A stretch of 64,000 nt of DNA from NCBI GenBank assembly GCA_016791045.1, contig JAEUNO010000015.1, forward strand, positions 246,471 through 310,470, given 5' to 3'. Origin of the DNA: Methyloversatilis sp. Its GTDB lineage: Bacteria; Pseudomonadota; Gammaproteobacteria; Burkholderiales; Rhodocyclaceae. Numbering within the stretch: the first letter of the stretch is position 1; every line of letters starts with the position of its first letter. Below the pieces are notes generated by a model. It ran no database searches. It saw only the letters and a program-made list of their open reading frames with translations, and was not told the origin of the DNA. Shown here one piece after another: positions 1 to 64,000 of the stretch. Both the position numbers and the translations under genes were made by a program.

Positions 1-266
1 CGCGCCAACCACTGCTCCGAACTCATGTTGTGATACGGCATCGAGGTCATGACCAGCAGGCCGTCCGGCCCGACCGCCTGCTTCAGCGCGGCCACCATGT
101 CGGCCGGCTTGCCGCGGAAGCCGTTCATCGCCAGCCATGACGAATGCACCATCAGCGTGTCGCCGGGCTTCAACCCCGCGCGTCGCACTGTCCGCAGCAA
201 TGCATCGCCGTCGTACGACAGCAGGGTTCGGACCACCCACTTCTTGACCGTTTGCCGAAAGCTCAT
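1..266 (-). CDS. AAC(3)-family N-acetyltransferase, 3' end cut by window edge
   Basis: About 88 N-terminal residues are visible, starting at an ATG at 266 and running off the left edge. The segment GLKPGDTLMVHSSW followed about 30 residues later by VGPDGLLVMTSMP matches the N-terminal fold of the aminoglycoside 3-N-acetyltransferase/YokD family, which transfers acetyl from acetyl-CoA to an amino group. It follows the MBOAT gene by 44 bp on the same strand, at the distal end of the XrtA exopolysaccharide gene train. The likely substrate is therefore an amino sugar of the polysaccharide rather than an antibiotic; that is inference. The catalytic C-terminal half is not in the window. Confidence 0.8.
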   Translation of the reverse strand, partial: MSFRQTVKKWVVRTLLSYDGDALLRTVRRAGLKPGDTLMVHSSWLAMNGFRGKPADMVAALKQAVGPDGLLVMTSMPYHNMSSEQWLA

Positions 267-310
267 TCGAATGTCACGTCCCGTAATGCCTGCCCGAACT
301 GCCACAGGCG

Positions 311-1717
311 CTAAAACTGGAAATAGATGAACGGTACCGCAGTCAGCGGAATCAACCACAGCGCGAGTGCGAACGCGCATCCGATCACGGCCGCATGGCT
401 GGCCGAGGACACGCGGATGCCCGGAAGCGCAGCGCGCCAGCGGCCGGTCAGTGCGTCAACCAGCAGGGCGATGGCGATGACGGCGATCAGATAGGCCGGC
501 AACTGCTGCGGCACATCGGGCGATTCACGCAGTCCGAACATGCCTGCCAGGAAATCCAGTGCGGTGTCGAATTCGTGACACCTGAAGAATACCCATGCAA
601 ACAGCACCCAGAGCTGGGTCAGCAGCCAGCCGGCGGCATGAAAACGGTCATCGGCCGGCCGGCCTTTCAGGTCCCGCCAGATCTTGTGGACGCTCAGCGC
701 GAATCCGTGCAATGCGCCCCAGATCACGAAATTCCATGACGCGCCGTGCCACAGACCGCCCAGCAGCATGGTCGTCCAGAGACTGGCGTACATGATCCAG
801 CGGCCGCGCCGGCTGCCTCCGAGCGGGATGTACAGATAATCGCGCAGCCAGGACGACAGCGAGACATGCCAGCGCCGCCAGAACTCGGTGACCGACGATG
901 CCGTGCAGGGCCACAGGAAGTTGTCCGGCAAGGTGTAGCCGAACCACGCCGCGGCACCGATGGCCATCAGCGAATAGCCCGCGAAATCGAAATAGATCTG
1001 GCCGTAGTACGCCAGCGCGCCGATCCACAGTGCCTGCGTGCTCCATGCACCCGGATCGGCGAATACCGGATCGGCGATGGTCGCGAGGTTGTCCGCCAGA
1101 ACGGTCTTGAACACGATTCCCAGTGCAAAGCTTTTCAGGCCGGCGGCCAGCTGGTCGGCGTCACGGACCTTGGGTATCCGCATCTGCGGAAGGAAGAAGG
1201 TGGACCGGACGATGGGGCCGGCGATCAGCTGCGGGAAGAACGAAATGTAGAGGGCGATGCGCATCGGATCGCGTTCGGCCACGACCTGACGCCGGTACAC
1301 GTCGACGGTGTAGCTGATGGCGTGGAAGGTGTAGAAGCTGATGCCGATCGGCAGCACGAGCTCGAGCCGCGGGAACGACACGCCAAGCCCGAGCGCCAGC
1401 GACAGCCGGGCGCTGCTGTCGGCGAAGAAATCGAAATACTTGAAGAACAGCAGCACCGAAAGGTGCAGCGCAACCGCCACGAACAGCCAGGTCTTTCGAC
1501 GGCCGTCGGTCGATGCCGCATCGATCAGACGGCCTGCAGCGTAAGCGACCGCCATCACGAACACCATCAGCGCAACGTAGCGCACGTCCCAGAAACCGTA
1601 GAAGAAGAGGCTTGCCAGCGTCAGGAACAGGCGCTTGCCCTCCTCCGACCGGAGGCGCCAGTAGATGAAAAAGCTGCAGAAGAAAAAGACCGCGAAGGCG
1701 AGACTGTCAAATGACAC
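311..1717 (-). CDS. MBOAT-family membrane O-acyltransferase (AlgI-like)
   Basis: A 468-residue polytopic membrane protein of about the length of AlgI and other MBOAT polysaccharide O-acyltransferases. The hallmark region is intact: SVTEFWRRWHVSLSSWLRDY with YIPLGGSRRG, then GGLWHGASWNFVIWGALHG, which holds the conserved MBOAT histidine. Such enzymes move acyl groups, usually acetyl, across the inner membrane for transfer to an exported glycan. Its start overlaps the end of the SGNH gene by 11 bp, matching the AlgI/AlgJ-type pairing of a membrane acyl carrier with a periplasmic transferase. It probably O-acetylates the XrtA-linked exopolysaccharide. Confidence 0.9.
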   Translation of the reverse strand: MSFDSLAFAVFFFCSFFIYWRLRSEEGKRLFLTLASLFFYGFWDVRYVALMVFVMAVAYAAGRLIDAASTDGRRKTWLFVAVALHLSVLLFFKYFDFFADSSARLSLALGLGVSFPRLELVLPIGISFYTFHAISYTVDVYRRQVVAERDPMRIALYISFFPQLIAGPIVRSTFFLPQMRIPKVRDADQLAAGLKSFALGIVFKTVLADNLATIADPVFADPGAWSTQALWIGALAYYGQIYFDFAGYSLMAIGAAAWFGYTLPDNFLWPCTASSVTEFWRRWHVSLSSWLRDYLYIPLGGSRRGRWIMYASLWTTMLLGGLWHGASWNFVIWGALHGFALSVHKIWRDLKGRPADDRFHAAGWLLTQLWVLFAWVFFRCHEFDTALDFLAGMFGLRESPDVPQQLPAYLIAVIAIALLVDALTGRWRAALPGIRVSSASHAAVIGCAFALALWLIPLTAVPFIYFQF

Positions 1718-2741
1718 TGAAGAAGTCCTTCCGCTCCAGCAGTCGTTGACCCAGCCATTCGGTGAAGCGGCGCGCGCCCTGCAGGTTCAGGTGCCCTTCG
1801 TTGTTCCAGAAGTCGCCCGCCATGTGGCGGGTTCCGTCAAACGGAACACACGATCCCTGCAGGGCCGCACAGAATCGGCCCGTCCAGCCGCGGGCGGCCG
1901 GATCTGCATTGGGTGGCTGGAAGAAGAGCACCCGATCGGCACCCAGGGATCGCCAGGCGTCGGCGCGCCGGCGCGCATAGGCGGGGAATGCCTCGGCCAC
2001 CGGAACGTCGGCCTCGGCCGCCGACAGGGCGGCGAGAATGCGGTCGAGGGGCACGGCCGCCGACAGCTTGGGCTGCGGGACGAATCCGGCCAGTTCGAGC
2101 TGACGCGCGCCAGACACCATCGCGTGGGCCAGCCCCAGATTGACGTGATGGGCCAGTCCGAGCTTCAGCACGTCGATCAGCCCCTCTGCATCGACCTCGT
2201 CATCCGACAGCGCGATCGCGACCTTGTCGCGCACGCGCACGGCATCGTGATGACCGATCGTGTCATGCTTGTAGAGATTGTCCCGCGCCACAGTCCAGGC
2301 GCGCTCGGTGCCGAGTTCGGCAAGGACGATCGTGTTCCGCAGCGGCCCGCGCAGCAGGCGCGAAAGATGGTAGTCCTGCTCATAGGCAAAGCCGCCAGGC
2401 AGGCTCAGTTGCAGCACCTGTATGTCGACGCCGCCTCGCGCAAGTACCTGGCGCAGCAGTTGTCCGTCGATATTGCGCGCGGTGTAGCTGGAACCCAGCA
2501 GCACCAGCGACGGGCGTCCGGGCAGCGGATCGGCGCCTGCCACGACACGACCGAAACTCGTATCCCTGCGGCCACCGCCGAGCTCGAGCGCCATGAAAAG
2601 CACGCCCTGCATCGACACGAATGCCAGCAGCGCGACAGTGATCCAGCGGACGGGACGCTGCACGCCGCCGGACGAATGCACGACGCAGACGACAAGCATC
2701 AATGCCGCGCCCAGCAAGAGGATCGCGGCCTGCGTCTTCAT
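1707..2741 (-). CDS. SGNH/GDSL-like acyltransferase partner of MBOAT
   Basis: A 344-residue protein with two N-terminal hydrophobic stretches (about residues 5-23 and 33-52) and then a periplasmic domain. LLGSSYTARN resembles SGNH block I with its serine, and NNEGHLNLQG near the C-terminus resembles block V with the catalytic His. The usual Asp three residues before that His is Asn here. AlgJ/AlgX-type SGNH proteins complete the O-acetylation started by an MBOAT protein, and the MBOAT gene overlaps the 3' end. The ATG shares one base with the TGA of the upstream glycosyltransferase (TGATG). Family assignment is by motif only. Confidence 0.7.
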   Translation of the reverse strand: MKTQAAILLLGAALMLVVCVVHSSGGVQRPVRWITVALLAFVSMQGVLFMALELGGGRRDTSFGRVVAGADPLPGRPSLVLLGSSYTARNIDGQLLRQVLARGGVDIQVLQLSLPGGFAYEQDYHLSRLLRGPLRNTIVLAELGTERAWTVARDNLYKHDTIGHHDAVRVRDKVAIALSDDEVDAEGLIDVLKLGLAHHVNLGLAHAMVSGARQLELAGFVPQPKLSAAVPLDRILAALSAAEADVPVAEAFPAYARRRADAWRSLGADRVLFFQPPNADPAARGWTGRFCAALQGSCVPFDGTRHMAGDFWNNEGHLNLQGARRFTEWLGQRLLERKDFFSVI

Positions 2742-4168
2742 CAGGCCGAAGGCCCTTCGGCTGGACTCCGGCGGTGGGTGACCTCGTCAAGCAGCGCAGC
2801 GAACCGGGTCGTGATCGCCCGCCGGTCGAATTGCGCGAGGTAGGCCTCGTCCGGCTCGACGGCACGCGGAACCGGGCTCGCCAGCACGCGGCGCAGCTCG
2901 CGCTCGCAGGCATCGACATCCTCGGCCCCCACGACCACGCCAAGGTTCGCGCGTTGGATGATGTCCGGCGTGGCGCCCGGATCGCACAGCGCGAACATCG
3001 GCCGGCCGGACGCGACGTATTCGAACAGCTTGCCCGGAATGACGCCATCCGAGGTTTCGCCGGTATCGACGATGAGCAGCAGGTAGTCGCAATCCACCTG
3101 GGCCTGCATCGCCGTCTGGTAGGGCACATCGCCTTCGAAGGCGAACAGGTGGCCGATGCCGTCGCGGGCGAGGATGTCGTCGTAGCGCTGGCGGATCACC
3201 GGCTCGACGCCACCGAAGATGCGCACCCGCCCGCGCGCGGCCAGCGCGGGATCGCTGCGCGCGATGCGCCCGAGCGCCTCGGCGAACGCATGACCGCGGC
3301 GGTTCTTGAACAGGCGGCCGGTGTAGACGAATTCGATGCACGTGTCGTCGAACGGTCGCTGGCGCGCGCGGCCGCTGTACAGCTCGACGTCGAAACCATT
3401 GGTCAGCGTTTCCCAGCGCGCGCTCAGGTCCGGATGCAGCCGGCGCATGTAGGCCGTCTTCTGCTCCGACACGGTGACGATGACGTCGGCACGACGCAGC
3501 AGCCGCCGTTCCAGCCACAGTTCCAGGCGCTGGCGCCAGCGCGGCAGCCATTCGCGCAGCACGTCGCCGAACCACAGATCGCGGTAATCGGCGATCCATG
3601 GCAGCCCGGTCTGCCGGCGCAGGCGATGGCCGGCGAACATCGAGCTGAAGGCCGGCAGCGTCGTGTAGATCGCATCGACCTGTCGTTCGGCACACACCTC
3701 GCGCGCCCGGCGCGCGGCGGCGAAGGTCCAGAACACATAGCTGTCCGGGATGTAGATGTAGTGCCGGAACACGTGGCGCACCAGCGCGTGCGCCTTGTCC
3801 ATCAAGCCGCCACCACCGGTCGGCTGGGCCTGCTGGGGGTCTGACTTCGGGCCTGACCTCGGGGCCGGCGCTGCCGACGGGGCCGCAGTCGCGGTGTCGC
3901 CGCGGCCGAGCAGTTGCTTGGCCAGCCGCGCGATGTCCGATTCATAGTCGCGCAGCGGCACGCGGATGACTTCGACGCCGTCGGCTATCTCGCGCAGCAA
4001 CGAAGCGTCGAAATTGGGTTCGAGCCCGCTCGGTTCGACCGTGATGACCACCGGCTTCCAGCCGTGGGCCAGCAGGTGTTCGGCGAACTTGACGGTGCGG
4101 ATGCGGCCGATGGTCTTCAGCGGCGGAAACTCGGCGGCGATGATGAGCAGCGTGCGCGGGGCAGTCAT
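2741..4168 (-). CDS. GT4-type glycosyltransferase with low-complexity insert
   Basis: 475 residues. The N-terminus (LLIIAAEFPPLKTIGRIRTV) and the C-terminal segment GVIPGKLFEYVASGRPMFAL are typical of family 4 retaining glycosyltransferases (GT-B fold), with the donor-site glutamate in the second motif. An Ala/Pro/Gly-rich stretch at about residues 92-122 looks like a linker or insertion absent from most GT4 enzymes. Start chosen at ATG 4168 because it forms an ATGA overlap with the stop of the upstream glycosyltransferase; an in-frame start further upstream would lie inside that gene. Acts in the cytoplasm on the growing XrtA-linked polysaccharide; donor and acceptor sugars cannot be told from sequence. 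Confidence 0.82.
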   Translation of the reverse strand: MTAPRTLLIIAAEFPPLKTIGRIRTVKFAEHLLAHGWKPVVITVEPSGLEPNFDASLLREIADGVEVIRVPLRDYESDIARLAKQLLGRGDTATAAPSAAPAPRSGPKSDPQQAQPTGGGGLMDKAHALVRHVFRHYIYIPDSYVFWTFAAARRAREVCAERQVDAIYTTLPAFSSMFAGHRLRRQTGLPWIADYRDLWFGDVLREWLPRWRQRLELWLERRLLRRADVIVTVSEQKTAYMRRLHPDLSARWETLTNGFDVELYSGRARQRPFDDTCIEFVYTGRLFKNRRGHAFAEALGRIARSDPALAARGRVRIFGGVEPVIRQRYDDILARDGIGHLFAFEGDVPYQTAMQAQVDCDYLLLIVDTGETSDGVIPGKLFEYVASGRPMFALCDPGATPDIIQRANLGVVVGAEDVDACERELRRVLASPVPRAVEPDEAYLAQFDRRAITTRFAALLDEVTHRRSPAEGPSA

Positions 4169-5436
4169 GATTTCTGGATGGCGGAGACGTCCTTGGGGCG
4201 GGGCGCCACAAGGCTGTCGCACAGGGCGGTGAAGGTGGTGATGCGGTGCGACCAGCTGTTCGCCTGCGCGTGTCGCAAGCCACCCGCTTCAAGCCGCTGG
4301 CGCAGCGCATCGTCGGTCAGCAGCGTGATGATCGCCCGCGCAATGTTCTCCGGCTGTTCGCTCTCCACAAGCAGGCCGCTCTCGCCGTCACGCACCGCTT
4401 CGACGGCGCCACCGGCGCGGCCGCCGACGACTGCGCGACCACAGGCATTCGCTTCAAGAAAGACCAGACCGAAACCTTCGGTGTCACCGTCGGGCATCGT
4501 ACGGTTGGGCATCGCGAACAGATCGGCGCTGCGATACGCGGCCAGCAGGTCGGCATCATCGAGCGCGCCGGCGAACGTGATGCTGTCCGCCACGCCGAGC
4601 TGCCCGGCCCGCGCGCGCAGCGCCGGCCCGAGCGGACCTTCGCCGACGATCAGCAGATGCGCGTCCGGCACCGCGGCGAGTATCTGCGGCCAGGCGTCGA
4701 CGGTGCGGTCGAAGCCCTTGCGTGGCACCAGTCGCCCGACTTCGAGCACGACGCGTTTGCCGGTCAGGGCATGCCGCGCCCGGAACGCCTCGTCGACCGG
4801 ACCGGGCGCGAAGCGGCGCGTATCGACACCGTTCTCGAGCAGGCAGATGCGCGCCGGATCGACCCCCATCTGGCTCACCAGTGCTTCGCGGGTGAAGCGG
4901 CTGACCGCGATGATGGCGTCGGCCCGCTGCAGGGTGCGCGCCCGTCGCAGGCCGAAAGAACCGGCCTGGCTCATCGACGTCGTGATCTCTTCGCCGTGGA
5001 TGTAGCACACGACCTTGCTGCCGGCGAGCCGGCGGCAGACTTCGCCCAGCCAGGCCAGCGAATTCAGTTCGCCCAGGCAGACCACCGAAATCCGGTGCCG
5101 GCGGATCATCGACAAGGTGCGCCACGCGACGCCGATGCGCAGCGGCAGATCAATCGTGGCGAAACGCAGCGCCGACACGAAGCGGTTGCGCGGCGGCGGC
5201 ATTTCGGCGGGCCGGAGCAGTCTGACCCGCTCGATCGGGTAGGTCACCCCCGCGTCATGCCGGTCCCAGCCGGGAATCTCCGCATCACTTTCGTAATGGT
5301 GGCGCGACGCGAGCACCGCCATGCGCCCGGCCGGCGCGTGAGCAGCCAGGGTGGCGTAGACCGAAGCCGAACCGCCCCGGATCGGCGCGTAGATATTGGC
5401 GATCAGCAGGCAGTTACCGCTCGCTTCCCCGCTCAC
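4165..5436 (-). CDS. GT4-type glycosyltransferase
   Basis: 423 residues if started at the GTG at 5436, which overlaps the stop of the upstream polymerase gene as GTGA. The open frame extends further upstream, but only as a shadow inside that gene. Begins CLLIANIYAPIRGGSASVY, has the donor-domain segment VVLEVGRLVPRKGFDR and the C-terminal motif TEGFGLVFLEANACGRAVV, which carries the E-x7-E element of GT4 enzymes. It resembles PimB/WcaL-type mannosyl or hexosyl transferases, but specificity is unknown. One of two consecutive GT4 genes late in the operon, probably adding backbone or branch sugars to the repeat unit. Confidence 0.85.
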   Translation of the reverse strand: MSGEASGNCLLIANIYAPIRGGSASVYATLAAHAPAGRMAVLASRHHYESDAEIPGWDRHDAGVTYPIERVRLLRPAEMPPPRNRFVSALRFATIDLPLRIGVAWRTLSMIRRHRISVVCLGELNSLAWLGEVCRRLAGSKVVCYIHGEEITTSMSQAGSFGLRRARTLQRADAIIAVSRFTREALVSQMGVDPARICLLENGVDTRRFAPGPVDEAFRARHALTGKRVVLEVGRLVPRKGFDRTVDAWPQILAAVPDAHLLIVGEGPLGPALRARAGQLGVADSITFAGALDDADLLAAYRSADLFAMPNRTMPDGDTEGFGLVFLEANACGRAVVGGRAGGAVEAVRDGESGLLVESEQPENIARAIITLLTDDALRQRLEAGGLRHAQANSWSHRITTFTALCDSLVAPRPKDVSAIQKS

Positions 5437-6740
5437 TTTCCGCCCTCCCCGGCCGGCGGACCCGGCATCGCGGCACCGAAACCGTACAGCGGATAGGGCC
5501 GTGTCGCCTTGATGTGATCGCGCATCAGGCGCGACATGCACACCGCAATAAGCACGAGGTTGTAGGCGAGATCGAGGAAACCGAGACTGAGGAAGGCACC
5601 GCCGACCAGATAGCCGACCAGACTCACCTGGCACATGCCGGCCAGATCGGCCATCCACGCGTGCTCCGGTGTGGCCAGACCGAAACGGCGCACCTTGGAG
5701 AATTCGCGGTAGGTCGTGAACCAGACCAGCAGGAACAGGAACAGGCCGATGAATCCGTGCTCGCCCAGGATCTGGAAGTAGATGCTGTGCGCGACGACGA
5801 CGAAACGCGGATCGGGCGCGAAGATGGCATACACCTCGGGCGAGTACATCGAGAATCCACCGCCGAACACCTTGGCGCACGCGATGTTGTAATTCATCTC
5901 CCAGACGTTGAGGCGACCCATCGCGGAGGCGTCCTCCTCGTAGGTGTTGATGGTGTCCATCCGTTCGTGCCAGCTGTCGGGCATCAGCGCGACCACCGCC
6001 ACGGCACCGACCACCATCAGCGCCGACAGGCCCAAGCGATTGCGGCTGCGCAGCACCAGCACGCCGCTCATCGCAATGATGGCCAGCAGGGCGCCGCGCG
6101 ACTGACTGCCGATCGCGCTGGCGGCCATCAACACGATGGCCGCCAGCATGATCTGCTTGTAGCGTGGTTTCTCGAGCTGAAGCTGCAGATAGCGCATCAG
6201 CGGAATGGTCATGATCAGCGCGAGCGCCAGTTCATTGTTGCCTTCGAGCATGGTGCCGGTCGGCCCCCATACACGGTGCGCGCCACCGGTCATGATCGTG
6301 AACACGCCGCCCTTTACGCCGTAGTAGCCGAGCGACGCGACGATCACCCAGATCAGATACTGCAGCTGCTTCTTGTCGTTGATGACGGTCATCGCGACAA
6401 AAATCATCAGGAACACCTTCAGGGTGTCCACAAGGTGCGGTCGGGCGAGTTCGGGATAGAAGGCGAAGGGCGTCGACACGACGAGCCAGACGATCAGCAG
6501 CAGCATGCTCACCGATGCGGGCGTCCAGATATCCATGCGCTTCTCGCGCGAAAAGACCCACGACACCAGCGTCGCGCCGCCGACCACGGCAGCAACCGGG
6601 AAATTGACCGCGATGCCCCAGCTCTGCTTGTGCGGATTCATCAGACCGAGCCAGGTCCAGGCCAGCGCACCCGCCCAGGTGTGCTTGAAGGCATACAGAC
6701 TCGCGCCGAACACGATTGCAAGTACCGCTATGTCACGCAT
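5433..6740 (-). CDS. Exosortase A-associated O-antigen ligase/polymerase-like protein
   Basis: 435 residues with about ten predicted membrane segments and a large loop in the middle (GGAHRVWGPTGTMLEGNNEL and the following RYLQLQLEKPR). It matches the family known as putative O-glycosylation ligase, exosortase A-associated (TIGR03097), of the Wzy/WaaL type, which polymerises or transfers lipid-linked glycans on the periplasmic side. Start chosen at ATG 6740 (MRDIAVLAIVFG), which gives an N-terminal membrane helix and an 8-bp overlap with the upstream gene; the longer frame adds a basic non-family stretch. It is the only Wzy candidate in the visible locus. Confidence 0.87.
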   Translation of the reverse strand: MRDIAVLAIVFGASLYAFKHTWAGALAWTWLGLMNPHKQSWGIAVNFPVAAVVGGATLVSWVFSREKRMDIWTPASVSMLLLIVWLVVSTPFAFYPELARPHLVDTLKVFLMIFVAMTVINDKKQLQYLIWVIVASLGYYGVKGGVFTIMTGGAHRVWGPTGTMLEGNNELALALIMTIPLMRYLQLQLEKPRYKQIMLAAIVLMAASAIGSQSRGALLAIIAMSGVLVLRSRNRLGLSALMVVGAVAVVALMPDSWHERMDTINTYEEDASAMGRLNVWEMNYNIACAKVFGGGFSMYSPEVYAIFAPDPRFVVVAHSIYFQILGEHGFIGLFLFLLVWFTTYREFSKVRRFGLATPEHAWMADLAGMCQVSLVGYLVGGAFLSLGFLDLAYNLVLIAVCMSRLMRDHIKATRPYPLYGFGAAMPGPPAGEGGK

Positions 6741-8130
6741 GGGCAGCCCCCACGGCAGCAGGCACGGTCTGACCGCTGACCGGCACACGCGACACGACAT
6801 AACGGTACTTGCCCGACGCTTCGGCCGGGATGGCATCGACCAGATCGATGACGATCGTCACGCCACTGCCCAGCCTGTCCTGCAGGCCCTTGCGGATGGC
6901 CGGCACACTGCGCTCCGCGGAGAATCCATCTCCCGGCACGACGGCAACCCGCGTCTGCGCAAGCGATTCCTGCTCGATGCGGAAGGCCGCCACACCCGGC
7001 TGGTCGCGCAGCACATAGATCAGCGACAGACCATGCATGACCGTGCCATCGGCCGCCACCACGAAATCGGTGCTGCGGCCCTGCACTTCGGCCAGCACCG
7101 GCAGGCCGCGACCGCAGGAGCACGGCTGGTCTGACAGCACGCCGACGTCGCCGGTGCGGTAGCGGATGAACGGGTAGTCGCGCGTGGCAAGGTGGGTGAC
7201 GACGATTTCGCCCGACTGTCCGGCCGGGAGTACCCGGCCGTCTCCATCGACGATCTCGACCACGATGTCCTCGGCCGTGATGTGCATCGAGCCGGCCGGA
7301 CATTGGTGGGCGATGAAGCCGGCGTCGCGTCCGCCGTAACCGTTGGCGACCGGGCAGCCGAACACAGATTCGATCAGTTCGCGCTGGTGCGGATACAGGC
7401 GTTCCGAGGTGACGAACGCCACTTTCAGCCCCACATCGTCGAGCCGCACGGCACGTTCCTGCGCCCGGCTGGCGATCAGGGCGAAGGCCGACGGATAGCC
7501 GAACAACATCTTCGGCCGCATGTCGCGGATGACATCGATGAAGTGATCCACCCGGCTCGCCGACATGTCGAACGCCGGCAGCAGCCGGGTGCGCATCAGG
7601 CGGTCGCGCAGCAGCTTCACGCGGTCCTGCGCGCCCAGTTCGATCGGGCTGCCCCACAGCACGATTTCCGGGTCACCGATATCGACATCCCACCAGCGCG
7701 TGGCGCGCCACTTGGCCGCGACGTCGCGGCTGACCCGCTCGCGGCCGATGAAGAACACCAGCGGCTCGCCACTGGAGCCCCCGGTGTTGAAGCGCGCCAG
7801 CCCCTGCGCGTCGTCGGCGCGCAGGGCGTCGCTGTTGGCACGTATCACTGCCTTGGTGAGAAAGGGCAAGCGCTGCAGATCGGCCGCCGACGTCACCCCG
7901 GCCGGATCGAAGCCGGTCCGGGCGAACAGCGCGCGGTAATAGGGTACTTGGATGCCGGCATGGGTCAGCAGACTGCGCAGCCGATCCGACTGGATGTCGC
8001 GGATCTGCGCCGTCGGCAACCACTGCGAACGGTCGAGTGCCGCATGATCGGCGACGGTGCTGTGCTGCTTCATGCGTTCCTGCAACGGGAACAGCACCGA
8101 CGACACGAAGCGCGTGTACAGCCCGCTCAT
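6733..8130 (-). CDS. PaaK/CapK-like adenylate-forming ligase
   Basis: 465 residues. FNTGGSSGEPLVFF is the phosphate-binding loop of the phenylacetate-CoA ligase branch of the ANL superfamily; YPFIRYRTGDVG and the cysteine pair in QPCSCGRGLPVL are also typical. CapK-like relatives occur in capsule and XrtA exopolysaccharide loci, where they are thought to activate an acyl group. There is no phenylacetate catabolic gene nearby, so a role in acyl decoration of the polysaccharide, or of a carrier, is more likely than catabolism. It starts ATGA-coupled to a possible 37-codon ORF and overlaps the polymerase gene by 8 bp. Confidence 0.83.
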   Translation of the reverse strand: MSGLYTRFVSSVLFPLQERMKQHSTVADHAALDRSQWLPTAQIRDIQSDRLRSLLTHAGIQVPYYRALFARTGFDPAGVTSAADLQRLPFLTKAVIRANSDALRADDAQGLARFNTGGSSGEPLVFFIGRERVSRDVAAKWRATRWWDVDIGDPEIVLWGSPIELGAQDRVKLLRDRLMRTRLLPAFDMSASRVDHFIDVIRDMRPKMLFGYPSAFALIASRAQERAVRLDDVGLKVAFVTSERLYPHQRELIESVFGCPVANGYGGRDAGFIAHQCPAGSMHITAEDIVVEIVDGDGRVLPAGQSGEIVVTHLATRDYPFIRYRTGDVGVLSDQPCSCGRGLPVLAEVQGRSTDFVVAADGTVMHGLSLIYVLRDQPGVAAFRIEQESLAQTRVAVVPGDGFSAERSVPAIRKGLQDRLGSGVTIVIDLVDAIPAEASGKYRYVVSRVPVSGQTVPAAVGAAHA

Positions 8131-8240
8131 CCGGCGCGTCCGGCCCGAACCCGATGCGCCGACACCGCTGTTTTCAGGGCGGACGTCAGCGTTTGCCGCA
8201 GCGAAACATTCATCTGGATACGAAGGGCGTCGAAAGACAT
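8127..8240 (-). CDS. Possible small translationally coupled ORF (37 aa)
   Basis: The 140-bp gap between the glycosyltransferase gene and the CapK-like gene is the largest hole in this part of the operon. It holds an ORF from ATG 8240 to a TGA that overlaps the CapK start codon as ATGA, the same coupling seen at many junctions here. The 37-residue product starts MSFDALRIQMNVSLRQ, could form an amphipathic helix and ends in a basic RVRAGRAG tail. Only a weak purine-rich stretch precedes the start. I do not recognise it. In GC-rich DNA a short ORF can arise by chance, so this is tentative. Confidence 0.3.
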   Translation of the reverse strand: MSFDALRIQMNVSLRQTLTSALKTAVSAHRVRAGRAG

Positions 8241-8270
8241 GCCCTGCAGGAAAAATCGACCGGTTGAAGT

Positions 8271-9377
8271 CTAGACGCTGGTGCCCGGATTGTCCGTGCC
8301 TGACAGCACGCTGCCGTAAACCACGGCCAGGCGCTGCCGCACCTTCGGCCAGGCGAACTGGCTGACGTGCTCCAGACCTTGCCGGTGCAGCTGCTCCACC
8401 AGGCCGGGCGTGTCGAACAGTCGGATGACGGCCGCCGCCATGGCCGCCGGATCGCCCGGCGGCACGAGCAGTGCCGTCGTGCCGTCGCTGACCAGAAAGG
8501 GGACGCCGCCGACCCGCGTGCTGACGACCGGCACGCCGCAGGCGAGCGCTTCGAGCACCGAATTCGGCGTGTTGTCGACGCGCGACGGGTTGAGCATCGC
8601 GTCGGCCCGTGCATACAGCTCAGCCACGCCGGCACGGTCCAGACGACCGACGAAACTGACGGCGTCCTGCAATCCGAGCTGGGTCACCAGGGCGATCAGC
8701 CGCTCGCGTTCCGGACCTTCGCCGGCGACCGTCAGGCGGGCCTGCGGATAGCGGACGCGCAGGATCGCCATCGCGCGGATGGCCGTTTCGTTGTCGTACA
8801 GCGCCTCGAGGTTGCGCGTCACGATGAGGTGGGGCGCATGGCCGACCTCCCGCCGCGGCGTCGGCGAAAAGCGTTCGACGTCCACCGCATTGGGCAGCAC
8901 TTCGGCCGACATGCCGAAACGGCCGAACACTTCCTGCAGGAAACCGGATGGCACGACGAGCAGACTGGCACGCGCCATGGTCGAACGCACCCGGATCGCA
9001 TGGCCCTGCAGGAAGTCGGCCGCCTCGCCGCCGCGATAATTGACGATGACCGGACAGCCGCGAAGACGCGCAATCCGGATCGCCGGCGCGGCGAACAGAT
9101 GCCACGACCAGCCGGAATTCGCCATCACGTGCATCAGATCATTGCGCCCCGCCGCGCGCCACAGTGCCGCCAGATAGGGCAACAGCCGTGCGAACGCACG
9201 CAGTCCGCGAATGCGTCCCGCCCAGGCCGGGCGGTAGGGGGCGTTGGTCTGCACCAGTTCGACCTTCACGCCCTCGGCCGACAGCTTGTCGGCCAGCTGG
9301 CGGGTCTGGTTCGCCATGCCGCCCGCCGGAGGCGGCAGCGGCCCGACCACCGCCAGACGCAGGCCGGACAGCTTCAC
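8271..9377 (-). CDS. GT4-type glycosyltransferase
   Basis: 368 residues from a GTG at 9377 that overlaps the upstream stop as GTGA. The N-terminal glycine-rich loop (VVGPLPPPAGGMANQT) and the C-terminal NPSRVDNTPNSVLEALACG motif are typical of GT4 enzymes acting in polysaccharide synthesis. The open frame extends about 37 codons further upstream, but that part lies inside the neighbouring gene and is not family-like. Acts in the cytoplasm; sugar specificity unknown. The 3' side is followed by the small gap holding the 37-codon ORF. Confidence 0.85.
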   Translation of the reverse strand: MKLSGLRLAVVGPLPPPAGGMANQTRQLADKLSAEGVKVELVQTNAPYRPAWAGRIRGLRAFARLLPYLAALWRAAGRNDLMHVMANSGWSWHLFAAPAIRIARLRGCPVIVNYRGGEAADFLQGHAIRVRSTMARASLLVVPSGFLQEVFGRFGMSAEVLPNAVDVERFSPTPRREVGHAPHLIVTRNLEALYDNETAIRAMAILRVRYPQARLTVAGEGPERERLIALVTQLGLQDAVSFVGRLDRAGVAELYARADAMLNPSRVDNTPNSVLEALACGVPVVSTRVGGVPFLVSDGTTALLVPPGDPAAMAAAVIRLFDTPGLVEQLHRQGLEHVSQFAWPKVRQRLAVVYGSVLSGTDNPGTSV

Positions 9378-10576
9378 GCGGCAGCCGGCGCCAGCGTCGA
9401 AAACACGCCCCGGTAGCGCGCCACCGAGGTCCGCCAGTTGCGTTCGGATTCGACGAAACGGCGACCCGCGGCGCGGATCGCGTCCCATTTTTCGGGCTGG
9501 TCGAGCACGCGCGCCATCGTCCGGCCCAGATCGGCCGCATCGCCAGCCCGGAACAGGTAGCCGGTTTCGTCATTGCGGATCAGTTCGCGATGCCCGCCGA
9601 CATCCGACGCCACGAACAGCTTGCCCTGTGCCATGGCTTCCAGCGGCTTGAGCGGTGTCACCAGTTCGGTCAGACGCATCGGGTGGCGGGCATACACCAG
9701 CAGGTCGATCAGGTTGTAGTAGCGCTGAACCTCCCGGTTCGGTACCCGCCCGGTGAACACCACGGCATCCTCGATGCCGAGGGCTCTGGCCTGTGCGCGC
9801 AACGCCTTTTCCTGCGGACCGCCGCCGACCAGCAGCACCTTGATGTCCGGGTGGTCACGACGCAGCGCGGCGGCGGCGTCGAGGAACAGATCCAGCCCTT
9901 CGTAGGCGTAGAACGAACCGACGAAGCCCAGCACGCGATGGCCGTCGAGTCCGAGCGACTGGCGTAGATCGGCTTCGGCCGGCGAACAGAAGGTGAAGTT
10001 GTCGACATCCACCGCATTCGGGATGACGGTCACCTTCGACGACGGGATGCCGCGCGCGACGATGTCCTGCCGCAGGCCTTCGCAGATGCAGGTGACGTGA
10101 TCGGCGCGCTTCAGCGCCCAGGTTTCCAGCGCGCGCGTGGCGCGGTAGCGCAGGCTGCCTTCGGCGGTCGTGCCGTGGTCGACCGCGGCATCTTCCCAGA
10201 AGGCGCGCACTTCATAGACGACCGGCACGCCGAGCCGGCGGCCGACGCGCAGCGCCGGCACCGCATTGAGCACCGGCGAGTGAACATGCAGGATGTCCGG
10301 GCGCAGTTCACGCACCAGCGCTTCGAGGCGCACTTCGATGGCGCGCATCTGGGCGATCTCGCGCAGCAGCGGCAGCGATGCACCCGGCACCGGCGTGCGG
10401 TGGAAGCGGAATTCGTCCACGTCCTCGAACGCCGCCGTCGTGGCGCCCTGCTTCGGCGACGTCAGGTGATGGGTTTCCCAGCCGAGCTTGCGCTGTTCGC
10501 GCAGGATGGCCGCCGTACGGAAGGTGTAGCCGCTGTGCAGCGGAATCGAATGATCGAGGATGTGCAGGACTTTCAT
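9374..10576 (-). CDS. Exosortase A system-associated glycosyltransferase (TIGR04063-type)
   Basis: 400 residues. The start VLHILDHSIPLHSGYTFRT and the segment VYEVRAFWEDAAVDHGTT are distinctive for the PEP-CTERM/exosortase A-associated glycosyltransferase family TIGR04063. The GT4 donor motif lies near the C-terminus (PLKPLEAMAQGKLFVASDVG). It lies 12 bp downstream of the asparagine-synthase-like gene and overlaps the next glycosyltransferase by GTGA. Predicted to add one sugar of the XrtA exopolysaccharide repeat. It is one of three visible glycosyltransferases with a clear XrtA-specific signature. Confidence 0.9.
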   Translation of the reverse strand: MKVLHILDHSIPLHSGYTFRTAAILREQRKLGWETHHLTSPKQGATTAAFEDVDEFRFHRTPVPGASLPLLREIAQMRAIEVRLEALVRELRPDILHVHSPVLNAVPALRVGRRLGVPVVYEVRAFWEDAAVDHGTTAEGSLRYRATRALETWALKRADHVTCICEGLRQDIVARGIPSSKVTVIPNAVDVDNFTFCSPAEADLRQSLGLDGHRVLGFVGSFYAYEGLDLFLDAAAALRRDHPDIKVLLVGGGPQEKALRAQARALGIEDAVVFTGRVPNREVQRYYNLIDLLVYARHPMRLTELVTPLKPLEAMAQGKLFVASDVGGHRELIRNDETGYLFRAGDAADLGRTMARVLDQPEKWDAIRAAGRRFVESERNWRTSVARYRGVFSTLAPAAA

Positions 10577-10588
10577 CGCCGTGTCGCC

Positions 10589-12520
10589 TCAGGCCGCCGA
10601 CGCGGCAAGCAGCGCCCGCGGACGGGCGTCGGCGCCCTGCTGACGCAGGAAGGCTTCGAACATCATGACGGTCCACATCGGCGCACTGTGGTCGTGCAGG
10701 CCCGACTGATGTTCGTCGCACAGCCGCTTCAGCACATCCGGATCGAACAGACCGCTGTCCGACAGCACCGGCCCGGTCAGCGCCGCGCGCACGCGATCCT
10801 TCAGCGGGCCGCGGAACCAGCGCGCCAGCGGCACGGCAAAACCCATCTTCGGCCGGTACAGCACGTCGTGCGGCAACTGCGGCTCCAGCGCCTTCTTCAG
10901 CAGCCACTTGCCTTCGTTGCCCTGCACCTTGAGGCTGGAGGGCAGCGAGGCCAGCCAGTCGACCAGCTCGTGGTCCATCAGCGGCTCGCGCACTTCGAGC
11001 GAATGCGCCATCGACGCGCGGTCGACCTTGGTGTTGATGTCGCCGATCAGGTAGGTCTTGGTGTCGAGATACTGGATCAAGGCGAGTGCGTCGTCCGTCC
11101 CGGCGCGCGCGGCATGGCGGCGGAACACCTCCAGCGCGTTGTAGCCGGCCAGTTCGCGCCGGAAGCCCGCGGAGTAGAGCTGGCTGCGCTGCGCACCGCG
11201 CAGGATGGACACGGTGTTGAAGTAGGCTTCGACCGAATCGCGCGCCATCGCCTGGAAGGTCGTCTTTGCGCGCAGCGGACGTGGCGCCCAGTCGGCTTTG
11301 GGATACACGCTGCCGAGCAGGCCGAACAGCGGCCGGCGCACGCCGAGCGGCAGCGCATCGCGCATGCGCTCTTCCATCAGGTGCATGCGGTAGCGACGAT
11401 AGCCGCCGAAGCTTTCGTCGCCGCCGTCACCGGACAGCGCAACGGTGACGCGCGTGCGCGCCAGCTGGCACACGCGATAGGTCGGGATCGCCGAACTGTC
11501 GGCATAGGGCTCGTCGTACAGCGCGGCCAGCGCATCGACGAGCGAAAAATCATCGCTTGCCACCGTTTCGACGAAATGGTCGGTGGCATAGCGCTGCGCC
11601 ACCATGGCGGCGAATTCGGTTTCGTTGAAGGACGGATCGTCGAAGCCCATCGAGCAGGTGATGACCGGGTTCGATGACAGCCCCGCCATGGTTGCCACCA
11701 CGGCACTGGAATCGACGCCGCCGGACAGGAAGGCGCCCAGCGGCACCTCGGAAATCATGCGCAGCCGGACCGACTCGCGCAGACGCGCCGTCAGTTCCGC
11801 CTCGGCATCCGCCGCGCTGATCTTGGCGTCGAGCGTGAAGCGCACGTCCCAGTACTCGCGCGACGCCGGAAACGGCTCGCCGCGGCGCAGCGTCAGCGTG
11901 TGGCCGGCGTCGAGCTTCATCACGCCGCGGTAGATGGTGCGCGGTTCGGGCACGTAGCCGAGCGCAAAGTACTCCTCGACGCATTGCGGCTCGATGGTGC
12001 GGGGCATCTGCGGGTGCTGCATCAATGCCTTCAGTTCCGAGCCGAACACGAACATACCGTCCGGCAGCAGCGCGTAGAAGAAGGGCTTGACGCCGAGCCG
12101 GTCGCGCGCGACGAACAGGGTCTGCCGGTTGCGGTCCCACAGCACGAAGGCGAACATGCCGCGGAAACGCTGCACGCAGGCTTCGCCCCACTGCTCCCAC
12201 GCATGCACGATGACTTCGGTATCGCTGTGCGTCGCAAAGCGATGTCCGGCCGCTTCGAGTTCGGGCACCAGTTCCTGGAAGTTGTAGATTTCGCCGTTGA
12301 ACACCACGACGACCGAGCCATCTTCATTGAACAGCGGCTGGTGACCACCGCCGACGTCGATGATGGCCAGCCGGCGGTGCGCCAGCGCCACGCCCGGTTC
12401 GAAATGGATGTCGCCGCCGTCCGGTCCGCGATGGAACTGCACGTCGTTCATCCGCCCGACGATGTCGCGCGGGATGTCGCGCCGGTCGCGCGTGTCGAAC
12501 ATGCCTGCTATGCCACACAT
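10589..12520 (-). CDS. XrtA/PEP-CTERM system asparagine synthase-like amidotransferase
   Basis: 643 residues, the usual length for class B asparagine synthetase-like proteins. It starts MCGIAGMF, so Cys2 can serve as the glutaminase nucleophile, with the N-terminal Ntn domain over about residues 2-200. The PP-loop SGGVDSSAVVATMAGL marks the ATP-dependent synthetase domain. This matches the exosortase A-associated amidotransferase family TIGR03108. In this context it more likely amidates a sugar acid or a peptide-like substituent of the exopolysaccharide than makes free asparagine; that is inference. It sits between two XrtA-type glycosyltransferase genes with short gaps. Confidence 0.92.
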   Translation of the reverse strand: MCGIAGMFDTRDRRDIPRDIVGRMNDVQFHRGPDGGDIHFEPGVALAHRRLAIIDVGGGHQPLFNEDGSVVVVFNGEIYNFQELVPELEAAGHRFATHSDTEVIVHAWEQWGEACVQRFRGMFAFVLWDRNRQTLFVARDRLGVKPFFYALLPDGMFVFGSELKALMQHPQMPRTIEPQCVEEYFALGYVPEPRTIYRGVMKLDAGHTLTLRRGEPFPASREYWDVRFTLDAKISAADAEAELTARLRESVRLRMISEVPLGAFLSGGVDSSAVVATMAGLSSNPVITCSMGFDDPSFNETEFAAMVAQRYATDHFVETVASDDFSLVDALAALYDEPYADSSAIPTYRVCQLARTRVTVALSGDGGDESFGGYRRYRMHLMEERMRDALPLGVRRPLFGLLGSVYPKADWAPRPLRAKTTFQAMARDSVEAYFNTVSILRGAQRSQLYSAGFRRELAGYNALEVFRRHAARAGTDDALALIQYLDTKTYLIGDINTKVDRASMAHSLEVREPLMDHELVDWLASLPSSLKVQGNEGKWLLKKALEPQLPHDVLYRPKMGFAVPLARWFRGPLKDRVRAALTGPVLSDSGLFDPDVLKRLCDEHQSGLHDHSAPMWTVMMFEAFLRQQGADARPRALLAASAA

Positions 12521-12541
12521 CGACTGTTCCGTCCTCGTCCG

Positions 12542-13699
12542 TTATGCCGTGCGGCGCTCGCCCCACTGCGTTTCATAAAGTGCCTGGTACTGCCCGACCA
12601 TGCGGTCGAGGCTGAATTCCTGCTCCACCCGCAGGCGCGCGGCCTGCCCCATGCGCGCTGCCATGTCCCCGGTCGCGACCCGGCGCATCGCATCGGCCCA
12701 GGCTGCTGTATCGGCGGGCGGCACCAGAAATCCAGTCACGCCGGCGTCGACCAGTTCCGGATTGCCACCCACGTCACTGGCGATCACCGGGAGCCCGGAG
12801 GCCATCGCCTCCAGCACCGTATTCGAAATGCCTTCGGCCAGCGAAGGGAGCACGAAGACATCCATGCCCTGCATCAGCGCCGGCACGTCACTGCGTTCGC
12901 CGGTCAGCCAGACCACCTCGCGCAGCCCCAGTTCGTCCACCAGTGCCTCGACCTGCGGCCTTACCGGGCCGTCGCCGACGATGACCAGACGCAGCCGCTG
13001 CGCCGCCTCGTCGCCACCCGATCGAAGACGGGCGAAGGCACGCACCAGTCCGAGGTGGTTCTTCACCGCCTGCATCCGCCCGACCGTGCCGACGATGCAC
13101 AGGCCATCGTTGCCGAACGGCGCATCGGCCGGCAGCGCACGTGCCGATGACGCCACGAAGCGTCGATGATCGACACCGTTGCAGATGCGCGTCACACGGC
13201 CTTGCGGCACCCCGACGCGGGACACCAGATAGTTTTCCAGATCGCGCGACAGTGCCACGTAATGCGTCACAAAGGGCCGGTAGGCGCGGCGCATCCATTG
13301 ATACTTCTTCACGTCGCCGACCGGATCCTCGACGTCGCGGCCGTGTTCGCCGTGAAGGCGGACCGGCACGCCGGCCGCCCAGGCCGGCAGCGCCATTTCG
13401 AGTGCCGCCAGGTTGCGCGTGTGCACGACATCGGGTCGCAGCGCGCGCAGCAGCGTGCGCATCTGGCCGAACAGCTTCAGCCCGTGCCCCGGTTGCTTGT
13501 CCAGATCGATGCATTCGACCGGTTGCTGGAGGCGTCCGACGAAGGCCGGATCGGATCGGGTCAGCGAAATGATGCGATGCCGGAAGCGATCGGGGGGCAA
13601 GCGGTTGATCAGATTGACGACGCCGTTCTCGAGCCCGCCGACGCGAAAGCTGTACACCACATGAACGATCTGCAACGCGTCGCGCGGCGGCTGCGCCAT
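12542..13699 (-). CDS. XrtA-associated glycosyltransferase (TIGR03088-type)
   Basis: 385 residues. IVHVVYSFRVGGLENGVVNL at the N-terminus and the conserved VRLHGEHGRDVEDPVG segment identify the TIGR03088 (stp2) family of PEP-CTERM/XrtA glycosyltransferases. SLAEGISNTVLEAMASGLP is the GT4 donor motif. The ATG at 13699 shares a base with the exosortase stop codon (TGATG); a TTG directly upstream is the only alternative. The gene directly follows exosortase A, an arrangement common in these loci. Confidence 0.92.
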   Translation of the reverse strand: MAQPPRDALQIVHVVYSFRVGGLENGVVNLINRLPPDRFRHRIISLTRSDPAFVGRLQQPVECIDLDKQPGHGLKLFGQMRTLLRALRPDVVHTRNLAALEMALPAWAAGVPVRLHGEHGRDVEDPVGDVKKYQWMRRAYRPFVTHYVALSRDLENYLVSRVGVPQGRVTRICNGVDHRRFVASSARALPADAPFGNDGLCIVGTVGRMQAVKNHLGLVRAFARLRSGGDEAAQRLRLVIVGDGPVRPQVEALVDELGLREVVWLTGERSDVPALMQGMDVFVLPSLAEGISNTVLEAMASGLPVIASDVGGNPELVDAGVTGFLVPPADTAAWADAMRRVATGDMAARMGQAARLRVEQEFSLDRMVGQYQALYETQWGERRTA

Positions 13700-15252
13700 C
13701 AAGGACGCCCTTCGGAACCACCATCGACCGCCAGCGCGACACGTGTCTGGATGGCTGCACCGTGTGCGGCGAGGAAGCGCTCCATGAGGTCCTGCGCGGC
13801 GGATGCATCACCCCGGGCCGGCGTGACGAACAGCATCATGACCGAATCATCGCGCCCGGCGAACAGTCGTCCCCACGCCTGTCTCGCCTTCGCTTCGTAG
13901 TCGCTCGAGGTCCAGTGGCCTCTGACGTTGTAGCTGCGATACACCGCAAACCCCTCTCCGGTGTCGATCCGCCGATGCATTTCGCGCAGGAAAGGGACCC
14001 CGGTCCCCGCCACATCGAGCTCTGTTTCCTGGAACACGACGCTGCTGTGGCTGGGTGGCACTTCGATCCGGTTGAACCGATTGATCATCTCGCGCCCCTG
14101 CGTCTGCTCCGAAAATGCGTACATGTGGAGCGACACCTTGCCTTCGCCGGCCGAGAATCGCGCCTGCAGCGCGGCGCGTTCGCCCGTGACGGTCGACCGT
14201 ACATCCGGATCGGCGTCCGCGAGCGTCCATCCCGCAGCGGGTTCTACGGCCGACCAGGCAAGGGTATCGAGCGCATCGGCCGACGGCGCCCGCCAGGCGG
14301 CCACGGCCTGCCACATCAATACGGCGCACAGACCGAACACAAGCGCAGCGTAGTGCCTGCCGACCGGGCCACGGGCGGATTCCGGATGCATCGGCGCCGC
14401 CACCGGTTCCGGATCGCGCCAGCGCATGCCGAGCCAGAACATGCCCAGAATCACGGCACCGAAGATGATCCAGCCCAGCGTGATGTGGCTGACGCCGAGC
14501 CCCCACTCATTGTTCGTCAGATGGGCGACGATCACGATGGTGTAGGCCCGCAGCCAGTTCGCAAACAGCGGAATGATCAGCGCCAGCACCATGGTGATCG
14601 CACGTTTGGTCGCGCTGGTGTACGTGATGTAGGCGTACAGCGCACCGGCAAAAAGGGAGGACACCAGATAGCGCCCCCCTGCGCAGGCTTCGACCACGGA
14701 CCAGTTGCCGGACGGAATGATGAAGTTGAAACCGTCCTGATACACCGGTACGCCGGACCACCTGAGCGCGATGACGGTCGCGTCGGCCGTCCATTGCATC
14801 AGATGCGGCAGGATGCCGTCGGAGAAGGGAATCGACAGGAACAGGAAGCCGAGCGGAAAAGCGATGCGTCGTGTGAAATCGTTGCCCAGAACGGCCCAGA
14901 CGAATGCAATCGTCAGGCAGACCAGCGCGATCTGGGTGACCGTCACCACCCCGGCAAGCTCGCCCAGCACCCAGAGCAAACCGCTGACCGGAATGGCCAG
15001 CATGCCGACGAGGCTGGGCTGGATCGCCGCATCGTACAGCGTGGCACGGCGCATCCAGATGAAGTACAGCGTGATCGGCACGACGACCAGCCCATGTGAG
15101 TACGACTCGGAACTGAGCCACTGCTCATAGAGCGACATCACCGTGTCGCGATAGCCGATCCATATCGCAACCAGCCCCGCCAGCACCAGCAGGGGCAGCA
15201 TGAAGAACCGCGGCAGGGAGAGCGGCGGCGACGCGGAACTGAGCTGACTCAT
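13699..15252 (-). CDS. xrtA: Exosortase A with C-terminal EpsI domain
   Basis: 517 residues. The N-terminal two-thirds is a polytopic membrane protease/transpeptidase with about eight helices. The proposed catalytic triad of exosortases is present: Cys190 in EACAGGRYL, Arg235 in NWLRAYTI and His256 in GVSHITLGW. Residues from about 305 on form a periplasmic EpsI-type domain, the usual fused layout of XrtA. It cleaves the PEP-CTERM signal of exported proteins and is thought to attach them to a cell-surface target; three likely substrates are encoded at 29209, 48957 and 50236. Start at ATG 15252, ATGA-coupled to the preceding glycosyltransferase; the longer frame is a shadow of that gene. Confidence 0.96.
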   Translation of the reverse strand: MSQLSSASPPLSLPRFFMLPLLVLAGLVAIWIGYRDTVMSLYEQWLSSESYSHGLVVVPITLYFIWMRRATLYDAAIQPSLVGMLAIPVSGLLWVLGELAGVVTVTQIALVCLTIAFVWAVLGNDFTRRIAFPLGFLFLSIPFSDGILPHLMQWTADATVIALRWSGVPVYQDGFNFIIPSGNWSVVEACAGGRYLVSSLFAGALYAYITYTSATKRAITMVLALIIPLFANWLRAYTIVIVAHLTNNEWGLGVSHITLGWIIFGAVILGMFWLGMRWRDPEPVAAPMHPESARGPVGRHYAALVFGLCAVLMWQAVAAWRAPSADALDTLAWSAVEPAAGWTLADADPDVRSTVTGERAALQARFSAGEGKVSLHMYAFSEQTQGREMINRFNRIEVPPSHSSVVFQETELDVAGTGVPFLREMHRRIDTGEGFAVYRSYNVRGHWTSSDYEAKARQAWGRLFAGRDDSVMMLFVTPARGDASAAQDLMERFLAAHGAAIQTRVALAVDGGSEGRP

Positions 15253-16490
15253 GTCGTGCGGACCTGCGGCACGCCGAGTGCCGGCGCGTGCCGATCCGGA
15301 TGGTCGAGCAGCCGGTCGAAGCGCGACAGGTGCGCATCCCAGCTGTAATCGGACAGCACCCGGTCGCGCGCGGCGTGGCCGATGACGGCAGCCCGGGCCG
15401 GGTTGTCCAGCAGATCGGCAAGCGTCGACAGCCAGGTGGCCGGATCCCGCGCCACGGCGAATTCGATACCCGGCATGGCATCGATGCCTTCCGCCGCTTC
15501 GCCGGAACAGACGACCGCGCAGCCCATGGCCATCGCCTCCAGTACCTTGTTCTGGATGCCGCGGGCGATGCGCAGCGGTGCGACGACGAGATCTGCATGC
15601 TGCAGATAGGGCCGGACGTCGGGCACGGTACCGGTCACGTGAATGCGCGGCCCGGCCAGATTCCGCACCGCAGGCGCGGGATTCATGCCGACCAGCCACA
15701 GGTGGAGCGCGGGGCGGGCGGCTGCGATGGCCGGCCACAGCTCGCTGACGAAACTCGTGGCGGCGTCGATATTCGGCCAGTAGTCCATGGCGCCGGTGAA
15801 CACCAGTGACTCGGCACCGTCGACCAGCGGATCGGGCAGCGCCGGCTGAGGCGAAAAATAGGCCGCATCGACGCCGTTCGACACGGCAACCGTGCGGGAT
15901 GCGGCTTCCGGCGCCAGCGACACGAACAGATCGGCTTCAGCCTGCGACACGAAGACACTGGCTGTCGCGCGCTGCGACAGCGCGCGCTCGAAGGCAAGCA
16001 AGCGACGGCCTTCCCGCCGATACAGCCAGGCCATCGGCCCGGTCTGCGTGCGACCGTACTCGGCCCATTTGGCGGAATCCACGTCGCAGAAATCGACCAC
16101 GCTGGACAGACCGTCGATGCCCTGTACGTACTGCCCCATCGCCGACGAGAACACCACGGCATTGCGGATGCCTTCGCGATCGATCACCTGCCGGACCCAG
16201 CGCGTCATCGCGGCGCTGCGGTAATACGGCAGCGTCAGCGCTTCACCGGTCAGCAGCCCCCTGAGCGACAGGGCCTTGCCCAGGCGCGGATCGATGCGCT
16301 CGACGTGGCTCGACGCGCACCACTGCGCCAGCGCCGGCACATGCTGCATGTCTTCGGCGTAGTCGACGAAGCAGCCCAGATGAACACGATAACGCTTCGA
16401 CAGGTGCCGCAGCAGGTTGAACGAGCGCACCTTGTCGCCCTTGTTGGGCGGATACGGCAACCTGTGCGCGAGGTAAAGCAGCGGTTCCAA
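15249..16490 (-). CDS. XrtA-associated glycosyltransferase (TIGR03087-type)
   Basis: 413 residues. LLYLAHRLPYPPNKGDKVRS is the near-invariant N-terminus of the TIGR03087 (stp1) family of PEP-CTERM/XrtA glycosyltransferases. Family members begin Met-x-Pro-Leu-Leu-Tyr-Leu, so the TTG at 16490 is the best start (Met-Glu-Pro-Leu-Leu). A CTG at 16499 that overlaps the upstream stop as CTGA is the alternative. The C-terminal half has MDYWPNIDAATSFVSELWP and the donor-binding GIQNKVLEAMAMGCAVV. It sits directly before exosortase A. Confidence 0.9.
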   Translation of the reverse strand: MEPLLYLAHRLPYPPNKGDKVRSFNLLRHLSKRYRVHLGCFVDYAEDMQHVPALAQWCASSHVERIDPRLGKALSLRGLLTGEALTLPYYRSAAMTRWVRQVIDREGIRNAVVFSSAMGQYVQGIDGLSSVVDFCDVDSAKWAEYGRTQTGPMAWLYRREGRRLLAFERALSQRATASVFVSQAEADLFVSLAPEAASRTVAVSNGVDAAYFSPQPALPDPLVDGAESLVFTGAMDYWPNIDAATSFVSELWPAIAAARPALHLWLVGMNPAPAVRNLAGPRIHVTGTVPDVRPYLQHADLVVAPLRIARGIQNKVLEAMAMGCAVVCSGEAAEGIDAMPGIEFAVARDPATWLSTLADLLDNPARAAVIGHAARDRVLSDYSWDAHLSRFDRLLDHPDRHAPALGVPQVRTT

Positions 16491-16495
16491 CCCGG

Positions 16496-17536
16496 TCAGC
16501 CCAGGTTGCGGACGATCAGCGGCCCGAGGGTGTTGGCAAAACTGCGCGGCATGCGGCGCCACACTTCGATCATCAGCTTGTACTTGGGATTGGACGGGTT
16601 GTTGCGCGGCAGGCTGTCGCGCTTGTACAGGCAGTACTCGTAGTGCAGCGGCGCCGGTTCGAAACCCCAGTTCTTCTTGAACGAATAGGAACCGGTGCCC
16701 TGCTTGCTGCGGCCGTAGTCGAACACCCGGATACCGCGCTCGCAGGCGTGGCGCATCAGTTCCCAGTACTTGAAATCGTTCGCGGCCAGATCACGCGCCG
16801 CCTCGGCGTCACCCGCGTAGTAGGGCAGGATTTCATCGCGGAAGTAGAAGCTCATGACGCTGCTGAGCAGGGCACCGTCCGGCCCTTCGACCGTCATGAC
16901 CGAACAGCGCTCGCCGAAGGTGGCGCGCAGCGTGTCGAAGTAGCGACGCGACAGCGCAGGCGTGCCGTGACGATGCACGTTGTCGGAATACAGCTCGAAG
17001 AAGCGGGCATTGTCGGCATCGAACTTCGCGACCAGACCGTTCTTGATGCCCTTGCGCACCATGGCGCGCTGCTTGCGCGGGATGGCGTTCATGTTCGCCT
17101 CGACGTCGGGCGACAGTTCCTTGCGGAAGGTGACGTACAGGTCTTCGGTCGGCCAGTCGGTGTGGCGCGCGGTGACGTTGCGGAATTCGAGGTGGTCGAC
17201 GCCGAGCGATTGCGCGATGCGTTGCGCTTCGGCCTCGAGTGCCAGCGCAGCGGCTTCGTTGTCCGCCGCCACGCCGCCATAGACGCCGAACGGCAGCGAC
17301 ACCAGCGAGTGTCCGAACAGCCGGCTCTTGACCTGCGCCAGCGGCAGCACGCCGCAGACGCGCCCGGCCTGTTCGGCCAGCAGGTAGTGCGTGCGGTGGC
17401 CGAACACGTCGCGCATGATGTCGCGCCACTCGAACAGGTGGAAGAAGCTTGCCGCCGGGCTTGCTTCCGCGAAGGCGTTCCAGTTGGCGCGGTCCGCATC
17501 GGTGGCGGCGCGCACGCTCACGCTGGCAGCTGTCAT
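16496..17536 (-). CDS. FemAB-like protein, XrtA/PEP-CTERM-associated
   Basis: 346 residues from ATG 17536, which has GGCGGA at good spacing; an in-frame start seven codons further up is less likely. The sequence (FFHLFEWRDIMRDVFGHRTH near the start, VFDYGRSKQGTGSYSFKKNW near the end) matches the XrtA-associated FemAB family TIGR03019, built from GNAT-like folds. FemAB proteins transfer an aminoacyl group from aminoacyl-tRNA to an amino acceptor. Here the acceptor may be an amino sugar of the polysaccharide or its carrier; that is unproven. It starts 10 bp after the deacetylase gene. Confidence 0.92.
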   Translation of the reverse strand: MTAASVSVRAATDADRANWNAFAEASPAASFFHLFEWRDIMRDVFGHRTHYLLAEQAGRVCGVLPLAQVKSRLFGHSLVSLPFGVYGGVAADNEAAALALEAEAQRIAQSLGVDHLEFRNVTARHTDWPTEDLYVTFRKELSPDVEANMNAIPRKQRAMVRKGIKNGLVAKFDADNARFFELYSDNVHRHGTPALSRRYFDTLRATFGERCSVMTVEGPDGALLSSVMSFYFRDEILPYYAGDAEAARDLAANDFKYWELMRHACERGIRVFDYGRSKQGTGSYSFKKNWGFEPAPLHYEYCLYKRDSLPRNNPSNPKYKLMIEVWRRMPRSFANTLGPLIVRNLG

Positions 17537-17546
17537 GAATTCCGCC

Positions 17547-18392
17547 TCAGGTCGCACGGGCTATCTCCGGAAACACCTCGTCCATCCGGCCCCAGCGGAA
17601 ATCGCGCATCAGGCGCGCCAGCCGGCCTTCGGTGCGGTCGAGGTTGATGTAGTGACGAAAGCGCGACTTCGCATCCACGCCGGCCACGCGCGGCTGGGCG
17701 GCATCGATTTCCCACGGGTGGCAATAGAACATGGCCGGTCTGCCGTCGCGCCGGTTCACCTGCTGCAGCAGCCAGCGCGAGGCCACGTAGGGCAGCAGCC
17801 TGAAGTAGCCGCCACCGCCCGCCGGCAGATTGCGGCTGCCTACACGCACGGTGGTGACCGGCACTTCCATCAGGCCGTCGCGCGAGGCGAACGGAAAACG
17901 CGGCGCATCCGGCATGCCGTAGTGATCATGCTTGACCGGATAGATGCTGGAACTGTAGCGGTAGCCCGCTTCGGCCACGCAGTCGAGCGCCCACGGATTG
18001 GCGTGGCCGATCGAAAAGCTCGGCGCGCGGTAACCGCGCACTTCCACGCCGGTGATGTCTTCAAGCAGCTTCTTGGCACGCGAAATGTCGTCGAGGAAAT
18101 CAGCCGGCGACTGCTCGGTGGCACGCAGGTGCGCACTGCCGTGGCTGGCAATCTCGTGCCCGGCGCTCGCAATGCGTTGCACCATGGCCGGATGGCGCTG
18201 CGCAATCCAGCCCAGCGTGAAGAAGGTGGCGCGGTTGCCGGACGCATCGAGCAGCGCAAGGATGCGGTCCACGTTGCGTTCGACGCGACATTCGATACGA
18301 TCCCAGTCGGCGCGGGCGATGTAAGGCGCGAGCGCCGACACCTGGAAGTAATCTTCCACGTCGACGGTGAATGCGTTGCGGATGGCCGTCAC
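17547..18392 (-). CDS. XrtA-associated polysaccharide deacetylase (TIGR03006-type)
   Basis: 281 residues from the GTG at 18392 (product begins TAIRNAFTVDVEDYFQVSA, matching the usual family N-terminus). The NodB metal and catalytic motifs are present: TVDVEDY with the Asp pair, SHGSAHLR with the H-x3-H zinc ligands, and RAPSFSI. The C-terminal YCHPWEID holds the conserved His. It removes N-acetyl from a GlcNAc-type residue of the glycan, which would give the free amine needed by FemAB- or acetyltransferase-type partners in this operon. The open frame before 18392 overlaps wecB out of frame and is not family-like. Confidence 0.93.
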   Translation of the reverse strand: MTAIRNAFTVDVEDYFQVSALAPYIARADWDRIECRVERNVDRILALLDASGNRATFFTLGWIAQRHPAMVQRIASAGHEIASHGSAHLRATEQSPADFLDDISRAKKLLEDITGVEVRGYRAPSFSIGHANPWALDCVAEAGYRYSSSIYPVKHDHYGMPDAPRFPFASRDGLMEVPVTTVRVGSRNLPAGGGGYFRLLPYVASRWLLQQVNRRDGRPAMFYCHPWEIDAAQPRVAGVDAKSRFRHYINLDRTEGRLARLMRDFRWGRMDEVFPEIARAT

Positions 18393-18402
18393 GACGTCGG
18401 GC

Positions 18403-19551
18403 TCACGATGCGGCGCGCGCCTGCAGCCAGGCGTAAAGATCCGCGGCGATGCGCGGGGCGGCGGCGCCGTCCCAGTATTCGGGAACGCGTCCGCGCTTGC
18501 CGCCGGTGGCGAGCGTGTCATCGAGGCAGCGCACGAACAGGGCTTCGTCCGAACCCACGACGGTATTGGTGCCCTGCTCCGCCGTGATCGGCCGCTCGGT
18601 GTTTTCGCGCAGGGTGATGCACGGCACCGACAGCGCCGTCGTTTCCTCCTGCAGACCGCCGGAGTCGGTGATCATGACGGTCGCCCCGTCCATCAGGCCG
18701 AGCATTTCCAGGTAACCCAGCGGCGGCAGCAGTGCGATGCGCGGGTTGTCCAGCAAGGCGCCCAGACCGAACTTTTCGAGATTGCTGCGGGTCCGCGGAT
18801 GGATGGCGAACACCAGCGGCAGACGCTCGGCGGCCTGCGACAGCATGCCGGCCAGGCGTTTGAGCTGTTCCGGATCGTCGACATTGCTCGGGCGATGCAG
18901 TGTGACCACGCCGTAACGGCCACCGGCAATCAGCGCGGGGTCGATGCCGTGCTCTTTCAATGTTGCCGCAGGCGGCACCGCCAACGAGCGACTCGACAGT
19001 AGCGAGTCGATCATGACGTTGCCGGCAAAATGCACCCAGGATGCAGCGACGCCTTCGCCCACCAGGTTCGCCAGCGCGCTGCGTTCGGTCGTGTACAGCC
19101 GGTCGGAAATGCGGTCGACCAGGATGCGGTTGATCTCTTCCGGCATAGCACGGTCGCCGCTGCGCAGGCCGGCTTCGACATGCACCACGGCGACATGCTT
19201 CTTCACGGCAACCAGCGCACACGCCAAGGTGGAATTCACGTCGCCGACGACCAGCACGCACGACGGCTTGATGTCGTCGACCAGCGGTTCGAAGCGCTTC
19301 ATGATTTCGGCCGTCTGCACGGCATGCGTGCCGGATCCCACCTCGAGGTTGTGCTGCGGTGTCGGCAGGCGCAGGCCGCTGAACAGGCGTTCGTTCATCG
19401 CATGGTCGTAGTGCTGGCCGGTGTGCACCAGCACCCACGGAACGGCGGGAACGTGTTCGTCAAAGGCGCGCAGGATGGGCGCCATCTTCATGTAGTTCGG
19501 GCGGGCACCGACGATGCACAGCACCGGCGCGATGGAACGGGCAGCAGTCAT
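18403..19551 (-). CDS. wecB: UDP-N-acetylglucosamine 2-epimerase (non-hydrolysing)
   Basis: 382 residues, the usual length. Family motifs are intact: VGARPNYMKMAPILRAF, HVEAGLRSGDRAMPEEINR, TLHRPSNVD, TDSGGLQEETTAL and RENTERP. It interconverts UDP-GlcNAc and UDP-ManNAc in the cytoplasm, supplying ManNAc (or ManNAcA precursor) to the exopolysaccharide. Overlaps the XrtA-associated ATPase gene by ATGA at its start and is followed by the deacetylase gene. WecB is a standard member of XrtA loci. Confidence 0.95.
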   Translation of the reverse strand: MTAARSIAPVLCIVGARPNYMKMAPILRAFDEHVPAVPWVLVHTGQHYDHAMNERLFSGLRLPTPQHNLEVGSGTHAVQTAEIMKRFEPLVDDIKPSCVLVVGDVNSTLACALVAVKKHVAVVHVEAGLRSGDRAMPEEINRILVDRISDRLYTTERSALANLVGEGVAASWVHFAGNVMIDSLLSSRSLAVPPAATLKEHGIDPALIAGGRYGVVTLHRPSNVDDPEQLKRLAGMLSQAAERLPLVFAIHPRTRSNLEKFGLGALLDNPRIALLPPLGYLEMLGLMDGATVMITDSGGLQEETTALSVPCITLRENTERPITAEQGTNTVVGSDEALFVRCLDDTLATGGKRGRVPEYWDGAAAPRIAADLYAWLQARAAS

Positions 19552-20666
19552 TCTGTTTCCTTGCCTTGGGCGTCGAGCGAACGGTCAGCCAGTTCACCGA
19601 GCATTGCGATGGTTTGTTCGAGGGTACGTTCGATACGTGACAACCGGTCTTCGAGGTAACCGGCCTGATGCGCATTGACGAAATCGCGCACCCGTTGTGC
19701 GGACGGTGCATCGAGCTTGAACTGCGACAGATCCATGTCGAACAGCTCCGGAGCACCGATCATGTGCGAACCGCCGAAGGCAGCGCGTCCGGATGTCGCA
19801 ACGGCCGCACCTCCATCGCCATGCTTGGCCACCGCCGCCGCCGCCGCCGCGTCACCCGCCTCATCACGGATTTCGCTGACCACGACGGCCACTTCTTCCG
19901 TCGAGAATGCGGTTGCTCCCGTCAGGAAGCCCGCCAGCATGAGCCGGTCGCACAGCGTGTTGATGCGCCGGGGCACGCCGTCGGTCGCCTTGAAAATGGC
20001 TTCGTGGGTGCCCGCCAGGAAGGCCGGCGATCCGCGCCAGCCGACATGCTTGAGCCGGTGTTCGATGTAGGCCTCGGTTTCGGCCGGGTCCATCGGCCCG
20101 AGGTGGTAGGACGCGATGACCCGCTGCCGCAACTGCTGCATGTCCGGGCTCTGCATCGTTTCTCGGAATTCGGGCTGACCGACCAGAAAGCTCTGCAGCA
20201 GCGCATGCTCGCCCAGCTGGAAGTTGGACAGCATGCGCAATTCCTCGATCGCACGCGGCGTCAGGTTCTGCGCCTCGTCGACGATCAGCAGCGCGCGCTT
20301 GCCCGCCGCCGTCAGCGACAGCAGGAACATTTCGATCGACAGCAGCAGGTCGGCCTTCTTCAGCTGCTTGTTCGGCAGTCCGAATGCGGCGGCAACCAGA
20401 CGCAGGGTGTCTTCGGCGTCGAGATGGGTGCTGACCAGCTGCGCGGCCACCACCTTCTTGACGTCGAGCTTCTGGAGCAGGCTGCGCACCAGCGTGGTCT
20501 TGCCGGCGCCGATTTCACCGGTGATGACGATGAAGCCTTCACTCTGGTGCAGGCCGTATTCGAGATAGGCCAGCGCACGGCGATGTCCCTTGCTGCCGAA
20601 GAAGAAGGACGGATCGGGGTTGAGCTGGAAAGGTTTGCCGGAGAGGCCGTAAAAGGTTTCGTACAT
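19548..20666 (-). CDS. XrtA-associated ATPase (TIGR03015-type)
   Basis: 372 residues. MYETFYGLSGKPFQLNPDPS is the typical start of ExeA/GspA-like AAA ATPases. Walker A is TGEIGAGKTTLVRSLLQ and Walker B is ALLIVDEAQNL. The C-terminal 110 residues are Ala-rich and then carry a short predicted coiled coil (YLEDRLSRIERTLEQTIAML). This is the PEP-CTERM-associated ATPase family; it may energise secretion or assembly at the inner membrane, but the exact role is not established. Short 61-bp gap to the outer-membrane barrel gene upstream. Confidence 0.92.
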   Translation of the reverse strand: MYETFYGLSGKPFQLNPDPSFFFGSKGHRRALAYLEYGLHQSEGFIVITGEIGAGKTTLVRSLLQKLDVKKVVAAQLVSTHLDAEDTLRLVAAAFGLPNKQLKKADLLLSIEMFLLSLTAAGKRALLIVDEAQNLTPRAIEELRMLSNFQLGEHALLQSFLVGQPEFRETMQSPDMQQLRQRVIASYHLGPMDPAETEAYIEHRLKHVGWRGSPAFLAGTHEAIFKATDGVPRRINTLCDRLMLAGFLTGATAFSTEEVAVVVSEIRDEAGDAAAAAAVAKHGDGGAAVATSGRAAFGGSHMIGAPELFDMDLSQFKLDAPSAQRVRDFVNAHQAGYLEDRLSRIERTLEQTIAMLGELADRSLDAQGKETE

Positions 20667-20727
20667 GTATCCGCGACGTGTCTGGTTCGACGCAAGAACC
20701 GCTCCGGCACAGGCGCCAGAGAGGTGT

Positions 20728-22227
20728 TCAGTTGAATCGCGTCGAGAGCGTCGCGATCACTGCATTTTCATCGACATCGCCGGCCGTGACTGTGGCACGC
20801 GTCATGCGCAGACCGATTGAACCGTTGCTGCGGGTGCCCAGACGCGTGGACCAGGTCGCGTTGAGCGTGTCGCGATTGGTCCCCAGCCCGGAGATGGACG
20901 TGCCGTTCGACTTGGACGTGGTGTAGGACAGATTGACCGATGAGTCGGTACTCACACGATGCGAATAGGACGCCGTCCACCCGTTCTGCCGGATGATCGG
21001 CGACAGGGCGAAGTCGTCGCCTACGGCGGGCCCGATGCCGCCGATGCCGCTGTTGCTCTCGGTACGGAAGTAGCTGAGGCTCACGGTATTGCGAACGCCG
21101 GTGCGGGTCGCCGAAACCTGCCAGCGGGTCTGCAGGAACTGGCGGTCGCTCAGGATGGGGCTGAGCGCAACCTGAAAACGCGAAAGTCCGTTGTCGCGCA
21201 GGAAATTTTCGATCAGTCGCAGGCGCTCGACCGGATCGGATTCGCTCGCGAACGGTTCCAGCAGCGCGAGCGACTCGGCAAGATCGATGGCGCCACTGGG
21301 CGACAGGATCTGTTCCGCGCGATTCGTGAGGGTCCGCCGGTAATCGGCCGACATCGCAACGCGAGGCATGCGGTGTGACACACGAAACGACGATGTCGAC
21401 GCAAAGGGCCGATCGTCGTAGTCGCCGCTGAATGACGTGCGCAGCGACGGATTCCACGAGAAACCCGCACCGTACGTATTGCCGCTGCGCTGATTCGAGA
21501 AGTTGGTGTCTTCGTAGCCGTAGCGACCGACGAGGCGCAGGGTCGCGTCGTACTTGTAGATCAGGGATCCGGTCACGCGCTGCCGATCGGTCGCCCGGGC
21601 GATGTCCGAGGAGGTTTTGGTCGAATTGACGTCGACCTGCCAGCTCAACGTCGCCGGCGCGCCGGCCAGCGTGCCGTTGAAGGTTTCCGCCGTCAGCGTC
21701 CCCGCATTGACCGAACCGGCCGTCTCGCTGCGCACGATGTTGTAGCTGGAGCGCCAGGTTGCGATGTCGCCGAGCCGCAAGGTACCCCGGAACGACGGCG
21801 TCAGCGAATAGGTGCGTGTGCGATTGAGCTGATTCGGTGAAAGCTGGTTGTCGGACGGTACGGCGTTGAAGATCGACTGGTTCCGCTGGGCCGAGATCGC
21901 CGTCCCACTGAGGAAGAACAGGTCATCGATGATTTCGATGCTGCCCGTGCCGTTGTAGTCGTGGGCCACCCGGGAGTCGAAGGTTTCCTCGACGTAATGC
22001 AGGTAGCGCGGCGTGTAGGTCAGATTGAGTTGAAGACGCGGACTGGTGCGCGTCAGATTGACCCTGGGATTCAACTCCACGAGCGAATCCGACTGGGGCG
22101 AGACGGCCGAATAGTTGATGTTGTCGCTGGCGATGACCCGCGTCGTGAGCGCTGTCTTCACGCGCCAGCCCTCCGCGGCAGCGATGGTCGGCACCAGAGC
22201 GAGCGCCGAGAGCGACACGAATCGCAT
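20728..22227 (-). CDS. XrtA-associated outer-membrane beta-barrel (TIGR03016-type)
   Basis: 499 residues from ATG 22227, with a signal peptide (RFVSLSALALVPTIAAAEG). The rest is rich in alternating aromatic and polar beta strands (LQLNLTYTPRYLHYVEETFD, GSLIYKYDATLRLVGRYGY) and ends in an outer-membrane-type terminal strand with final Phe-Asn. It fits the PEP-CTERM system-associated outer-membrane protein family TIGR03016, a proposed barrel for glycan export or surface anchoring. An in-frame start at 22347 would put about 40 extra residues before the signal peptide, so it is rejected. Confidence 0.9.
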   Translation of the reverse strand: MRFVSLSALALVPTIAAAEGWRVKTALTTRVIASDNINYSAVSPQSDSLVELNPRVNLTRTSPRLQLNLTYTPRYLHYVEETFDSRVAHDYNGTGSIEIIDDLFFLSGTAISAQRNQSIFNAVPSDNQLSPNQLNRTRTYSLTPSFRGTLRLGDIATWRSSYNIVRSETAGSVNAGTLTAETFNGTLAGAPATLSWQVDVNSTKTSSDIARATDRQRVTGSLIYKYDATLRLVGRYGYEDTNFSNQRSGNTYGAGFSWNPSLRTSFSGDYDDRPFASTSSFRVSHRMPRVAMSADYRRTLTNRAEQILSPSGAIDLAESLALLEPFASESDPVERLRLIENFLRDNGLSRFQVALSPILSDRQFLQTRWQVSATRTGVRNTVSLSYFRTESNSGIGGIGPAVGDDFALSPIIRQNGWTASYSHRVSTDSSVNLSYTTSKSNGTSISGLGTNRDTLNATWSTRLGTRSNGSIGLRMTRATVTAGDVDENAVIATLSTRFN

Positions 22228-22255
22228 GCAGCGGTACGCCTGCCTGTTCGACACC

Positions 22256-23245
22256 TCAGGCAGCCTTCTCACCAGCATCACCACGCACGGCGCCGCTGTA
22301 GCCGTATCCATAACCGTAATAGCCGTAGTACCCGTCAGAGCGGGCATAGCGCGCCTTGTTGAGCACCAGCATCTTGACCGGACACGACGCCACCTTGGCG
22401 AGCGCCTGCTTCACCATCGTCTGCGTCGTGCGCCCCGCCTCGACCACGAGTACGAGTTGCCCCATGGACTGGGCGAGCACGGGCGCTTCCGTCGTCACCA
22501 TCAGCGGCGGCGAGTCGAACACGATGATCCGGTCAGGATAGCGGTGGGCAATTTCCACCAGCAGATTCTTCATCGACCGGCTGGCCAGCAATTCGGTCGC
22601 ATTCTTGTGCGGCATGCCAGCCGGCAGCAAGGTCAGCTTTTCGATGTTCGTGCGCAGCAGTACGTCGGAAAGCGTGACGGTCTTGTCGAGCAGTACGTCC
22701 ATCAAACCCTTCGCAGGGGGCAGACCGAGCAGGTTCAGCACGGACGGTCGGGCGACGTCGGCGTCCACCAGCAGCACCGTGTTGTCGAGCTCCATCGCGA
22801 TGCTCATCGCCAGATTGATCGAGTTGAAGCTCTTGCCTTCGCCCGGAACCGAGCTCGTCACCATGATCAGATTGCCGTTCTCGACCGGCGAAGCCCCCTT
22901 GCCGCGCGCATTGGCGAGGATGGGACGCTTGATCATCCGGAACTCTTCGGCGATCTGCGAGCGCGGAGACCGGGGGGTGACGATGCGCATCTCGTCGAGG
23001 CGCTTGAGGTCGAGTTCGACACGGCGCGACGACACGTCGGGGTCCGGCAATGCGGCGACGCTGGCTGACGGGGCTTCATCAACCACCGGATCGGATGCCG
23101 GAGCACGTGCTGCGGCAGGGTCCGGTTGCGATTGCGGCACCGGCGGCGGTGCAAGCACCTGCTCCGGGGCCTCCGTCAGGCCAATGTCCACGCCAACCTT
23201 CTTCAGTTGGGCGATCCGTGCTGCGGCTTGTTCAATGATGCTCAT
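22256..23245 (-). CDS. XrtA-associated bacterial tyrosine autokinase (TIGR03018-type)
   Basis: 329 residues. A short N-terminal helix and a Pro/Ala-rich linker precede a BY-kinase domain with Walker A (TSSVPGEGKSFNSINLA), Walker A' (LLVDADVARPSVL) and Walker B (IIVFDSPPLM). It ends in a tyrosine cluster (YYGYYGYGYGYSG), the usual autophosphorylation tail. It partners the chain-length determinant encoded just upstream: phosphorylation cycles of the pair set polymer length in Wzy-dependent systems. The kinase is a separate cytoplasmic protein here, as in other XrtA loci. Confidence 0.94.
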   Translation of the reverse strand: MSIIEQAAARIAQLKKVGVDIGLTEAPEQVLAPPPVPQSQPDPAAARAPASDPVVDEAPSASVAALPDPDVSSRRVELDLKRLDEMRIVTPRSPRSQIAEEFRMIKRPILANARGKGASPVENGNLIMVTSSVPGEGKSFNSINLAMSIAMELDNTVLLVDADVARPSVLNLLGLPPAKGLMDVLLDKTVTLSDVLLRTNIEKLTLLPAGMPHKNATELLASRSMKNLLVEIAHRYPDRIIVFDSPPLMVTTEAPVLAQSMGQLVLVVEAGRTTQTMVKQALAKVASCPVKMLVLNKARYARSDGYYGYYGYGYGYSGAVRGDAGEKAA

Positions 23246-23253
23246 GAGTTCCC

Positions 23254-24867
23254 TCAGGCGCTGCGCACGGCAAGTGCGACAAATGCAAGCAGCGCGACAT
23301 AGGACGCGATCAGCGACCCGACCCCCCCCAGGAAGGTGAATTGACGCCGGCGTTCAACACGCTTGAAATCGTCGGACAGCAGCATCGAAACCGACCCGAG
23401 AACCGGAACACCCGTCGCCTCTGCCAGATCCCGACCGTCGTGAAACACCGGACGAAGCTGCGACAACAGGAAGCATATTGCGATCGCGACACCGAATGCC
23501 CCGCCCAGCACCGCAGGCAGAAGAATCAGTCGATTCGGTGAAACCGCATTGGGCGTCACGCGCGGCGGCTCGATCAGACGAAACTCGGCAACGCCCGACG
23601 CGTCCATCTCTTCTGAAATCGATGCCGATTCACGACGCGAAACCAGCTGATTGTAGTTGTCCTTCTGGATGTCGTAATCGCGATTCAACTGGGCGAACTC
23701 GGCTTCAAGCTCAGGAACGAGGCGTGCCGAATCCTTCATCTTCGCAACGCGCGAGGAGTACTCGGCAACACGCGCCGTCAGCGACGCAACCTGAGCTTCC
23801 GATTCGGCGAGGGCAACCTTCAACTGCTGATACACCGGGTTGTTCGACATGCTGGCCAGCGGATTGACTGCGGGCTGGACACCGCTGCTTTTCGCCTTCT
23901 TGGCCTGTTCCGCAAGGGCCGCATTGAACTGTGCGACCTTCTCGGCGCGCTCCGCTTCGGCCTTTGAAATGCGGGAACGCAGGGTTGCAACGTCCGGATG
24001 AGCGTCGGTGTAACGCTGCAGGAGCGCCTCGACATCGTTGGTCATCGCCGCGATCCGCTGATCGAGCTCGGACGTGTTCGGACCCGCCCCCCCGGGTTCG
24101 CCGGAAGACTGTCCGGTCGCGCCGAAATCAAAGGCAAGCGTCGGCTCTTCACCGACGATCTGCCGGCGAAGCGCGTCACGCGAGTTGGTGGCCTCGCTCA
24201 ATGCAAGTTGAGCTTCCTTCAGCTGGCCCTGGGCCGCACTGAGGGAACCGAAATAATCATTGCCGCCCGGACGGTCGAGATTCTTGAGGCGGAATTCCTT
24301 CACCCGGTTTTCCGCTTCAAGCAGCTTGGCTTCGTAGGACTTGATCTGTTCCTCGATGAACTTGCGCGCGGTATCCGCATCCTGCCGCTTGCCGCCGAGC
24401 CCGGATTCCACGAACAGGGTGACCAGCGACTGCACGACCTTCTGCGCCTTTTCCGGCCGCTGGTTCGAGTAGGTCACGTTGTAGAGGTTGTCGCGCCCGG
24501 AACTGCTCAGCTTGAGATCCTTGATCAGCGTGTCGATCAGTTCGTCCCGCTCCTTCTTCGTCTTGACGTCGATATCCATATCCGACATGCGGATCAGCTT
24601 TTCAACGTTCGGCCGCGTGATGAGCGTGCGGCTGAGCATGTTGATCTGCTGATCGATGTTCGGCTGGATGGCGAGTCCGGACATCAGCGGTCGCAGCAGC
24701 GATTGCGTGTCGACATAGATCTTGGCCGACGCCTCGTACTTGTCGGGCAGTTTCATGACGACCACCGCACCGACCAGTCCGATCACCCAGGCCACGATCA
24801 ACCCCGCCCAGCGATACGACCACATCGATCGCAGATAGCTGAGCACCAAGCGCAGAAGCTCATCCAA
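23254..24867 (-). CDS. XrtA system polysaccharide chain-length determinant (TIGR03007-type)
   Basis: 537 residues with the Wzz/PCP layout: an N-terminal membrane helix (about residues 18-38), a long periplasmic region with coiled coils (about 160-230 and 280-420) and a C-terminal helix pair near residues 445-465 and 510-535. The motif APPRVTP-like IEPPRVTPNAVSPNRLI before the second helix is the conserved proline-rich element. It controls chain length with the kinase encoded 8 bp downstream and probably contacts the export lipoprotein encoded upstream. Confidence 0.93.
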   Translation of the reverse strand: MDELLRLVLSYLRSMWSYRWAGLIVAWVIGLVGAVVVMKLPDKYEASAKIYVDTQSLLRPLMSGLAIQPNIDQQINMLSRTLITRPNVEKLIRMSDMDIDVKTKKERDELIDTLIKDLKLSSSGRDNLYNVTYSNQRPEKAQKVVQSLVTLFVESGLGGKRQDADTARKFIEEQIKSYEAKLLEAENRVKEFRLKNLDRPGGNDYFGSLSAAQGQLKEAQLALSEATNSRDALRRQIVGEEPTLAFDFGATGQSSGEPGGAGPNTSELDQRIAAMTNDVEALLQRYTDAHPDVATLRSRISKAEAERAEKVAQFNAALAEQAKKAKSSGVQPAVNPLASMSNNPVYQQLKVALAESEAQVASLTARVAEYSSRVAKMKDSARLVPELEAEFAQLNRDYDIQKDNYNQLVSRRESASISEEMDASGVAEFRLIEPPRVTPNAVSPNRLILLPAVLGGAFGVAIAICFLLSQLRPVFHDGRDLAEATGVPVLGSVSMLLSDDFKRVERRRQFTFLGGVGSLIASYVALLAFVALAVRSA

Positions 24868-24907
24868 CTCGGGCTACCTCGCGAATATGAATATCAAAGG
24901 TCACAGC

Positions 24908-25531
24908 TCAGAACCAGCTCTGCGGGATGATCAGGATGTCGCCCGGCTTGACGTCCACATTCGCGCTGACGTCACCGCGGCGGATCAGGTCTTTCAGGCG
25001 CACGTTGTATTGCTTGTCGCCTTCGGACGTGCGCAGGATGGTCGCCGCATTGCCGTCGGCGAAGTCGGTGATGCCACCGACCGCAATCATCACGTCAAGC
25101 AAGGTCATCTTCTGCTTGTAGGCCAGCGCCTGCGGCTTGGCCGCTTCGCCGATCACACGGATCTGTTCGCTGTACGGGCCGATGCCGCCCGCGACGATGA
25201 CGCTGACGATGGGATCACGGATGTACTTGGACAACACCTGCTCGATCTCGCGCGCCAGTGTCGTGGGATCACGACCGGCCGCCGGCAGATCCTCGAACAG
25301 CGTGCCGGTGATCTTGCCGTCCGGCCGGATGGTGACCGTTGACGAGATTTCCGGGTTGCGCCACACGACGATGCTGACCGAATCGCCCGGACCGAGAATG
25401 TAGTTATAGCCGTCGCTGTAGGCCTGCGCAGGCGCTGCCGGATAGGGCGACGACGAGCATGCGGTCAGCGTTGCCAAAAGCAACAGTGTAAGTAGAACTT
25501 TCCCGAACATTCCGGCTTCCTTCGATTTCAT
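24908..25531 (-). CDS. XrtA/PEP-CTERM exopolysaccharide export lipoprotein (Wza-like, TIGR03027-type)
   Basis: 207 residues from ATG 25531, which has an excellent GGAGG seven bases upstream; an in-frame start 10 codons earlier lacks one. A lipoprotein signal ends in LATLTAC, placing the lipidated Cys near residue 28. Then come the polysaccharide export domain (YILGPGDSVSIVVWRNPEIS) and a SLBB-like domain ending in VDVKPGDILIIPQSWF. It is the outer-membrane export component and the first gene of the long leftward train, so the main promoter should lie in the 104 bp between here and 25636. I could not place a clear promoter there. Confidence 0.92.
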   Translation of the reverse strand: MKSKEAGMFGKVLLTLLLLATLTACSSSPYPAAPAQAYSDGYNYILGPGDSVSIVVWRNPEISSTVTIRPDGKITGTLFEDLPAAGRDPTTLAREIEQVLSKYIRDPIVSVIVAGGIGPYSEQIRVIGEAAKPQALAYKQKMTLLDVMIAVGGITDFADGNAATILRTSEGDKQYNVRLKDLIRRGDVSANVDVKPGDILIIPQSWF

Positions 25532-25635
25532 CTTGCCACCTCCAAAAGCGGTCTCCTGCAACGACCGACCGTGATGTTAGACCTTACACGCGAGGAGCCC
25601 TCTCGATTGCTTCACGCATGTAACGGTAAGCGCCG

Positions 25636-26847
25636 TCAAATATTGAATCTCAGGGCGTCGACGATGACCGTTCGAGACACCCGGTACGCCGGAATCAGCG
25701 CCGCCCCCACCGTCGCACCGATCCCCACGACAAAGGCGAGCGCGAGTACCGAAGGCACCAGCTGTATGGACGCCGTATACCCCACATTCGAGTTGGGCGG
25801 TGGCGGCATCGGTATGCCGCCCTTCGAAATCAGGAGCGCCAGCACGATTCCTGCGGCGAGCCCGATGCAGGCGCCCACCAGCCCGAGTATCACGTTTTCG
25901 AGCATGACCAGGCGAAGCACGTACCCCCGCGTGTTGCCCAGCGCCATCAATGTCCCGAACTCGCCAATCCGTTCGAACACGCTCATGTTCACCATATTGA
26001 TGACACTGAGCAGGACCATCACCAGTACGATCAGCTGCAGTATTCCGAATTGTCGCTTGTACAGTTCCACGGTCTTGACGTAGAAGTCCGACATTTCGAT
26101 CCATGTCTTGACCTCGTAGCCACGCTCGGCAAGCTTGCCGCGCAGCAGCGACGCCACGTAATCGGTATCGGGTGTCGCACGCAGCGACAGGACGATCGAG
26201 TTTGCGCCTTCGCGCCCGAGCAGGGTTTGCGCAGCGGGCAGCGCAATGCGGACAGCCCGCGAATCGAAATCCTTCGAGAAGCTCTGGAAGATGCCCACCA
26301 CCTCGAACTCCAGCGTATTGAGCGCACCGTCGGCCGTGTTCAGCAGCATGGTCACCTGCGCACCGGGCTTCAGGTCGAGCGCTTGCGCCACGCCGTCACC
26401 GATCAGGATGCCCGACCGGTCGTCATCGCTGAGCATGCGACCTTCCGTCACCTGAAGATAGCTGCCGAGGGCGGCTTCCTTGTCGGCTTCGACGCCTTCC
26501 CCGACCACCGCCCAGTCGGACTTGCCGTTGCTGAGCAGGCCCGAAAAGTTCAGCCGCGACATCGTGGCCTCGGCTTCCGGAAGCTTGGCGGCGAACTCCG
26601 AAATCATCGTCGATTCCGCGATGAGGTACTTTTCCGGTGACCGGGTACCCTGTTCGTAGAAGCCCTTCTGGAAAATCTGGACGTGCCCGAGTTGCGAGTG
26701 GATCACCGCCTCGCCCAGTTGCACCAGCACATCACGAACGAAACCACCGCTCAGGATCAGGCCGATCACGCCGAACACGATGGCCGACAGCGTCATCGCC
26801 GTGCGGCCCTTGTGTCTGAGGATGTTCCGGAGTGCAAGCTTGAACAT
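25636..26847 (-). CDS. LolC/LolE/MacB-type ABC transporter permease
   Basis: 403 residues with the FtsX/LolE layout: one N-terminal helix (about residues 15-40), a periplasmic domain of about 220 residues and three C-terminal helices. The segment NMVNMSVFERIGEFGTLMAL is the conserved coupling region of FtsX-type permeases. It probably forms a heterodimer with the permease encoded 6 bp upstream and uses the LolD-type ATPase at 32868. LolCDE-type transporters extract lipidated substrates from the inner membrane rather than pumping solutes. The substrate here is unknown; see the N-acyl amino acid synthase at 34557. Confidence 0.88.
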   Translation of the reverse strand: MFKLALRNILRHKGRTAMTLSAIVFGVIGLILSGGFVRDVLVQLGEAVIHSQLGHVQIFQKGFYEQGTRSPEKYLIAESTMISEFAAKLPEAEATMSRLNFSGLLSNGKSDWAVVGEGVEADKEAALGSYLQVTEGRMLSDDDRSGILIGDGVAQALDLKPGAQVTMLLNTADGALNTLEFEVVGIFQSFSKDFDSRAVRIALPAAQTLLGREGANSIVLSLRATPDTDYVASLLRGKLAERGYEVKTWIEMSDFYVKTVELYKRQFGILQLIVLVMVLLSVINMVNMSVFERIGEFGTLMALGNTRGYVLRLVMLENVILGLVGACIGLAAGIVLALLISKGGIPMPPPPNSNVGYTASIQLVPSVLALAFVVGIGATVGAALIPAYRVSRTVIVDALRFNI

Positions 26848-26853
26848 GGCGGG

Positions 26854-28131
26854 TCAGCGACTGGTCCGCAACGCGTCGACGATGTTGAGCCTGGACGCCC
26901 GGATCGCCGGCAACAGGCTGGCAACCAGCGTGGTACCCAGCGCAATCAGCAGGGCATCGCGCAGCAGCGCGACCCCGACGTGAATCTCGGCGGTAAAGCC
27001 GCGCGCCATCCCCGGGGGCGGGGGCATCGGGATGCCCACACTGGAAATCGACCACGCCAGCGCCAGTCCGATGACCACGCCGGCCGTACCGCCGAGCATG
27101 CCGATGACCATCCCCTCGAAGACGAACTGTCGCAGGATGCGGCCACGCCGCATGCCGAGCGCCATGCTGGTACCTATCTCGCTGGTGCGTTCCATGACGC
27201 TCATCGTCAAGGTGTTTGAAATGCTGAGCACGATGATGACGGCGATGATGAACTTCACCACGGCAACCTGGCGGGTGAACAGTTCGACCGTCTTGCGGTA
27301 GAAATCCGCCAGGTCAAGCCACGGTATGACCTCGAACGATGCGCCGTCGCTCGCGCTGCGCAGCGCGCGCACTGCGGCGTCGGTGCGTTCGGTTTCATCA
27401 AGCAGGCCGATCCACACATGGGATCCGTCGACCTTGAGCAGATTGCGCGACATGGCCAGTGGAATGCGTATCGCCACGTCGTCGTAGGCCTTCGTCGGAG
27501 TCGAGAACAATCCACGGACCTTGCCTTCGATCGCGTTGATGCCGCCCGCGGCCGTCGTCGCCATCACGATCAGATTGTCACCCGGCTTCACGCCCAGATT
27601 CTGGGCAAGCCCCTGCCCGACGATGATGCCTTTCGGGTCAGATTCCGACAGCGGCTCACCTTGCTCGATCAGCAGCATCTTGCTGAGCTTCTCTTCCTTC
27701 GCCGGCTCGACCCCCTCTCCGATGCATGAGAGCGAGGAATCTCCCGTGCTGACCAGACCGGTGAAGGACAGGCGCTGCGCCACGAGCGTCATGCCCGGTT
27801 CGCCCTTCATCGATTCCAGCGCCGGGTCCTGCGCCGGCAGCAGGTACGCAAAGGGGTCGGCCAGACCTTTGGCGTGGTAACCGGGCTTGGCCATGCGCAC
27901 ATGACCGAGATGGGAATGAATGGCGTCCTCGCGCATGGCGAAGAAGATGAAATCGATGAAACCGCCCGCGAGCAGCAAGGCCACGATGCCGAATCCCACG
28001 GCAGCCACCGCGACACCGCTGCGACGTCGCTGACGCAGCACGTTTCTTGCTGCCAGCCAAAGATCGAGCTGCAGGCTTTTCAAGAGGTATGTTCGGCGCT
28101 TGGACAGAAGTGCCACAGAGAATATCATCAT
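26854..28131 (-). CDS. LolC/LolE/MacB-type ABC transporter permease, second subunit
   Basis: 425 residues if started at the double ATG at 28131/28128, with GAGG just upstream; the longer open frame has no family similarity. Topology is one N-terminal helix, a large periplasmic domain and three C-terminal helices with SNTLTMSVMERTSEIGTSMA as the coupling region. It is clearly paralogous to its downstream neighbour: both share the SSVGIPMPPPP-type loop before the last helix. Only 25 bp separate it from the divergent ThiF-like gene, so the two promoters must overlap coding sequence, or the true start lies further inside. Confidence 0.85.
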   Translation of the reverse strand: MMIFSVALLSKRRTYLLKSLQLDLWLAARNVLRQRRRSGVAVAAVGFGIVALLLAGGFIDFIFFAMREDAIHSHLGHVRMAKPGYHAKGLADPFAYLLPAQDPALESMKGEPGMTLVAQRLSFTGLVSTGDSSLSCIGEGVEPAKEEKLSKMLLIEQGEPLSESDPKGIIVGQGLAQNLGVKPGDNLIVMATTAAGGINAIEGKVRGLFSTPTKAYDDVAIRIPLAMSRNLLKVDGSHVWIGLLDETERTDAAVRALRSASDGASFEVIPWLDLADFYRKTVELFTRQVAVVKFIIAVIIVLSISNTLTMSVMERTSEIGTSMALGMRRGRILRQFVFEGMVIGMLGGTAGVVIGLALAWSISSVGIPMPPPPGMARGFTAEIHVGVALLRDALLIALGTTLVASLLPAIRASRLNIVDALRTSR

Positions 28132-28156
28132 CGCCTCAGTCACGTAGCGCCGCCCA

Positions 28157-29050
28157 ATGAGCGATTCCCCTGTATTCGAGTACGAGTCTGCGTTCTCCCG
28201 CAACTTCGGTTGGGTGACCCGCGCGGAGCAGCAACAGTTGCGCAACACGCGTGTCGCGATAGCGGGCCTCGGCGGCGTTGGCGGGTTTCATCTGCTCACG
28301 CTCGCCCGCCTCGGTATCGGTCGCTTTTCGATCGCCGATTTCGACACCTTCGACCTCGTCAATTTCAATCGACAGGCCGGCGCCGGCATGCAGTCCATAG
28401 GGCGCCAGAAGTCAGAGGTCATGATGGACATGGCGCGCGACATCAACCCGGAGATCGATTTCCGGGTGTTCGCGGAAGGTGTGCAGGCGCACAACATCGA
28501 CCAGTTTCTGGCGGATGTGGATATATATATAGATGGCCTCGATTTTTTCGTGTTCAGCGCACGCCAGATGACCTTCGCAGCGTGCCGCGAACGCGGCATT
28601 CCGGCGGTCACCGCCGCACCGCTGGGCATGGGCACGGCCGTGCTCAGTTTCCTGCCCGGAAGCATGTCGTTTGAGGACTACTTCGGTTTCGAGGGCTGCA
28701 CCGACGACGAAAAGGCGCTGCGCTTCCTGGTCGGCCTGGCCCCAAAAGGGCTGCATCGGCCCTACCTGGTCGAGCCGTCGTCGCTCAGTCTGGCCGAGCG
28801 TCGCGGCCCGTCGACGAATATGGCCTGTCAGATCTGCGCCGGGGCTGCCGCTACGGAGGCATTGAAGATCCTGCTCAGGCGGGGTGAAGTCAGAGCCGCG
28901 CCCTGGGGCTTCCAGTTCGATGCCTACCGGCAACGCCTGGTGCGCACCTGGCGACCGGGTGGTCACCGGAACCCGCTTCAGCGCCTGTTGCTCGCCCTGG
29001 GAAGAATCGCATTGAAAAAGCAGCAGGATGCCGCCCCACCCGGCCCCTGA
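28157..29050 (+). CDS. ThiF/MoeB/HesA-family E1-like adenylyltransferase
   Basis: 297 residues. The nucleotide-binding loop VAIAGLGGVGGFHLLTLARL and the following IADFDTFDLVNFNRQ are typical of the ThiF/E1-like superfamily, which adenylates a carboxylate, often the C-terminus of a small sulfur-carrier or ubiquitin-like protein. The zinc-cysteine pairs of MoeB are not obvious; single cysteines occur in FEGCTDDE and ACQICAG. There is no small carrier or ubiquitin-like gene next to it. ThiF-like genes occur near exosortase-associated acyltransferases in other bacteria, so activation of an amino acid or acyl carboxylate is possible. No Shine-Dalgarno is evident. Confidence 0.82.
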   Translation: MSDSPVFEYESAFSRNFGWVTRAEQQQLRNTRVAIAGLGGVGGFHLLTLARLGIGRFSIADFDTFDLVNFNRQAGAGMQSIGRQKSEVMMDMARDINPEIDFRVFAEGVQAHNIDQFLADVDIYIDGLDFFVFSARQMTFAACRERGIPAVTAAPLGMGTAVLSFLPGSMSFEDYFGFEGCTDDEKALRFLVGLAPKGLHRPYLVEPSSLSLAERRGPSTNMACQICAGAAATEALKILLRRGEVRAAPWGFQFDAYRQRLVRTWRPGGHRNPLQRLLLALGRIALKKQQDAAPPGP

Positions 29051-29128
29051 GTCGTCGCTTCGGCGCGACGGCAAGACGTCACGCGACTGGATATTCCTCA
29101 GAACGCGCATCGCAACGCACAAAACGAA

Positions 29129-29158
29129 ACGGGGTGAAGACTTTCGTCTTCACCCCGT
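29129..29158 (-). terminator. Rho-independent terminator of the PEP-CTERM gene
   Basis: A perfect 13-bp stem (ACGGGGTGAAGAC pairing with GTCTTCACCCCGT) closes on a 4-nt loop. Read on the minus strand it is followed by TTCGTTTTG, a usable T-rich tail, so it should end transcription of the PEP-CTERM gene at 29209-30072. The stem can also form in RNA from the plus strand, but without a T run. Confidence 0.8.
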
Positions 29159-29161
29159 CAG

Positions 29162-29192
29162 TGAACCATCCGCTCGAAGAGCGGCTGGTTCA
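29162..29192. repeat. Second inverted repeat in the convergent intergenic region
   Basis: TGAACCA, one mismatched base, then CCGCTC, a GAA loop, GAGCGG, one base and TGGTTCA: a 13-bp stem with one internal mismatch. It lies 3 bp from the terminator stem, between two convergent genes, and probably adds to termination or protects the 3' end of the PEP-CTERM mRNA. Confidence 0.6.
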
Positions 29193-29208
29193 TGCAGAAC
29201 GCAACAAC

Positions 29209-30072
29209 TTAGGCGCGCTTGCGGGCAACAGCCAGACCCAGCATCGCGAGACCGACCAGAGCGAGCGAACCCGGTTCCGGAACACGGTTCATCGTGAATT
29301 GGAAGTCGTCGTACAGGTCGTAGCCGGTGTTTTCACCTGCAACACCTTGCAGCGAGCCGGAACCACGCAGCTGAACCAGATTGTTGCCGGTCAGCGGATC
29401 CTGGAAGAACGGCGACGTGAAGAAGGTTTCGAGCCATTCCGAACCCGTGTTGTTCTCGATGAGGCCCAGACCGAAGTTGAAGCCACCCGGCAGGTTTTCA
29501 TCCGGCCCGAACAGTGCAGCGATGCTCGGATCAGCCGGTGCGCCGAGGGCAACCCAGTACTCGTCCAGGTCACCGGTGAAACCGGCGGTCAGCCACAGAT
29601 CGCCGTTGGTGATGAGCTGTTCGCACGTGCCGCCTGCAGCAACGTCGGCAGCGGAGTCGCAGCTGGCGCCTGAACGGGCAAATTCAGCCACGTCATCTTC
29701 GTACAGTGCGAGCATCACGCCTGCGCCGTACTCGGCTTCAAACGCTGCGCTCGGCTTGAACGTGTAGTTGAACAGGCCCGGGCCGGCGGCAACGGCGGAA
29801 GCAACTTCGATTTCGCTGATACCCGACAGCTCGCCACCGAAATTGGTCGGTGCAGTCGTCGGCGTGAAGAAGCTCGGAATCTTCAGAATGGCGCGCAGAC
29901 GATCGCCCACATCGAGCACACCGTTGCTGTTGGCGTCGATCCACACTTCCGCGCTGTCGTCCTCGAACGTCACATTGCCGTCCGGGAGTTGCGGGGTGAT
30001 GATGGCCGACCACGCGGGGGATGCAAGGACTGCGAAACCGCATGCCGCTGCTAGCGTTTTAATCTTGAACAT
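29209..30072 (-). CDS. PEP-CTERM sorting-domain surface protein
   Basis: 287 residues. A Sec signal peptide (LAAACGFAVLASPAWSA) and, at the very end, VPEPGSLALVGLAMLGLAVA followed by RKRA: the PEP motif, membrane helix and basic tail that exosortase A recognises. The mature part is acidic and has a four-Cys pattern around residue 140-150 (ASCDSA and GTCEQL visible). No enzyme motif is seen; such proteins are usually surface or matrix proteins. Its promoter is a near-perfect sigma-54 element at 30126-30142, and a strong terminator follows, so it is monocistronic and probably regulated apart from the EPS operon. Confidence 0.93.
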   Translation of the reverse strand: MFKIKTLAAACGFAVLASPAWSAIITPQLPDGNVTFEDDSAEVWIDANSNGVLDVGDRLRAILKIPSFFTPTTAPTNFGGELSGISEIEVASAVAAGPGLFNYTFKPSAAFEAEYGAGVMLALYEDDVAEFARSGASCDSAADVAAGGTCEQLITNGDLWLTAGFTGDLDEYWVALGAPADPSIAALFGPDENLPGGFNFGLGLIENNTGSEWLETFFTSPFFQDPLTGNNLVQLRGSGSLQGVAGENTGYDLYDDFQFTMNRVPEPGSLALVGLAMLGLAVARKRA

Positions 30073-30125
30073 GATTGGAATCTCCGTATTTCACTAAGAC
30101 AGCGGACCATCCGCTTGCTCAACTT

Positions 30126-30142
30126 TAGCAAGGGGTGTGCCA
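30126..30142 (-). promoter_or_regulatory. Sigma-54 (-24/-12) promoter of the PEP-CTERM gene
   Basis: On the minus strand the sequence reads TGGCACACCCCTTGCTA. The -24 element TGGCAC and the -12 element TTGC are exact, and the GG and GC dinucleotides are 10 nt apart as required. The transcript would start about 45 nt before the ATG at 30072. Known XrtA systems carry PrsK/PrsR, a two-component pair with a sigma-54 activator, and PEP-CTERM genes have been found to depend on RpoN; no prsK/prsR lies in this window. Confidence 0.85.
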
Positions 30143-30352
30143 GTAAATTTAGTTGTTTAAATACATAAGCTTGCATTCCGGCTTCTGAAACCTTCGGCGG
30201 ACTTGTAAAATTTGCCGACAGCGCTTTACGCCTTCCATGGCGATGTTTCAGCGACGGCGGCAGCTCCGGACCGCGGTGTTCGCTCCGGCAGCCGGCGGTA
30301 TTCGGGAAAAGTTCGCGTACGCTTGCGTTCGTGCTTGTTAACGAGGCCTGCC

Positions 30353-31393
30353 ATGTATACAGACGATCCAGGTCAGCGCGCGTTGCTGGAACTGCTCTCC
30401 ATCACCCCGTCGGCCGACAACAGCCAGCCATGGCGCTTTCACGTGAAGCCCGGGCGCATCGAGGTGCGCTACAGGACGGTACCGGGCGACGTGTTCGGTG
30501 TCGGCGGGCATGGCAGCCTGATGGCGTTCGGCGCGATGCGCGAGAATCTCGCCCGCCATATCCGGTTCCATGGCCTTGACGTGACCTTGTCAGAATTTCT
30601 GACATCGGACACCCCGATGACCCTGACGTGGAGCGGCGAACTCCCGGCCAGCCAGCCGCTGCAGGCGGATATCCGTGATCGCCATACCAACCGGTTTCCG
30701 TTCCGGCGCGACGCGCTCCCGGCACCGGCGGTCGCCGCCCTCCGGAATGAAACCCTGAACGCCGCGCGGTGCATCGTCATGCTGCCGGGCGACGGACTCA
30801 AGCGCCTTGCCACAGCCGTTGAGCAGTGTTCGCGCGCACGTTTCCGTTCGCATGAACTGCACGACTGGCTGATGGGCAGCCTCCGTTTCACGTCGGACGA
30901 GGTGGCAGCGGGCGACGGGCTCGATATTTCGACCCTTCCATTGCCTCCCGGCGGCGCGCAGCTGATGCGCTGGCTCAAGCCGTGGTCCCGCATGTCCGCC
31001 CTGAACGGCATCGGTCTGTACAGGATGTTCGCCGCAATGGAGGCCAAGCCCCTGCTTGCCGCCCCCGCCGTTGCATGCATCGTCGGGCCGGACAGCGCAG
31101 CCGGCACGCTCGACGCCGGTCAGCTCGCACAGCGCATCTGGGTGATGGCCAATTCAGACGGGTTCGCGGTGCAGCCGGTATATGTATTGACCGATCACCG
31201 AAGCCGCCTGACCGACGGGCGCGTGCCGAAGGAATGGTCGGCGGAGATCGGCGATGCGCTGGCCGACGTCGACCGCGTGCTGAATATCGGCAGCGGCGAG
31301 CGACTGCACATGGCCTTCCGGATCGGACGACCGACGCGTCAGGCACCACGGTCGCGCCGCCTGCCGCTGGAACACATCGTGGTGAGTGGCTGA
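30353..31393 (+). CDS. Nitroreductase-like flavoprotein
   Basis: 346 residues from ATG 30353, preceded by ACGAGG; an upstream in-frame start at 30212 would add 47 residues of non-family sequence. LSITPSADNSQPWRFHVKPG is the FMN-binding N-terminal motif of the nitroreductase superfamily, and RDRHTNRFPFRRDALP is also typical. Longer than simple nitroreductases (about 200 aa); it resembles the long, often partner-linked members found with ThiF-like proteins. Reaction unknown: it could oxidise or reduce an intermediate made with the ThiF-like enzyme. No YcaO gene is near, so a thiazole/oxazole peptide pathway is not supported. Confidence 0.75.
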   Translation: MYTDDPGQRALLELLSITPSADNSQPWRFHVKPGRIEVRYRTVPGDVFGVGGHGSLMAFGAMRENLARHIRFHGLDVTLSEFLTSDTPMTLTWSGELPASQPLQADIRDRHTNRFPFRRDALPAPAVAALRNETLNAARCIVMLPGDGLKRLATAVEQCSRARFRSHELHDWLMGSLRFTSDEVAAGDGLDISTLPLPPGGAQLMRWLKPWSRMSALNGIGLYRMFAAMEAKPLLAAPAVACIVGPDSAAGTLDAGQLAQRIWVMANSDGFAVQPVYVLTDHRSRLTDGRVPKEWSAEIGDALADVDRVLNIGSGERLHMAFRIGRPTRQAPRSRRLPLEHIVVSG

Positions 31394-31467
31394 GAGCGCG
31401 GGCGGGGATGCCGGACGCCCGGCGTTCAGCGCCCGGCGCGGCCGCAGCCCTGGAACGCGGAGGCCGA

Positions 31468-32865
31468 TCAGAAGCTGTAACGCAGCTCCCCGTAATAGCG
31501 GTCCGAATCCCCGAACCGGCCGAACAGGCCGTTGTTCGTTCCGCCGAACAGGTCGGCGCCCAGCAAGGCGCGCCAGTTGGGCTGCATCTTCCAGATCAAC
31601 TTCGGCCGAACCATGTAGTCGTTGCGCACCAGCGACTGCACCCACAGCATTTCGCCTTCTAGCCGGTCGGCGAACTTGTGGTGGTAGAGCATGGTGAAGC
31701 CGTTCTCGCGCCGCGACAGCAGCAGATCGCGCGGGCGGTCCATGTGATATCGCTCGAAGTACTGCACGTTGAAGCGCGCTTCGTTCTCGAGCGGGAAGTC
31801 CAGGCCGATGGCGTAATCGACCATGTTCTGCTTGACCAGCCCGTCCGCCACATTCGAGGTCACCGGCACACGCCTGTCCAGTGTCAGCACGCTTTCCGCC
31901 CGCAGCAGGAACTTGCCGAAATCCTTGCTGAGCGTACCGCCGTACTGATGAATCCAGTCGTGCTCCGGCGTGTAGAACACCGTCGGGCCGGCGATCTGAC
32001 GGCTGAAGGTCGGGTTTACATCGATACTTCGGTAATAGAACGCCGACAGGTCCCACCCCTTCAGCAGCGTACTGACACGCAGACCGTAATTGGAATTGCT
32101 CAGCTTGCGGTCCGGCCTGACCTGCGCGTTGTACACCGGTGCAAGTCCCGGAATCTCCGGCTGCACCGGGTAATAGTCACCCCCGAAACGACCGATGTTG
32201 TCGACCGACACATACGGCACCCAGACGAATTCCGCATGGACATCACCCATGAAATATTCGGCCCGGGCGGCCCATTGCGGTATCCGCAGCTGTTCGAATT
32301 CCGGATTGAAGAACTCCCTGGCGTCCTTGGCCGACACGACGTCGGCAAAGAACAGCCCGACCATTTCGCCCCAGACGATGTGCTGCCGGCCCAGGCGCAG
32401 TTCCATGTTGCCGAGCGGCACGTCGACATAGACCTCGCGCCACGCGAACTCGCTGCGCTTGTCGTCGCGCACGTTCGCCGGGTAGAAATCGTCTTCCCAG
32501 CCGTATGCGAAATCGTAATCGACGCGCCCGACCGCCTTCCACTTGATGCCCTGGCCGAAACGGCCACTGCGGCCCAGCTCGTTGCGCCAGCGCGCCTTGG
32601 ACCAGTGGCTGTCTCCGGCCACGGTACGCGCCAGCTCGAACTGGCTGTAACCCTTCCAGCCCGACACCGTGCTTTTCGCCTCGCCCAGATCCGGCAGACC
32701 GGCGGCAGCGCCCTCCTTGGCGGCCGGCGCGTCGGCAGCCGGCGTGTCGATGAACAGATCGTCAAGCGGGTCGGCGGCGCCCGCGGCGGTACTGACGCCA
32801 AACGCCAAGGCGGCAAGCGCAGCGAGCGCTGTCGGGCGGAAGGCCATGAGTGATGGACCGGTCAT
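31468..32865 (-). CDS. DUF1302-type outer-membrane beta-barrel
   Basis: 465 residues from ATG 32865; ATG 32847 would put the signal peptide (RPTALAALAALAFGVSTAAG) at the very N-terminus and is equally possible. Strand-rich sequence throughout, with MELRLGRQHIVWGEMVGLF, a hallmark of the DUF1302 family, and a terminal Phe (YYGELRYSF) as in barrel proteins. DUF1302 barrels are often encoded next to LolA-like (COG2834) proteins and RND/MMPL or ABC exporters, suggesting a role as the outer-membrane exit or receiver for a hydrophobic product. Starts 2 bp after the ATPase stop, so the two are cotranscribed. Confidence 0.78.
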   Translation of the reverse strand: MTGPSLMAFRPTALAALAALAFGVSTAAGAADPLDDLFIDTPAADAPAAKEGAAAGLPDLGEAKSTVSGWKGYSQFELARTVAGDSHWSKARWRNELGRSGRFGQGIKWKAVGRVDYDFAYGWEDDFYPANVRDDKRSEFAWREVYVDVPLGNMELRLGRQHIVWGEMVGLFFADVVSAKDAREFFNPEFEQLRIPQWAARAEYFMGDVHAEFVWVPYVSVDNIGRFGGDYYPVQPEIPGLAPVYNAQVRPDRKLSNSNYGLRVSTLLKGWDLSAFYYRSIDVNPTFSRQIAGPTVFYTPEHDWIHQYGGTLSKDFGKFLLRAESVLTLDRRVPVTSNVADGLVKQNMVDYAIGLDFPLENEARFNVQYFERYHMDRPRDLLLSRRENGFTMLYHHKFADRLEGEMLWVQSLVRNDYMVRPKLIWKMQPNWRALLGADLFGGTNNGLFGRFGDSDRYYGELRYSF

Positions 32866-32867
32866 GT

Positions 32868-33617
32868 TCAGGCAGCCTGGTTGCTGATGATCTTCGGCGG
32901 CTTCACATAGGACCACTCGCCGGGCGTCTTCTGCACCCCGAGCGCGGTCAACTCTCCGTCTTCGATGCGCACCAGACGGTCGGCCATCGACATCACCCGC
33001 TTGTCGTGGGTGGAAAAGATGAAGGTCGTCTTGAGCGTACGATTGATTTCGCGCATCAACTGGAGGATGTCGTCGCCGGTCTTGCGATCAAGGTTCGCGG
33101 TCGGCTCGTCCGCCAGCACGATGGCCGGCTGGGTCGCCAGCGCCCGCGCGATCGCGACGCGCTGGCGCTGGCCGCCGGACAGCTGATTGGGGCGGTGCGA
33201 CATCTTCTTGTCGAGACCGACCACGCTGAGGAAGTAACGGATGCGGCGATCCCGCTCTTCCTTTCCGATCTCGCCCAGCTGCAGCAGCGGGTACTCGACG
33301 TTTTCGTAGGCCGACAGCACGGGCAGCAGATTAAAGGTCTGGAAAATGAAGCCGATGGTACGCGAACGCAGTTCGGCCAGTTCGTCCGGCGACTTTCCGG
33401 ATACGTCCTGACCATTGATGAAAATCTGTCCGGAGGTGGGCGTATCGATGCATCCGATGAGATTCAACAATGTTGACTTGCCACTGCCGGACGGCCCCGC
33501 AATGGCGATGAATACCCCGTCCTCAATATCGAGCGTGATATTCTTCAAGGCATTCACAAGCTGTCCGCCGAGCATGTAGCTGCGACTGACGTTGCGTATT
33601 TGAACGACGTTGTTCAT
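32868..33617 (-). CDS. LolD/MacB-type ABC transporter ATPase
   Basis: 249 residues. Walker A GPSGSGKSTLLNLIGCI, Q-loop FIFQTFNLLPV, signature LSGGQRQRVAIARAL, Walker B AIVLADEPTANLD and H-loop FSTHDKRV are all intact. It belongs to the LolD/MacB/FtsE group that works with FtsX-type permeases; the two such permeases lie at 25636-28131, apart from it but in the same region. Cytoplasmic side of the inner membrane. About 25 extra C-terminal residues follow the usual end of LolD. Confidence 0.93.
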   Translation of the reverse strand: MNNVVQIRNVSRSYMLGGQLVNALKNITLDIEDGVFIAIAGPSGSGKSTLLNLIGCIDTPTSGQIFINGQDVSGKSPDELAELRSRTIGFIFQTFNLLPVLSAYENVEYPLLQLGEIGKEERDRRIRYFLSVVGLDKKMSHRPNQLSGGQRQRVAIARALATQPAIVLADEPTANLDRKTGDDILQLMREINRTLKTTFIFSTHDKRVMSMADRLVRIEDGELTALGVQKTPGEWSYVKPPKIISNQAA

Positions 33618-33637
33618 CGCGTAGTCAACGCACCGTG

Positions 33638-33658
33638 CGGGACAGCAATCCTGTCCCG
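33638..33658. promoter_or_regulatory. Inverted repeat in a divergent promoter, possible operator
   Basis: CGGGACAG, 5 nt, CTGTCCCG: perfect 8-bp arms within the 53 bp between the divergent ATPase (starts 33617) and LolA-like (starts 33671) genes. The position and 13-bp centre spacing suit a dimeric regulator that controls both directions; an RNA hairpin in either leader is the alternative. Confidence 0.5.
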
Positions 33659-33670
33659 AAAAGATAAGCC

Positions 33671-34495
33671 ATGAATATTCCGGGAAACTTCATTCCGATG
33701 ATGAATACGAAAGATTTACCTGAATCCCATATGACAGGCATGCATCCCGGATCGCGTGCAATCCGGATTTTCGGCGCCCTGGCACTGGCTGCCGGCCTGC
33801 TCGCCGCAACACCTGCCGCGATCGCCCAGGACGCCCGAACTATACTTGAAAAGGCCGATTCGATCCGCTTCCCGAAGGAGTCGTTCCAGGTCGAAGTCAC
33901 GATCAATTCGACCACCGCCGGCGGGGCTGAATTCCGGAAATTCCGCATCCTGTCCAAGGGCAACGAGAACACCATCGTGCAGACGGTCGAGCCGGCATCC
34001 GAGCGCGGGCAGATCCTGCTGATGAAAGCACGCGATCTGTGGGTATTCCTGCCGGAGGTGTCACAACCGGTTCGATTGTCGCTCGCGCAGCGGCTGACAG
34101 GCCAGGTGGCCAACGGTGACCTGGCACGCGCGAACTTCACGGGCGACTACACGCCGGAGCTGCTGCGCAGCGAGAAGATCGAGGGCGCGGATCACCACGT
34201 GCTCGAACTGAAGGCGGTCGACCGCGGCGTGACCTACGCACGCGTGCTGTTCTGGGTGCGCGCGTCCGGCAACGAGCCGTACAAGGCCGAGTTCTACTCG
34301 CTGTCGGACAAGCATCTCAAGACCACTTACTACAGCGAGTACAAAATGCTGGGCGGCAAGGTCCGTCCGACGCGGCTGACCATGCAGGATGCCCTCAAAC
34401 AGGGTGAGCAGTCTGTGCTTGAATACGGTTCAATGCAGTTGCGCGAACTGCCGGACAAGATATTCACGAAGGAATATCTGAAGAAGGTGGAATAG
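33671..34495 (+). CDS. LolA-like outer-membrane lipoprotein-sorting protein
   Basis: 274 residues from ATG 33671; starts at 33731 or 33740 would place the signal peptide (IRIFGALALAAGLLAATPAA) nearer the N-terminus. The mature part (ARTILEKADSIRFPKESFQV, then ILSKGNENTIVQTVEPASERG and LWVFLPEVSQPVRLS) matches the LolA-like COG2834 family, whose open beta-barrel carries acyl chains across the periplasm. With LolC/E-type permeases, a LolD-type ATPase and an outer-membrane barrel nearby, it completes a Lol-like relay. It is followed at 61 bp by the N-acyl amino acid synthase gene on the same strand. Confidence 0.88.
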   Translation: MNIPGNFIPMMNTKDLPESHMTGMHPGSRAIRIFGALALAAGLLAATPAAIAQDARTILEKADSIRFPKESFQVEVTINSTTAGGAEFRKFRILSKGNENTIVQTVEPASERGQILLMKARDLWVFLPEVSQPVRLSLAQRLTGQVANGDLARANFTGDYTPELLRSEKIEGADHHVLELKAVDRGVTYARVLFWVRASGNEPYKAEFYSLSDKHLKTTYYSEYKMLGGKVRPTRLTMQDALKQGEQSVLEYGSMQLRELPDKIFTKEYLKKVE

Positions 34496-34556
34496 CCCGC
34501 GCCCTGCCGTCACGTCGCGGAACGTATCCAGCGTCGTCTTTCGTGGTCAGATCATC

Positions 34557-35303
34557 ATGTTTCTGCTCGAAGTCGGAAACCTAAAAGAGAATTTCGCGAA
34601 GTATTTCTCGGTGGAAGCGGCCGTCACCGAAGAACTCAAGCATGAGGTGTTTCGGGTCAGGCACGCGGTGTATTGCGAAGAACTGGGCTACGAAAACACG
34701 AATCCCGACCAGGAAGAATCGGACAGCTATGATGCGCGATCACTGCACATCGCGCTGCGTGCGCAGGCACATGGCCGCATCGTAGGCTGTGTCCGGCTGG
34801 TCCAGTGCGACCCCGATGCGCCCGAGAAGCTGCCGTTCGAAAAGCTCTGCACCGACGCCATAGACCGGTCGATCATCGATCCGGCTCAGGTGAATCGACA
34901 CGCCATGGTCGAAATCTCGCGCCTGGCGGTGCTGTCCGACTACCGCAAGCGGAAGGGCGACAGCGGCAGCCCGATGGCGATTTCCGAAGAAGACATGGGC
35001 ACGCGCGACCAGCCGCGTTTCCCGTACATCCCGGTCGGCCTGTATCTGGGCCTGCTCGTGGCAGCGGAACTGCACGGTATCGAACATCTGTTCACGCTCA
35101 CCGAAGCGCGTCTGGCGCGACACCTGTCTGCGCTCGGTTTCCGCATCCACCTGATCGGCCGGGCCATCGAGCATCGCGGCAAGCGCGTACCTTCGGTCAT
35201 CTATCGCACCGAGCTGATGGCGCACCTGCCCGCCTTCATGCAGCCGCTGTACGACCAGATGAAGGAAGACATGTCGCGCCAGTACGCGTGCGAGACCGCC
35301 TGA
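34557..35303 (+). CDS. PEP-CTERM/exosortase-associated acyltransferase (N-acyl amino acid synthase type)
   Basis: 248 residues. VFRVRHAVYCEELGYENTNP and VEISRLAVLSDYRKRKGD are signatures of TIGR03694, related to LuxI-type acyl-homoserine lactone synthases and N-acyl amino acid synthases. The conserved Arg, Glu and Arg-Leu-Ala elements of the GNAT-like core are present. Characterised members make long-chain N-acyl amino acids (N-acyltyrosine type) and are linked to exosortase loci. Cotranscribed with the LolA-like gene; its product is a plausible cargo of the Lol-like genes around it. Ends 30 bp from the convergent YceI gene. Confidence 0.9.
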   Translation: MFLLEVGNLKENFAKYFSVEAAVTEELKHEVFRVRHAVYCEELGYENTNPDQEESDSYDARSLHIALRAQAHGRIVGCVRLVQCDPDAPEKLPFEKLCTDAIDRSIIDPAQVNRHAMVEISRLAVLSDYRKRKGDSGSPMAISEEDMGTRDQPRFPYIPVGLYLGLLVAAELHGIEHLFTLTEARLARHLSALGFRIHLIGRAIEHRGKRVPSVIYRTELMAHLPAFMQPLYDQMKEDMSRQYACETA

Positions 35304-35333
35304 CCCAGCTTCGCCCGACCGGAGGCGATCCGG

Positions 35334-35945
35334 CTACTGCCTGATCGCCTCAAGCTCGAACGTCAGCTTCACCTCGTCGCCGACCAGCCCCTTTTCCACG
35401 CCGTAGGTCATGCCCCATTCGCTGCGCCGTATCGTCGTGCGCGCCGAAATGCCCAGCGTGTGCTTCTTGTGGCCGAACGGATAAGCGGCCGCCTTGTTCA
35501 GCGTCACGTCCAGCGTGACCGGCCGGGTCTGGCCGAGCAGCGTGAGCTTGCCGGCCAGCTTGCCGGCGGTCGGGCTGGTCGTTTCGTACCCCGTGGCTTC
35601 GAACACGATGTCCGGATGCTGCTTCGCGTCCAGAAAATCGTTCTCGCGAATGTGGTTGTCGCGCGCCTTGTGGTTGCTGAACACGCTGTCGGCCGACACC
35701 ACGACGCGGCCCGAACTCAGCTTGCGGGTCTGTTCGTCATAGACGAAGCTGCCCTTGCCCTTCAGGAACAGGCCGAGGATGTCGGCGTAGCCGATGTGGG
35801 CCACGCCGAAACCGATCGAAAAGTGATCGGGATCGATGTCATAGGTGCGCGGCTCGGCCTGTGCTGCCGTGGCGAACGTGCCGCAGGCCAGCGCGACGAG
35901 CAGCGGGCGGTACAGGTGCTGCAGCAGCGGATGCGTCGTTTTCAT
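35334..35945 (-). CDS. YceI-family periplasmic lipid-binding protein
   Basis: 203 residues from ATG 35945 with GGGAGGG upstream; the longer open frame overlaps the next gene and is not family-like. Signal peptide ends near ATAAQAEP. The mature domain begins with YDIDPDHFSIGFGVAHIGYA and continues with the eight-stranded YceI lipocalin-like pattern, ending KLTFELEAIRQ. YceI proteins bind isoprenoid-like chains such as quinones or polyprenyls in the periplasm. It follows the CDP-alcohol phosphatidyltransferase gene by 37 bp, possibly a lipid-linked pair. Confidence 0.92.
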   Translation of the reverse strand: MKTTHPLLQHLYRPLLVALACGTFATAAQAEPRTYDIDPDHFSIGFGVAHIGYADILGLFLKGKGSFVYDEQTRKLSSGRVVVSADSVFSNHKARDNHIRENDFLDAKQHPDIVFEATGYETTSPTAGKLAGKLTLLGQTRPVTLDVTLNKAAAYPFGHKKHTLGISARTTIRRSEWGMTYGVEKGLVGDEVKLTFELEAIRQ

Positions 35946-35982
35946 GCAAAGCCCTCCCGGTTCAGTCGAAAATCCGACGAAG

Positions 35983-36672
35983 TCATGCGTGTGTCCGCCG
36001 GCGGTACAGCCAGCGGATGTCGATGAAAAACGAGGCCGCGAGCGCCAGCAGCGCAAACCCCAGCAATACGGCAGTGGCGCGCGCATCGACCGCCGGCAGC
36101 AGGCACACCAGCAGGCAGGCCACCTGCACCACACACACCGTCTTGCGGCGCAGGCTGTCCGGCAGCGGGCGGTCGAGCCAGCGCCAGACCGGCATCGCGG
36201 CGACGAAGGCGTAGCGCATCGCGCCGATCGCCAGCACCCAGGGCCCGACCTTGCCGAGCAGTACCGGCGCCAGACACAGCACGGCGATCAGGAAGGCATC
36301 GAGTTCCATGTCGAAGCGCGCGCCGAAATCGCTGGCGGCGTCGAAGCGGCGGGCGACCCAGCCGTCGACCCCGTCGAGCAGCAAGGCGGCGAACGCCAGC
36401 ATGGCGAATGGCGTCGCCTGTGCCGCCAACGCAGCCGGGCTGGCCAGCGTGCCGGCCAGCACGGCCACCAGCAGCGCACGGAACAGCGTCACCCGGTTCG
36501 CCGCGCCGAGCGGTCGGCGCCGGTCCGGTCCGTGGCGCAGCAGCAGTGCCGCCATCACCGCATATACACACAGTGCAGCACCGCCGACCCGCAACGGCAG
36601 ATCGAGTGCATGCGCGAGCGTGGCGGTCAGGATGGCGAGCAGCACCGCACCCGCCAGCAGATCCAGCCACAT
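35983..36672 (-). CDS. CDP-alcohol phosphatidyltransferase family protein
   Basis: 229 residues from ATG 36672, which puts a membrane helix at the N-terminus; the frame stays open to 36837 but that part looks non-coding. The full signature is seen in DGVDGWVARRFDAASDF followed by GARFDMELD: D-x2-DG-x2-AR-x8-G-x3-D-x3-D, so it should be active. About six membrane helices. It joins a CDP-activated lipid to a small alcohol (glycerol-phosphate, inositol, serine or other); the acceptor cannot be read from sequence. The neighbouring flippase and glycosyltransferase genes leave open a role in an unusual lipid. Confidence 0.85.
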   Translation of the reverse strand: MWLDLLAGAVLLAILTATLAHALDLPLRVGGAALCVYAVMAALLLRHGPDRRRPLGAANRVTLFRALLVAVLAGTLASPAALAAQATPFAMLAFAALLLDGVDGWVARRFDAASDFGARFDMELDAFLIAVLCLAPVLLGKVGPWVLAIGAMRYAFVAAMPVWRWLDRPLPDSLRRKTVCVVQVACLLVCLLPAVDARATAVLLGFALLALAASFFIDIRWLYRRRTHA

Positions 36673-36864
36673 CGGCGGCACCGCATTCAGCGGTCTCGCA
36701 TCCCCCACTCCTGCTGCCAAACCGATCTCCCTGAACGCTGTCCCGAGGCCGGCTGTCGGTCGCCGCGCACCCCTGCAGTGTGGCGGTACGTCCATCGGCC
36801 TGCCTGCTTCAACCCGCTTTTCGATACCCTTGAGCACCGAATCGTTCGCTCACGATGAAAAACC

Positions 36865-37872
36865 ATGCCTGCTGACACGTCCATCGACCACACCTCTGCA
36901 TTCTGGACCGTCGCGCCCGGCACCGGCGAACTGCGCACCGAAGCACTGCCGGCGCTGCGCGCCGGCGAGGTGCGCGTACGCGCGCTGTACAGCGGCATCA
37001 GCCGCGGCACGGAAAGCCTCGTGTTCCGCGGCGACGTGCCGGCCAGCGAATATCAGCGCATGCGCGCGCCGTTCCAGCAGGGCGACTTCCCGGGGCCGGT
37101 GAAGTACGGCTACATCAGCGTCGGCATCGTCGAGGACGGCCTGGGCGAACAGGCGGCCGCGCTGCGCGGCCGTACCGTGTTCTGCCTGCACCCGCATCAG
37201 CAGCGTTACGTGGTGCCCGTCGACGCGGTCGTGCCGCTGCCCGACGGCCTGCCGGCTGCACGCGCGGTACTGGCCGCCAACATGGAAACCGCCATCAACG
37301 CGGTGTGGGACGCCGCGCCTTCGGTCGGCGATCGCATCGCGGTGATCGGCGCCGGCGTGGTCGGCACGCTGGTCGCCTGGCTGTGCGCGCGCATCCCGGG
37401 CACCCAGGTCGAACTGATCGATATCGACCCGCGCCGCGGCGCGCCGGCCGCGGCGCTCGGCCTCGCCTTGCGCGCGCCGGAGGCTGCCGCCACGGAAAGG
37501 GATCTGGTCATCCACGCCAGCGGCAGCGCCGCCGGTCTGCGCAGTGCGCTGGCGATCGCCGGCTTGGAAGCGACGGTGGTTGAAATGAGCTGGTTCGGTC
37601 AGCAGGCGGTCGCGTTGCCCCTGGGCGAAGCCTTCCACGCGAAGCGCCTCACGCTGCGTTCCAGCCAGGTCGGTCACCTGCCACCCGCGCGGCTGCCGCG
37701 CTGGACTTATCGGCGGCGCATGGAACTCGCGCTGTCGCTGCTCGTCGACGACAGGCTCGATATCCTGATCAGCGGCGAAAGCGATTTCGCCGACCTGCCC
37801 GACCTGATGCCCGTACTGGCCGCCGATGGCGCCGGCGTGCTGTGTCATCGCATCCGCTACGCGGCCGCCTGA
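36865..37872 (+). CDS. MDR-family zinc-type dehydrogenase
   Basis: 335 residues. [15 protein letters not shown] near the N-terminus and the Rossmann loop [16 protein letters not shown] (about residues 153-168) place it in the medium-chain dehydrogenase superfamily, closest in feel to BchC-like/threonine dehydrogenase-like members. The cysteine cluster of the structural zinc lobe is missing, and the usual catalytic Cys and His near residues 35-60 are not evident. An oxidoreductase using NAD(P) is likely; substrate unknown. It is the first of a tight plus-strand run (MDR, PTPS-like, glycosyltransferase, methyltransferase, flippase) and is separated from the PTPS-like gene by 35 bp. Confidence 0.8.
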
Positions 37873-37907
37873 GTATTCACTTTAGTTTCCGTCACCAAGG
37901 ACCTCCC

Positions 37908-38306
37908 ATGTACAGCCTCACCGTCCGCGACCACATCATGATTGCGCACAGCTTCCAGGGCGAAATCTTCGGCCCGGCGCAGCGCATGCACGGCGCCACC
38001 TACTTGATCGACGTGTGCTTCCAGCGCGCCGAACTCGACGCCGACGGGCTGGTGATCGACATCGGTCTCGCCAGCACCGTGCTGCATGACGTACTGGCCG
38101 ACCTGAACTTCCGCAATCTGGACGAAGAGCCGGCGTTCAGCGGCAAGAACACCACCACCGAATTCATGGCACGCGTGGTGTTCGACCGCATCGCTGCCGC
38201 CACGCGCGACGGCCGGCTGGGCGACAGCGGTCGCGGGCTGGACCGGCTGAAGGTGACGCTGCACGAATCGCACGTCGCCTGGGCCGGCTACGAAGCCGAT
38301 CTGTGA
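37908..38306 (+). CDS. PTPS/QueD-like protein lacking catalytic residues
   Basis: 132 residues from ATG 37908, which has AAGGA upstream. The T-fold of 6-pyruvoyl-tetrahydropterin synthase/QueD is recognisable: [48 protein letters not shown] and [13 protein letters not shown]. The pterin-anchoring Glu (in HES) and the TTE segment are kept. However, the second zinc His of the HGH motif is Ala (MHGAT), the catalytic Cys before it is absent, and the Asp-His of the LDH motif is Asn-Phe (LNF). It may bind a pterin-like ligand without doing normal PTPS or QueD chemistry. Coupled by GTGA to the next gene. Confidence 0.82.
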
Positions 38307-39364
38307 CGCTGCATTTCATTGTCGCGGGCGACCCGGCTCAACACACCGGCGGCTACCGCTACGACGCGCGCATCGTGGCCGCGCTGCGCGCGCGCGGCTG
38401 GACAGTCGAGGTGACCGGCCTGCCCGGCCGCTTCCCGGATGCCGACGACACGGCGCGCCGTGCGCTGCAGCGCACGCTGGCCGCGCTGGCCGACGGCAGC
38501 GCCGTGGTGATCGACGGTCTGGCACTGGGCGGCCTGCCGGACGTCGCGGCCGCGCACGCCGGGCGGCTGCGCCTGATCGCACTGATCCATCATCCGCTGG
38601 CCGACGAAACCGGTCTCGCCGCCGACCGGCGCGACGCCCTGCTGCACAGCGAATGCGCGGCGCTCTCGCACATGGCCGGCATCGTCACCAGCAGCCGGTT
38701 CACCGCGCGCCGGCTGGCCCGTTACGGCGTCGGTGGCAGGCCGCTCGCCGTCGTCGAGCCGGGCGTCGATGCTGCGCCGCTGGCCGCTGCCGACCAGCAG
38801 CCGCCGCGCCTGCTGTGCGTCGCAACGATCACGCCGCGCAAGGGCCACGATGTGCTGGTTGCGGCGCTGGCGTCGGTCGCCGACCTCGACTGGACCTGCG
38901 ACTGCATCGGCTCGACCACGCGCACGCCGAACCATGCCGCACAGGTGGCGGCACACATTTCCGCCGCCGGCCTCGACGCACGCATCCGCCTGCACGGCGA
39001 ATGCAGCGACGCCGCCCTGGCCGCCGCCTGGCGGGCGGCCGACCTGTTCGTGCTGCCGTCGCACTACGAAGGCTATGGCATGGTGATCACCGAAGCGCTG
39101 GCGCACGGCCTGCCGGTGCTCACGACGACCGGCGGCGCGCTGGCCGATACCTTGCCGCCGGGCAGCGGCGTTGCCGTACCGCCGGGTGACGCGCCGGCTC
39201 TGGCGGCTGCGCTGCGCCACCTGATCGGCGACGCGTCGGCCCGCCACGCGCTGCGCGCAGGCGCACGCGCCCGGCGCGCCGACCTGCCGGACTGGACCGC
39301 CGCCGGCGACGCCTTCGCCGGCGCATTGCGGAACCTGCTTGCGGTCGAGGGCCACGCCGCATGA
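38303..39364 (+). CDS. GT4-type glycosyltransferase
   Basis: 353 residues from a GTG that overlaps the PTPS-like stop as GTGA. The N-terminus ([20 protein letters not shown]) and the C-terminal [19 protein letters not shown], which carries the E-x7-E motif, are typical of family 4 glycosyltransferases; [12 protein letters not shown] is also conserved. It is coupled at its end (ATGA) to a methyltransferase gene. In this cluster the acceptor may be a pterin- or pyrimidine-like compound or a lipid. This is inferred from context only. Confidence 0.85.
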
Positions 39365-40272
39365 GCATCCCGCCCCGGCATCTCGACGCGCCGCATCCGG
39401 ACACGATTTTCGACGCCGGCTGGCTGTCTTTGCGCCGCCCGGCCGATACCGCCGCCCGCGCCGAGCCGCTGAACCGGCTGGCGCACGACTGGCTGAGCGC
39501 CCGCGCCGGCCGGCCGCTGCGACTGATCGATCTGGGCAGCGGCAGCGGCGCCAATCCGCACTATCTCGCGCCCCGGCTGCCCGGACCGCAGCACTGGCAG
39601 CTGGTCGATCACGATCCGGCGCTGCTCGCGCTGGCGCAGGGCACGTGCAGCGCGGTGTGCGACCGCGATGGCCGGCCGGTCGGGATCGACACCCGGCTGC
39701 GTACGCTGCATGCGCTGGCCGAGGACGACTTCGCCGGCAGCGATCTGGTCAGTGCCTCGGCGCTGATCGATCTGGTCGATGAAGGCTGGCTGGTCCGCTT
39801 CGCCGACGCCTGTGCTTACGCCGGCTGCGCGGTGCTGGTCGTGCTCAGTGTCGATGGTCACTGGGTGATCGACGATGGCGAGGTCGCCGATCCGGACGAC
39901 GCCTTCGTGCGCACCGCGTTCAACGCGCACCAGCAACGAAACAAGGGCGCCAGCGATGGTGCGGGCAGGATGTCGGGCCCGGCGCTCGGCGCCCGCGCCG
40001 CGCCGCGGCTGGCGGCACTGCTCGAAGCGCAGGGTTTTGTGGTCACGCTGGCCTACAGCCCCTGGGTCATTCACATGGTCGATATCGGCCAGCGCGCGCT
40101 CGCCGCCGCCCTGCTCGACGGCTGGCGCGCCGCCGCCGCCGAACAGTGCCCGCATGCGGCCGCGCGCATCGAGGCCTGGCACGCGCGCCGGCAACTGGCG
40201 CTGGCGCACGATTCGACCCGGATCGAAGTCGGCCATTTCGATCTGTACGCCGAGCCGGGCGTCCGGTCATGA
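39361..40272 (+). CDS. SAM-dependent methyltransferase-like protein
   Basis: 303 residues. LRLIDLGSGSGANPHYLAPR is motif I of class I SAM-dependent methyltransferases and HWQLVDHDPALLALA the acidic motif II. The middle part (DFAGSDLVSASALIDLVDEG) is consistent with motif IV. Coupled by ATGA to both neighbours, so the glycosyltransferase, methyltransferase and flippase are made together. The substrate is unknown. Confidence 0.8.
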   Translation: MSIPPRHLDAPHPDTIFDAGWLSLRRPADTAARAEPLNRLAHDWLSARAGRPLRLIDLGSGSGANPHYLAPRLPGPQHWQLVDHDPALLALAQGTCSAVCDRDGRPVGIDTRLRTLHALAEDDFAGSDLVSASALIDLVDEGWLVRFADACAYAGCAVLVVLSVDGHWVIDDGEVADPDDAFVRTAFNAHQQRNKGASDGAGRMSGPALGARAAPRLAALLEAQGFVVTLAYSPWVIHMVDIGQRALAAALLDGWRAAAAEQCPHAAARIEAWHARRQLALAHDSTRIEVGHFDLYAEPGVRS

Positions 40273-41213
40273 GCCCGGGGCGCGCTGTCTGGCGCTATCT
40301 GATCGGTGCGGCGCTGCTGACCGCGCTCGCCGTCACACTGGACAGCGCGGCGATCGGCGCAGCCATTGCCGGTGCATCGCCCGGCTGGCTGATCGCCGCC
40401 CTGCTGCTGAGCGTGCCGCAGGTGGCGCTGTCGGCCTGGCGCTGGCGCTACACCGCCGCGCGGCTGGGCGCGCCACTGGGCAGGCGGCAGGCGTACGCCG
40501 AGTACTACCTCGCCACCTTTCTGAACCAGGTGCTGCCGGGTGGCGTGGCCGGCGATGCCGCGCGTGCCTGGCGACATGCGCGCGAGCTGGAGTCCGGCCA
40601 TGCCGCCTGGCAGGCGGTGGTGATCGAGCGTGCATCCGGTCAGTTCGTGCTGCTGCTGTGCGCGCTGGCGGCGCTGGCGGCATCGGTGCCGCTGCAGTCC
40701 GCGCTGGCGCGCGCGATCGACGGCAGGGCCGGCTGGATCATCGGCGCGCTGCTTGCCGGTGCCCTGGGTGTTGCTGTGCTGCTGCGCCGCCGTGCTCAGC
40801 CGGGCGGGCGCATCGCTGCCGTGCTCGGGCGCAGCCTGCTGGCGCGCGACGTGTGGCCGGTGCAGCTCGTGGCGTCGGCGGGCGTCGTGCTGAGCTACAT
40901 CACCGTATATATATGCTGTGCGCGCATGATCGGCGTGACGCTGCCGACGGCCGAACTGTGGCCGCTGGTGCCCTGGGTGCTGTTCGCGATGGCGATCCCG
41001 CTGTCGGTCGCCGGCTGGGGCGTGCGCGAAGGCGCAGCCGCCGTGATCTGGGCCGCTGCAGGGCTGGACCCGGCACAGGGCGTGGCGATTTCCGTGACGT
41101 ACGGTCTGGTGGTGCTGCTGTCCAGTCTGCCCGGCGCGCTGGTGCTGCTGCGTCAGCGTGCCCGTGTCGCGTCCAGTTCCAGATCGAACAGCGTATCGCT
41201 GCCACAGGCATAA
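40269..41213 (+). CDS. Lysylphosphatidylglycerol synthetase/flippase-like membrane protein (UPF0104)
   Basis: 314 residues from ATG 40269 with about eight membrane helices. The region AEYYLATFLNQVLPGGVAGD is the hallmark of the AglD/MprF-N (LPG_synthase_TM) family of putative lipid flippases, and VAGWGVREGAAAVIWAAAG near the C-terminus is also conserved. It may flip the glycosylated, methylated product of the preceding enzymes across the inner membrane. Its last 61 bp overlap the 3' end of the oppositely oriented RibD-like gene. Confidence 0.85.
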   Translation: MSPGRAVWRYLIGAALLTALAVTLDSAAIGAAIAGASPGWLIAALLLSVPQVALSAWRWRYTAARLGAPLGRRQAYAEYYLATFLNQVLPGGVAGDAARAWRHARELESGHAAWQAVVIERASGQFVLLLCALAALAASVPLQSALARAIDGRAGWIIGALLAGALGVAVLLRRRAQPGGRIAAVLGRSLLARDVWPVQLVASAGVVLSYITVYICCARMIGVTLPTAELWPLVPWVLFAMAIPLSVAGWGVREGAAAVIWAAAGLDPAQGVAISVTYGLVVLLSSLPGALVLLRQRARVASSSRSNSVSLPQA

Positions 41214-42010
41214 CTTCGGCAGCGCGGCCGCAGCGCCTCGTCGAGCGTGCCGATCGGCGGCAAGATCAGGCCCGGTCGGCCGGAGCCGATCAGCAGGGGC
41301 GCGACCATGACGTGCAGCCGGTCGAGTGCACCGGCCTGCAGGAAGCGCGACACGGTCACCCCGCCCCCTTCGATCAGCACCCGCTTCAGGCCGCGCGACG
41401 CGAGCAGCGCGAGCACCGACTGCGGCGCGAATCCGTCTGCCTCCGTGGCCAGCTCGACGCGCTCGACGTGCCCGGCGGCGGACACGTCGGCGCACTGCCC
41501 GGCTGCGACCACATGCAGCGTCGGCGCATCCGCCTGGTCGAACAGCGGTCCGCTGCGTTGCGCGCGCCCGCGCGGATCGAGCACCACGCGCACCGGATGC
41601 GGCCCGGCGACATGGCGCACCGTCAGCTGCGGTTGATCGGCATCCGCCGTGCCGACGCCCACCACGACCGCATCGACCACGGCACGCACCCTGTGCAGGT
41701 GACGACGCGCCTCGTCGCCATTTATATAGTGCGAATGACCGCTGTCGGTGGCGATGCGCCCGTCCAGGCTCTGGCCGATCTGCGCGATGGCAAGCGGCGC
41801 GCCACGCGCCACCAGCGGCAGAAAGAGGTCGAACAGCGCGGCCGCGGCGGAACCGGATGGCGGCGTGCTGGACCACGCGCCGCCCGGTGCCACGTCGAGC
41901 GTGACGTACTCATGACGGAAACTTGTCAGCCCGATTGCGGACCAATCGACGCAACGGGCCTGAAGGACGAGGGCCCACGCTTCATCTTCGGCGACTTCGG
42001 TCAGCGACAT
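41153..42010 (-). CDS. RibD C-terminal-type reductase
   Basis: 285 residues from ATG 42010 (a GTG at 42016 is the alternative). IAQIGQSLDGRIATDSGHSH, VDAVVVGVGTADADQP and RVLIEGGGVTVSRFLQAG match the RibD C-terminal domain, which reduces the ribosyl side chain of a pyrimidine intermediate with NADPH in riboflavin synthesis. The deaminase domain of RibD is absent; the about 75 N-terminal residues are not recognised. Stand-alone reductases of this type occur in archaeal riboflavin and in secondary pathways. It lies between the flippase gene (tail overlap of 61 bp) and the divergent RibA-like gene. Confidence 0.85.
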   Translation of the reverse strand: MSLTEVAEDEAWALVLQARCVDWSAIGLTSFRHEYVTLDVAPGGAWSSTPPSGSAAAALFDLFLPLVARGAPLAIAQIGQSLDGRIATDSGHSHYINGDEARRHLHRVRAVVDAVVVGVGTADADQPQLTVRHVAGPHPVRVVLDPRGRAQRSGPLFDQADAPTLHVVAAGQCADVSAAGHVERVELATEADGFAPQSVLALLASRGLKRVLIEGGGVTVSRFLQAGALDRLHVMVAPLLIGSGRPGLILPPIGTLDEALRPRCRSYACGSDTLFDLELDATRAR

Positions 42011-42107
42011 CCGCACTGCATTCCTTCATGGGGTGACTGCCTCGACACGACAACGGACGGGCAACGGGCGTCTTCAGACAACATCCATATCAAATCGGAA
42101 AAACGAC

Positions 42108-43232
42108 ATGCGCCAAGCCGAACGAGCCCTGTTTGACCTGCGACGCGGCGTCCCGGTGCTGCTGGCAGACGTCGGCAGCGACACCCTGATCCTGCCGGTC
42201 GAAGCACTGACCGACGATACGCTGACCGATGCACAGCTGCTGACCGGCAGCGTGCCGCAACTGGTGCTGTCGCGCCATCGCCTGGCGGCACTCGGCCACC
42301 CTATCAGCGATGAGGCCCAGGCGCTGACGCCGACCGGCCTGACCGACAGTGCGCACCTGCGCCGGCTGGCCAGTGCGCGCGACGTCCGGCTGCCGGACGG
42401 CCTGCGGCGCGCGCCGGCCAGCACGGCTGCCGCGGCGGCGCTGCGCCTGCTCGGACGCGCACAGCTGCTGCCGGCGGCGGTCGCCTTTCCGGTGCTGCCG
42501 GCGCGCGCCGCGCTGGTCGCCGCCGAAATCGCCAGCGGCCATCTGCTGTCGGTCGGTACGGCCGATGTGCTGGCACTGTGCGACGGCGGCCACGGCGTGC
42601 TGACGCGCATCAGCGAGGCGCGCATACCGCTGGCCGACGCCGACGAAGCCCGCTTCGTGCTGTTCCGCGAAGCGGACGGCCTGCGCGAGCACGTCGCCAT
42701 CGTCATCGGCGATCCGCACGACTGGGCCGAGCCGGTGCCGGTTCGCCTGCATTCGTCCTGTCTGACCGGCGACCTGTTCGGCAGCCTGCGCTGCGACTGC
42801 GGCGAACAGCTGCGCCGCGGCGTGGCGGCAATCAATGCGCAGGGCGGCGGCGTGCTGCTCTATCTGTCGCAGGAAGGACGCGGCATCGGTCTGGCGAACA
42901 AGCTGCGCGCCTATGCGCTGCAGGACGACGGGCTCGACACGATCGATGCCGACCAGGTCATCGGCTTCGGTGACGACGAGCGCGATTTCCGCATCGCGCA
43001 CCAGATCCTCGATCAACTGGGCGTGTCGCGCGTGCTGCTGCTGACCAACAATCCGGGCAAGATCGATGCGCTGCGTCATGCCGGCATCAATGTGGTGGCG
43101 CGGCAGGCGATCTACGGCGACCTCACGTCGCAGAACCAGCGCTACCTGGAAACCAAGGCGCGCCGGCAGGGGCACAGCCTGGGCGAGCTGCTCGGCATGC
43201 GACCGGTGGCCGACGGCGCCGGCCGTGCCTGA
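42108..43232 (+). CDS. ribA: GTP cyclohydrolase II-like protein with degenerate DHBP-synthase-like N-domain
   Basis: 374 residues from ATG 42108. The C-terminal 190 residues are a full GTP cyclohydrolase II: zinc cysteines in SCLTGDLFGSLRCDCGEQL, catalytic loop LLYLSQEGRGIGLANKLRAY (including the Tyr required for full ring opening and deformylation) and LLTNNPGKIDALRHAGI. The Glu after the HS of the E. coli HSECLTGD motif is Ser here. The N-terminal 180 residues follow the outline of DHBP synthase (RibB), but the acidic DDEDRENEGD catalytic stretch is replaced by ADVGSDTLILPVE, so that domain is probably inactive. It opens GTP to the diaminopyrimidine precursor. The main riboflavin genes are probably elsewhere. 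Confidence 0.85.
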   Translation: MRQAERALFDLRRGVPVLLADVGSDTLILPVEALTDDTLTDAQLLTGSVPQLVLSRHRLAALGHPISDEAQALTPTGLTDSAHLRRLASARDVRLPDGLRRAPASTAAAAALRLLGRAQLLPAAVAFPVLPARAALVAAEIASGHLLSVGTADVLALCDGGHGVLTRISEARIPLADADEARFVLFREADGLREHVAIVIGDPHDWAEPVPVRLHSSCLTGDLFGSLRCDCGEQLRRGVAAINAQGGGVLLYLSQEGRGIGLANKLRAYALQDDGLDTIDADQVIGFGDDERDFRIAHQILDQLGVSRVLLLTNNPGKIDALRHAGINVVARQAIYGDLTSQNQRYLETKARRQGHSLGELLGMRPVADGAGRA

Positions 43233-43248
43233 GCACGTGGTCCGCAGC

Positions 43249-44079
43249 TCAGCGCGGCGCCGGCTTGAGCTGCGCCAGATCGAAATCACGGGCCTCGTCG
43301 ATCAGCTGCGCCAGCCGGACGGCAAAGTGGTCGACCAGACGCGCTCCCATTTCGGCGCTGGCGCGCTGCGCGTTGCCGGTGACGCCCGAGCCGTGCAGGT
43401 CCTGCGCCATCCAGCCGAAGCCCGCTTCACCTTCCGGACCGAGCAGGCAGCCGCTGGCCGCCATCTGCGCGCCCAGACTGCGGAAGTCGCCGAGCGCCTC
43501 GCGGCGCACGGCGTGTGGCGCCAGATGCAGCATCATCGACGTTTCCAGCGCGCCGCCGTGCAGGCCGTGACGAAGTTCGTCTGCATCGAGCACACCGGGC
43601 GGCAGTGCGAAGCGGAAGTAATTGGCGCGCACCACCAGCATGCCGTGCGCCGCGCGCAGCTTGAGCGCGGCCAGATCGACCAGCGCCTTGTTGCCGCCAT
43701 GGCTGTTGAACAGCACCAGCCGGCGGAAACCCGCGCGCGCCACGCTGTCGCCCAGTTCGCCCAGTGCGGCCAGCGCGGTTTCGGGGCTCAGGCTCAGGGT
43801 GCCGGCGAAAGCGGTGTGTTCCAGACTGAGCCCGACCGCCAGCGGCGGCAGCACGCACACCGGCACATCGGCGCGCACACGCGGCAGGGCCGCAGCGACC
43901 AGTCCGTTCGCGATATCGAGATCGGTGCTCAGCGGCAGGTGCTCGCCATGCTGTTCGATCGCCGCCAGCGGCAGCAGCGCCACGCCACCACGCGCGGCGC
44001 ACTGCGCGATACGCTGCGGCGTCAGGTCCTGCCACCAGGGGCTGTCGCCCGACTGCCCTTCACCTGCACCGTCTGCCAT
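43249..44079 (-). CDS. Creatininase-family metal-dependent amidohydrolase
   Basis: 276 residues from ATG 44079; the longer frame upstream is not family-like. Metal-binding motifs of the creatininase superfamily are seen: LPLAAIEQHGEHLPLSTDLD (Glu, His and Asp ligands), LFNSHGGNKALVD, and HGGALETSMML with the conserved Glu. Members include creatininase, the FAPy deformylase of archaeal riboflavin and F420 synthesis, and MftE. Beside a GTP cyclohydrolase II and a RibD-type reductase, a deformylase or amide hydrolase acting on a pyrimidine is more likely than creatinine breakdown; that is inference. Convergent with the RibA-like gene, 16 bp apart. Confidence 0.85.
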   Translation of the reverse strand: MADGAGEGQSGDSPWWQDLTPQRIAQCAARGGVALLPLAAIEQHGEHLPLSTDLDIANGLVAAALPRVRADVPVCVLPPLAVGLSLEHTAFAGTLSLSPETALAALGELGDSVARAGFRRLVLFNSHGGNKALVDLAALKLRAAHGMLVVRANYFRFALPPGVLDADELRHGLHGGALETSMMLHLAPHAVRREALGDFRSLGAQMAASGCLLGPEGEAGFGWMAQDLHGSGVTGNAQRASAEMGARLVDHFAVRLAQLIDEARDFDLAQLKPAPR

Positions 44080-44228
44080 GCCGTGTCTCCGTTGAATGCC
44101 GTGGCGCCGCCTGTCCGGCCCGATACTACCGGGCGGTCCGACAGGACAGCGAAATCTGCACCACGCCTGCTGCCTTGACCACGCAGCGTGAGCCACGAAA
44201 TCAGAGCCTCCGAGGCCCGAGCCCAGTG

Positions 44229-45920
44229 ATGCCCCACCCGACCGCGACGCTTTACAGCGTTCTTCGACTGCTGCTTGCGCTGATCGTGCTCAATGCGCTG
44301 CTCGCCTTCGGCAATCTGTGGCCGGGCGCCTGGCCGCGGCCGGAGGCACGTCTTTCGGTCGACCTGTTCGCCGGCCTGCTTGCGCTGGCGCTGTGGGCGC
44401 GCTGGCGCGGCGCCGTGTCGGCGCGCGTGACCTGCATCGTCGCCGCGCTCGCCAGCCTGTGGGTGCTGCTGCACTACATCGATGTGACCATTCCGGCGCT
44501 GCTCGGCCGGCCGGTCAATGCCTGGTGGGATGGCCGGCACCTGTGGCAGCTGGCGCGCATGGGCGGAGAATTCGCCGCCGGCTGGCAGATTGCCGCCGTA
44601 CTGCTCGCCGCCTGCGCCGGACTGGCACTGCTGTTCATGCTGGTGCGCGCCTGCGTGAACGCACTTGCCGCGGCGGCCACCAGGCCACGCTGGCAGTTGC
44701 CGCTGGCCGCGCTCGGCAGCGCCGTGCTGCTGACGCACGGCGCGGCGTCGGTCGCCCACCCTGATCTGCAGCGGATGTTCGCGCCGCCGGTCGGCACGAT
44801 GGTGGCGGCGCAGGCCAGCCTGCTGAGCCGCGCGCTGTCGCGCAGCGCGGGCGAACGACAGCTCGGACCCGGGCCGACGTTCGACCGCGACATCGCTGCG
44901 CTCGGCGGTGCCGACGTGTTCGTGCTGTTCGCCGAAGCCTATGGCGCGATCACGCTCGACCGGCCGGAACTGGCCGCCGCGCTGGCTGACCGGCGCCGCG
45001 CGCTGCAGCAGGCACTCGACGCCGGCGGCCGGCAGGTCGTGTCGGCGCGCGTCACCTCGCCCACTTTCGGCGGTGCCTCCTGGCTGGCGCACGCGGCGCT
45101 GCTGTCCGGCATCGACACGCACGACCCGGACGACTACGCGCTGCTGCTGACCACGCAGCGGCCCACATTGGTCAGCCACTTCGCGCAGCATGGCTACCGC
45201 ACCGTAGGCTGGATGCCCGGCCTGCAGCGCCCCTGGCCCGAAGGTGCCTTCTACGGCTTCGACCGCCTGGCGGACGCCGACAACACCGGCTACGCCGGCC
45301 TGCCCTTTGGCTACTGGCGCATTCCGGACCAGGTGTCGATCGCGCTGCTGCAGCAACAGGAGCTGAACCGCACGGCCGATGCCACAGGCGACGCCGCCGG
45401 CCTGCGAACTGTGTCGCTGCGCGGCGCCGAGTCGTCGATGCCGCGCTTCATCGTGTTCCCGACGCTCACCACGCACGCGCCGTTCCGGCCGGTGCCGCCG
45501 TATCTGGCCGACCCGCAGCGACTGCTCGCAGCCGACGCGTTCTCCGATGAAGACGTCAGCCGGGCACTGACCGCGCCGGTGTCATGGACGGACCCGACGC
45601 CGGCCTACATCGATGCGATGCACTACCAGTTCGACTGGCTGACCCGCTGGCTGCGCGAGGAGGCGCCCCGGCACCTGCTGCTCGTCGTCATCGGCGACCA
45701 CCAGCCGATCGGCGGCGTCACCGGACCGGGTGCGTCGTGGGATGTGCCGGTGCACGTGATCGGCACCGACCAGGCCTTGCTGGCGCGTCTGGAAGAGGCG
45801 GGATTCCGTCGCGGGCTGCAGCCCGACGTGACGGCGATCGGGCCGATGCATGGATTGACGCAGACGCTGATCGACGCGTTTGCCAGCGACTTCAGCCGGC
45901 GGAACGCACGGACGCCCTGA
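44229..45920 (+). CDS. Membrane sulfatase/phosphoethanolamine-transferase-like protein
   Basis: 563 residues from ATG 44229. Four to five N-terminal membrane helices (to about residue 180) precede a periplasmic alkaline-phosphatase-superfamily domain. Metal-site motifs are visible: VFVLFAEAYGAITLD (Glu), SPTFGGASWLAHAALLSG (nucleophile region), LTTHAPF and VVIGDHQP (Asp-His). The layout is like LtaS/OpgB/EptA enzymes that transfer phospho-groups from phospholipids to surface glycans or lipids. Its substrate may be the glycoconjugate made by the genes upstream. The last 29 bp overlap the convergent AraC-type gene. Confidence 0.82.
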   Translation: MPHPTATLYSVLRLLLALIVLNALLAFGNLWPGAWPRPEARLSVDLFAGLLALALWARWRGAVSARVTCIVAALASLWVLLHYIDVTIPALLGRPVNAWWDGRHLWQLARMGGEFAAGWQIAAVLLAACAGLALLFMLVRACVNALAAAATRPRWQLPLAALGSAVLLTHGAASVAHPDLQRMFAPPVGTMVAAQASLLSRALSRSAGERQLGPGPTFDRDIAALGGADVFVLFAEAYGAITLDRPELAAALADRRRALQQALDAGGRQVVSARVTSPTFGGASWLAHAALLSGIDTHDPDDYALLLTTQRPTLVSHFAQHGYRTVGWMPGLQRPWPEGAFYGFDRLADADNTGYAGLPFGYWRIPDQVSIALLQQQELNRTADATGDAAGLRTVSLRGAESSMPRFIVFPTLTTHAPFRPVPPYLADPQRLLAADAFSDEDVSRALTAPVSWTDPTPAYIDAMHYQFDWLTRWLREEAPRHLLLVVIGDHQPIGGVTGPGASWDVPVHVIGTDQALLARLEEAGFRRGLQPDVTAIGPMHGLTQTLIDAFASDFSRRNARTP

Positions 45921-46785
45921 GTTTTGCCGGCGTGAGACCGAGCCGGGCGTGCAGCACGCGGGTCATGTGCGCCTGATCCGAAAAGCCGCATGAAGCGGCG
46001 ATTTCCTTCACCGCCAGATCGCCGATCGTCAGCAGTTCGCGCGCCCGCTTCACGCGCTGGTCGATCACGAAGGCGTGCGGCGCGCGCCCCTGGGTTTCGC
46101 GGAAGCGCCGACTGAAGGTGCACACGCCCAGTCCTGCGGCTTCGGCCATGTCTTCCAGCGTCAGCGCCTCGTGCAGCCGCGATTCGATCAGATCGAGCAC
46201 GCGCCGCAACTGGGCGGATGACAGCCGGCCCGGATCGTTCGATGAACGGAAGCGCACATCGGCGTAATTGCGCAGCAGGTGCACCGCAAGCTGGGTGCCG
46301 AGCGCCTCGACGTACAGCGGACCGCCCATACCGTTCTGTTTCGCCTCGCTGGTGATGGCGTCGGTGATGGCGACCAGCGTCGGGTCCTTGGCGCACAGCA
46401 CGTCACGCAGTCGCACCTCGGCCACCGACCGTTCGGTGACCTCGCTGGCCACACGGTCCATCAGGGTGTTCGACAGATAGACGTGCGACACATCGACATC
46501 CTGCGTCCAGTGCCAGTGCGACGCCTGCGACATCGTCAGCAGCGAAGCGTCGCCCGGCGCGCACTGGGCGCGCGACCAGCGATCGTCGAAGCAGCGGTCC
46601 ATCGGCGTCTGGCCGGCGGCGTAACGCACGACCATGAAGTGATCGAGCGGGGGGATGAATACGTCCAGCCCGGCGTAGTGATAGGCCCGGTGGGAAACCC
46701 CCTTCCAGCCGAGCTTGTCGCTCGACGACAGAATGGTTCCGGGCACCCAGTCAAGTAGCTCTTCCGGTGTGATGGCGCGTCCCAT
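45892..46785 (-). CDS. AraC-family transcriptional regulator
   Basis: 297 residues from ATG 46785, which has a strong AGGAGGAG upstream. The C-terminal 100 residues are the double helix-turn-helix domain: LEDMAEAAGLGVCTFSRRFR and LTIGDLAVKEIAASCGFSDQ, then MTRVLHARLGLTPAKLR. The N-terminal 190 residues are a cupin-type ligand-binding domain. It is transcribed in the same direction as the Baeyer-Villiger monooxygenase gene upstream but lies past that gene's terminator, so it is probably independently transcribed; it may control the monooxygenase in response to a ketone or alcohol. Confidence 0.9.
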   Translation of the reverse strand: MGRAITPEELLDWVPGTILSSSDKLGWKGVSHRAYHYAGLDVFIPPLDHFMVVRYAAGQTPMDRCFDDRWSRAQCAPGDASLLTMSQASHWHWTQDVDVSHVYLSNTLMDRVASEVTERSVAEVRLRDVLCAKDPTLVAITDAITSEAKQNGMGGPLYVEALGTQLAVHLLRNYADVRFRSSNDPGRLSSAQLRRVLDLIESRLHEALTLEDMAEAAGLGVCTFSRRFRETQGRAPHAFVIDQRVKRARELLTIGDLAVKEIAASCGFSDQAHMTRVLHARLGLTPAKLRASVRSAG

Positions 46786-46964
46786 CGATTTTCTCCTCCT
46801 GCCGATCCGGTGCGGCCGATCGCCTGCCCTGAACATTATCGTCGGGGCTTTATCCGCGTTCGACACGTGCCGACGCCATGCATTCCCCGAGCCGAGCTTA
46901 CCAGAGCGTCGCCGGCCCGACTGTGACCGGGTCGCGGCCGGTGCGTGCCGCGGCCGACATGAAA

Positions 46965-46986
46965 ACGGGGACCTGAAGGCCCCCGT
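46965..46986 (-). terminator. Rho-independent terminator of the monooxygenase gene
   Basis: On the minus strand ACGGGGGCC pairs with GGTCCCCGT around a TTCA loop (nine pairs, one of them G-T), followed directly by TTTTC. It lies 27 bp past the stop of the monooxygenase gene and 180 bp before the AraC start codon. Confidence 0.8.
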
Positions 46987-47012
46987 CCGGTGCGTCCGCG
47001 ACCGGCGACGCC

Positions 47013-48659
47013 TTACTGCATCCTGAACCCGGCGTAGTTCGACGCCTTCACCTCGTCGCACTTCTGGCGATAGGTGCCGACGCCGCCGATGTAGGACAGC
47101 AGGCGGCGCGGTTTGCCATTGACGTTCGAGCCCATGTACCAGGAGTCGGTCTTGGTCACCAGCGTCGCGTTGGCGATCTCGTCGTGGTGCGCCACCCACT
47201 TGTCCTCGATCTCCTTCGTCGGCTCGATCAGCTTCAGGTCATGACTTTCCATGTACTTGATGCAGTCGGTCACCCAGTCGACCTGTTGCTGCAGGCAGGT
47301 GGTCATGTTGCAGAACGCCGCCGAGGGCGCCAGTGGCGCAGCGGTGGTGAACAGGTTGGGATAGCCGTTCACCATCAGACCCATCGTGCTGCGGATGTCC
47401 TTGCTCCAGTCTTCGGTCAGCGAGCGGCCACCACGGCCACGGATGTCCATGCGGGTCAGCGCGCCGCTGCCGGCATCGAAACCGGTGGCCAGGATGAGCA
47501 CATCCAGTTCGTGGATCTTGCCGTCTGCGGTCTGCACGCCTTCCGGCGTGACGCACACGATGGGCGAGGCCTTCACGTCGACGATTTCGACATTCGGCCG
47601 CAGGAAAGCTTCGAGGAACTGCGTTTCCAGCGGCACGCGATGGGTGCCGAAGCCGTAGCTGGTCGGAATCAGCTTGGCTGCGAGTACCGGGTCCTTGATG
47701 CGCTCCCGCATCTTCTCGCGCACGAATTCCGACACCTCGTCATTCACCTTCTGGTCGGTGAACATTTCCGGGTACAGCGTGAGCCAGAAGCTCAGCGAGC
47801 CGTCGGCCCACACCTTTTCCATCAATGCGCGCCGCGCTTCCGGCGTCATGTCGTAGAAGCTGTCGCCGGCGAAATCGTAGTCGAACCCTGCGAACGTGCG
47901 CTGCACGCGCTGGCGCATGTCCTGGAAGCCTTCCTTCTGCGCCGCACGGTCGCTGTCGCCGTACTTGTGGTTGCGCATCGGAATGATGTACTGCGGTGTG
48001 CGCATGAACACCTTCATGTGGCCGACCTGGCTGGCGATGGTCTGGATGACCTGGATGCCGGTCGCACCGGTGCCGACCACGCCGACGCGCTTGCCGGCCA
48101 GATCGACCGGCTCCTTCGGCCAGCGGGCGGTATGGAAGATCGGTCCCTTGAAGGTTTCCTGCCCCTTGAATGCCGAGGCCAGCGGTGCCGACAGCATGCC
48201 GGCGCACGACACGAAATATCTGGCGTCGAGCACTTCACCGGCATCGGTGCGGATCTGCCAGCGGTTCGTCGCTTCGTCGAAGCGTGCGCCGACGACGCGG
48301 GTGTTGAAGCGGATGTCCTTGCGCAGATCGCAGCGGTCGGCGATGAAGTTCAGGTACGCCTCGGTTTCCGGCTGGGCCGGGAAGCGCTCGCTCCAGTTCC
48401 ATTCCTTCGCCAGTTCTTCGGAGAACCAGTACTGATAGATGTAGGCCTGCGAATCGACGCGCGCGCCGGGGTAGCGGTTCCAGTACCAGGTGCCGCCGAC
48501 CGCCGAGCCGGCTTCGATGGCCACCACGTTGAGCCCCTGCTGGCGCAGCCGGTACAGCTGGTACATGCCGGCCACACCGGCGCCGATCACCACCGCGTCG
48601 AACGTCGTCACCTTGCCCTGCGCGTCGGCTGCCTTCGCAGCCACCGTCGATGTGTTCAT
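47013..48659 (-). CDS. Baeyer-Villiger-type flavin monooxygenase
   Basis: 548 residues, the usual length of cyclohexanone/4-hydroxyacetophenone-type monooxygenases. FAD-binding VVIGAGVAGMYQLYRLRQ, the fingerprint FKGPIFHTARWP (F-x-G-x3-H-x3-W-P) and the NADPH loop RVGVVGTGATGIQVIQ are all present, with GGTWYWNRYPGARVD between them. It inserts oxygen next to a ketone using NADPH and O2, giving an ester or lactone. ATG 48659 is preceded by GGAGGAG. No esterase or alcohol dehydrogenase pathway gene is adjacent, so the substrate is unknown; the AraC-type gene downstream may regulate it. Confidence 0.93.
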   Translation of the reverse strand: MNTSTVAAKAADAQGKVTTFDAVVIGAGVAGMYQLYRLRQQGLNVVAIEAGSAVGGTWYWNRYPGARVDSQAYIYQYWFSEELAKEWNWSERFPAQPETEAYLNFIADRCDLRKDIRFNTRVVGARFDEATNRWQIRTDAGEVLDARYFVSCAGMLSAPLASAFKGQETFKGPIFHTARWPKEPVDLAGKRVGVVGTGATGIQVIQTIASQVGHMKVFMRTPQYIIPMRNHKYGDSDRAAQKEGFQDMRQRVQRTFAGFDYDFAGDSFYDMTPEARRALMEKVWADGSLSFWLTLYPEMFTDQKVNDEVSEFVREKMRERIKDPVLAAKLIPTSYGFGTHRVPLETQFLEAFLRPNVEIVDVKASPIVCVTPEGVQTADGKIHELDVLILATGFDAGSGALTRMDIRGRGGRSLTEDWSKDIRSTMGLMVNGYPNLFTTAAPLAPSAAFCNMTTCLQQQVDWVTDCIKYMESHDLKLIEPTKEIEDKWVAHHDEIANATLVTKTDSWYMGSNVNGKPRRLLSYIGGVGTYRQKCDEVKASNYAGFRMQ

Positions 48660-48956
48660 CTGTTCTCCTCCTTTATGGGTCTGTTAGCCGGTCACTGGCA
48701 CACCGCAGCCGGCTCAAGACTAACCGGCCGAACGGAAGAACGCCATTGGAGCCCGACTGTAGAGACGAGCGCGCTGCGCGGCTTGAACAAAAGCGGCGAT
48801 TGCTTGAACGATCCGGGCAGCGATGACGCGAAGGGCAGTCGCAGGCCGCGATGGGCGTGGTGTCCGGGGCGAAAACATCCCGGGACCGCAGCAGGCGCGC
48901 CGCAGACGTCAATCCTACGGGCGCGCCGAACAGCTTTTGCGTTGTGCCGAAACAGG

Positions 48957-49910
48957 TCAGCGCTGTTCCGCGCTGTCCGAAGCACCGGAAGACAGCCTGC
49001 GCCGACGCTTCACGGCACCGAATCCCACGACACCGAGGCCGACGAGCATGAGCAGCGCGGTCTCCGGCTCGGGTACAGGTGGCGGCTGCACATAGTCGTA
49101 GCCGCTCGCGCCTTCGATGAAGACATCCGCGGACGGGTCGGCCGACGAGAAGTACAGATAGGCGGAATTGCCATAGGACGACTGCGCCGCCCGGCCATTC
49201 AGTACATCGATCTGTTCCCACGCAGCGGTGCTTACACCGTTCGAGGCGCGCAGACCGTAATTCACGTACAGGGTTTCGCCCACAAAGGCGGTGAACGAGC
49301 CGCCGATGTCATCAATGCGCCTGGGCGTGCCGCTCGCGTTGTCGCTGTCGCCGAACACGAGCCAGGGGAAGATGCCGTTGCGTCGGCCGTGCACGCTCAG
49401 GAAGATGGAGCCCGGTCCTTCGCCGCTGATGTCGAGCAGGGCGCTCAGCGTGACTGCCGTACCGTCGGCAAGGGTCGAGGAGCGGATCTTGATCTGATCG
49501 TCGATTTCGACATAGCCGTAGGCGCTCATGCCAGGCTGGCCGCCTCCGGTGCCGTCGAGCCGAACGTCCACGGAAGCGTGCAGCGAACCCGGTCGCGCCC
49601 GCGCGATGGCATTGCCGGTGAACACCATGTTCGGAACGGAACTGACGTTTCCGGGGAGGAACACATCATGGTAGAGCTCGCTGCTCACCCATACGCCATC
49701 CGGATCGGAGCCCAGCAAGGGCTCGTCGACCCACTGATTGCATTCGCGCAGGATGTTGTTCGTCGAACACGATGTATTGCCGGGCCCAAGGGTGAGCCGG
49801 TTGAATACGGTTTCGACATGAGCGGCGACCCAGGCGGTGGCGGCCTGGGCAGACAGGCTGGTCAGCGCGAGCAGAAGCGCGACCGAGAGGTTCCAGAAGG
49901 CGATTCGCAT
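48957..49910 (-). CDS. PEP-CTERM sorting-domain surface protein
   Basis: 317 residues from ATG 49910 (GGAG eight bases upstream; a GTG at 49919 is less likely). Signal peptide LSVALLLALTSLSAQAATA. The C-terminal signal is VPEPETALLMLVGLGVVGFG followed by KRRRR, a canonical PEP-CTERM, then an unusually long tail of about 15 residues after the basic cluster. The mature part is strand-rich and Ser/Gly-rich with one early Cys pair (TSCSTN and RECNQW); no enzyme motif. Divergent from another PEP-CTERM gene at 50236. It is expected to be cut by exosortase A. Confidence 0.9.
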   Translation of the reverse strand: MRIAFWNLSVALLLALTSLSAQAATAWVAAHVETVFNRLTLGPGNTSCSTNNILRECNQWVDEPLLGSDPDGVWVSSELYHDVFLPGNVSSVPNMVFTGNAIARARPGSLHASVDVRLDGTGGGQPGMSAYGYVEIDDQIKIRSSTLADGTAVTLSALLDISGEGPGSIFLSVHGRRNGIFPWLVFGDSDNASGTPRRIDDIGGSFTAFVGETLYVNYGLRASNGVSTAAWEQIDVLNGRAAQSSYGNSAYLYFSSADPSADVFIEGASGYDYVQPPPVPEPETALLMLVGLGVVGFGAVKRRRRLSSGASDSAEQR

Positions 49911-50235
49911 GTCGGTCACTCCTTCGTGTGCCAGAACTCAGTCTAGGTCACGGACGTGCGATATACACGTACTGGAAGCAGCCGGCGCGCCGGTCTCGCC
50001 GGCCGGCGCAGCAAGTCCACGAAAGCCGATGTCCATGCCGTGCGGTTTGCCACGATTGCCGGGCCGGACTACGCACTCCTTCGTATTGTGCCGAACCCCC
50101 TGCGCTGATCAGAATGCCTTCAGCGTTTCGGGCGCAGTGCCGCAGCACTCTACCGCGTGCCCGCCCGTCCGCCGCCGCGATGCACCGTACCACCGGTGTC
50201 GGCCGCGGATCTGGTCCGGAAACAGAAGACGAGTC
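49911..50235. promoter_or_regulatory. Shared divergent upstream region of two PEP-CTERM genes
   Basis: A 325-bp non-coding stretch between two divergent PEP-CTERM genes; short ORFs here have no family features. It must hold both promoters. I looked for -24/-12 elements of the kind found at 30126-30142 and did not find a complete one on either strand; TGGCACACGA occurs 15 bp before the left-hand gene's ATG but lacks the -12 half. Confidence 0.4.
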
Positions 50236-50991
50236 ATGAAAACCATCGTACTTGCGGCCTCGATTCTGGTCGCCCTGGCGGGCGGCGCACGCAGCGCCTT
50301 TGCCGCGCCCGTCGTCGTCAGCACCCTGCCGTCATGGGACGGCAGCGCCAGCATCGGCGACTTCGGCTCTTCGGGGTTCTCCGCGTGGGGCCAGTTCTTC
50401 GTCGCACCGACGGGCACCAACCGCCTCATCGACTTCACCTTCCTGCTGAGTGACGCCATCCAGGGCGGCAACACGAATCCGGTGCCGGTCACGATGCAGG
50501 CGCATCTGGTGCAGTACAACCCGTTCACCCGCCTCATCATCGGCCCGACGCTGTACAGCAGCGCCGAGATCACCGTTCCGGTCACATCCGCACTGCAGTT
50601 CGAGCTGTACAAGTTCAACGTCGATGCGGCGGTCATCGCCGGCAGCACCTACATGATGTTTCTGTTCGCGAACAATTTCGAGCTGCAGATCCCGGACGAT
50701 TCGCGGCTGCGGCTGGCCACGTCGGGCAGCGATCTCGCAGGCGGTGCCTACAACATTCCGATGTCGGCTTTCGCCGATCTCGATACCGCACTGGCCTCCC
50801 CCTGGCGATTCACGGCCGGAACCGACCTCGCCTTCTCGGCGACCTTCGACAACCGCCCGACCGCGCCGATACCCGAACCCGACACGCTGTTGCTGCTGGC
50901 GACGGCGGGTGCGGCAGGGCTGTGGGCCGCGCGGCGGCGGCCTGCAGGCGCGAAGGGGCAGGCCACGCCGGCGGCATCGCCTCGGGCGTGA
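50236..50991 (+). CDS. PEP-CTERM sorting-domain surface protein
   Basis: 251 residues from ATG 50236. Signal peptide TIVLAASILVALAGGARSAF. The mature part is strand-rich with no Cys and no enzyme motif. It ends in IPEPDTLLLLATAGAAGLWA followed by ARRR, a PEP-CTERM signal, and then a 20-residue low-complexity tail (Ala/Pro/Gly-rich) beyond the basic cluster, longer than usual. Likely exported, processed by exosortase A and placed on the surface or in the matrix. The PYP cassette starts 366 bp downstream. Confidence 0.9.
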   Translation: MKTIVLAASILVALAGGARSAFAAPVVVSTLPSWDGSASIGDFGSSGFSAWGQFFVAPTGTNRLIDFTFLLSDAIQGGNTNPVPVTMQAHLVQYNPFTRLIIGPTLYSSAEITVPVTSALQFELYKFNVDAAVIAGSTYMMFLFANNFELQIPDDSRLRLATSGSDLAGGAYNIPMSAFADLDTALASPWRFTAGTDLAFSATFDNRPTAPIPEPDTLLLLATAGAAGLWAARRRPAGAKGQATPAASPRA

Positions 50992-51357
50992 CGCTGAACA
51001 TCCGGCCGGGCGACGGGTGTGCCGTGCAGCACAGCCTGATCAAGCACGGCACGCCCGACCGCACCGCAGGCGCCGGTACGTTGGAAACCTCGCGGCACGG
51101 CGCTACAGCGGCGCGCCCGGATGCCCCTCAGGGCCGCGGCAGCCATTAAGCGGACGCCAACAGGTCGCCGCTTCGCCAACGCACCGAGTATCGAGGCGCC
51201 CAGGCACGCCTACGGGCACTCACCGCGCCAGCCATGCGCTGAACTGACCGTCTTCCCGGCTGTCTGCCGACTCGCACGGTCGGCACGTGGGTGTGCGATA
51301 GGCATCCGGGCCGACAGATGCCATCCTTTCCCCCTGCACACATCCGAACCTGCTTTC
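50992..51357. other. Non-coding stretch upstream of the PYP cassette
   Basis: 366 bp between the PEP-CTERM gene and the ammonia-lyase gene, same strand. Open frames cross it in several frames but show no protein-like sequence. It should contain the promoter of the ammonia-lyase/ligase pair; I see no convincing -35/-10, sigma-54 element or strong terminator. A GGCACGTGGGTGTGC stretch near 51280 resembles a -24/-12 element but has 11 rather than 10 nt between GG and GC. Confidence 0.4.
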
Positions 51358-52920
51358 ATGACCGCAGCTGCACAGCACACGGCGGCCGTTGTTTTCGACG
51401 GTCAGCCACTCGACATTGAAGCCATCGATGCCATCGCGCACGGCAGGCGGCGCGCCGTATTGTCCACCGATCAACGGTTCCGAGAACGCATCGATGCCGG
51501 CGCCCGCGCCGTGCTGCAACTGCTCGCCGACGACGGCGTGATCTACGGCGTCACCACCGGCTACGGCGAATCGTGCACGGCGCCGGTGCCGCCCGCCCAG
51601 ATCGCCGAACTGCCGCATCACCTGTACGCCTATCACGGTGTCGGCCTGGGGCGCCTGCTCGACGCCGAGGAGACGCGCGCGGTGCTGGCGGTGCGGCTGG
51701 CGTCGCTGTGCCAGGGCATGTCGGGCGTGCGCCATGCGCTGCTGCAGCAGATCGAGGTGTTTCTGCGCCATGACATCCTGCCCTGCATTCCGGCCGAAGG
51801 TTCGGTCGGCGCCAGCGGCGATCTGACGCCGCTGTCGTATGTCGCCGCCGCGCTGTGCGGCGAGCGCGACGTGCTGTGGCGGGGCCGGAGGATGCCGGCG
51901 AAAGAGGCGCTGGATCAGGCCGGTGTCGCGCCGCTGGCGCTGCAGCCGAAGGAAGGTCTGGCGATCATGAACGGTACGGCCGTCATGACCGCGCTGGCCT
52001 GCCTCGCGTGGCAGCGGGCCCGACGCTGCAGCCGCATCGCCACCCGTCTGACCGCGCTGAACGTGTTCGCGACGGCCGGCAATCCGCACCACTTCGACGC
52101 GCTGCTGTTCGACGCCAAGCCGCATCCGGGGCCGCGCGCAGTCGCGCGCTGGCTGCGCCGCGACCTCGCCTGCGCCGACGCTGAGGGCCGCAATCCGGCG
52201 CGACTGCAGGACCGCTATTCACTGCGCTGCGCGCCGCACGTGATCGGCGTGCTGGAGGATGCCCTGCCGTTCGCCCGCTCCCTGATCGAGAACGAGCTGA
52301 ACAGCGCCAACGACAATCCGCTGATCGACCCCGAATCGGGTCGTGTGCTGCACGGCGGCCATTTCTACGGCGGTCACGTGGCGTTCGCGATGGACAACCT
52401 CAAAACCGCGGTGGCCAATGTGCTCGACCTGCTGGACCGGCAGCTGGCGCTGCTGGTGGACAGCCGCTTCAGTCACGGCCTGCCCGACAACCTGTCGGCC
52501 GCCCCGGCCGACCGCAGCGCGATCAATCACGGCCTGAAGGCGCTGCAGATCGCGGTGTCGGCGTGGACCGCCGAAGCGCTGAAGATGACGATGCCGGCGT
52601 CGGTGTTCTCGCGCTCGACCGAATGCCACAACCAGGACAAGGTGAGCATGGGCACGATCGCGGCACGCGACTGCCAGCGCATCCTCGATCTGGGCGACCA
52701 GGTGCTGGCCGCCCTGCTGATCGCAGCCCGCCAGGCCGTCACGCTGCGGCTGCGCAGCGACGGCGGCACCTTGCCGCCGGTACTGTCGGACACGCAGGCT
52801 TGGCTCGCGGCGCACATTCCGCTGGTGGTCGAGGACCGCGCACTGGATCAGGATCTGCTGCATCTGATGCAGGTCCTGCGCGACGAAAGCGCCCGCAACC
52901 TGCTGGAGTCGGGCGAGTGA
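51358..52920 (+). CDS. Aromatic amino acid ammonia-lyase, predicted tyrosine ammonia-lyase
   Basis: 520 residues from ATG 51358 (weak ribosome site; the frame is open further up without family similarity). The MIO cofactor triad is Ala152-Ser153-Gly154 in GSVGASGDLTPLSY. ELNSANDNPLID and HNQDKVSMGTIAARDC are typical active-site segments of the family. The selectivity loop reads His87-His88-Leu89 (LPHHLYAYHGVG), like the His-Leu pair that gives tyrosine preference in Rhodobacter TAL; histidine lyases differ here. Predicted reaction: L-tyrosine to p-coumarate plus ammonia. No hut genes are near. It overlaps the ligase gene by GTGA, giving the chromophore precursor for PYP. Confidence 0.88.
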   Translation: MTAAAQHTAAVVFDGQPLDIEAIDAIAHGRRRAVLSTDQRFRERIDAGARAVLQLLADDGVIYGVTTGYGESCTAPVPPAQIAELPHHLYAYHGVGLGRLLDAEETRAVLAVRLASLCQGMSGVRHALLQQIEVFLRHDILPCIPAEGSVGASGDLTPLSYVAAALCGERDVLWRGRRMPAKEALDQAGVAPLALQPKEGLAIMNGTAVMTALACLAWQRARRCSRIATRLTALNVFATAGNPHHFDALLFDAKPHPGPRAVARWLRRDLACADAEGRNPARLQDRYSLRCAPHVIGVLEDALPFARSLIENELNSANDNPLIDPESGRVLHGGHFYGGHVAFAMDNLKTAVANVLDLLDRQLALLVDSRFSHGLPDNLSAAPADRSAINHGLKALQIAVSAWTAEALKMTMPASVFSRSTECHNQDKVSMGTIAARDCQRILDLGDQVLAALLIAARQAVTLRLRSDGGTLPPVLSDTQAWLAAHIPLVVEDRALDQDLLHLMQVLRDESARNLLESGE

Positions 52921-54155
52921 CGGCAGCCTGGCACACCGACGAGGCGGTGGTCGCCCGCGTGCTGGCCGACCTGATCGCCGATGAAATCCGTCGCCTCAGG
53001 CCGGGCGGCAGCGCCCCGCCGCCGCCCTGGCCGGCGCACATGGCGCTGGATGAAACCGGTTTCGGACTCGACTCGCTCGAACGCTACACGGTGGCTGCGG
53101 CGATCGCCGAAATGCTGCAGCTTCACGAATCTTCGATGATCGATGCGCTGCCCGCGGCACGGCAGTTCGGACAGTGGTGTGGGCTCGCCGCGGAAGGGCT
53201 CGCGCAGGCGGGCACGCACCTCACCTTCCGCACCTCCGGCAGCACCGGCACGCCGAAACCGTGCCGCCACGCGCTGCACACACTCGAAGCCGAAGCCGAC
53301 GCGCTGGCCGACTACATCGGGCCGCGCCGGCGGGTGCTGCTGGCCGTTCCGCTGCATCACATCTATGGCTTCATTTTCGGGGTGCTGCTTCCGCCACGGC
53401 TGGGCGCCACCGGCGCGGAAGACATCCGGCAGCTGTCGCCGCTCGCGCTGGACGGCCGGTTGCAGGCGGGCGACCTGATCGTCAGCCACCCGGCGCACTG
53501 GGCGCTGGTCGAGCGCTTCTGCCCGCGGCTGCCCGCCGACGTGGTCGGGATCACGTCGACGGCGCCCTGCCCGGACGCCCTCGCCGACGCGCTGATCTCG
53601 AAAGGTCTGGCGCGCCTGATCCAGATCTACGGCAGTTCCGAAACGGCGGGCATCGGCTGGCGCGATGCCGCCGGCGCGGCCTTCGAACTGATGCCGCACT
53701 GGCAACGCACCGGGCACGACACGGACGCCGGCGACCCGTTGCTGTGCCAGTCATCGGCGGACGGCACGACGGTTCAGGCCGTGCTGCAGGATGTGCTCGA
53801 ATGGCTGCCTGACCGCCACCGCCACTTCCGGCTTGCCGGGCGGCGGGACGAGGCGGTGCAGGTGGCCGGCGTGAATGTGTTTCCGGCCCGGGTGCGCGCC
53901 GTGCTGCTGGAACACCCGCTGGTCGAGGCGTGCGCGGTGCGACGCATGTCGGCCGGGGAAGGCGAGCGCCTGAAGGCCTTCATCGTGCCGCGCGCGGGCG
54001 CGGCCGCCGCCGCGTTACTGCCCGAGCTTGAAGCGTGGGCGCGGGAACGACTGTCCGCGCTGGAATGTCCGCGTGGCTGGACTTTCGGCGACCGGCTTCC
54101 GGTGGATGAGCGTGGCAAGCCCGCAGACTGGTCCATCGCACCGCCGGCGCGTTGA
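52917..54155 (+). CDS. Acyl-CoA/p-coumarate ligase-like adenylate-forming enzyme
   Basis: 412 residues from the GTG that overlaps the ammonia-lyase stop. LTFRTSGSTGTPKPCRH is the phosphate-binding loop and IYGSSETAGIGW the second ANL core motif. The C-terminal domain has FRLAGRRDEAVQVAGVNVFP and ends near DERGKPADW, with the catalytic-type Lys. It is shorter than plant 4-coumarate ligases (about 540 aa), like the compact ligases found with PYP genes. Predicted to activate p-coumarate to the CoA thioester used to load the chromophore onto PYP Cys. Followed by a hairpin and the PYP gene. Confidence 0.85.
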   Translation: MTAAWHTDEAVVARVLADLIADEIRRLRPGGSAPPPPWPAHMALDETGFGLDSLERYTVAAAIAEMLQLHESSMIDALPAARQFGQWCGLAAEGLAQAGTHLTFRTSGSTGTPKPCRHALHTLEAEADALADYIGPRRRVLLAVPLHHIYGFIFGVLLPPRLGATGAEDIRQLSPLALDGRLQAGDLIVSHPAHWALVERFCPRLPADVVGITSTAPCPDALADALISKGLARLIQIYGSSETAGIGWRDAAGAAFELMPHWQRTGHDTDAGDPLLCQSSADGTTVQAVLQDVLEWLPDRHRHFRLAGRRDEAVQVAGVNVFPARVRAVLLEHPLVEACAVRRMSAGEGERLKAFIVPRAGAAAAALLPELEAWARERLSALECPRGWTFGDRLPVDERGKPADWSIAPPAR

Positions 54156-54180
54156 GGCGAGGGCGGCGAACCCCCTCGCC
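54156..54180 (+). terminator. Hairpin between ligase and PYP genes, possible attenuator
   Basis: GGCGAGGG and CCCTCGCC form a perfect 8-bp stem with a 9-nt loop starting at the first base after the ligase stop codon. No T run follows, so it may be an mRNA processing or partial termination site that separates PYP levels from the biosynthetic genes. Two more small palindromes follow before the PYP start: GCGGATCCGC (54185-54194) and CGGCAAAATGCCG (54205-54217). Confidence 0.5.
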
Positions 54181-54308
54181 CAGTGCGGATCCGCTCAAGT
54201 TTGGCGGCAAAATGCCGATACGTAGAACGCTATCTAAAGTAGCCATCGCCTCAGCTTTGGCATCCGGTGCGCCGCGTCGCGGCCGGAGATTCAGACTCAA
54301 GGAGCCCC

Positions 54309-54701
54309 ATGAACACTGAACATACCGTGTCCTTTGCCGACGCAGCCATCCTCGACTTTCTCGAGCGCGCCAGCGATGCCGAACTGGACGGACTGGATTT
54401 CGGCGTCATCGGCATGGATGACGCCTCGCACGTCACGCGCTACAACCGTTTCGAATCGGCTGCCGCAGGGCTTTCGCCCGACCGCGTGCTCGGCCATGCG
54501 CTGTTCACGGTCGTCGCACCGTGCATGAACAACTTCATGATCGCCCAGCGCTTCGAGGATGCGCAGCAGGATGGCAGCGCACTCGACGACACCATCAATT
54601 ACGTGCTGACGCTGCGCATGCGGCCGGTCAAGGTGAAGCTCAGATTGCTCGCCCGACCCGGCAGCGCGCTGCGCTATGTGCTGGTCCACCGCCAGACCTG
54701 A
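54309..54701 (+). CDS. pyp: Photoactive yellow protein (blue-light receptor)
   Basis: 130 residues from ATG 54309 (GGAG upstream), compared with 125 in Halorhodospira halophila PYP. Aligned by eye, the chromophore Cys69 is Cys72 in VVAPCMNN, Tyr42 is Tyr45 and Glu46 is Glu49 in RYNRFES, and Met100 is Met104 in LRMRPVKVK; ELDGLDFGVIGMD matches the N-terminal core. Thr50 and Arg52 of the Halorhodospira protein are Ala53 and Leu55 here. It binds p-coumarate as a Cys thioester and is a soluble PAS-fold photoreceptor. Synthesis genes lie just upstream and c-di-GMP enzymes start 13 bp downstream, so its output is probably c-di-GMP. Confidence 0.95.
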   Translation: MNTEHTVSFADAAILDFLERASDAELDGLDFGVIGMDDASHVTRYNRFESAAAGLSPDRVLGHALFTVVAPCMNNFMIAQRFEDAQQDGSALDDTINYVLTLRMRPVKVKLRLLARPGSALRYVLVHRQT

Positions 54702-54714
54702 CAACGGAGCCCGC

Positions 54715-56025
54715 ATGAGCGCACCGGTAGAACAGGAATACGAAGCGCTGCTGCAGTTCATGTACATGGCCCCGATCGGCCTGGTGCAGACGCTGGCGGA
54801 CGGCGAGATCACCATGGTCAATCCGCTCTGTGCGCAGCTGCTGATGCCGCTGTCCCCGGATGGCCAGCTGGCCAACCTGTTTACGGCACTCGAAGCCGTC
54901 GTGCCCGACCTGCGCCAGCGCGTGCGGGAGTTTCCGGATGCACACGGCACCATCTGCGACGCCCAGCAGGTGCCGATCTCGACCGGCCAGGCGGGCCGCC
55001 GGCAGCATCAGGTGCTGTCGCTGACCCTGCTCAAGCTGGACGCCGAGCGGCTGATGGCCGTGCTGTCTGACGTGACGCAATCGGTCCGCCGGGAGCGCGA
55101 ACTGCGCCAGAGCCAGGCCTGGATCAACACCCTGGCCATCGGCCTGAGCGATTACGCGCTGGTGTCGCTCGACCACCATGGCTGCGTGCAGGACTGGAAC
55201 CCGAGCATCAGCCGGATCACCGGCTTCAGCCGCGAGCAGGTCGAAGGCCGGAGCCTGTCGCTGTTCTACCCGGCCGATGCCATGTCCGACCAGCGTGTGC
55301 TGGATCGCCTGCACGAGGCCGATCTGACCGGCTGGAGCCTGGACGAAGGCTGGTGCGTGCGTGCCGAGGGCGGCCGCTACTGGGGCAGCTGCCTGATCGC
55401 CCCGCTGCACGACAGCGACGATGACCCGTCGGACGAACACGCCTACAGCCTCATCATCCGCGACGTATCGGATCGGCGCGAGGCGGCCGAAGCGATGCTG
55501 AAGGCCGTGTCCTGCGATCACCTGACCGGGTTGTTCAATCGCCGCGCCTTCGTCGAGGCGGCCGAACTCGAAATGCAGCGCTGGGCCCGCTCGCCGAGGC
55601 CGCTGTCGCTGGTGATGATCGATGCCGACCATTTCAAGCGGATCAACGACCAGTACGGGCATGTCACCGGCGACGGCGTGCTGCGCCACATGGCCGCCAG
55701 CATGACCGCGACCTTCCGCGCGATGGACGTGCTGGCGCGCTTCGGCGGCGAGGAATTCATCGTGCTGCTGCCGGATACGTCGCTCGAGGGCGCCGAGCTG
55801 GTGGCACAGCGACTGTGCCGCCTCATCGAGGCCACGCCGGCCGTGGTCGGTGAACATACGGTGCGTTACACGGTCAGTGCCGGTGTCGCGGCCATGGATG
55901 CCGACGCGACCGATTTCGACGCGCTGGTGCAGCGCGCCGACGAGGCGCTCTACGCCGCCAAGGCCAAGGGGCGCAACCGGGTCGAACGCTGGCAACCCGC
56001 CACCCTGCCGGCGGCTGTGCGATGA
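54715..56025 (+). CDS. PAS-PAS-GGDEF diguanylate cyclase
   Basis: 436 residues from ATG 54715. An N-terminal PAS-like domain (about 8-120, with ITMVNPLCAQLLMPL), a second PAS domain (about 132-262, with VQDWNPSISRITGFSREQVE), then a GGDEF domain. The active site is intact: VMIDADHFKRINDQYGHVTG and GGEEF at residues 344-348. The product-inhibition site RxxD is in place (Arg335-Asp338, RAMD). It makes c-di-GMP in the cytoplasm. No membrane segments, so it could bind PYP or other soluble partners. Follows the PYP gene by 13 bp and is ATGA-coupled to the next gene. Confidence 0.93.
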   Translation: MSAPVEQEYEALLQFMYMAPIGLVQTLADGEITMVNPLCAQLLMPLSPDGQLANLFTALEAVVPDLRQRVREFPDAHGTICDAQQVPISTGQAGRRQHQVLSLTLLKLDAERLMAVLSDVTQSVRRERELRQSQAWINTLAIGLSDYALVSLDHHGCVQDWNPSISRITGFSREQVEGRSLSLFYPADAMSDQRVLDRLHEADLTGWSLDEGWCVRAEGGRYWGSCLIAPLHDSDDDPSDEHAYSLIIRDVSDRREAAEAMLKAVSCDHLTGLFNRRAFVEAAELEMQRWARSPRPLSLVMIDADHFKRINDQYGHVTGDGVLRHMAASMTATFRAMDVLARFGGEEFIVLLPDTSLEGAELVAQRLCRLIEATPAVVGEHTVRYTVSAGVAAMDADATDFDALVQRADEALYAAKAKGRNRVERWQPATLPAAVR

Positions 56026-57806
56026 GCGTAGACGTCGATGCGGAGGATCTCCAGCCGCCCAATCTCGAGGCGCTGATCCAGTTCCTCTATCAGGCGCCGA
56101 CCGGCCTGCTGCAGATCCGGCCCGACGGCACGGTGACGATGATGAATCCGCGCTCGGCGCAGCTGCTGATGCCGCTCGCGCGACAGGGCAATCTGGACAA
56201 TCTGTTCGAGGTGCTGGCCGAGGTCGCTCCCGATCTGCGCGCCATGGTCGCCGCCGCCGCCGAACCCGGTGCGCTGGTGTGCGAAGGACTGCGCATGCCG
56301 GTGCTGCCGCCGACGCACAGCCGACGCGTGCTCGGCCTGAGCCTGCTGCGGCTCGACGCCCGCACCATCATGGGCTGCGTCAATGACGTTACGCATGAGG
56401 TGGAACTGGAGCAGCAGCGCCTGGCATCGCGGATGCGTGACGCATCGCGCACCGACAGCCTCACCCAGATGCCGAACCGTGCCGCCGTGCTCGAACGCAT
56501 ACAGCAGGCGCTCGCACGTTCGGAAGATGAAGCCCCGCCCCACTTCGCCGTGCTGTTCATCAACTTCGACCGCTTCAACCGGGTCAATCTGACGCTCGGG
56601 CAGGAAGGCGGCGACCGGCTGCTGCGCATGGTGGCGGAGCGGCTGAACAGCACTGTCCGGCAGCGCGATGCGGTCGGCTTGCCGCACGAATCCCTGCACA
56701 CGACCGCCCGGCTCGGCGGCGATGAATTCGTGCTGCTGCTCGACGGGCTGCGCGACAGCGAGGATGTGCACAGCGTCGCGCAACGGCTGATCGACACGCT
56801 GTCGCGGCCGTATCTGATCAATGGCACCGAAGTCCATATTTCAGCCAGCATCGGCGTCGTGGCCGGCGTGCATACCGCGTCGCTCGCCAACACGGTGCTG
56901 CAGGACGCGAGCCTGGCCATGCAGGAAGCCAAGCGTGCCGGCGGCGGACGCCATGTGCTGTTCACCCCGGCGATCAAGGACAGGGCGACCCGACGCGGCG
57001 TCATGGAGCATGAGCTCAGGCACGCACTCGAACAGAAGGAACTGTTCGTCGTCTACCAGCCCATCGTCGGACTGCCCGAAGCCCGCGTCGCGGGCTTCGA
57101 GGCACTGGTGCGCTGGCAGCACCCGGAGCGCGGTGTCGTGTCGCCGATCGAGTTCATCGAGATCGCCGAAGAGTGCGGCCTGATCGGCGCACTCGGCGAA
57201 TTCGTCCTCAGTTCGGCCTGCCGCCAGCTCATCGCGTGGCAACGACAGTTCGGCCGCGACATGCCGCGCATGATTTCGGTCAATCTTTCGCGCGCCCAGC
57301 TCAATGACGCGGACATCGCCCGTCAGGTCGAACGCGTGCTGCACGCGACCCGCATGCCGGCCGCGTCGCTGCAACTCGAAGTGACTGAAAGCATGGCCGC
57401 CCAGGGCGATGACATCCGCACCCGCCTGCTCGAACTGAAGGCGCTCGGCATCGCCCTCGCGCTGGACGATTTCGGCACCGGCTACTCCTCCCTCGCCTGC
57501 CTCGGCCAGCTGCCGATCGACGTGGTCAAGATCGACCGTTCATTCGTCGCCGACGCCGAAACCAATCTGCACAAGCGCGTCCTGATCGAAGCCACCGTAC
57601 GCGTCGCCCGCAGCCTCGGCATGAGCACCACCGCAGAGGGCGTCGAAACCGACGGTCAGGCCGCCCTGCTCACCACGCTGGGCTGCAACAAGGGCCAGGG
57701 CTACCTGTGGTCCCGCCCCATGACGGCCCGCGCCGCCACGCAGTGGCTGGCTGCACAGAGCGAAGCGAGCCGGGTGGTTGAAGCCGTGCCGGCTGCGGTG
57801 CGGTGA
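56022..57806 (+). CDS. PAS-GGDEF-EAL protein, predicted c-di-GMP phosphodiesterase
   Basis: 594 residues. The N-terminal PAS-like domain (about 14-125, with VTMMNPRSAQLLMPL) is a close paralogue of the one in the preceding cyclase. GGDEF is present at residues 232-236, but the metal-binding Asp of the upstream DxD-type segment is Asn (LFINFDRFNRVN) and no RxxD inhibition site is seen, so cyclase activity is doubtful. The EAL domain looks complete: GFEALVRW (Glu360), ISVNLSRAQL, LEVTES, LDDFGTGYSS, VKIDRSFV, TAEGVE and QGYLWSRP. Predicted to break down c-di-GMP, opposing the upstream enzyme. Confidence 0.92.
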   Translation: MSVDVDAEDLQPPNLEALIQFLYQAPTGLLQIRPDGTVTMMNPRSAQLLMPLARQGNLDNLFEVLAEVAPDLRAMVAAAAEPGALVCEGLRMPVLPPTHSRRVLGLSLLRLDARTIMGCVNDVTHEVELEQQRLASRMRDASRTDSLTQMPNRAAVLERIQQALARSEDEAPPHFAVLFINFDRFNRVNLTLGQEGGDRLLRMVAERLNSTVRQRDAVGLPHESLHTTARLGGDEFVLLLDGLRDSEDVHSVAQRLIDTLSRPYLINGTEVHISASIGVVAGVHTASLANTVLQDASLAMQEAKRAGGGRHVLFTPAIKDRATRRGVMEHELRHALEQKELFVVYQPIVGLPEARVAGFEALVRWQHPERGVVSPIEFIEIAEECGLIGALGEFVLSSACRQLIAWQRQFGRDMPRMISVNLSRAQLNDADIARQVERVLHATRMPAASLQLEVTESMAAQGDDIRTRLLELKALGIALALDDFGTGYSSLACLGQLPIDVVKIDRSFVADAETNLHKRVLIEATVRVARSLGMSTTAEGVETDGQAALLTTLGCNKGQGYLWSRPMTARAATQWLAAQSEASRVVEAVPAAVR

Positions 57807-57994
57807 GGGGTTGGGGGGATACGGATAGTGCTGCTAGACGCGACGTAAGTGCTGCCCTGGAAATCGTCTGCTGATCGCTCGCCACGACGCTCTGCTGCGC
57901 TACGAGGCAGCGTTAGAAGCGCACACCATGACCTTGCTCTCGCGCGTGTAGACGAGAGGGTGTCTAGAAAACCCGGGGCGATTCAGTGCATCGT

Positions 57995-58456
57995 CTAGCG
58001 CACGGGCACTGTCACCCTCAGATGGCGGCATGAATAGCGCTGCTGTACCCAGGACACGGCAAAGGTTTCAGAAACCTCGTACCAGTTGCCGCCTGGATGG
58101 CCACCACCGTGGTTCTCCCCCATGCAGGAGCATTCGCAATGAAAGCCTGCCGCGTTCCAGCATACCGGAGCGCATTTCTGGTGCTCCCGGTACAACTGGA
58201 TCACGTAGACCTCATGGTGTCGTCTCAGCGCAAGTTTGATCACGCTGTCGAACCACGCAGTCGGAATTTCCCAGGCCTTGAACTGCGCGCACCAGTCAGG
58301 CTTCAAGCGTCGGCCATCTCGCAGCCACTCCATATTCCCTTCGGCGAATGGAATACGCGCCAGGATCGGGAGGGGCTTGTTGCGTTTGAATATGACGGGG
58401 ATATTTCCCTGACGCCAGAGATCTTTCAGTTTCGAGTCACTCAGATCCTGTGACAT
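57995..58456 (-). CDS. Unknown Cys/His-rich protein
   Basis: 153 residues. I do not recognise it. The centre has CAPVCWNAAGFHCECSCMG and then ENHGGGHPGGNWYEVS: five Cys and three His within about 30 residues, a likely metal-binding site. The N-terminal half is Trp-rich and basic (LWRQGNIPVIFKRNKPLP, WEIPTAWFDSVI). There is no signal peptide or membrane segment. It is the last gene of a minus-strand group with less GC-rich DNA than the core, next to the XRE-ImmA gene, and probably belongs to the mobile or defence island. Confidence 0.65.
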   Translation of the reverse strand: MSQDLSDSKLKDLWRQGNIPVIFKRNKPLPILARIPFAEGNMEWLRDGRRLKPDWCAQFKAWEIPTAWFDSVIKLALRRHHEVYVIQLYREHQKCAPVCWNAAGFHCECSCMGENHGGGHPGGNWYEVSETFAVSWVQQRYSCRHLRVTVPVR

Positions 58457-58476
58457 GAGGGACTCGCCACCCTGGC

Positions 58477-58725
58477 TCAGCGCTGCTTGTTGGCTTGCGA
58501 CAGGACCGAGGCCGCCAGTTCCTTCGTCTCTTTAGCGTATCGGTCGCTGGCCAAAACGCGTGCGGCCTTGTCTTCCATCTTGGCACCTGTCTGTTTGTCG
58601 CCACTGCGCTGAGACAGTGCCGAAGCGGCCAAGCTCTTGGCTATCTGCGACGAACTACAGTTTTGCAGCGTTTCCGACGCCAGTCGACCAATTCGTAATG
58701 ACGTCTGCTTCGTGTTCTTGGACAT
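58477..58725 (-). CDS. Small unknown helical protein
   Basis: 82 residues from ATG 58725 with AAAGGAG upstream; the frame continues further up without a ribosome site. Ser/Ala/Lys-rich and predicted helical: LRIGRLASETLQNCSSSQIA, then KTQ-like linker and KETKELAASVLSQANKQR. The segment AKSLAASALSQR and the C-terminal ELAASVLSQANKQ are similar, so the protein may be two copies of one short repeat. I do not know the family. It lies between the Cys/His-rich gene and the XRE-ImmA gene in one minus-strand run. Confidence 0.7.
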   Translation of the reverse strand: MSKNTKQTSLRIGRLASETLQNCSSSQIAKSLAASALSQRSGDKQTGAKMEDKAARVLASDRYAKETKELAASVLSQANKQR

Positions 58726-58741
58726 CGCTGCTCCTTTCACA

Positions 58742-59950
58742 TCAGGATTTGGAAACTGGCCGGAACGGCACCACCTTACTGCCTTGGGCCGGTTGGTCAT
58801 CAACCGGCTTCTGGGTTGCTTTCAGTCGCGCAAACTCCACGATATTGGTTTCGCCCTGGAAGTAGCCTTCGGGCAGTCCGGCGAGTGCTTCAACGTCGCC
58901 CGCAGCCAGTCCGATGTGCCTGGGGATGGCTTCTAAGGGCATGACCTTCTCTCCGACGAGCAGATCAATGGTGCGACGAAGCAGGCGTGGCTGCTCTGGT
59001 CGACGGTCCTCGTCTCCGGGTTCAGATTTCGCACCCCACCTAGCAGAGCGACGCTTGAAAAGCATCAGAGCGCCATCCTCATCCAGCAACTCAAGAGCCT
59101 TCAGCCGCATGATGATCGCCGCTGCCGACACGCCCCAACGTCGCTTCAACAGCAACAAGTCATCCAGAGTCGGTGGCACACGAACTTCGCTGGCGAACGT
59201 TTCGGCGGGCAGCAAAAAAGCACCTGCGAAGCGGTGTGCCTGCGCTTCCATCATTTTGTGGCGCGCGTTGTCTGTCGTGCGCTGAATGTGACGATGCAGG
59301 ATTAGATGCCCGACCTCGTGGGCAAGATCGAAGCGACTGCGGTACCCATTGTTTTTGTCGGCGGACAAAAGAATGAGCGGTCGCCCCAGTGCTTCACTCC
59401 AAGCCGACAGCCCTTCGATCTGAGCGATGCCGGTTTCTTCTCGGACGACGATCACTCCAGCGCCTTCCACGGCCAGCGCCAAGTCTTGAATCGCCGAACG
59501 GCCCAAGCGCCACAGGTCCCGGCATTCGCTGGCAGCCTTCTCGATGTCCTCGTTAGTGATCTCTTCTGGATCGGTGTAATCGCGAGAGGGCAAATTGACA
59601 TCGGGGTAGTCAACGTACTCCATCAGAGCAGCCGCCACGTCTTGGGCCCACTCAAGGCGGGCCTCAAGCATGGCTCGTGCAGCGACGTGTGCTGACGCAT
59701 TGCTGCGGAAAAGCGGCAACGACAACTTCGCCCCGGGCGCACGCGTAAACCATTCCGGCGAAACGTTGACCACGCCAGCAAGGCGTTCAAGCGCATCACG
59801 CTCGGGCGCTTGTGTTCCTGCGCGCCACTTACTGATGGTTGCCGGAGACACATCGACCATCGAAGCCAGCTGGACTTGAGTCAGACGCCGGGCCGCAAGA
59901 ATCTGTCCAAGTCGATCTTTCTGAAATCCTTGTACACCGCCCCTGCTCAT
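58742..59950 (-). CDS. XRE-HTH plus ImmA/IrrE metallopeptidase protein
   Basis: 402 residues. An N-terminal XRE helix-turn-helix (QILAARRLTQVQLASMVDVS, ISKWRAGTQAPERDALERLA, about residues 10-70) is joined to an ImmA/IrrE zinc peptidase domain with FDLAHEVGHLILHRH (HExxH). Such proteins cleave or control a repressor or toxin, in prophages, ICEs and defence loci. The C-terminal 110 residues are not recognised. Coupled by ATGA to the 218-residue gene upstream, which suggests the two products form one toxin-antitoxin or defence unit. Confidence 0.9.
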   Translation of the reverse strand: MSRGGVQGFQKDRLGQILAARRLTQVQLASMVDVSPATISKWRAGTQAPERDALERLAGVVNVSPEWFTRAPGAKLSLPLFRSNASAHVAARAMLEARLEWAQDVAAALMEYVDYPDVNLPSRDYTDPEEITNEDIEKAASECRDLWRLGRSAIQDLALAVEGAGVIVVREETGIAQIEGLSAWSEALGRPLILLSADKNNGYRSRFDLAHEVGHLILHRHIQRTTDNARHKMMEAQAHRFAGAFLLPAETFASEVRVPPTLDDLLLLKRRWGVSAAAIIMRLKALELLDEDGALMLFKRRSARWGAKSEPGDEDRRPEQPRLLRRTIDLLVGEKVMPLEAIPRHIGLAAGDVEALAGLPEGYFQGETNIVEFARLKATQKPVDDQPAQGSKVVPFRPVSKS

Positions 59951-60603
59951 GATCCTGTTCCGTCTTTGTCTTGCTGTTTGCCAACGTTCCTCTTCAGCTT
60001 CGGTACAGCCAAATCGTCTTGGCCCGCCGTCGGCTGCTGTTCGTATCGCTTGATGAATGTGCCAATGGGTTCCCGGAAAAGCCAGCCCTGCATGTAGCGA
60101 TCAGGGACTGCAATTTCGATGGAGACGGGAGTGTCCGGCCGGCTGTGCAGTGATCCCGCAAAGCAGGCCACGATGAACACAACCGCTTGGGACGGCTCCA
60201 CGTAGCCAGAAAAAAGTCCGGGTTGAACCAGTGGCTCGATGGCAGCGTTTGCCAGCGACATCTGTTTTCGGGTTTCGCTACGCCGCCCGCTGTTCCAGAC
60301 CCCATATTTGGTGTTGAACCGCGCCAAGATGAAGATCCCAGCCCGGCCTGTGACTATCTGATTGCCGCGCAGCGGGGAAGGAGAGGCGTCCGCAACGGCG
60401 AGTGCGCGATGGAAGGACTCATTCATATGGAAGTGGCGCAACTGACCAACCACACTGGGCAAGTGCCCGTCATCCATCCCTCGCGCTGCCGCATAGGCAC
60501 GTTGAGCGCCGACCAGCTTGGCTTCTTCGAGGCTCATGACAAGCTCACGCGGGATATTCCGCACGAGCAGGTCATGGATCGTTTCTTGGATCGGCTGGGT
60601 CAT
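59947..60603 (-). CDS. Unknown protein paired with XRE-ImmA gene
   Basis: 218 residues from ATG 60603, chosen because GGAG lies six bases upstream; an ATG at 60618 has no such site. No family recognised. Visible pieces are EETIHDL-like QETIHDLLVRNIPRELVMSL at the N-terminus, RHFHMNESFHRALA, GIFILARFNTKYGVWNSGRR, and a predicted strand pair with VVFIVACFAG. There are no membrane helices. The ATGA overlap with the XRE-ImmA gene implies joint action; in RosmerTA-type defence pairs an ImmA-like protein is the antitoxin and its neighbour the toxin, which would fit, but this is not shown. Confidence 0.7.
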   Translation of the reverse strand: MTQPIQETIHDLLVRNIPRELVMSLEEAKLVGAQRAYAAARGMDDGHLPSVVGQLRHFHMNESFHRALAVADASPSPLRGNQIVTGRAGIFILARFNTKYGVWNSGRRSETRKQMSLANAAIEPLVQPGLFSGYVEPSQAVVFIVACFAGSLHSRPDTPVSIEIAVPDRYMQGWLFREPIGTFIKRYEQQPTAGQDDLAVPKLKRNVGKQQDKDGTGS

Positions 60604-60652
60604 TGGCAACTCCGTCATCAGATTTTGTTCTAACGGATTCTATAATCAAATA

Positions 60653-60776
60653 GTTTCGTTTAAAACGTTTTTTTAAAAATCGATGCAGTTTAAGCCGTAT
60701 TACTCACAGTTTGTAGCGCACCCAGCGCATCGCCTGCCAGCGGCGAGGCCGGGAGACATGGAAAAATGTTTCGTTT
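60653..60776. repeat. GTTTCGTTT direct repeats upstream of abiE
   Basis: GTTTCGTTT occurs at 60653-60661 and 60768-60776 in the AT-rich 221-bp gap between the divergent 218-residue gene and abiEi. The first copy is part of the palindrome CGTTTAAAACG (60657-60667), and the second pairs with CGAAA at 60784-60788 (TTTCG, 10 nt, CGAAA). AbiEi-type antitoxins bind repeats in their own promoter, so these may be operator sites. Low confidence. Confidence 0.4.
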
Positions 60777-60824
60777 TATCTTCCGAAAGTTTAATTCGAC
60801 GAAATAAAGGAACATACTTCAACC

Positions 60825-61430
60825 ATGCACTCCAGTACCCACACTCAGCGCGTCCTCGATCTGGCCAGCCAGAAGGGGCTACTGCGCGCCAGCGATCTGG
60901 ACGCCATCAGTGCGCCTCGGGTCGTTCTGACGCGCCTGACCGCCGCGGGTCTGCTGGAGAAGGTGGGGCGTGGCCTGTACCGTCTGCCGGATGCACAGGT
61001 TTCGGAATTCGAGAGCCTTGGCACCATCGCCACCAAGGTACCTCAAGCGGTGTTCTGCCTGCTCACGGCACTGCAGTTTCATGAGCTGACCACGCAGCTG
61101 CCGCGTCAAATCTGGATCGCCATGCCTCGGGGCAGCCACCCGCCCCGTATCGACTACCCGCCCGTCAAGATGGTGCAATTCACGGGCGATGCATACTCGG
61201 CAGGGATTGAGGAGATCGAACGCGACAGTGTCAGGCTCCGCGTGTACAGCGTGGCCAAGACCGTGGCGGACTGCTTCAAGCACCGCAACAAAATCGGTCT
61301 GGATGTGGCGCTGGAGGCGCTGAAAGACGCCCGTGCGCGCGGCAAGGCCTCCGTCGACGACATCTGGCGTTTCGCCAAGATATGCCGAGTGGCCAACGTG
61401 ATGCGCCCCTACCTCGAAAGTGTCGGGTGA
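60825..61430 (+). CDS. abiEi: AbiEi-family type IV antitoxin/transcriptional regulator
   Basis: 201 residues from ATG 60825. An N-terminal winged helix (QRVLDLASQKGLLRASDLDA, VLTRLTAAGLLEKVGRGLYR) is followed by the AbiEi C-terminal domain (VFCLLTALQFHELTTQLPRQ, RVYSVAKTVADCFKHRNKIG). It represses its own operon and blocks AbiEii toxicity without direct binding (type IV toxin-antitoxin). Overlaps the toxin gene by GTGA. Such pairs give abortive infection against phage and stabilise mobile elements. Confidence 0.92.
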   Translation: MHSSTHTQRVLDLASQKGLLRASDLDAISAPRVVLTRLTAAGLLEKVGRGLYRLPDAQVSEFESLGTIATKVPQAVFCLLTALQFHELTTQLPRQIWIAMPRGSHPPRIDYPPVKMVQFTGDAYSAGIEEIERDSVRLRVYSVAKTVADCFKHRNKIGLDVALEALKDARARGKASVDDIWRFAKICRVANVMRPYLESVG

Positions 61431-62302
61431 GCGCGGCCACCCCGAATGTCGCGGCATCCGTCCGTGCGCGCCTGCTCAACGTCGCCAGGGCACAAGGCGT
61501 CGATTTCAATCAGGTGCTGGTGCGCTTCGCCCTGGAGCGCATCCTCTACCGGCTGACCCAGTCGCCGCACGCGGATCGCTTTCTGCTCAAAGGTGCGCTG
61601 CTGTTCACGCTCTGGTACGACATGCCACACCGGGCCACACGCGATGCCGACCTCCTGGGCTTTGGTGCCAGCGATCCGGAGTCAGTGGCCCGAGTATTCC
61701 GGGACATCGCAGCTGTAGCGGTCGATGACGGCATCGTGTTCGATCCTGCCTCCGTCACGGTCGAAGAGATCCGCAAGGCGGCTGGCTACGGCGGCGTTCG
61801 CGTGATCATTGCGGGCGATCTGGCCAGAGCACGCTGCAAGACCCAAATCGACGTCGGCTTCGGCGACGCAGTCACCCCGGCGCCTGTTGATTCGGTCTAT
61901 CCGGTACTGCTGGAGGAAATGCCCGCACCGCGACTGCGGGCCTACCCAACGTACACCGTCATCGCGGAAAAGCTCCACGCCATCGCTTTGCTGGGCATGA
62001 CCAACAGCCGCTTGAAGGACTACTTCGATCTGTCGGTGCTGTTGGAACGAGAAACTCTGGACACCGATCTGCTGGCCCGGGCGATCAAGGCCACGTTCGA
62101 AAGACGGGGCATGGCGGTTCCTGATGCGCTGCATGGCGGGGTGCTTGTGGGCCTGACCGACGAGTTTGCGCACGACGCTTCGCGCCAGGCGCTGTGGCTG
62201 GCATTTCTCAAGAAGAACGAACTTCCGCCAGAACCCTTGCCCGCCATCGTCGGCCGCTTGAGCGTGGCATTGGCACCCGCGTTGAACGCCGTCGCTCGTT
62301 GA
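61427..62302 (+). CDS. abiEii: AbiEii-family nucleotidyltransferase toxin
   Basis: 291 residues from GTG 61427 overlapping the antitoxin stop. Motif I of the AbiEii/MenA family is seen in RFLLKGALLFTLWYDMPHRA followed by TRDADLLGFG (the D-x-D metal site), then KTQIDVGFGDAVTPAP with the third acidic residue, and AEKLHAIALLGMTNSRLKDY (motif with Lys and Asp). Characterised relatives add nucleotides to tRNA or use GTP to halt growth on infection. Together with AbiEi it makes a complete pair with no visible damage. Confidence 0.92.
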   Translation: MSAATPNVAASVRARLLNVARAQGVDFNQVLVRFALERILYRLTQSPHADRFLLKGALLFTLWYDMPHRATRDADLLGFGASDPESVARVFRDIAAVAVDDGIVFDPASVTVEEIRKAAGYGGVRVIIAGDLARARCKTQIDVGFGDAVTPAPVDSVYPVLLEEMPAPRLRAYPTYTVIAEKLHAIALLGMTNSRLKDYFDLSVLLERETLDTDLLARAIKATFERRGMAVPDALHGGVLVGLTDEFAHDASRQALWLAFLKKNELPPEPLPAIVGRLSVALAPALNAVAR

Positions 62303-62344
62303 ATATCCTTTCATAGGGCAGCGGCTTCGCGCCCTTCGCCACGG

Positions 62345-62698
62345 TCAGTGGTGGTCGCGATAGCCTGCGGGCGACTTGTAATGGTCTTCCATCCGATGGG
62401 GCTGCTCATCGACCTTGTCGAGCCAGGCGCGGCGGATGGCCAGATGGTCGGCAGCCCAATCCAGCAGATCGGGCGTGACCTTGTCTTTCAGCTTGTCCGG
62501 CGTCGAGAACGCGGCGTTGGGCAGCTTCAGCTCGGGCGGCAGGAGGCGCGGGATCTGCTGACGGGCGACGCCGTAGACCTCGAAGGTGTCGATGAGGCGC
62601 TTGGCCTGGGCGCGGGCCGGGTCAAGGCGGTCGCGCAGCAGGCTCCACGCCTTGCCCAGAAGCCCGAACACGCCCGTGGCTTCGCCGACGATCGTCAT
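62345..62698 (-). CDS. Small unknown protein downstream of hsdS
   Basis: 117 residues from ATG 62698, two bases after the HsdS stop, so cotranscribed with it. I do not recognise a family. The order is an N-terminal hydrophobic/helical stretch (FGLLGKAWSLLRDRLDPARA), a RLIDTFEVYGVARQQIPRLL segment, then LLDWAADHLAIRRAWLDKVD, which looks like the part after the helix-turn-helix in some phage-type regulators, though no HTH is evident. It ends with a His/Tyr-rich tail. Convergent with abiEii, 42 bp apart. Confidence 0.7.
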   Translation of the reverse strand: MTIVGEATGVFGLLGKAWSLLRDRLDPARAQAKRLIDTFEVYGVARQQIPRLLPPELKLPNAAFSTPDKLKDKVTPDLLDWAADHLAIRRAWLDKVDEQPHRMEDHYKSPAGYRDHH

Positions 62699-62700
62699 GC

Positions 62701-63591
62701 TCAAGCCACCTCGTCGATCAGGGCTTCGGCCAGGTGGGCTTGGGTGGTCTGGCGGGCGGTGAGGCGTTGGCGCAGGTCGGCGCACAGGCGGCGAAGCGAT
62801 TCGACGCGGGCGACGATGCGGGATTGTTCCGCTAGAGGAGGTAGCGCAACCAGAAATAACACCAACGAATCTTGGTTCAGCTTTGGCATCTTCACCCGGT
62901 TTTCAGCAGCTTTCACTTGGTCGAGGAATGGTTGACCGAGGATGTACAGGAGCAGGTAGTCTGAATCCAGCATCGACTCGATGGGATACATGTCCGCGCT
63001 ACAAAGACCCTCAAAATCAACAAGTACAGCCTTTGAAAGGGATGGACGGATCTTTGAGTAGAGGATCTGACCAGGCTTGAATAAGTGGTTGGGGCTGATG
63101 ATCTCGGCCTGTGCAACTGTTCGTTTTTGGAGCAGCCGTCCAGTCCCCTTTTCTATGCAGTCAGGCGCTACTTGCAGCTTTCCTTGGTGCTGAGCTGGAG
63201 GGACGAGATTCGATGCGATGACTGCAATTTGACCGAATCGGACCCACTGCCACCCAACGGGCAGGTCAAACGGCTCGTCCTCGATTGCGATGGGTGCCAA
63301 TGGCTTTTCGCGCTTGAATTTGCCAGCCGCGATCAGACGATCCTTCTCCGCGCGAATCTTCTTCAGCAGTTCGCTGGCGGGTTCGTCGTTCGGGTCTTGG
63401 GGCACGAGCAAGCCACGTACGGCCAGTTGCAGGATGGTTTGTTCCAGGGCGTCGATGGCTTCGGGGCGGTCGAGCAGGACGTCGAAGTGGGTGGCGACGC
63501 GTTGCCAATTGTCGGCCAGCTCTTCAGGAGAGGCGCTGGCGGTCAGTTCGCCCAGCAGGGTTTGCACGAGTTGAGCGTGTTGCGTCGCCAC
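62701..63591 (-). CDS. hsdS: Type I restriction-modification specificity subunit, half-length
   Basis: 296 residues, against 400-580 for a normal HsdS with two target-recognition domains. The conserved N-terminal part (DALEQTILQLAVRGLLVPQD, PASELLKKIRAEKDRLIAAG), one recognition domain (about 90-235, from LPVGWQWVRFGQIAVIAS) and one coiled-coil spacer (ALPPLAEQSRIVARVESLRR) are seen. It reads as an intact half-subunit, not a frameshifted gene, and could act as a homodimer that recognises a symmetric site. No hsdM or hsdR is in the window; they may lie past the right edge, although hsdM usually sits directly upstream and here a different gene does. Confidence 0.88.
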   Translation of the reverse strand: MATQHAQLVQTLLGELTASASPEELADNWQRVATHFDVLLDRPEAIDALEQTILQLAVRGLLVPQDPNDEPASELLKKIRAEKDRLIAAGKFKREKPLAPIAIEDEPFDLPVGWQWVRFGQIAVIASNLVPPAQHQGKLQVAPDCIEKGTGRLLQKRTVAQAEIISPNHLFKPGQILYSKIRPSLSKAVLVDFEGLCSADMYPIESMLDSDYLLLYILGQPFLDQVKAAENRVKMPKLNQDSLVLFLVALPPLAEQSRIVARVESLRRLCADLRQRLTARQTTQAHLAEALIDEVA

Positions 63592-63648
63592 TAACCGGCC
63601 CTTGGCTTCAAGGGCATCGTAAGCGTCCGACCGACACCGTGTTGACGG

Positions 63649-64000
63649 TCAGAGTTTGATCTTTGCGAGTCGTCGATCGACTTCGGCGATGTCGAAGGCA
63701 GCGGGGTCGAAGGTTGAGCCGAACCAGTCGAGCATGGCTTGATGTTCGGGATGTCGCAGGTCGGTGATGGCGTCGACAAATTCGGCGTAGCCGTGGGCGC
63801 CACCGACGTCGTCGGGCGGTGCTGCATTGGCGCCGGTCACGCACAGTGCGGTGTCAAACAGCGGATCGGGTTCGATGCGGCGTTCGACCTTGATGCGGTG
63901 AATCCAGTTGTCACCGTAGTCGTAGAGATAGCTAAATGAACGTGCAGCACCCAGCGCGCTGGCCAGGCGCACCCGCTGTTCGTTGCTGAGCGGGTCAACG
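63649..64000 (-). CDS. pRiA4b ORF-3-like protein, N-terminal part cut by window edge
   Basis: About 117 C-terminal residues are visible; the frame stays open to the right edge, so the start is outside. SFSYLYDYGDNWIHRIKVER is the core motif of the plasmid pRiA4b ORF-3-like family (PF07929), followed by GANAAPPDDVGGAHGYAEFV, also typical. Function is unknown in the family, which is often found on plasmids and in defence or mobile islands. It lies 57 bp upstream of hsdS on the same strand, where hsdM would be expected. Confidence 0.85.
   Translation of the reverse strand, partial: VDPLSNEQRVRLASALGAARSFSYLYDYGDNWIHRIKVERRIEPDPLFDTALCVTGANAAPPDDVGGAHGYAEFVDAITDLRHPEHQAMLDWFGSTFDPAAFDIAEVDRRLAKIKL

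Follow-up and report, generated by a model that had tools for sequence, protein, structure and literature searches.

The window, a 64,000-nucleotide stretch of Methyloversatilis sp. DNA (contig JAEUNO010000015.1), carries a putative operon of five genes encoding an aromatic amino acid ammonia-lyase, a 4-coumarate-CoA ligase, a PYP, a diguanylate cyclase, and a GGDEF-EAL protein (Table 1). Family searches and coordinates confirmed the five genes as they had been reported in a preliminary description of this DNA, and the sequence bears out its account of their coupling: the GTG start codon of the ligase gene lies inside the stop codon of the lyase gene (GTGA), the PYP and cyclase genes are 13 bp apart, and the cyclase and GGDEF-EAL genes overlap by ATGA. 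A consensus scan of positions 50900–58100, including the gap between the ligase and PYP genes, yielded no sigma-70-like promoter and no terminator, and scans of the window yielded no Rfam match and no tRNA gene. The same description had proposed a genome search for this gene order, which was found in all seven PYP-bearing genomes among the 13 genomes of the genus that were searched; kept in this way, the five-gene block is more than a chance arrangement. A search for PEP-CTERM genes near the putative operon in relatives gave, over six loci, a single match to the C-terminal motif.

Table 1. Genes, domains, and the intergenic gap of the five-gene cassette (positions in the window).
Feature	Position	Strand	Basis
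Aromatic amino acid ammonia-lyase	51358..52920	+	PF00221, E 1e-156; MIO triad Ala-Ser-Gly 152-154
4-coumarate-CoA ligase	52917..54155	+	TIGR02372, 324.9 bits; GTGA overlap with lyase
Ligase-PYP gap, 153 bp	54156..54308	+	
PYP, single-domain, clade C type	54309..54701	+	TIGR02373 and solved-PYP matches; pocket residues
Diguanylate cyclase (NDOM, PAS, GGDEF)	54715..56025	+	GGEEF, RAMD
NDOM copy 1 (shared N-terminal PAS-fold domain; proposed PYP receiver)	54715..55110	+	Sequence comparison and AlphaFold
Second PAS domain of cyclase	55162..55473	+	PF13426
GGDEF domain of cyclase	55513..55980	+	Family search, GGDEF E 8e-46
GGDEF-EAL protein, probably c-di-GMP phosphodiesterase	56022..57806	+	ATGA overlap with cyclase
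NDOM copy 2	56022..56435	+	45% identical to copy 1
GGDEF domain of GGDEF-EAL protein	56451..56945	+	Family search
EAL domain of GGDEF-EAL protein	57012..57719	+	EAL E 5e-71

The first two genes are those expected for chromophore synthesis, and the lyase, judged from its motifs, is probably a tyrosine ammonia-lyase that makes p-coumarate. Its MIO triad is in place as first described, whereas the His-Leu selectivity pair assigned to it is not: alignment to a solved tyrosine aminomutase, together with the matched ranges for chain 2o6y, places the selectivity site at Tyr92-His93, and His88-Leu89 lies four residues earlier, with its His replaced by Arg in three of the seven lyases of the named loci. 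Chain 2o6y is presumably the Rhodobacter tyrosine lyase, and where the Rhodobacter type has His at the first position of the pair, the window lyase has Tyr92. The best NCBIfam match is the BagA/FevW tyrosine ammonia-lyase, at 402.8 bits against a cut-off of 1000. The second motif reads NQDK with Gln426, and the available text of PMC3992019 gives Gln rather than Glu at this motif as the mark of TAL and PAL versus HAL, and also describes FlxA, which has a HAL-like first motif yet produces coumarate. A histidine ammonia-lyase was rejected, since Gln426 argues against it and the NCBIfam hutH model reached 383 of 539 bits. The ligase matches the 4-coumarate-CoA ligase model TIGR02372 over nearly its full length, just under the curated cut-off of 334.7 bits.

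The third gene encodes a single-domain PYP. Its match to a PYP domain of solved structure has E 6e-16, and that to the TIGR02373 model has E 2e-22 and 79.9 bits, below the cut-off of 143.05; in the available text of PMC9664959, this model is said to cover about 20% of those PYPs that BLAST finds. The pocket Cys, Tyr, and Glu listed in the preliminary description are indeed present, as Cys72, Tyr45, and Glu49 (equivalent to Cys69, Tyr42, and Glu46). According to the same part of PMC9664959, clade C PYPs do not keep Phe92, Phe96, and Trp119 but keep Met100, and the window protein has Ile96, Leu100, Tyr123, and Met104 at these positions, so that its assignment to clade C is one by marker residues. 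The PYPs compared were divided by an E-value cut of 1e-33 into a clade C set of 98 and a set of 13 unique PYPs with weak matches, leaving aside identical copies and matches shorter than 80 residues, among them fragments in L072 and L091. The pocket Cys is found in all 98 clade C members, the Glu in 97, and the Tyr in 95.

The last two genes encode enzymes that would act on c-di-GMP in opposite directions. The cyclase has the GGEEF site, in agreement with the GG(D/E)EF pattern of active cyclases, with RAMD five residues ahead of it, and GGEEF or GGDEF is present in 74 of 78 cyclase-type proteins. The translated GGDEF-EAL protein contains the catalytic EAL motif set (EALVRW, TES, DDFG, KIDxxF, and AEGVE) and, on these motifs, is probably a c-di-GMP phosphodiesterase; by pattern search, the set is complete in 65 of 71 relatives.

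Both output proteins begin with the same domain of about 130 residues, termed NDOM here; this domain, the strongest clue at the locus, was absent from the preliminary description. The two copies in the window align over 120 residues at E 3e-32. AlphaFold predicts a PAS fold for NDOM (pLDDT 89.6, pTM 0.79), and the 50 Foldseek matches listed are mostly to PAS-containing proteins, with a best E of 5e-5 and modest TM-scores on the NDOM query (0.36–0.54). NDOM is not a common Pfam PAS domain, neither window copy matching any family at E 0.001; one of 105 members matches PAS_4 (E 5.5e-4, in a Pfam search at E 0.01). Nor is it a decayed PYP or other PYP family member, since hhalign gave a probability of 1.7% (E 0.03). 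NDOM is found on three kinds of output, the third being HisKA-HATPase histidine kinases, which it heads in four loci, PYP being encoded in the same run of genes. In the NDOM tree, the GGDEF-EAL copies lie on one branch, and the kinase copies likewise on one branch.

The occurrence of NDOM follows that of PYP. Within the genus, where all candidates were scored, each of the seven PYP-bearing genomes has two NDOM copies and the six others have none (one of the six, G002, matches PYP weakly and in part, at E 3e-4, and was counted as lacking PYP). In wider searches, which scored 10–11 candidates per genome, NDOM was found in 11 and PYP in 12 of 399 genomes of the order, and all 11 NDOM genomes, which come from five genera, bear PYP. 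In the class sample, the one match, borderline at E 9.5e-6 and in a 1457-residue frame of G662, was not counted as NDOM. Both NDOM genomes in the phylum sample of 378 also bear PYP; here TIGR02373 matched 75 genomes at E 0.001, five of them at E <1e-16, and the other 70 matches were treated as ordinary PAS domains. In three of the five (G923, G945, and G1036), the match lies in a frame of about 900 residues, without NDOM.

A scan of a sequence collection, with a motif derived from PYP-linked NDOM copies, gave 126 confirmed matches, of which 80 named loci were kept. A clade C PYP lies directly upstream of NDOM on the same strand in 79 of these, and the remaining locus begins at a contig end. 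The two profile matches are 18–82 nt apart (median 33, 79 loci). All 11 plasmid records with NDOM, including those from Alphaproteobacteria, hold PYP beside it. NDOM lay directly downstream of none of the 13 unique PYPs that weakly match the clade C profile. Thus, in the samples searched, NDOM and clade C PYP are linked near-exclusively. Such linkage could reflect inheritance in a block, the 11 NDOM genomes of the order being drawn from five genera. In a separate explanation, the genes would travel together without forming one pathway, with the target of PYP elsewhere and the c-di-GMP genes as neighbours only. The 153 bp between the ligase and PYP genes would suit this explanation, as would a Comamonadaceae plasmid with one clade C PYP and no NDOM within 5 kb, but we regard it as very improbable, because the short PYP–NDOM gap recurs in both Beta- and Alphaproteobacteria and NDOM stays with PYP while the ligase and lyase come and go. 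Among the 60 named loci with full flanks, PYP is present in 60, the ligase in 26, and the lyase in six, so that NDOM is linked more tightly to PYP than the chromophore genes are.

The same counts bear on what NDOM may do. A PAS fold resembles many ligand-binding domains, and Cys81 is kept in 95 of 105 NDOM rows; NDOM might have a ligand of its own, in which case it would be an independent sensor of a ligand or redox cue, the operon would place light and a second input under common control, and PYP would act elsewhere on the enzymes. Such a sensor should also occur alone, however, and only one lone copy was encountered here, a divergent NDOM-cyclase (L073) with no PYP within its 14 kb and a PYP elsewhere in its genome; otherwise, in the samples searched, NDOM sits almost solely beside clade C PYP, on all three kinds of output, and an independent sensor is unlikely. 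PAS domains often dimerise, and NDOM could instead pair the cyclase with the phosphodiesterase, NDOM to NDOM, with PYP acting indirectly. The operon does hold two copies, one per enzyme, and fused tandem copies occur in three loci, but the kinase loci L070 and L071 have a single NDOM and still adjoin PYP, as do eight of the nine NDOM plasmid loci opened, each with one NDOM protein, so that we give a pairing domain little credence.

NDOM looks like a docking partner of PYP because, in the samples searched, it occurs almost only beside this type of PYP, and it is most likely the receiver through which the free PYP acts. We consider it likely that the cassette is a self-contained blue-light switch of c-di-GMP, in which a free clade C PYP signals by binding the NDOM of both output enzymes. 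In this scheme, the lyase and ligase would produce p-coumaroyl-CoA, which would load the cysteine of the clade C PYP, and the PYP, as a free single-domain protein, would contact the PAS-fold NDOM of either enzyme. Light would alter PYP, and the change would be transmitted through NDOM and its C-terminal helix, setting the cyclase and phosphodiesterase in opposite senses. The wider proposal, that this unnamed PAS family is the dedicated docking port of clade C PYP, added to cyclases, phosphodiesterases, and histidine kinases alike and allowing a single photoreceptor to drive enzymes of opposing effect via like ports, appears to us somewhat more probable than otherwise. When the PYP and NDOM sequences were joined across the stop codon and folded as one chain, the model reached a pTM of 0.54 with 19 rows and showed no confident interface. 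Domain losses give no direction for the light effect: NDOM is retained despite loss of the cyclase domain in five of the 80 loci, and others, for example L087 and L152, have the cyclase and lack the NDOM-EAL gene. The effect of blue light on matrix formation raised in the preliminary description can only be inferred.

PYP is a model photoreceptor, isolated in 1985. Its signal transmission is called an important gap in the available text of PMC12826048 (2025), and that of PMC9664959 (2022) describes its partners as unknown or poorly understood, citing one Rhodobacter PYP-binding protein. The reading of the locus as a chromophore, photoreceptor, and c-di-GMP cassette of separate genes rather than a fusion, put forward in the preliminary description, stands; it is not new, because PYP beside GGDEF/EAL genes has already been published. 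The accessible parts of these sources report that clade C PYPs often adjoin diguanylate cyclases (PMC9664959) and predict 29 pyp operons with GGDEF genes (PMC12826048), with the same neighbourhood, including GGDEF/EAL pyp operons, and the same proposed output as here. The new element is NDOM, common to both outputs and linked with clade C PYP; the main texts of the two papers, in the parts available, mention neither a domain shared by the output proteins nor its linkage with clade C, and the titles and abstract openings found in literature searches do not describe this shared domain. If the proposal is true, no receiver domain would, as far as these searches show, have been defined for an entire PYP clade before NDOM, and its linkage reduces the signalling gap to the question whether two small proteins bind each other. 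An optogenetic tool in two parts would follow as well: a light sensor that is small and free, and a portable port that already occurs on three enzyme types.

Outputs of the GGDEF/EAL or histidine kinase kind, such as those proposed here, are also coupled to PYP in Thermochromatium Ppd and Rhodospirillum Ppr, but there PYP is fused with a phytochrome, whereas in the window PYP is free and NDOM sits on the enzyme. In SiaC–SiaD of Pseudomonas aeruginosa, an analogy rather than a kin system, neither light nor a PAS receiver is involved to our knowledge. There, as described in the available text of PMC8457831, a cyclase is activated by a separate partner protein. Rhodobacter capsulatus, by the account in the accessible part of PMC9664959 of a 2021 paper, has a single-domain PYP and a separately encoded PYP-binding protein, as in our proposal; this is the one partner named there, and it is likened to NDOM by description only. 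The Halorhodospira halophila operon (pyp, pcl, tal), as given in the available text of PMC12826048, likewise clusters PYP with lyase and ligase genes, whereas here the order is tal-pcl-pyp, two c-di-GMP enzymes follow, and the PYP marks are those of clade C, not A. In Idiomarina loihiensis, a single-domain PYP is connected with blue light, biofilm, and a neighbouring GGDEF gene in the same sources (PMC12826048, PMC9664959, available parts), and that PYP belongs to clade A, whereas the window PYP is of the clade C type.

Reading frames and family matches bear out the positions of the five genes that the preliminary description had taken for a light-sensing cassette of photoactive yellow protein (PYP) with c-di-GMP output, and the GTGA overlap of the lyase and ligase genes, the ATGA overlap of the cyclase and GGDEF-EAL genes, and the 13 bp gap between the PYP and cyclase genes are all present in the sequence; the ligase and PYP genes are 153 bp apart. 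That description overlooked an N-terminal domain of ~130 residues, here termed NDOM, that is common to both output proteins. PYP genes adjoining GGDEF/EAL genes are already known, and the operon as such is another case of this arrangement; its novelty would lie in NDOM, the proposed receiver of PYP.

Features of the window
Feature	Position	Strand	Basis or class
Exopolysaccharide-type cluster	311-24867		by eye from reading frames
PEP-CTERM-type protein	48957-49919	-	matches PF07589
PEP-CTERM-type protein	49837-50991	+	by eye from C-terminus
Aromatic amino acid ammonia-lyase gene	51358-52920	+	reading frame, family match
4-coumarate-CoA ligase gene	52917-54155	+	reading frame, family match
PYP gene	54309-54701	+	reading frame, family match
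Diguanylate cyclase gene	54715-56025	+	reading frame, family match
GGDEF-EAL gene	56022-57806	+	reading frame, family match
RmrA/RmrT-like pair, AbiEi/AbiEii pair and type I specificity subunit	within 58745-63591		defence cluster

The cyclase and the GGDEF-EAL protein are related at their N-termini, where 120 residues align at 45% identity (E 3e-32), and neither copy matches any Pfam family at E 0.001. An AlphaFold model of NDOM (105 rows; pLDDT 89.6, pTM 0.79) displays a PAS fold and, at its C-terminus, a helix, and PAS proteins make up most of the Foldseek listing for this model, with modest TM-scores. Cys81 of NDOM (window 54955-54957) has a cysteine counterpart in 95 of 105 NDOMs.

The window PYP bears the marks of clade C, which a passage of PMC9664959 presents as an uncharacterised PYP clade: Ile at 92, Leu at 96, and Tyr at 119, with Met100 retained. 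Of 98 unique clade C PYPs, all keep the Cys of the chromophore pocket, 97 its Glu, and 95 its Tyr. Public records label the clade C PYPs of L188, L190, L191, L192, L195, and L197 as "phosphonate transporter", a misnaming of PYPs likewise noted in part of PMC9664959.

PYP was matched in seven of the 13 Methyloversatilis genomes, an eighth (G002) being left out for a weak partial match (E 3e-4) in a 466-residue frame; all seven carry this set of five genes with its order unchanged, and NDOM occurs in two copies in each and in none of the six others, with all candidates scored. Beyond the genus, the usual core is PYP followed immediately by an NDOM protein. The order sample, one set of 399 genomes, was searched with both profiles, the NDOM profile being seeded with PYP-linked copies and at most 10-11 candidates being scored per genome, as in the other wide genome searches; PYP matched in 12 genomes and NDOM in 11, each of which is among those 12 (Fisher test 1e-20, kinship ignored; 5 genera). 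The sole PYP genome lacking NDOM, G160, has four weakly matching PYP-like genes surrounding a ligase (L074). In the class sample (369 genomes), NDOM was found in the window's genome, one further frame being borderline; in the phylum sample it was found in 2 of 378 genomes, both with PYP.

A one-motif scan of 84,980 species genomes yielded 134 stretches, 126 of them confirmed, and among the best 80 of these 126, clade C PYP lies directly upstream of NDOM in 79; the 80th (L085) starts at a contig end. Searches of the 60 loci with full flanks found PYP in all, ligase in 26, and lyase in six, the enzymes being sought with the window's own proteins, by which distant ones may be missed. Among 72,556 plasmid records, 13 have PYP and 11 of these, the only ones to do so, have NDOM; PYP immediately precedes the NDOM protein in 9/9 loci opened from eight records (in Caballeronia M1242 a second NDOM protein comes after the first), and in the remaining three records the two matches lie 9-15 bases apart on one strand. 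Locus counts from different searches overlap, some contigs being counted more than once. Two loci count against the linkage: L073, an NDOM-cyclase with no PYP within 14 kb, and L188 (CP099603), a Comamonadaceae plasmid whose clade C PYP has no NDOM within 5 kb. The L188 PYP adjoins a BLUF gene and a histidine kinase rich in PAS domains. Two PYPs occur in L078, L090, L091, L120, L139, L191, L192, L194, and L195: a weakly matching, clade-A-like one beside a ligase (in some, a lyase too), and a clade C one with NDOM enzymes.

Most likely, light-driven PYP binds NDOM and thereby shifts both the cyclase and the GGDEF-EAL enzyme. Signals commonly reach GGDEF and kinase domains through a helix that follows a PAS domain. 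The joined PYP-NDOM fold reached a pTM of 0.54 (19 rows). At 21 positions a single residue is shared by at least 90% of the 98 clade C PYPs, occurs in no more than 30% of a set of 13 clade-A-like PYPs with weak matches, and is absent from H. halophila; 15 of these positions fall in 72-82 and 96-109, a stretch that may form the contact surface; NDOM lies directly downstream of none of the 13. In Idiomarina, biofilm is reduced under blue light, as part of PMC12826048 describes.

NDOM also heads a histidine kinase in four loci: in L070 and L071 the kinase gene directly follows PYP, and in L062 and L064 it follows both PYP and an NDOM-GGDEF-EAL gene. In a tree of 178 NDOMs whose bootstrap had not settled and whose root is arbitrary, the GGDEF-EAL copies form one branch (80 rows, 100/99), as do the kinase copies (4 rows, 95/97). 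The cyclase domain is lost and NDOM retained in five of the best 80 of 126 loci, as NDOM alone with its PAS (L105, L110) or as tandem NDOM on a single long GGDEF-EAL protein (L108, L151, L154); in others the cyclase is present and an NDOM-EAL gene is not. The PYP beside the L071 kinase (G199, 6413-6730) lacks its first part, carries His in place of Tyr42 and Ala in place of Glu46, and appears to be decaying or functionally changed.

The His-Leu selectivity pair first assigned to the lyase was misplaced: alignment with a solved tyrosine aminomutase puts Tyr92-His93 there, and Tyr-His occupies this place in 7/7 lyases of the named loci. Tyr92-His93 matches chain positions 89-90 of 2o6y, which we take to be the Rhodobacter tyrosine lyase. 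The second motif holds Gln, which a passage of PMC3992019 assigns to tyrosine and phenylalanine lyases and not to histidine lyases. Since FlxA, with a HAL-like first motif, still produces coumarate (same passage), tyrosine lyase stays the best call for the window enzyme, as its position beside the ligase and PYP also suggests.

The two PEP-CTERM-type proteins lie upstream of the lyase and the defence cluster just downstream of the operon. The large exopolysaccharide-type cluster, in which glycosyltransferases, an exosortase-like membrane protein, and chain-length and tyrosine-kinase-like genes were recognized by eye, is probably why matrix formation was first considered.
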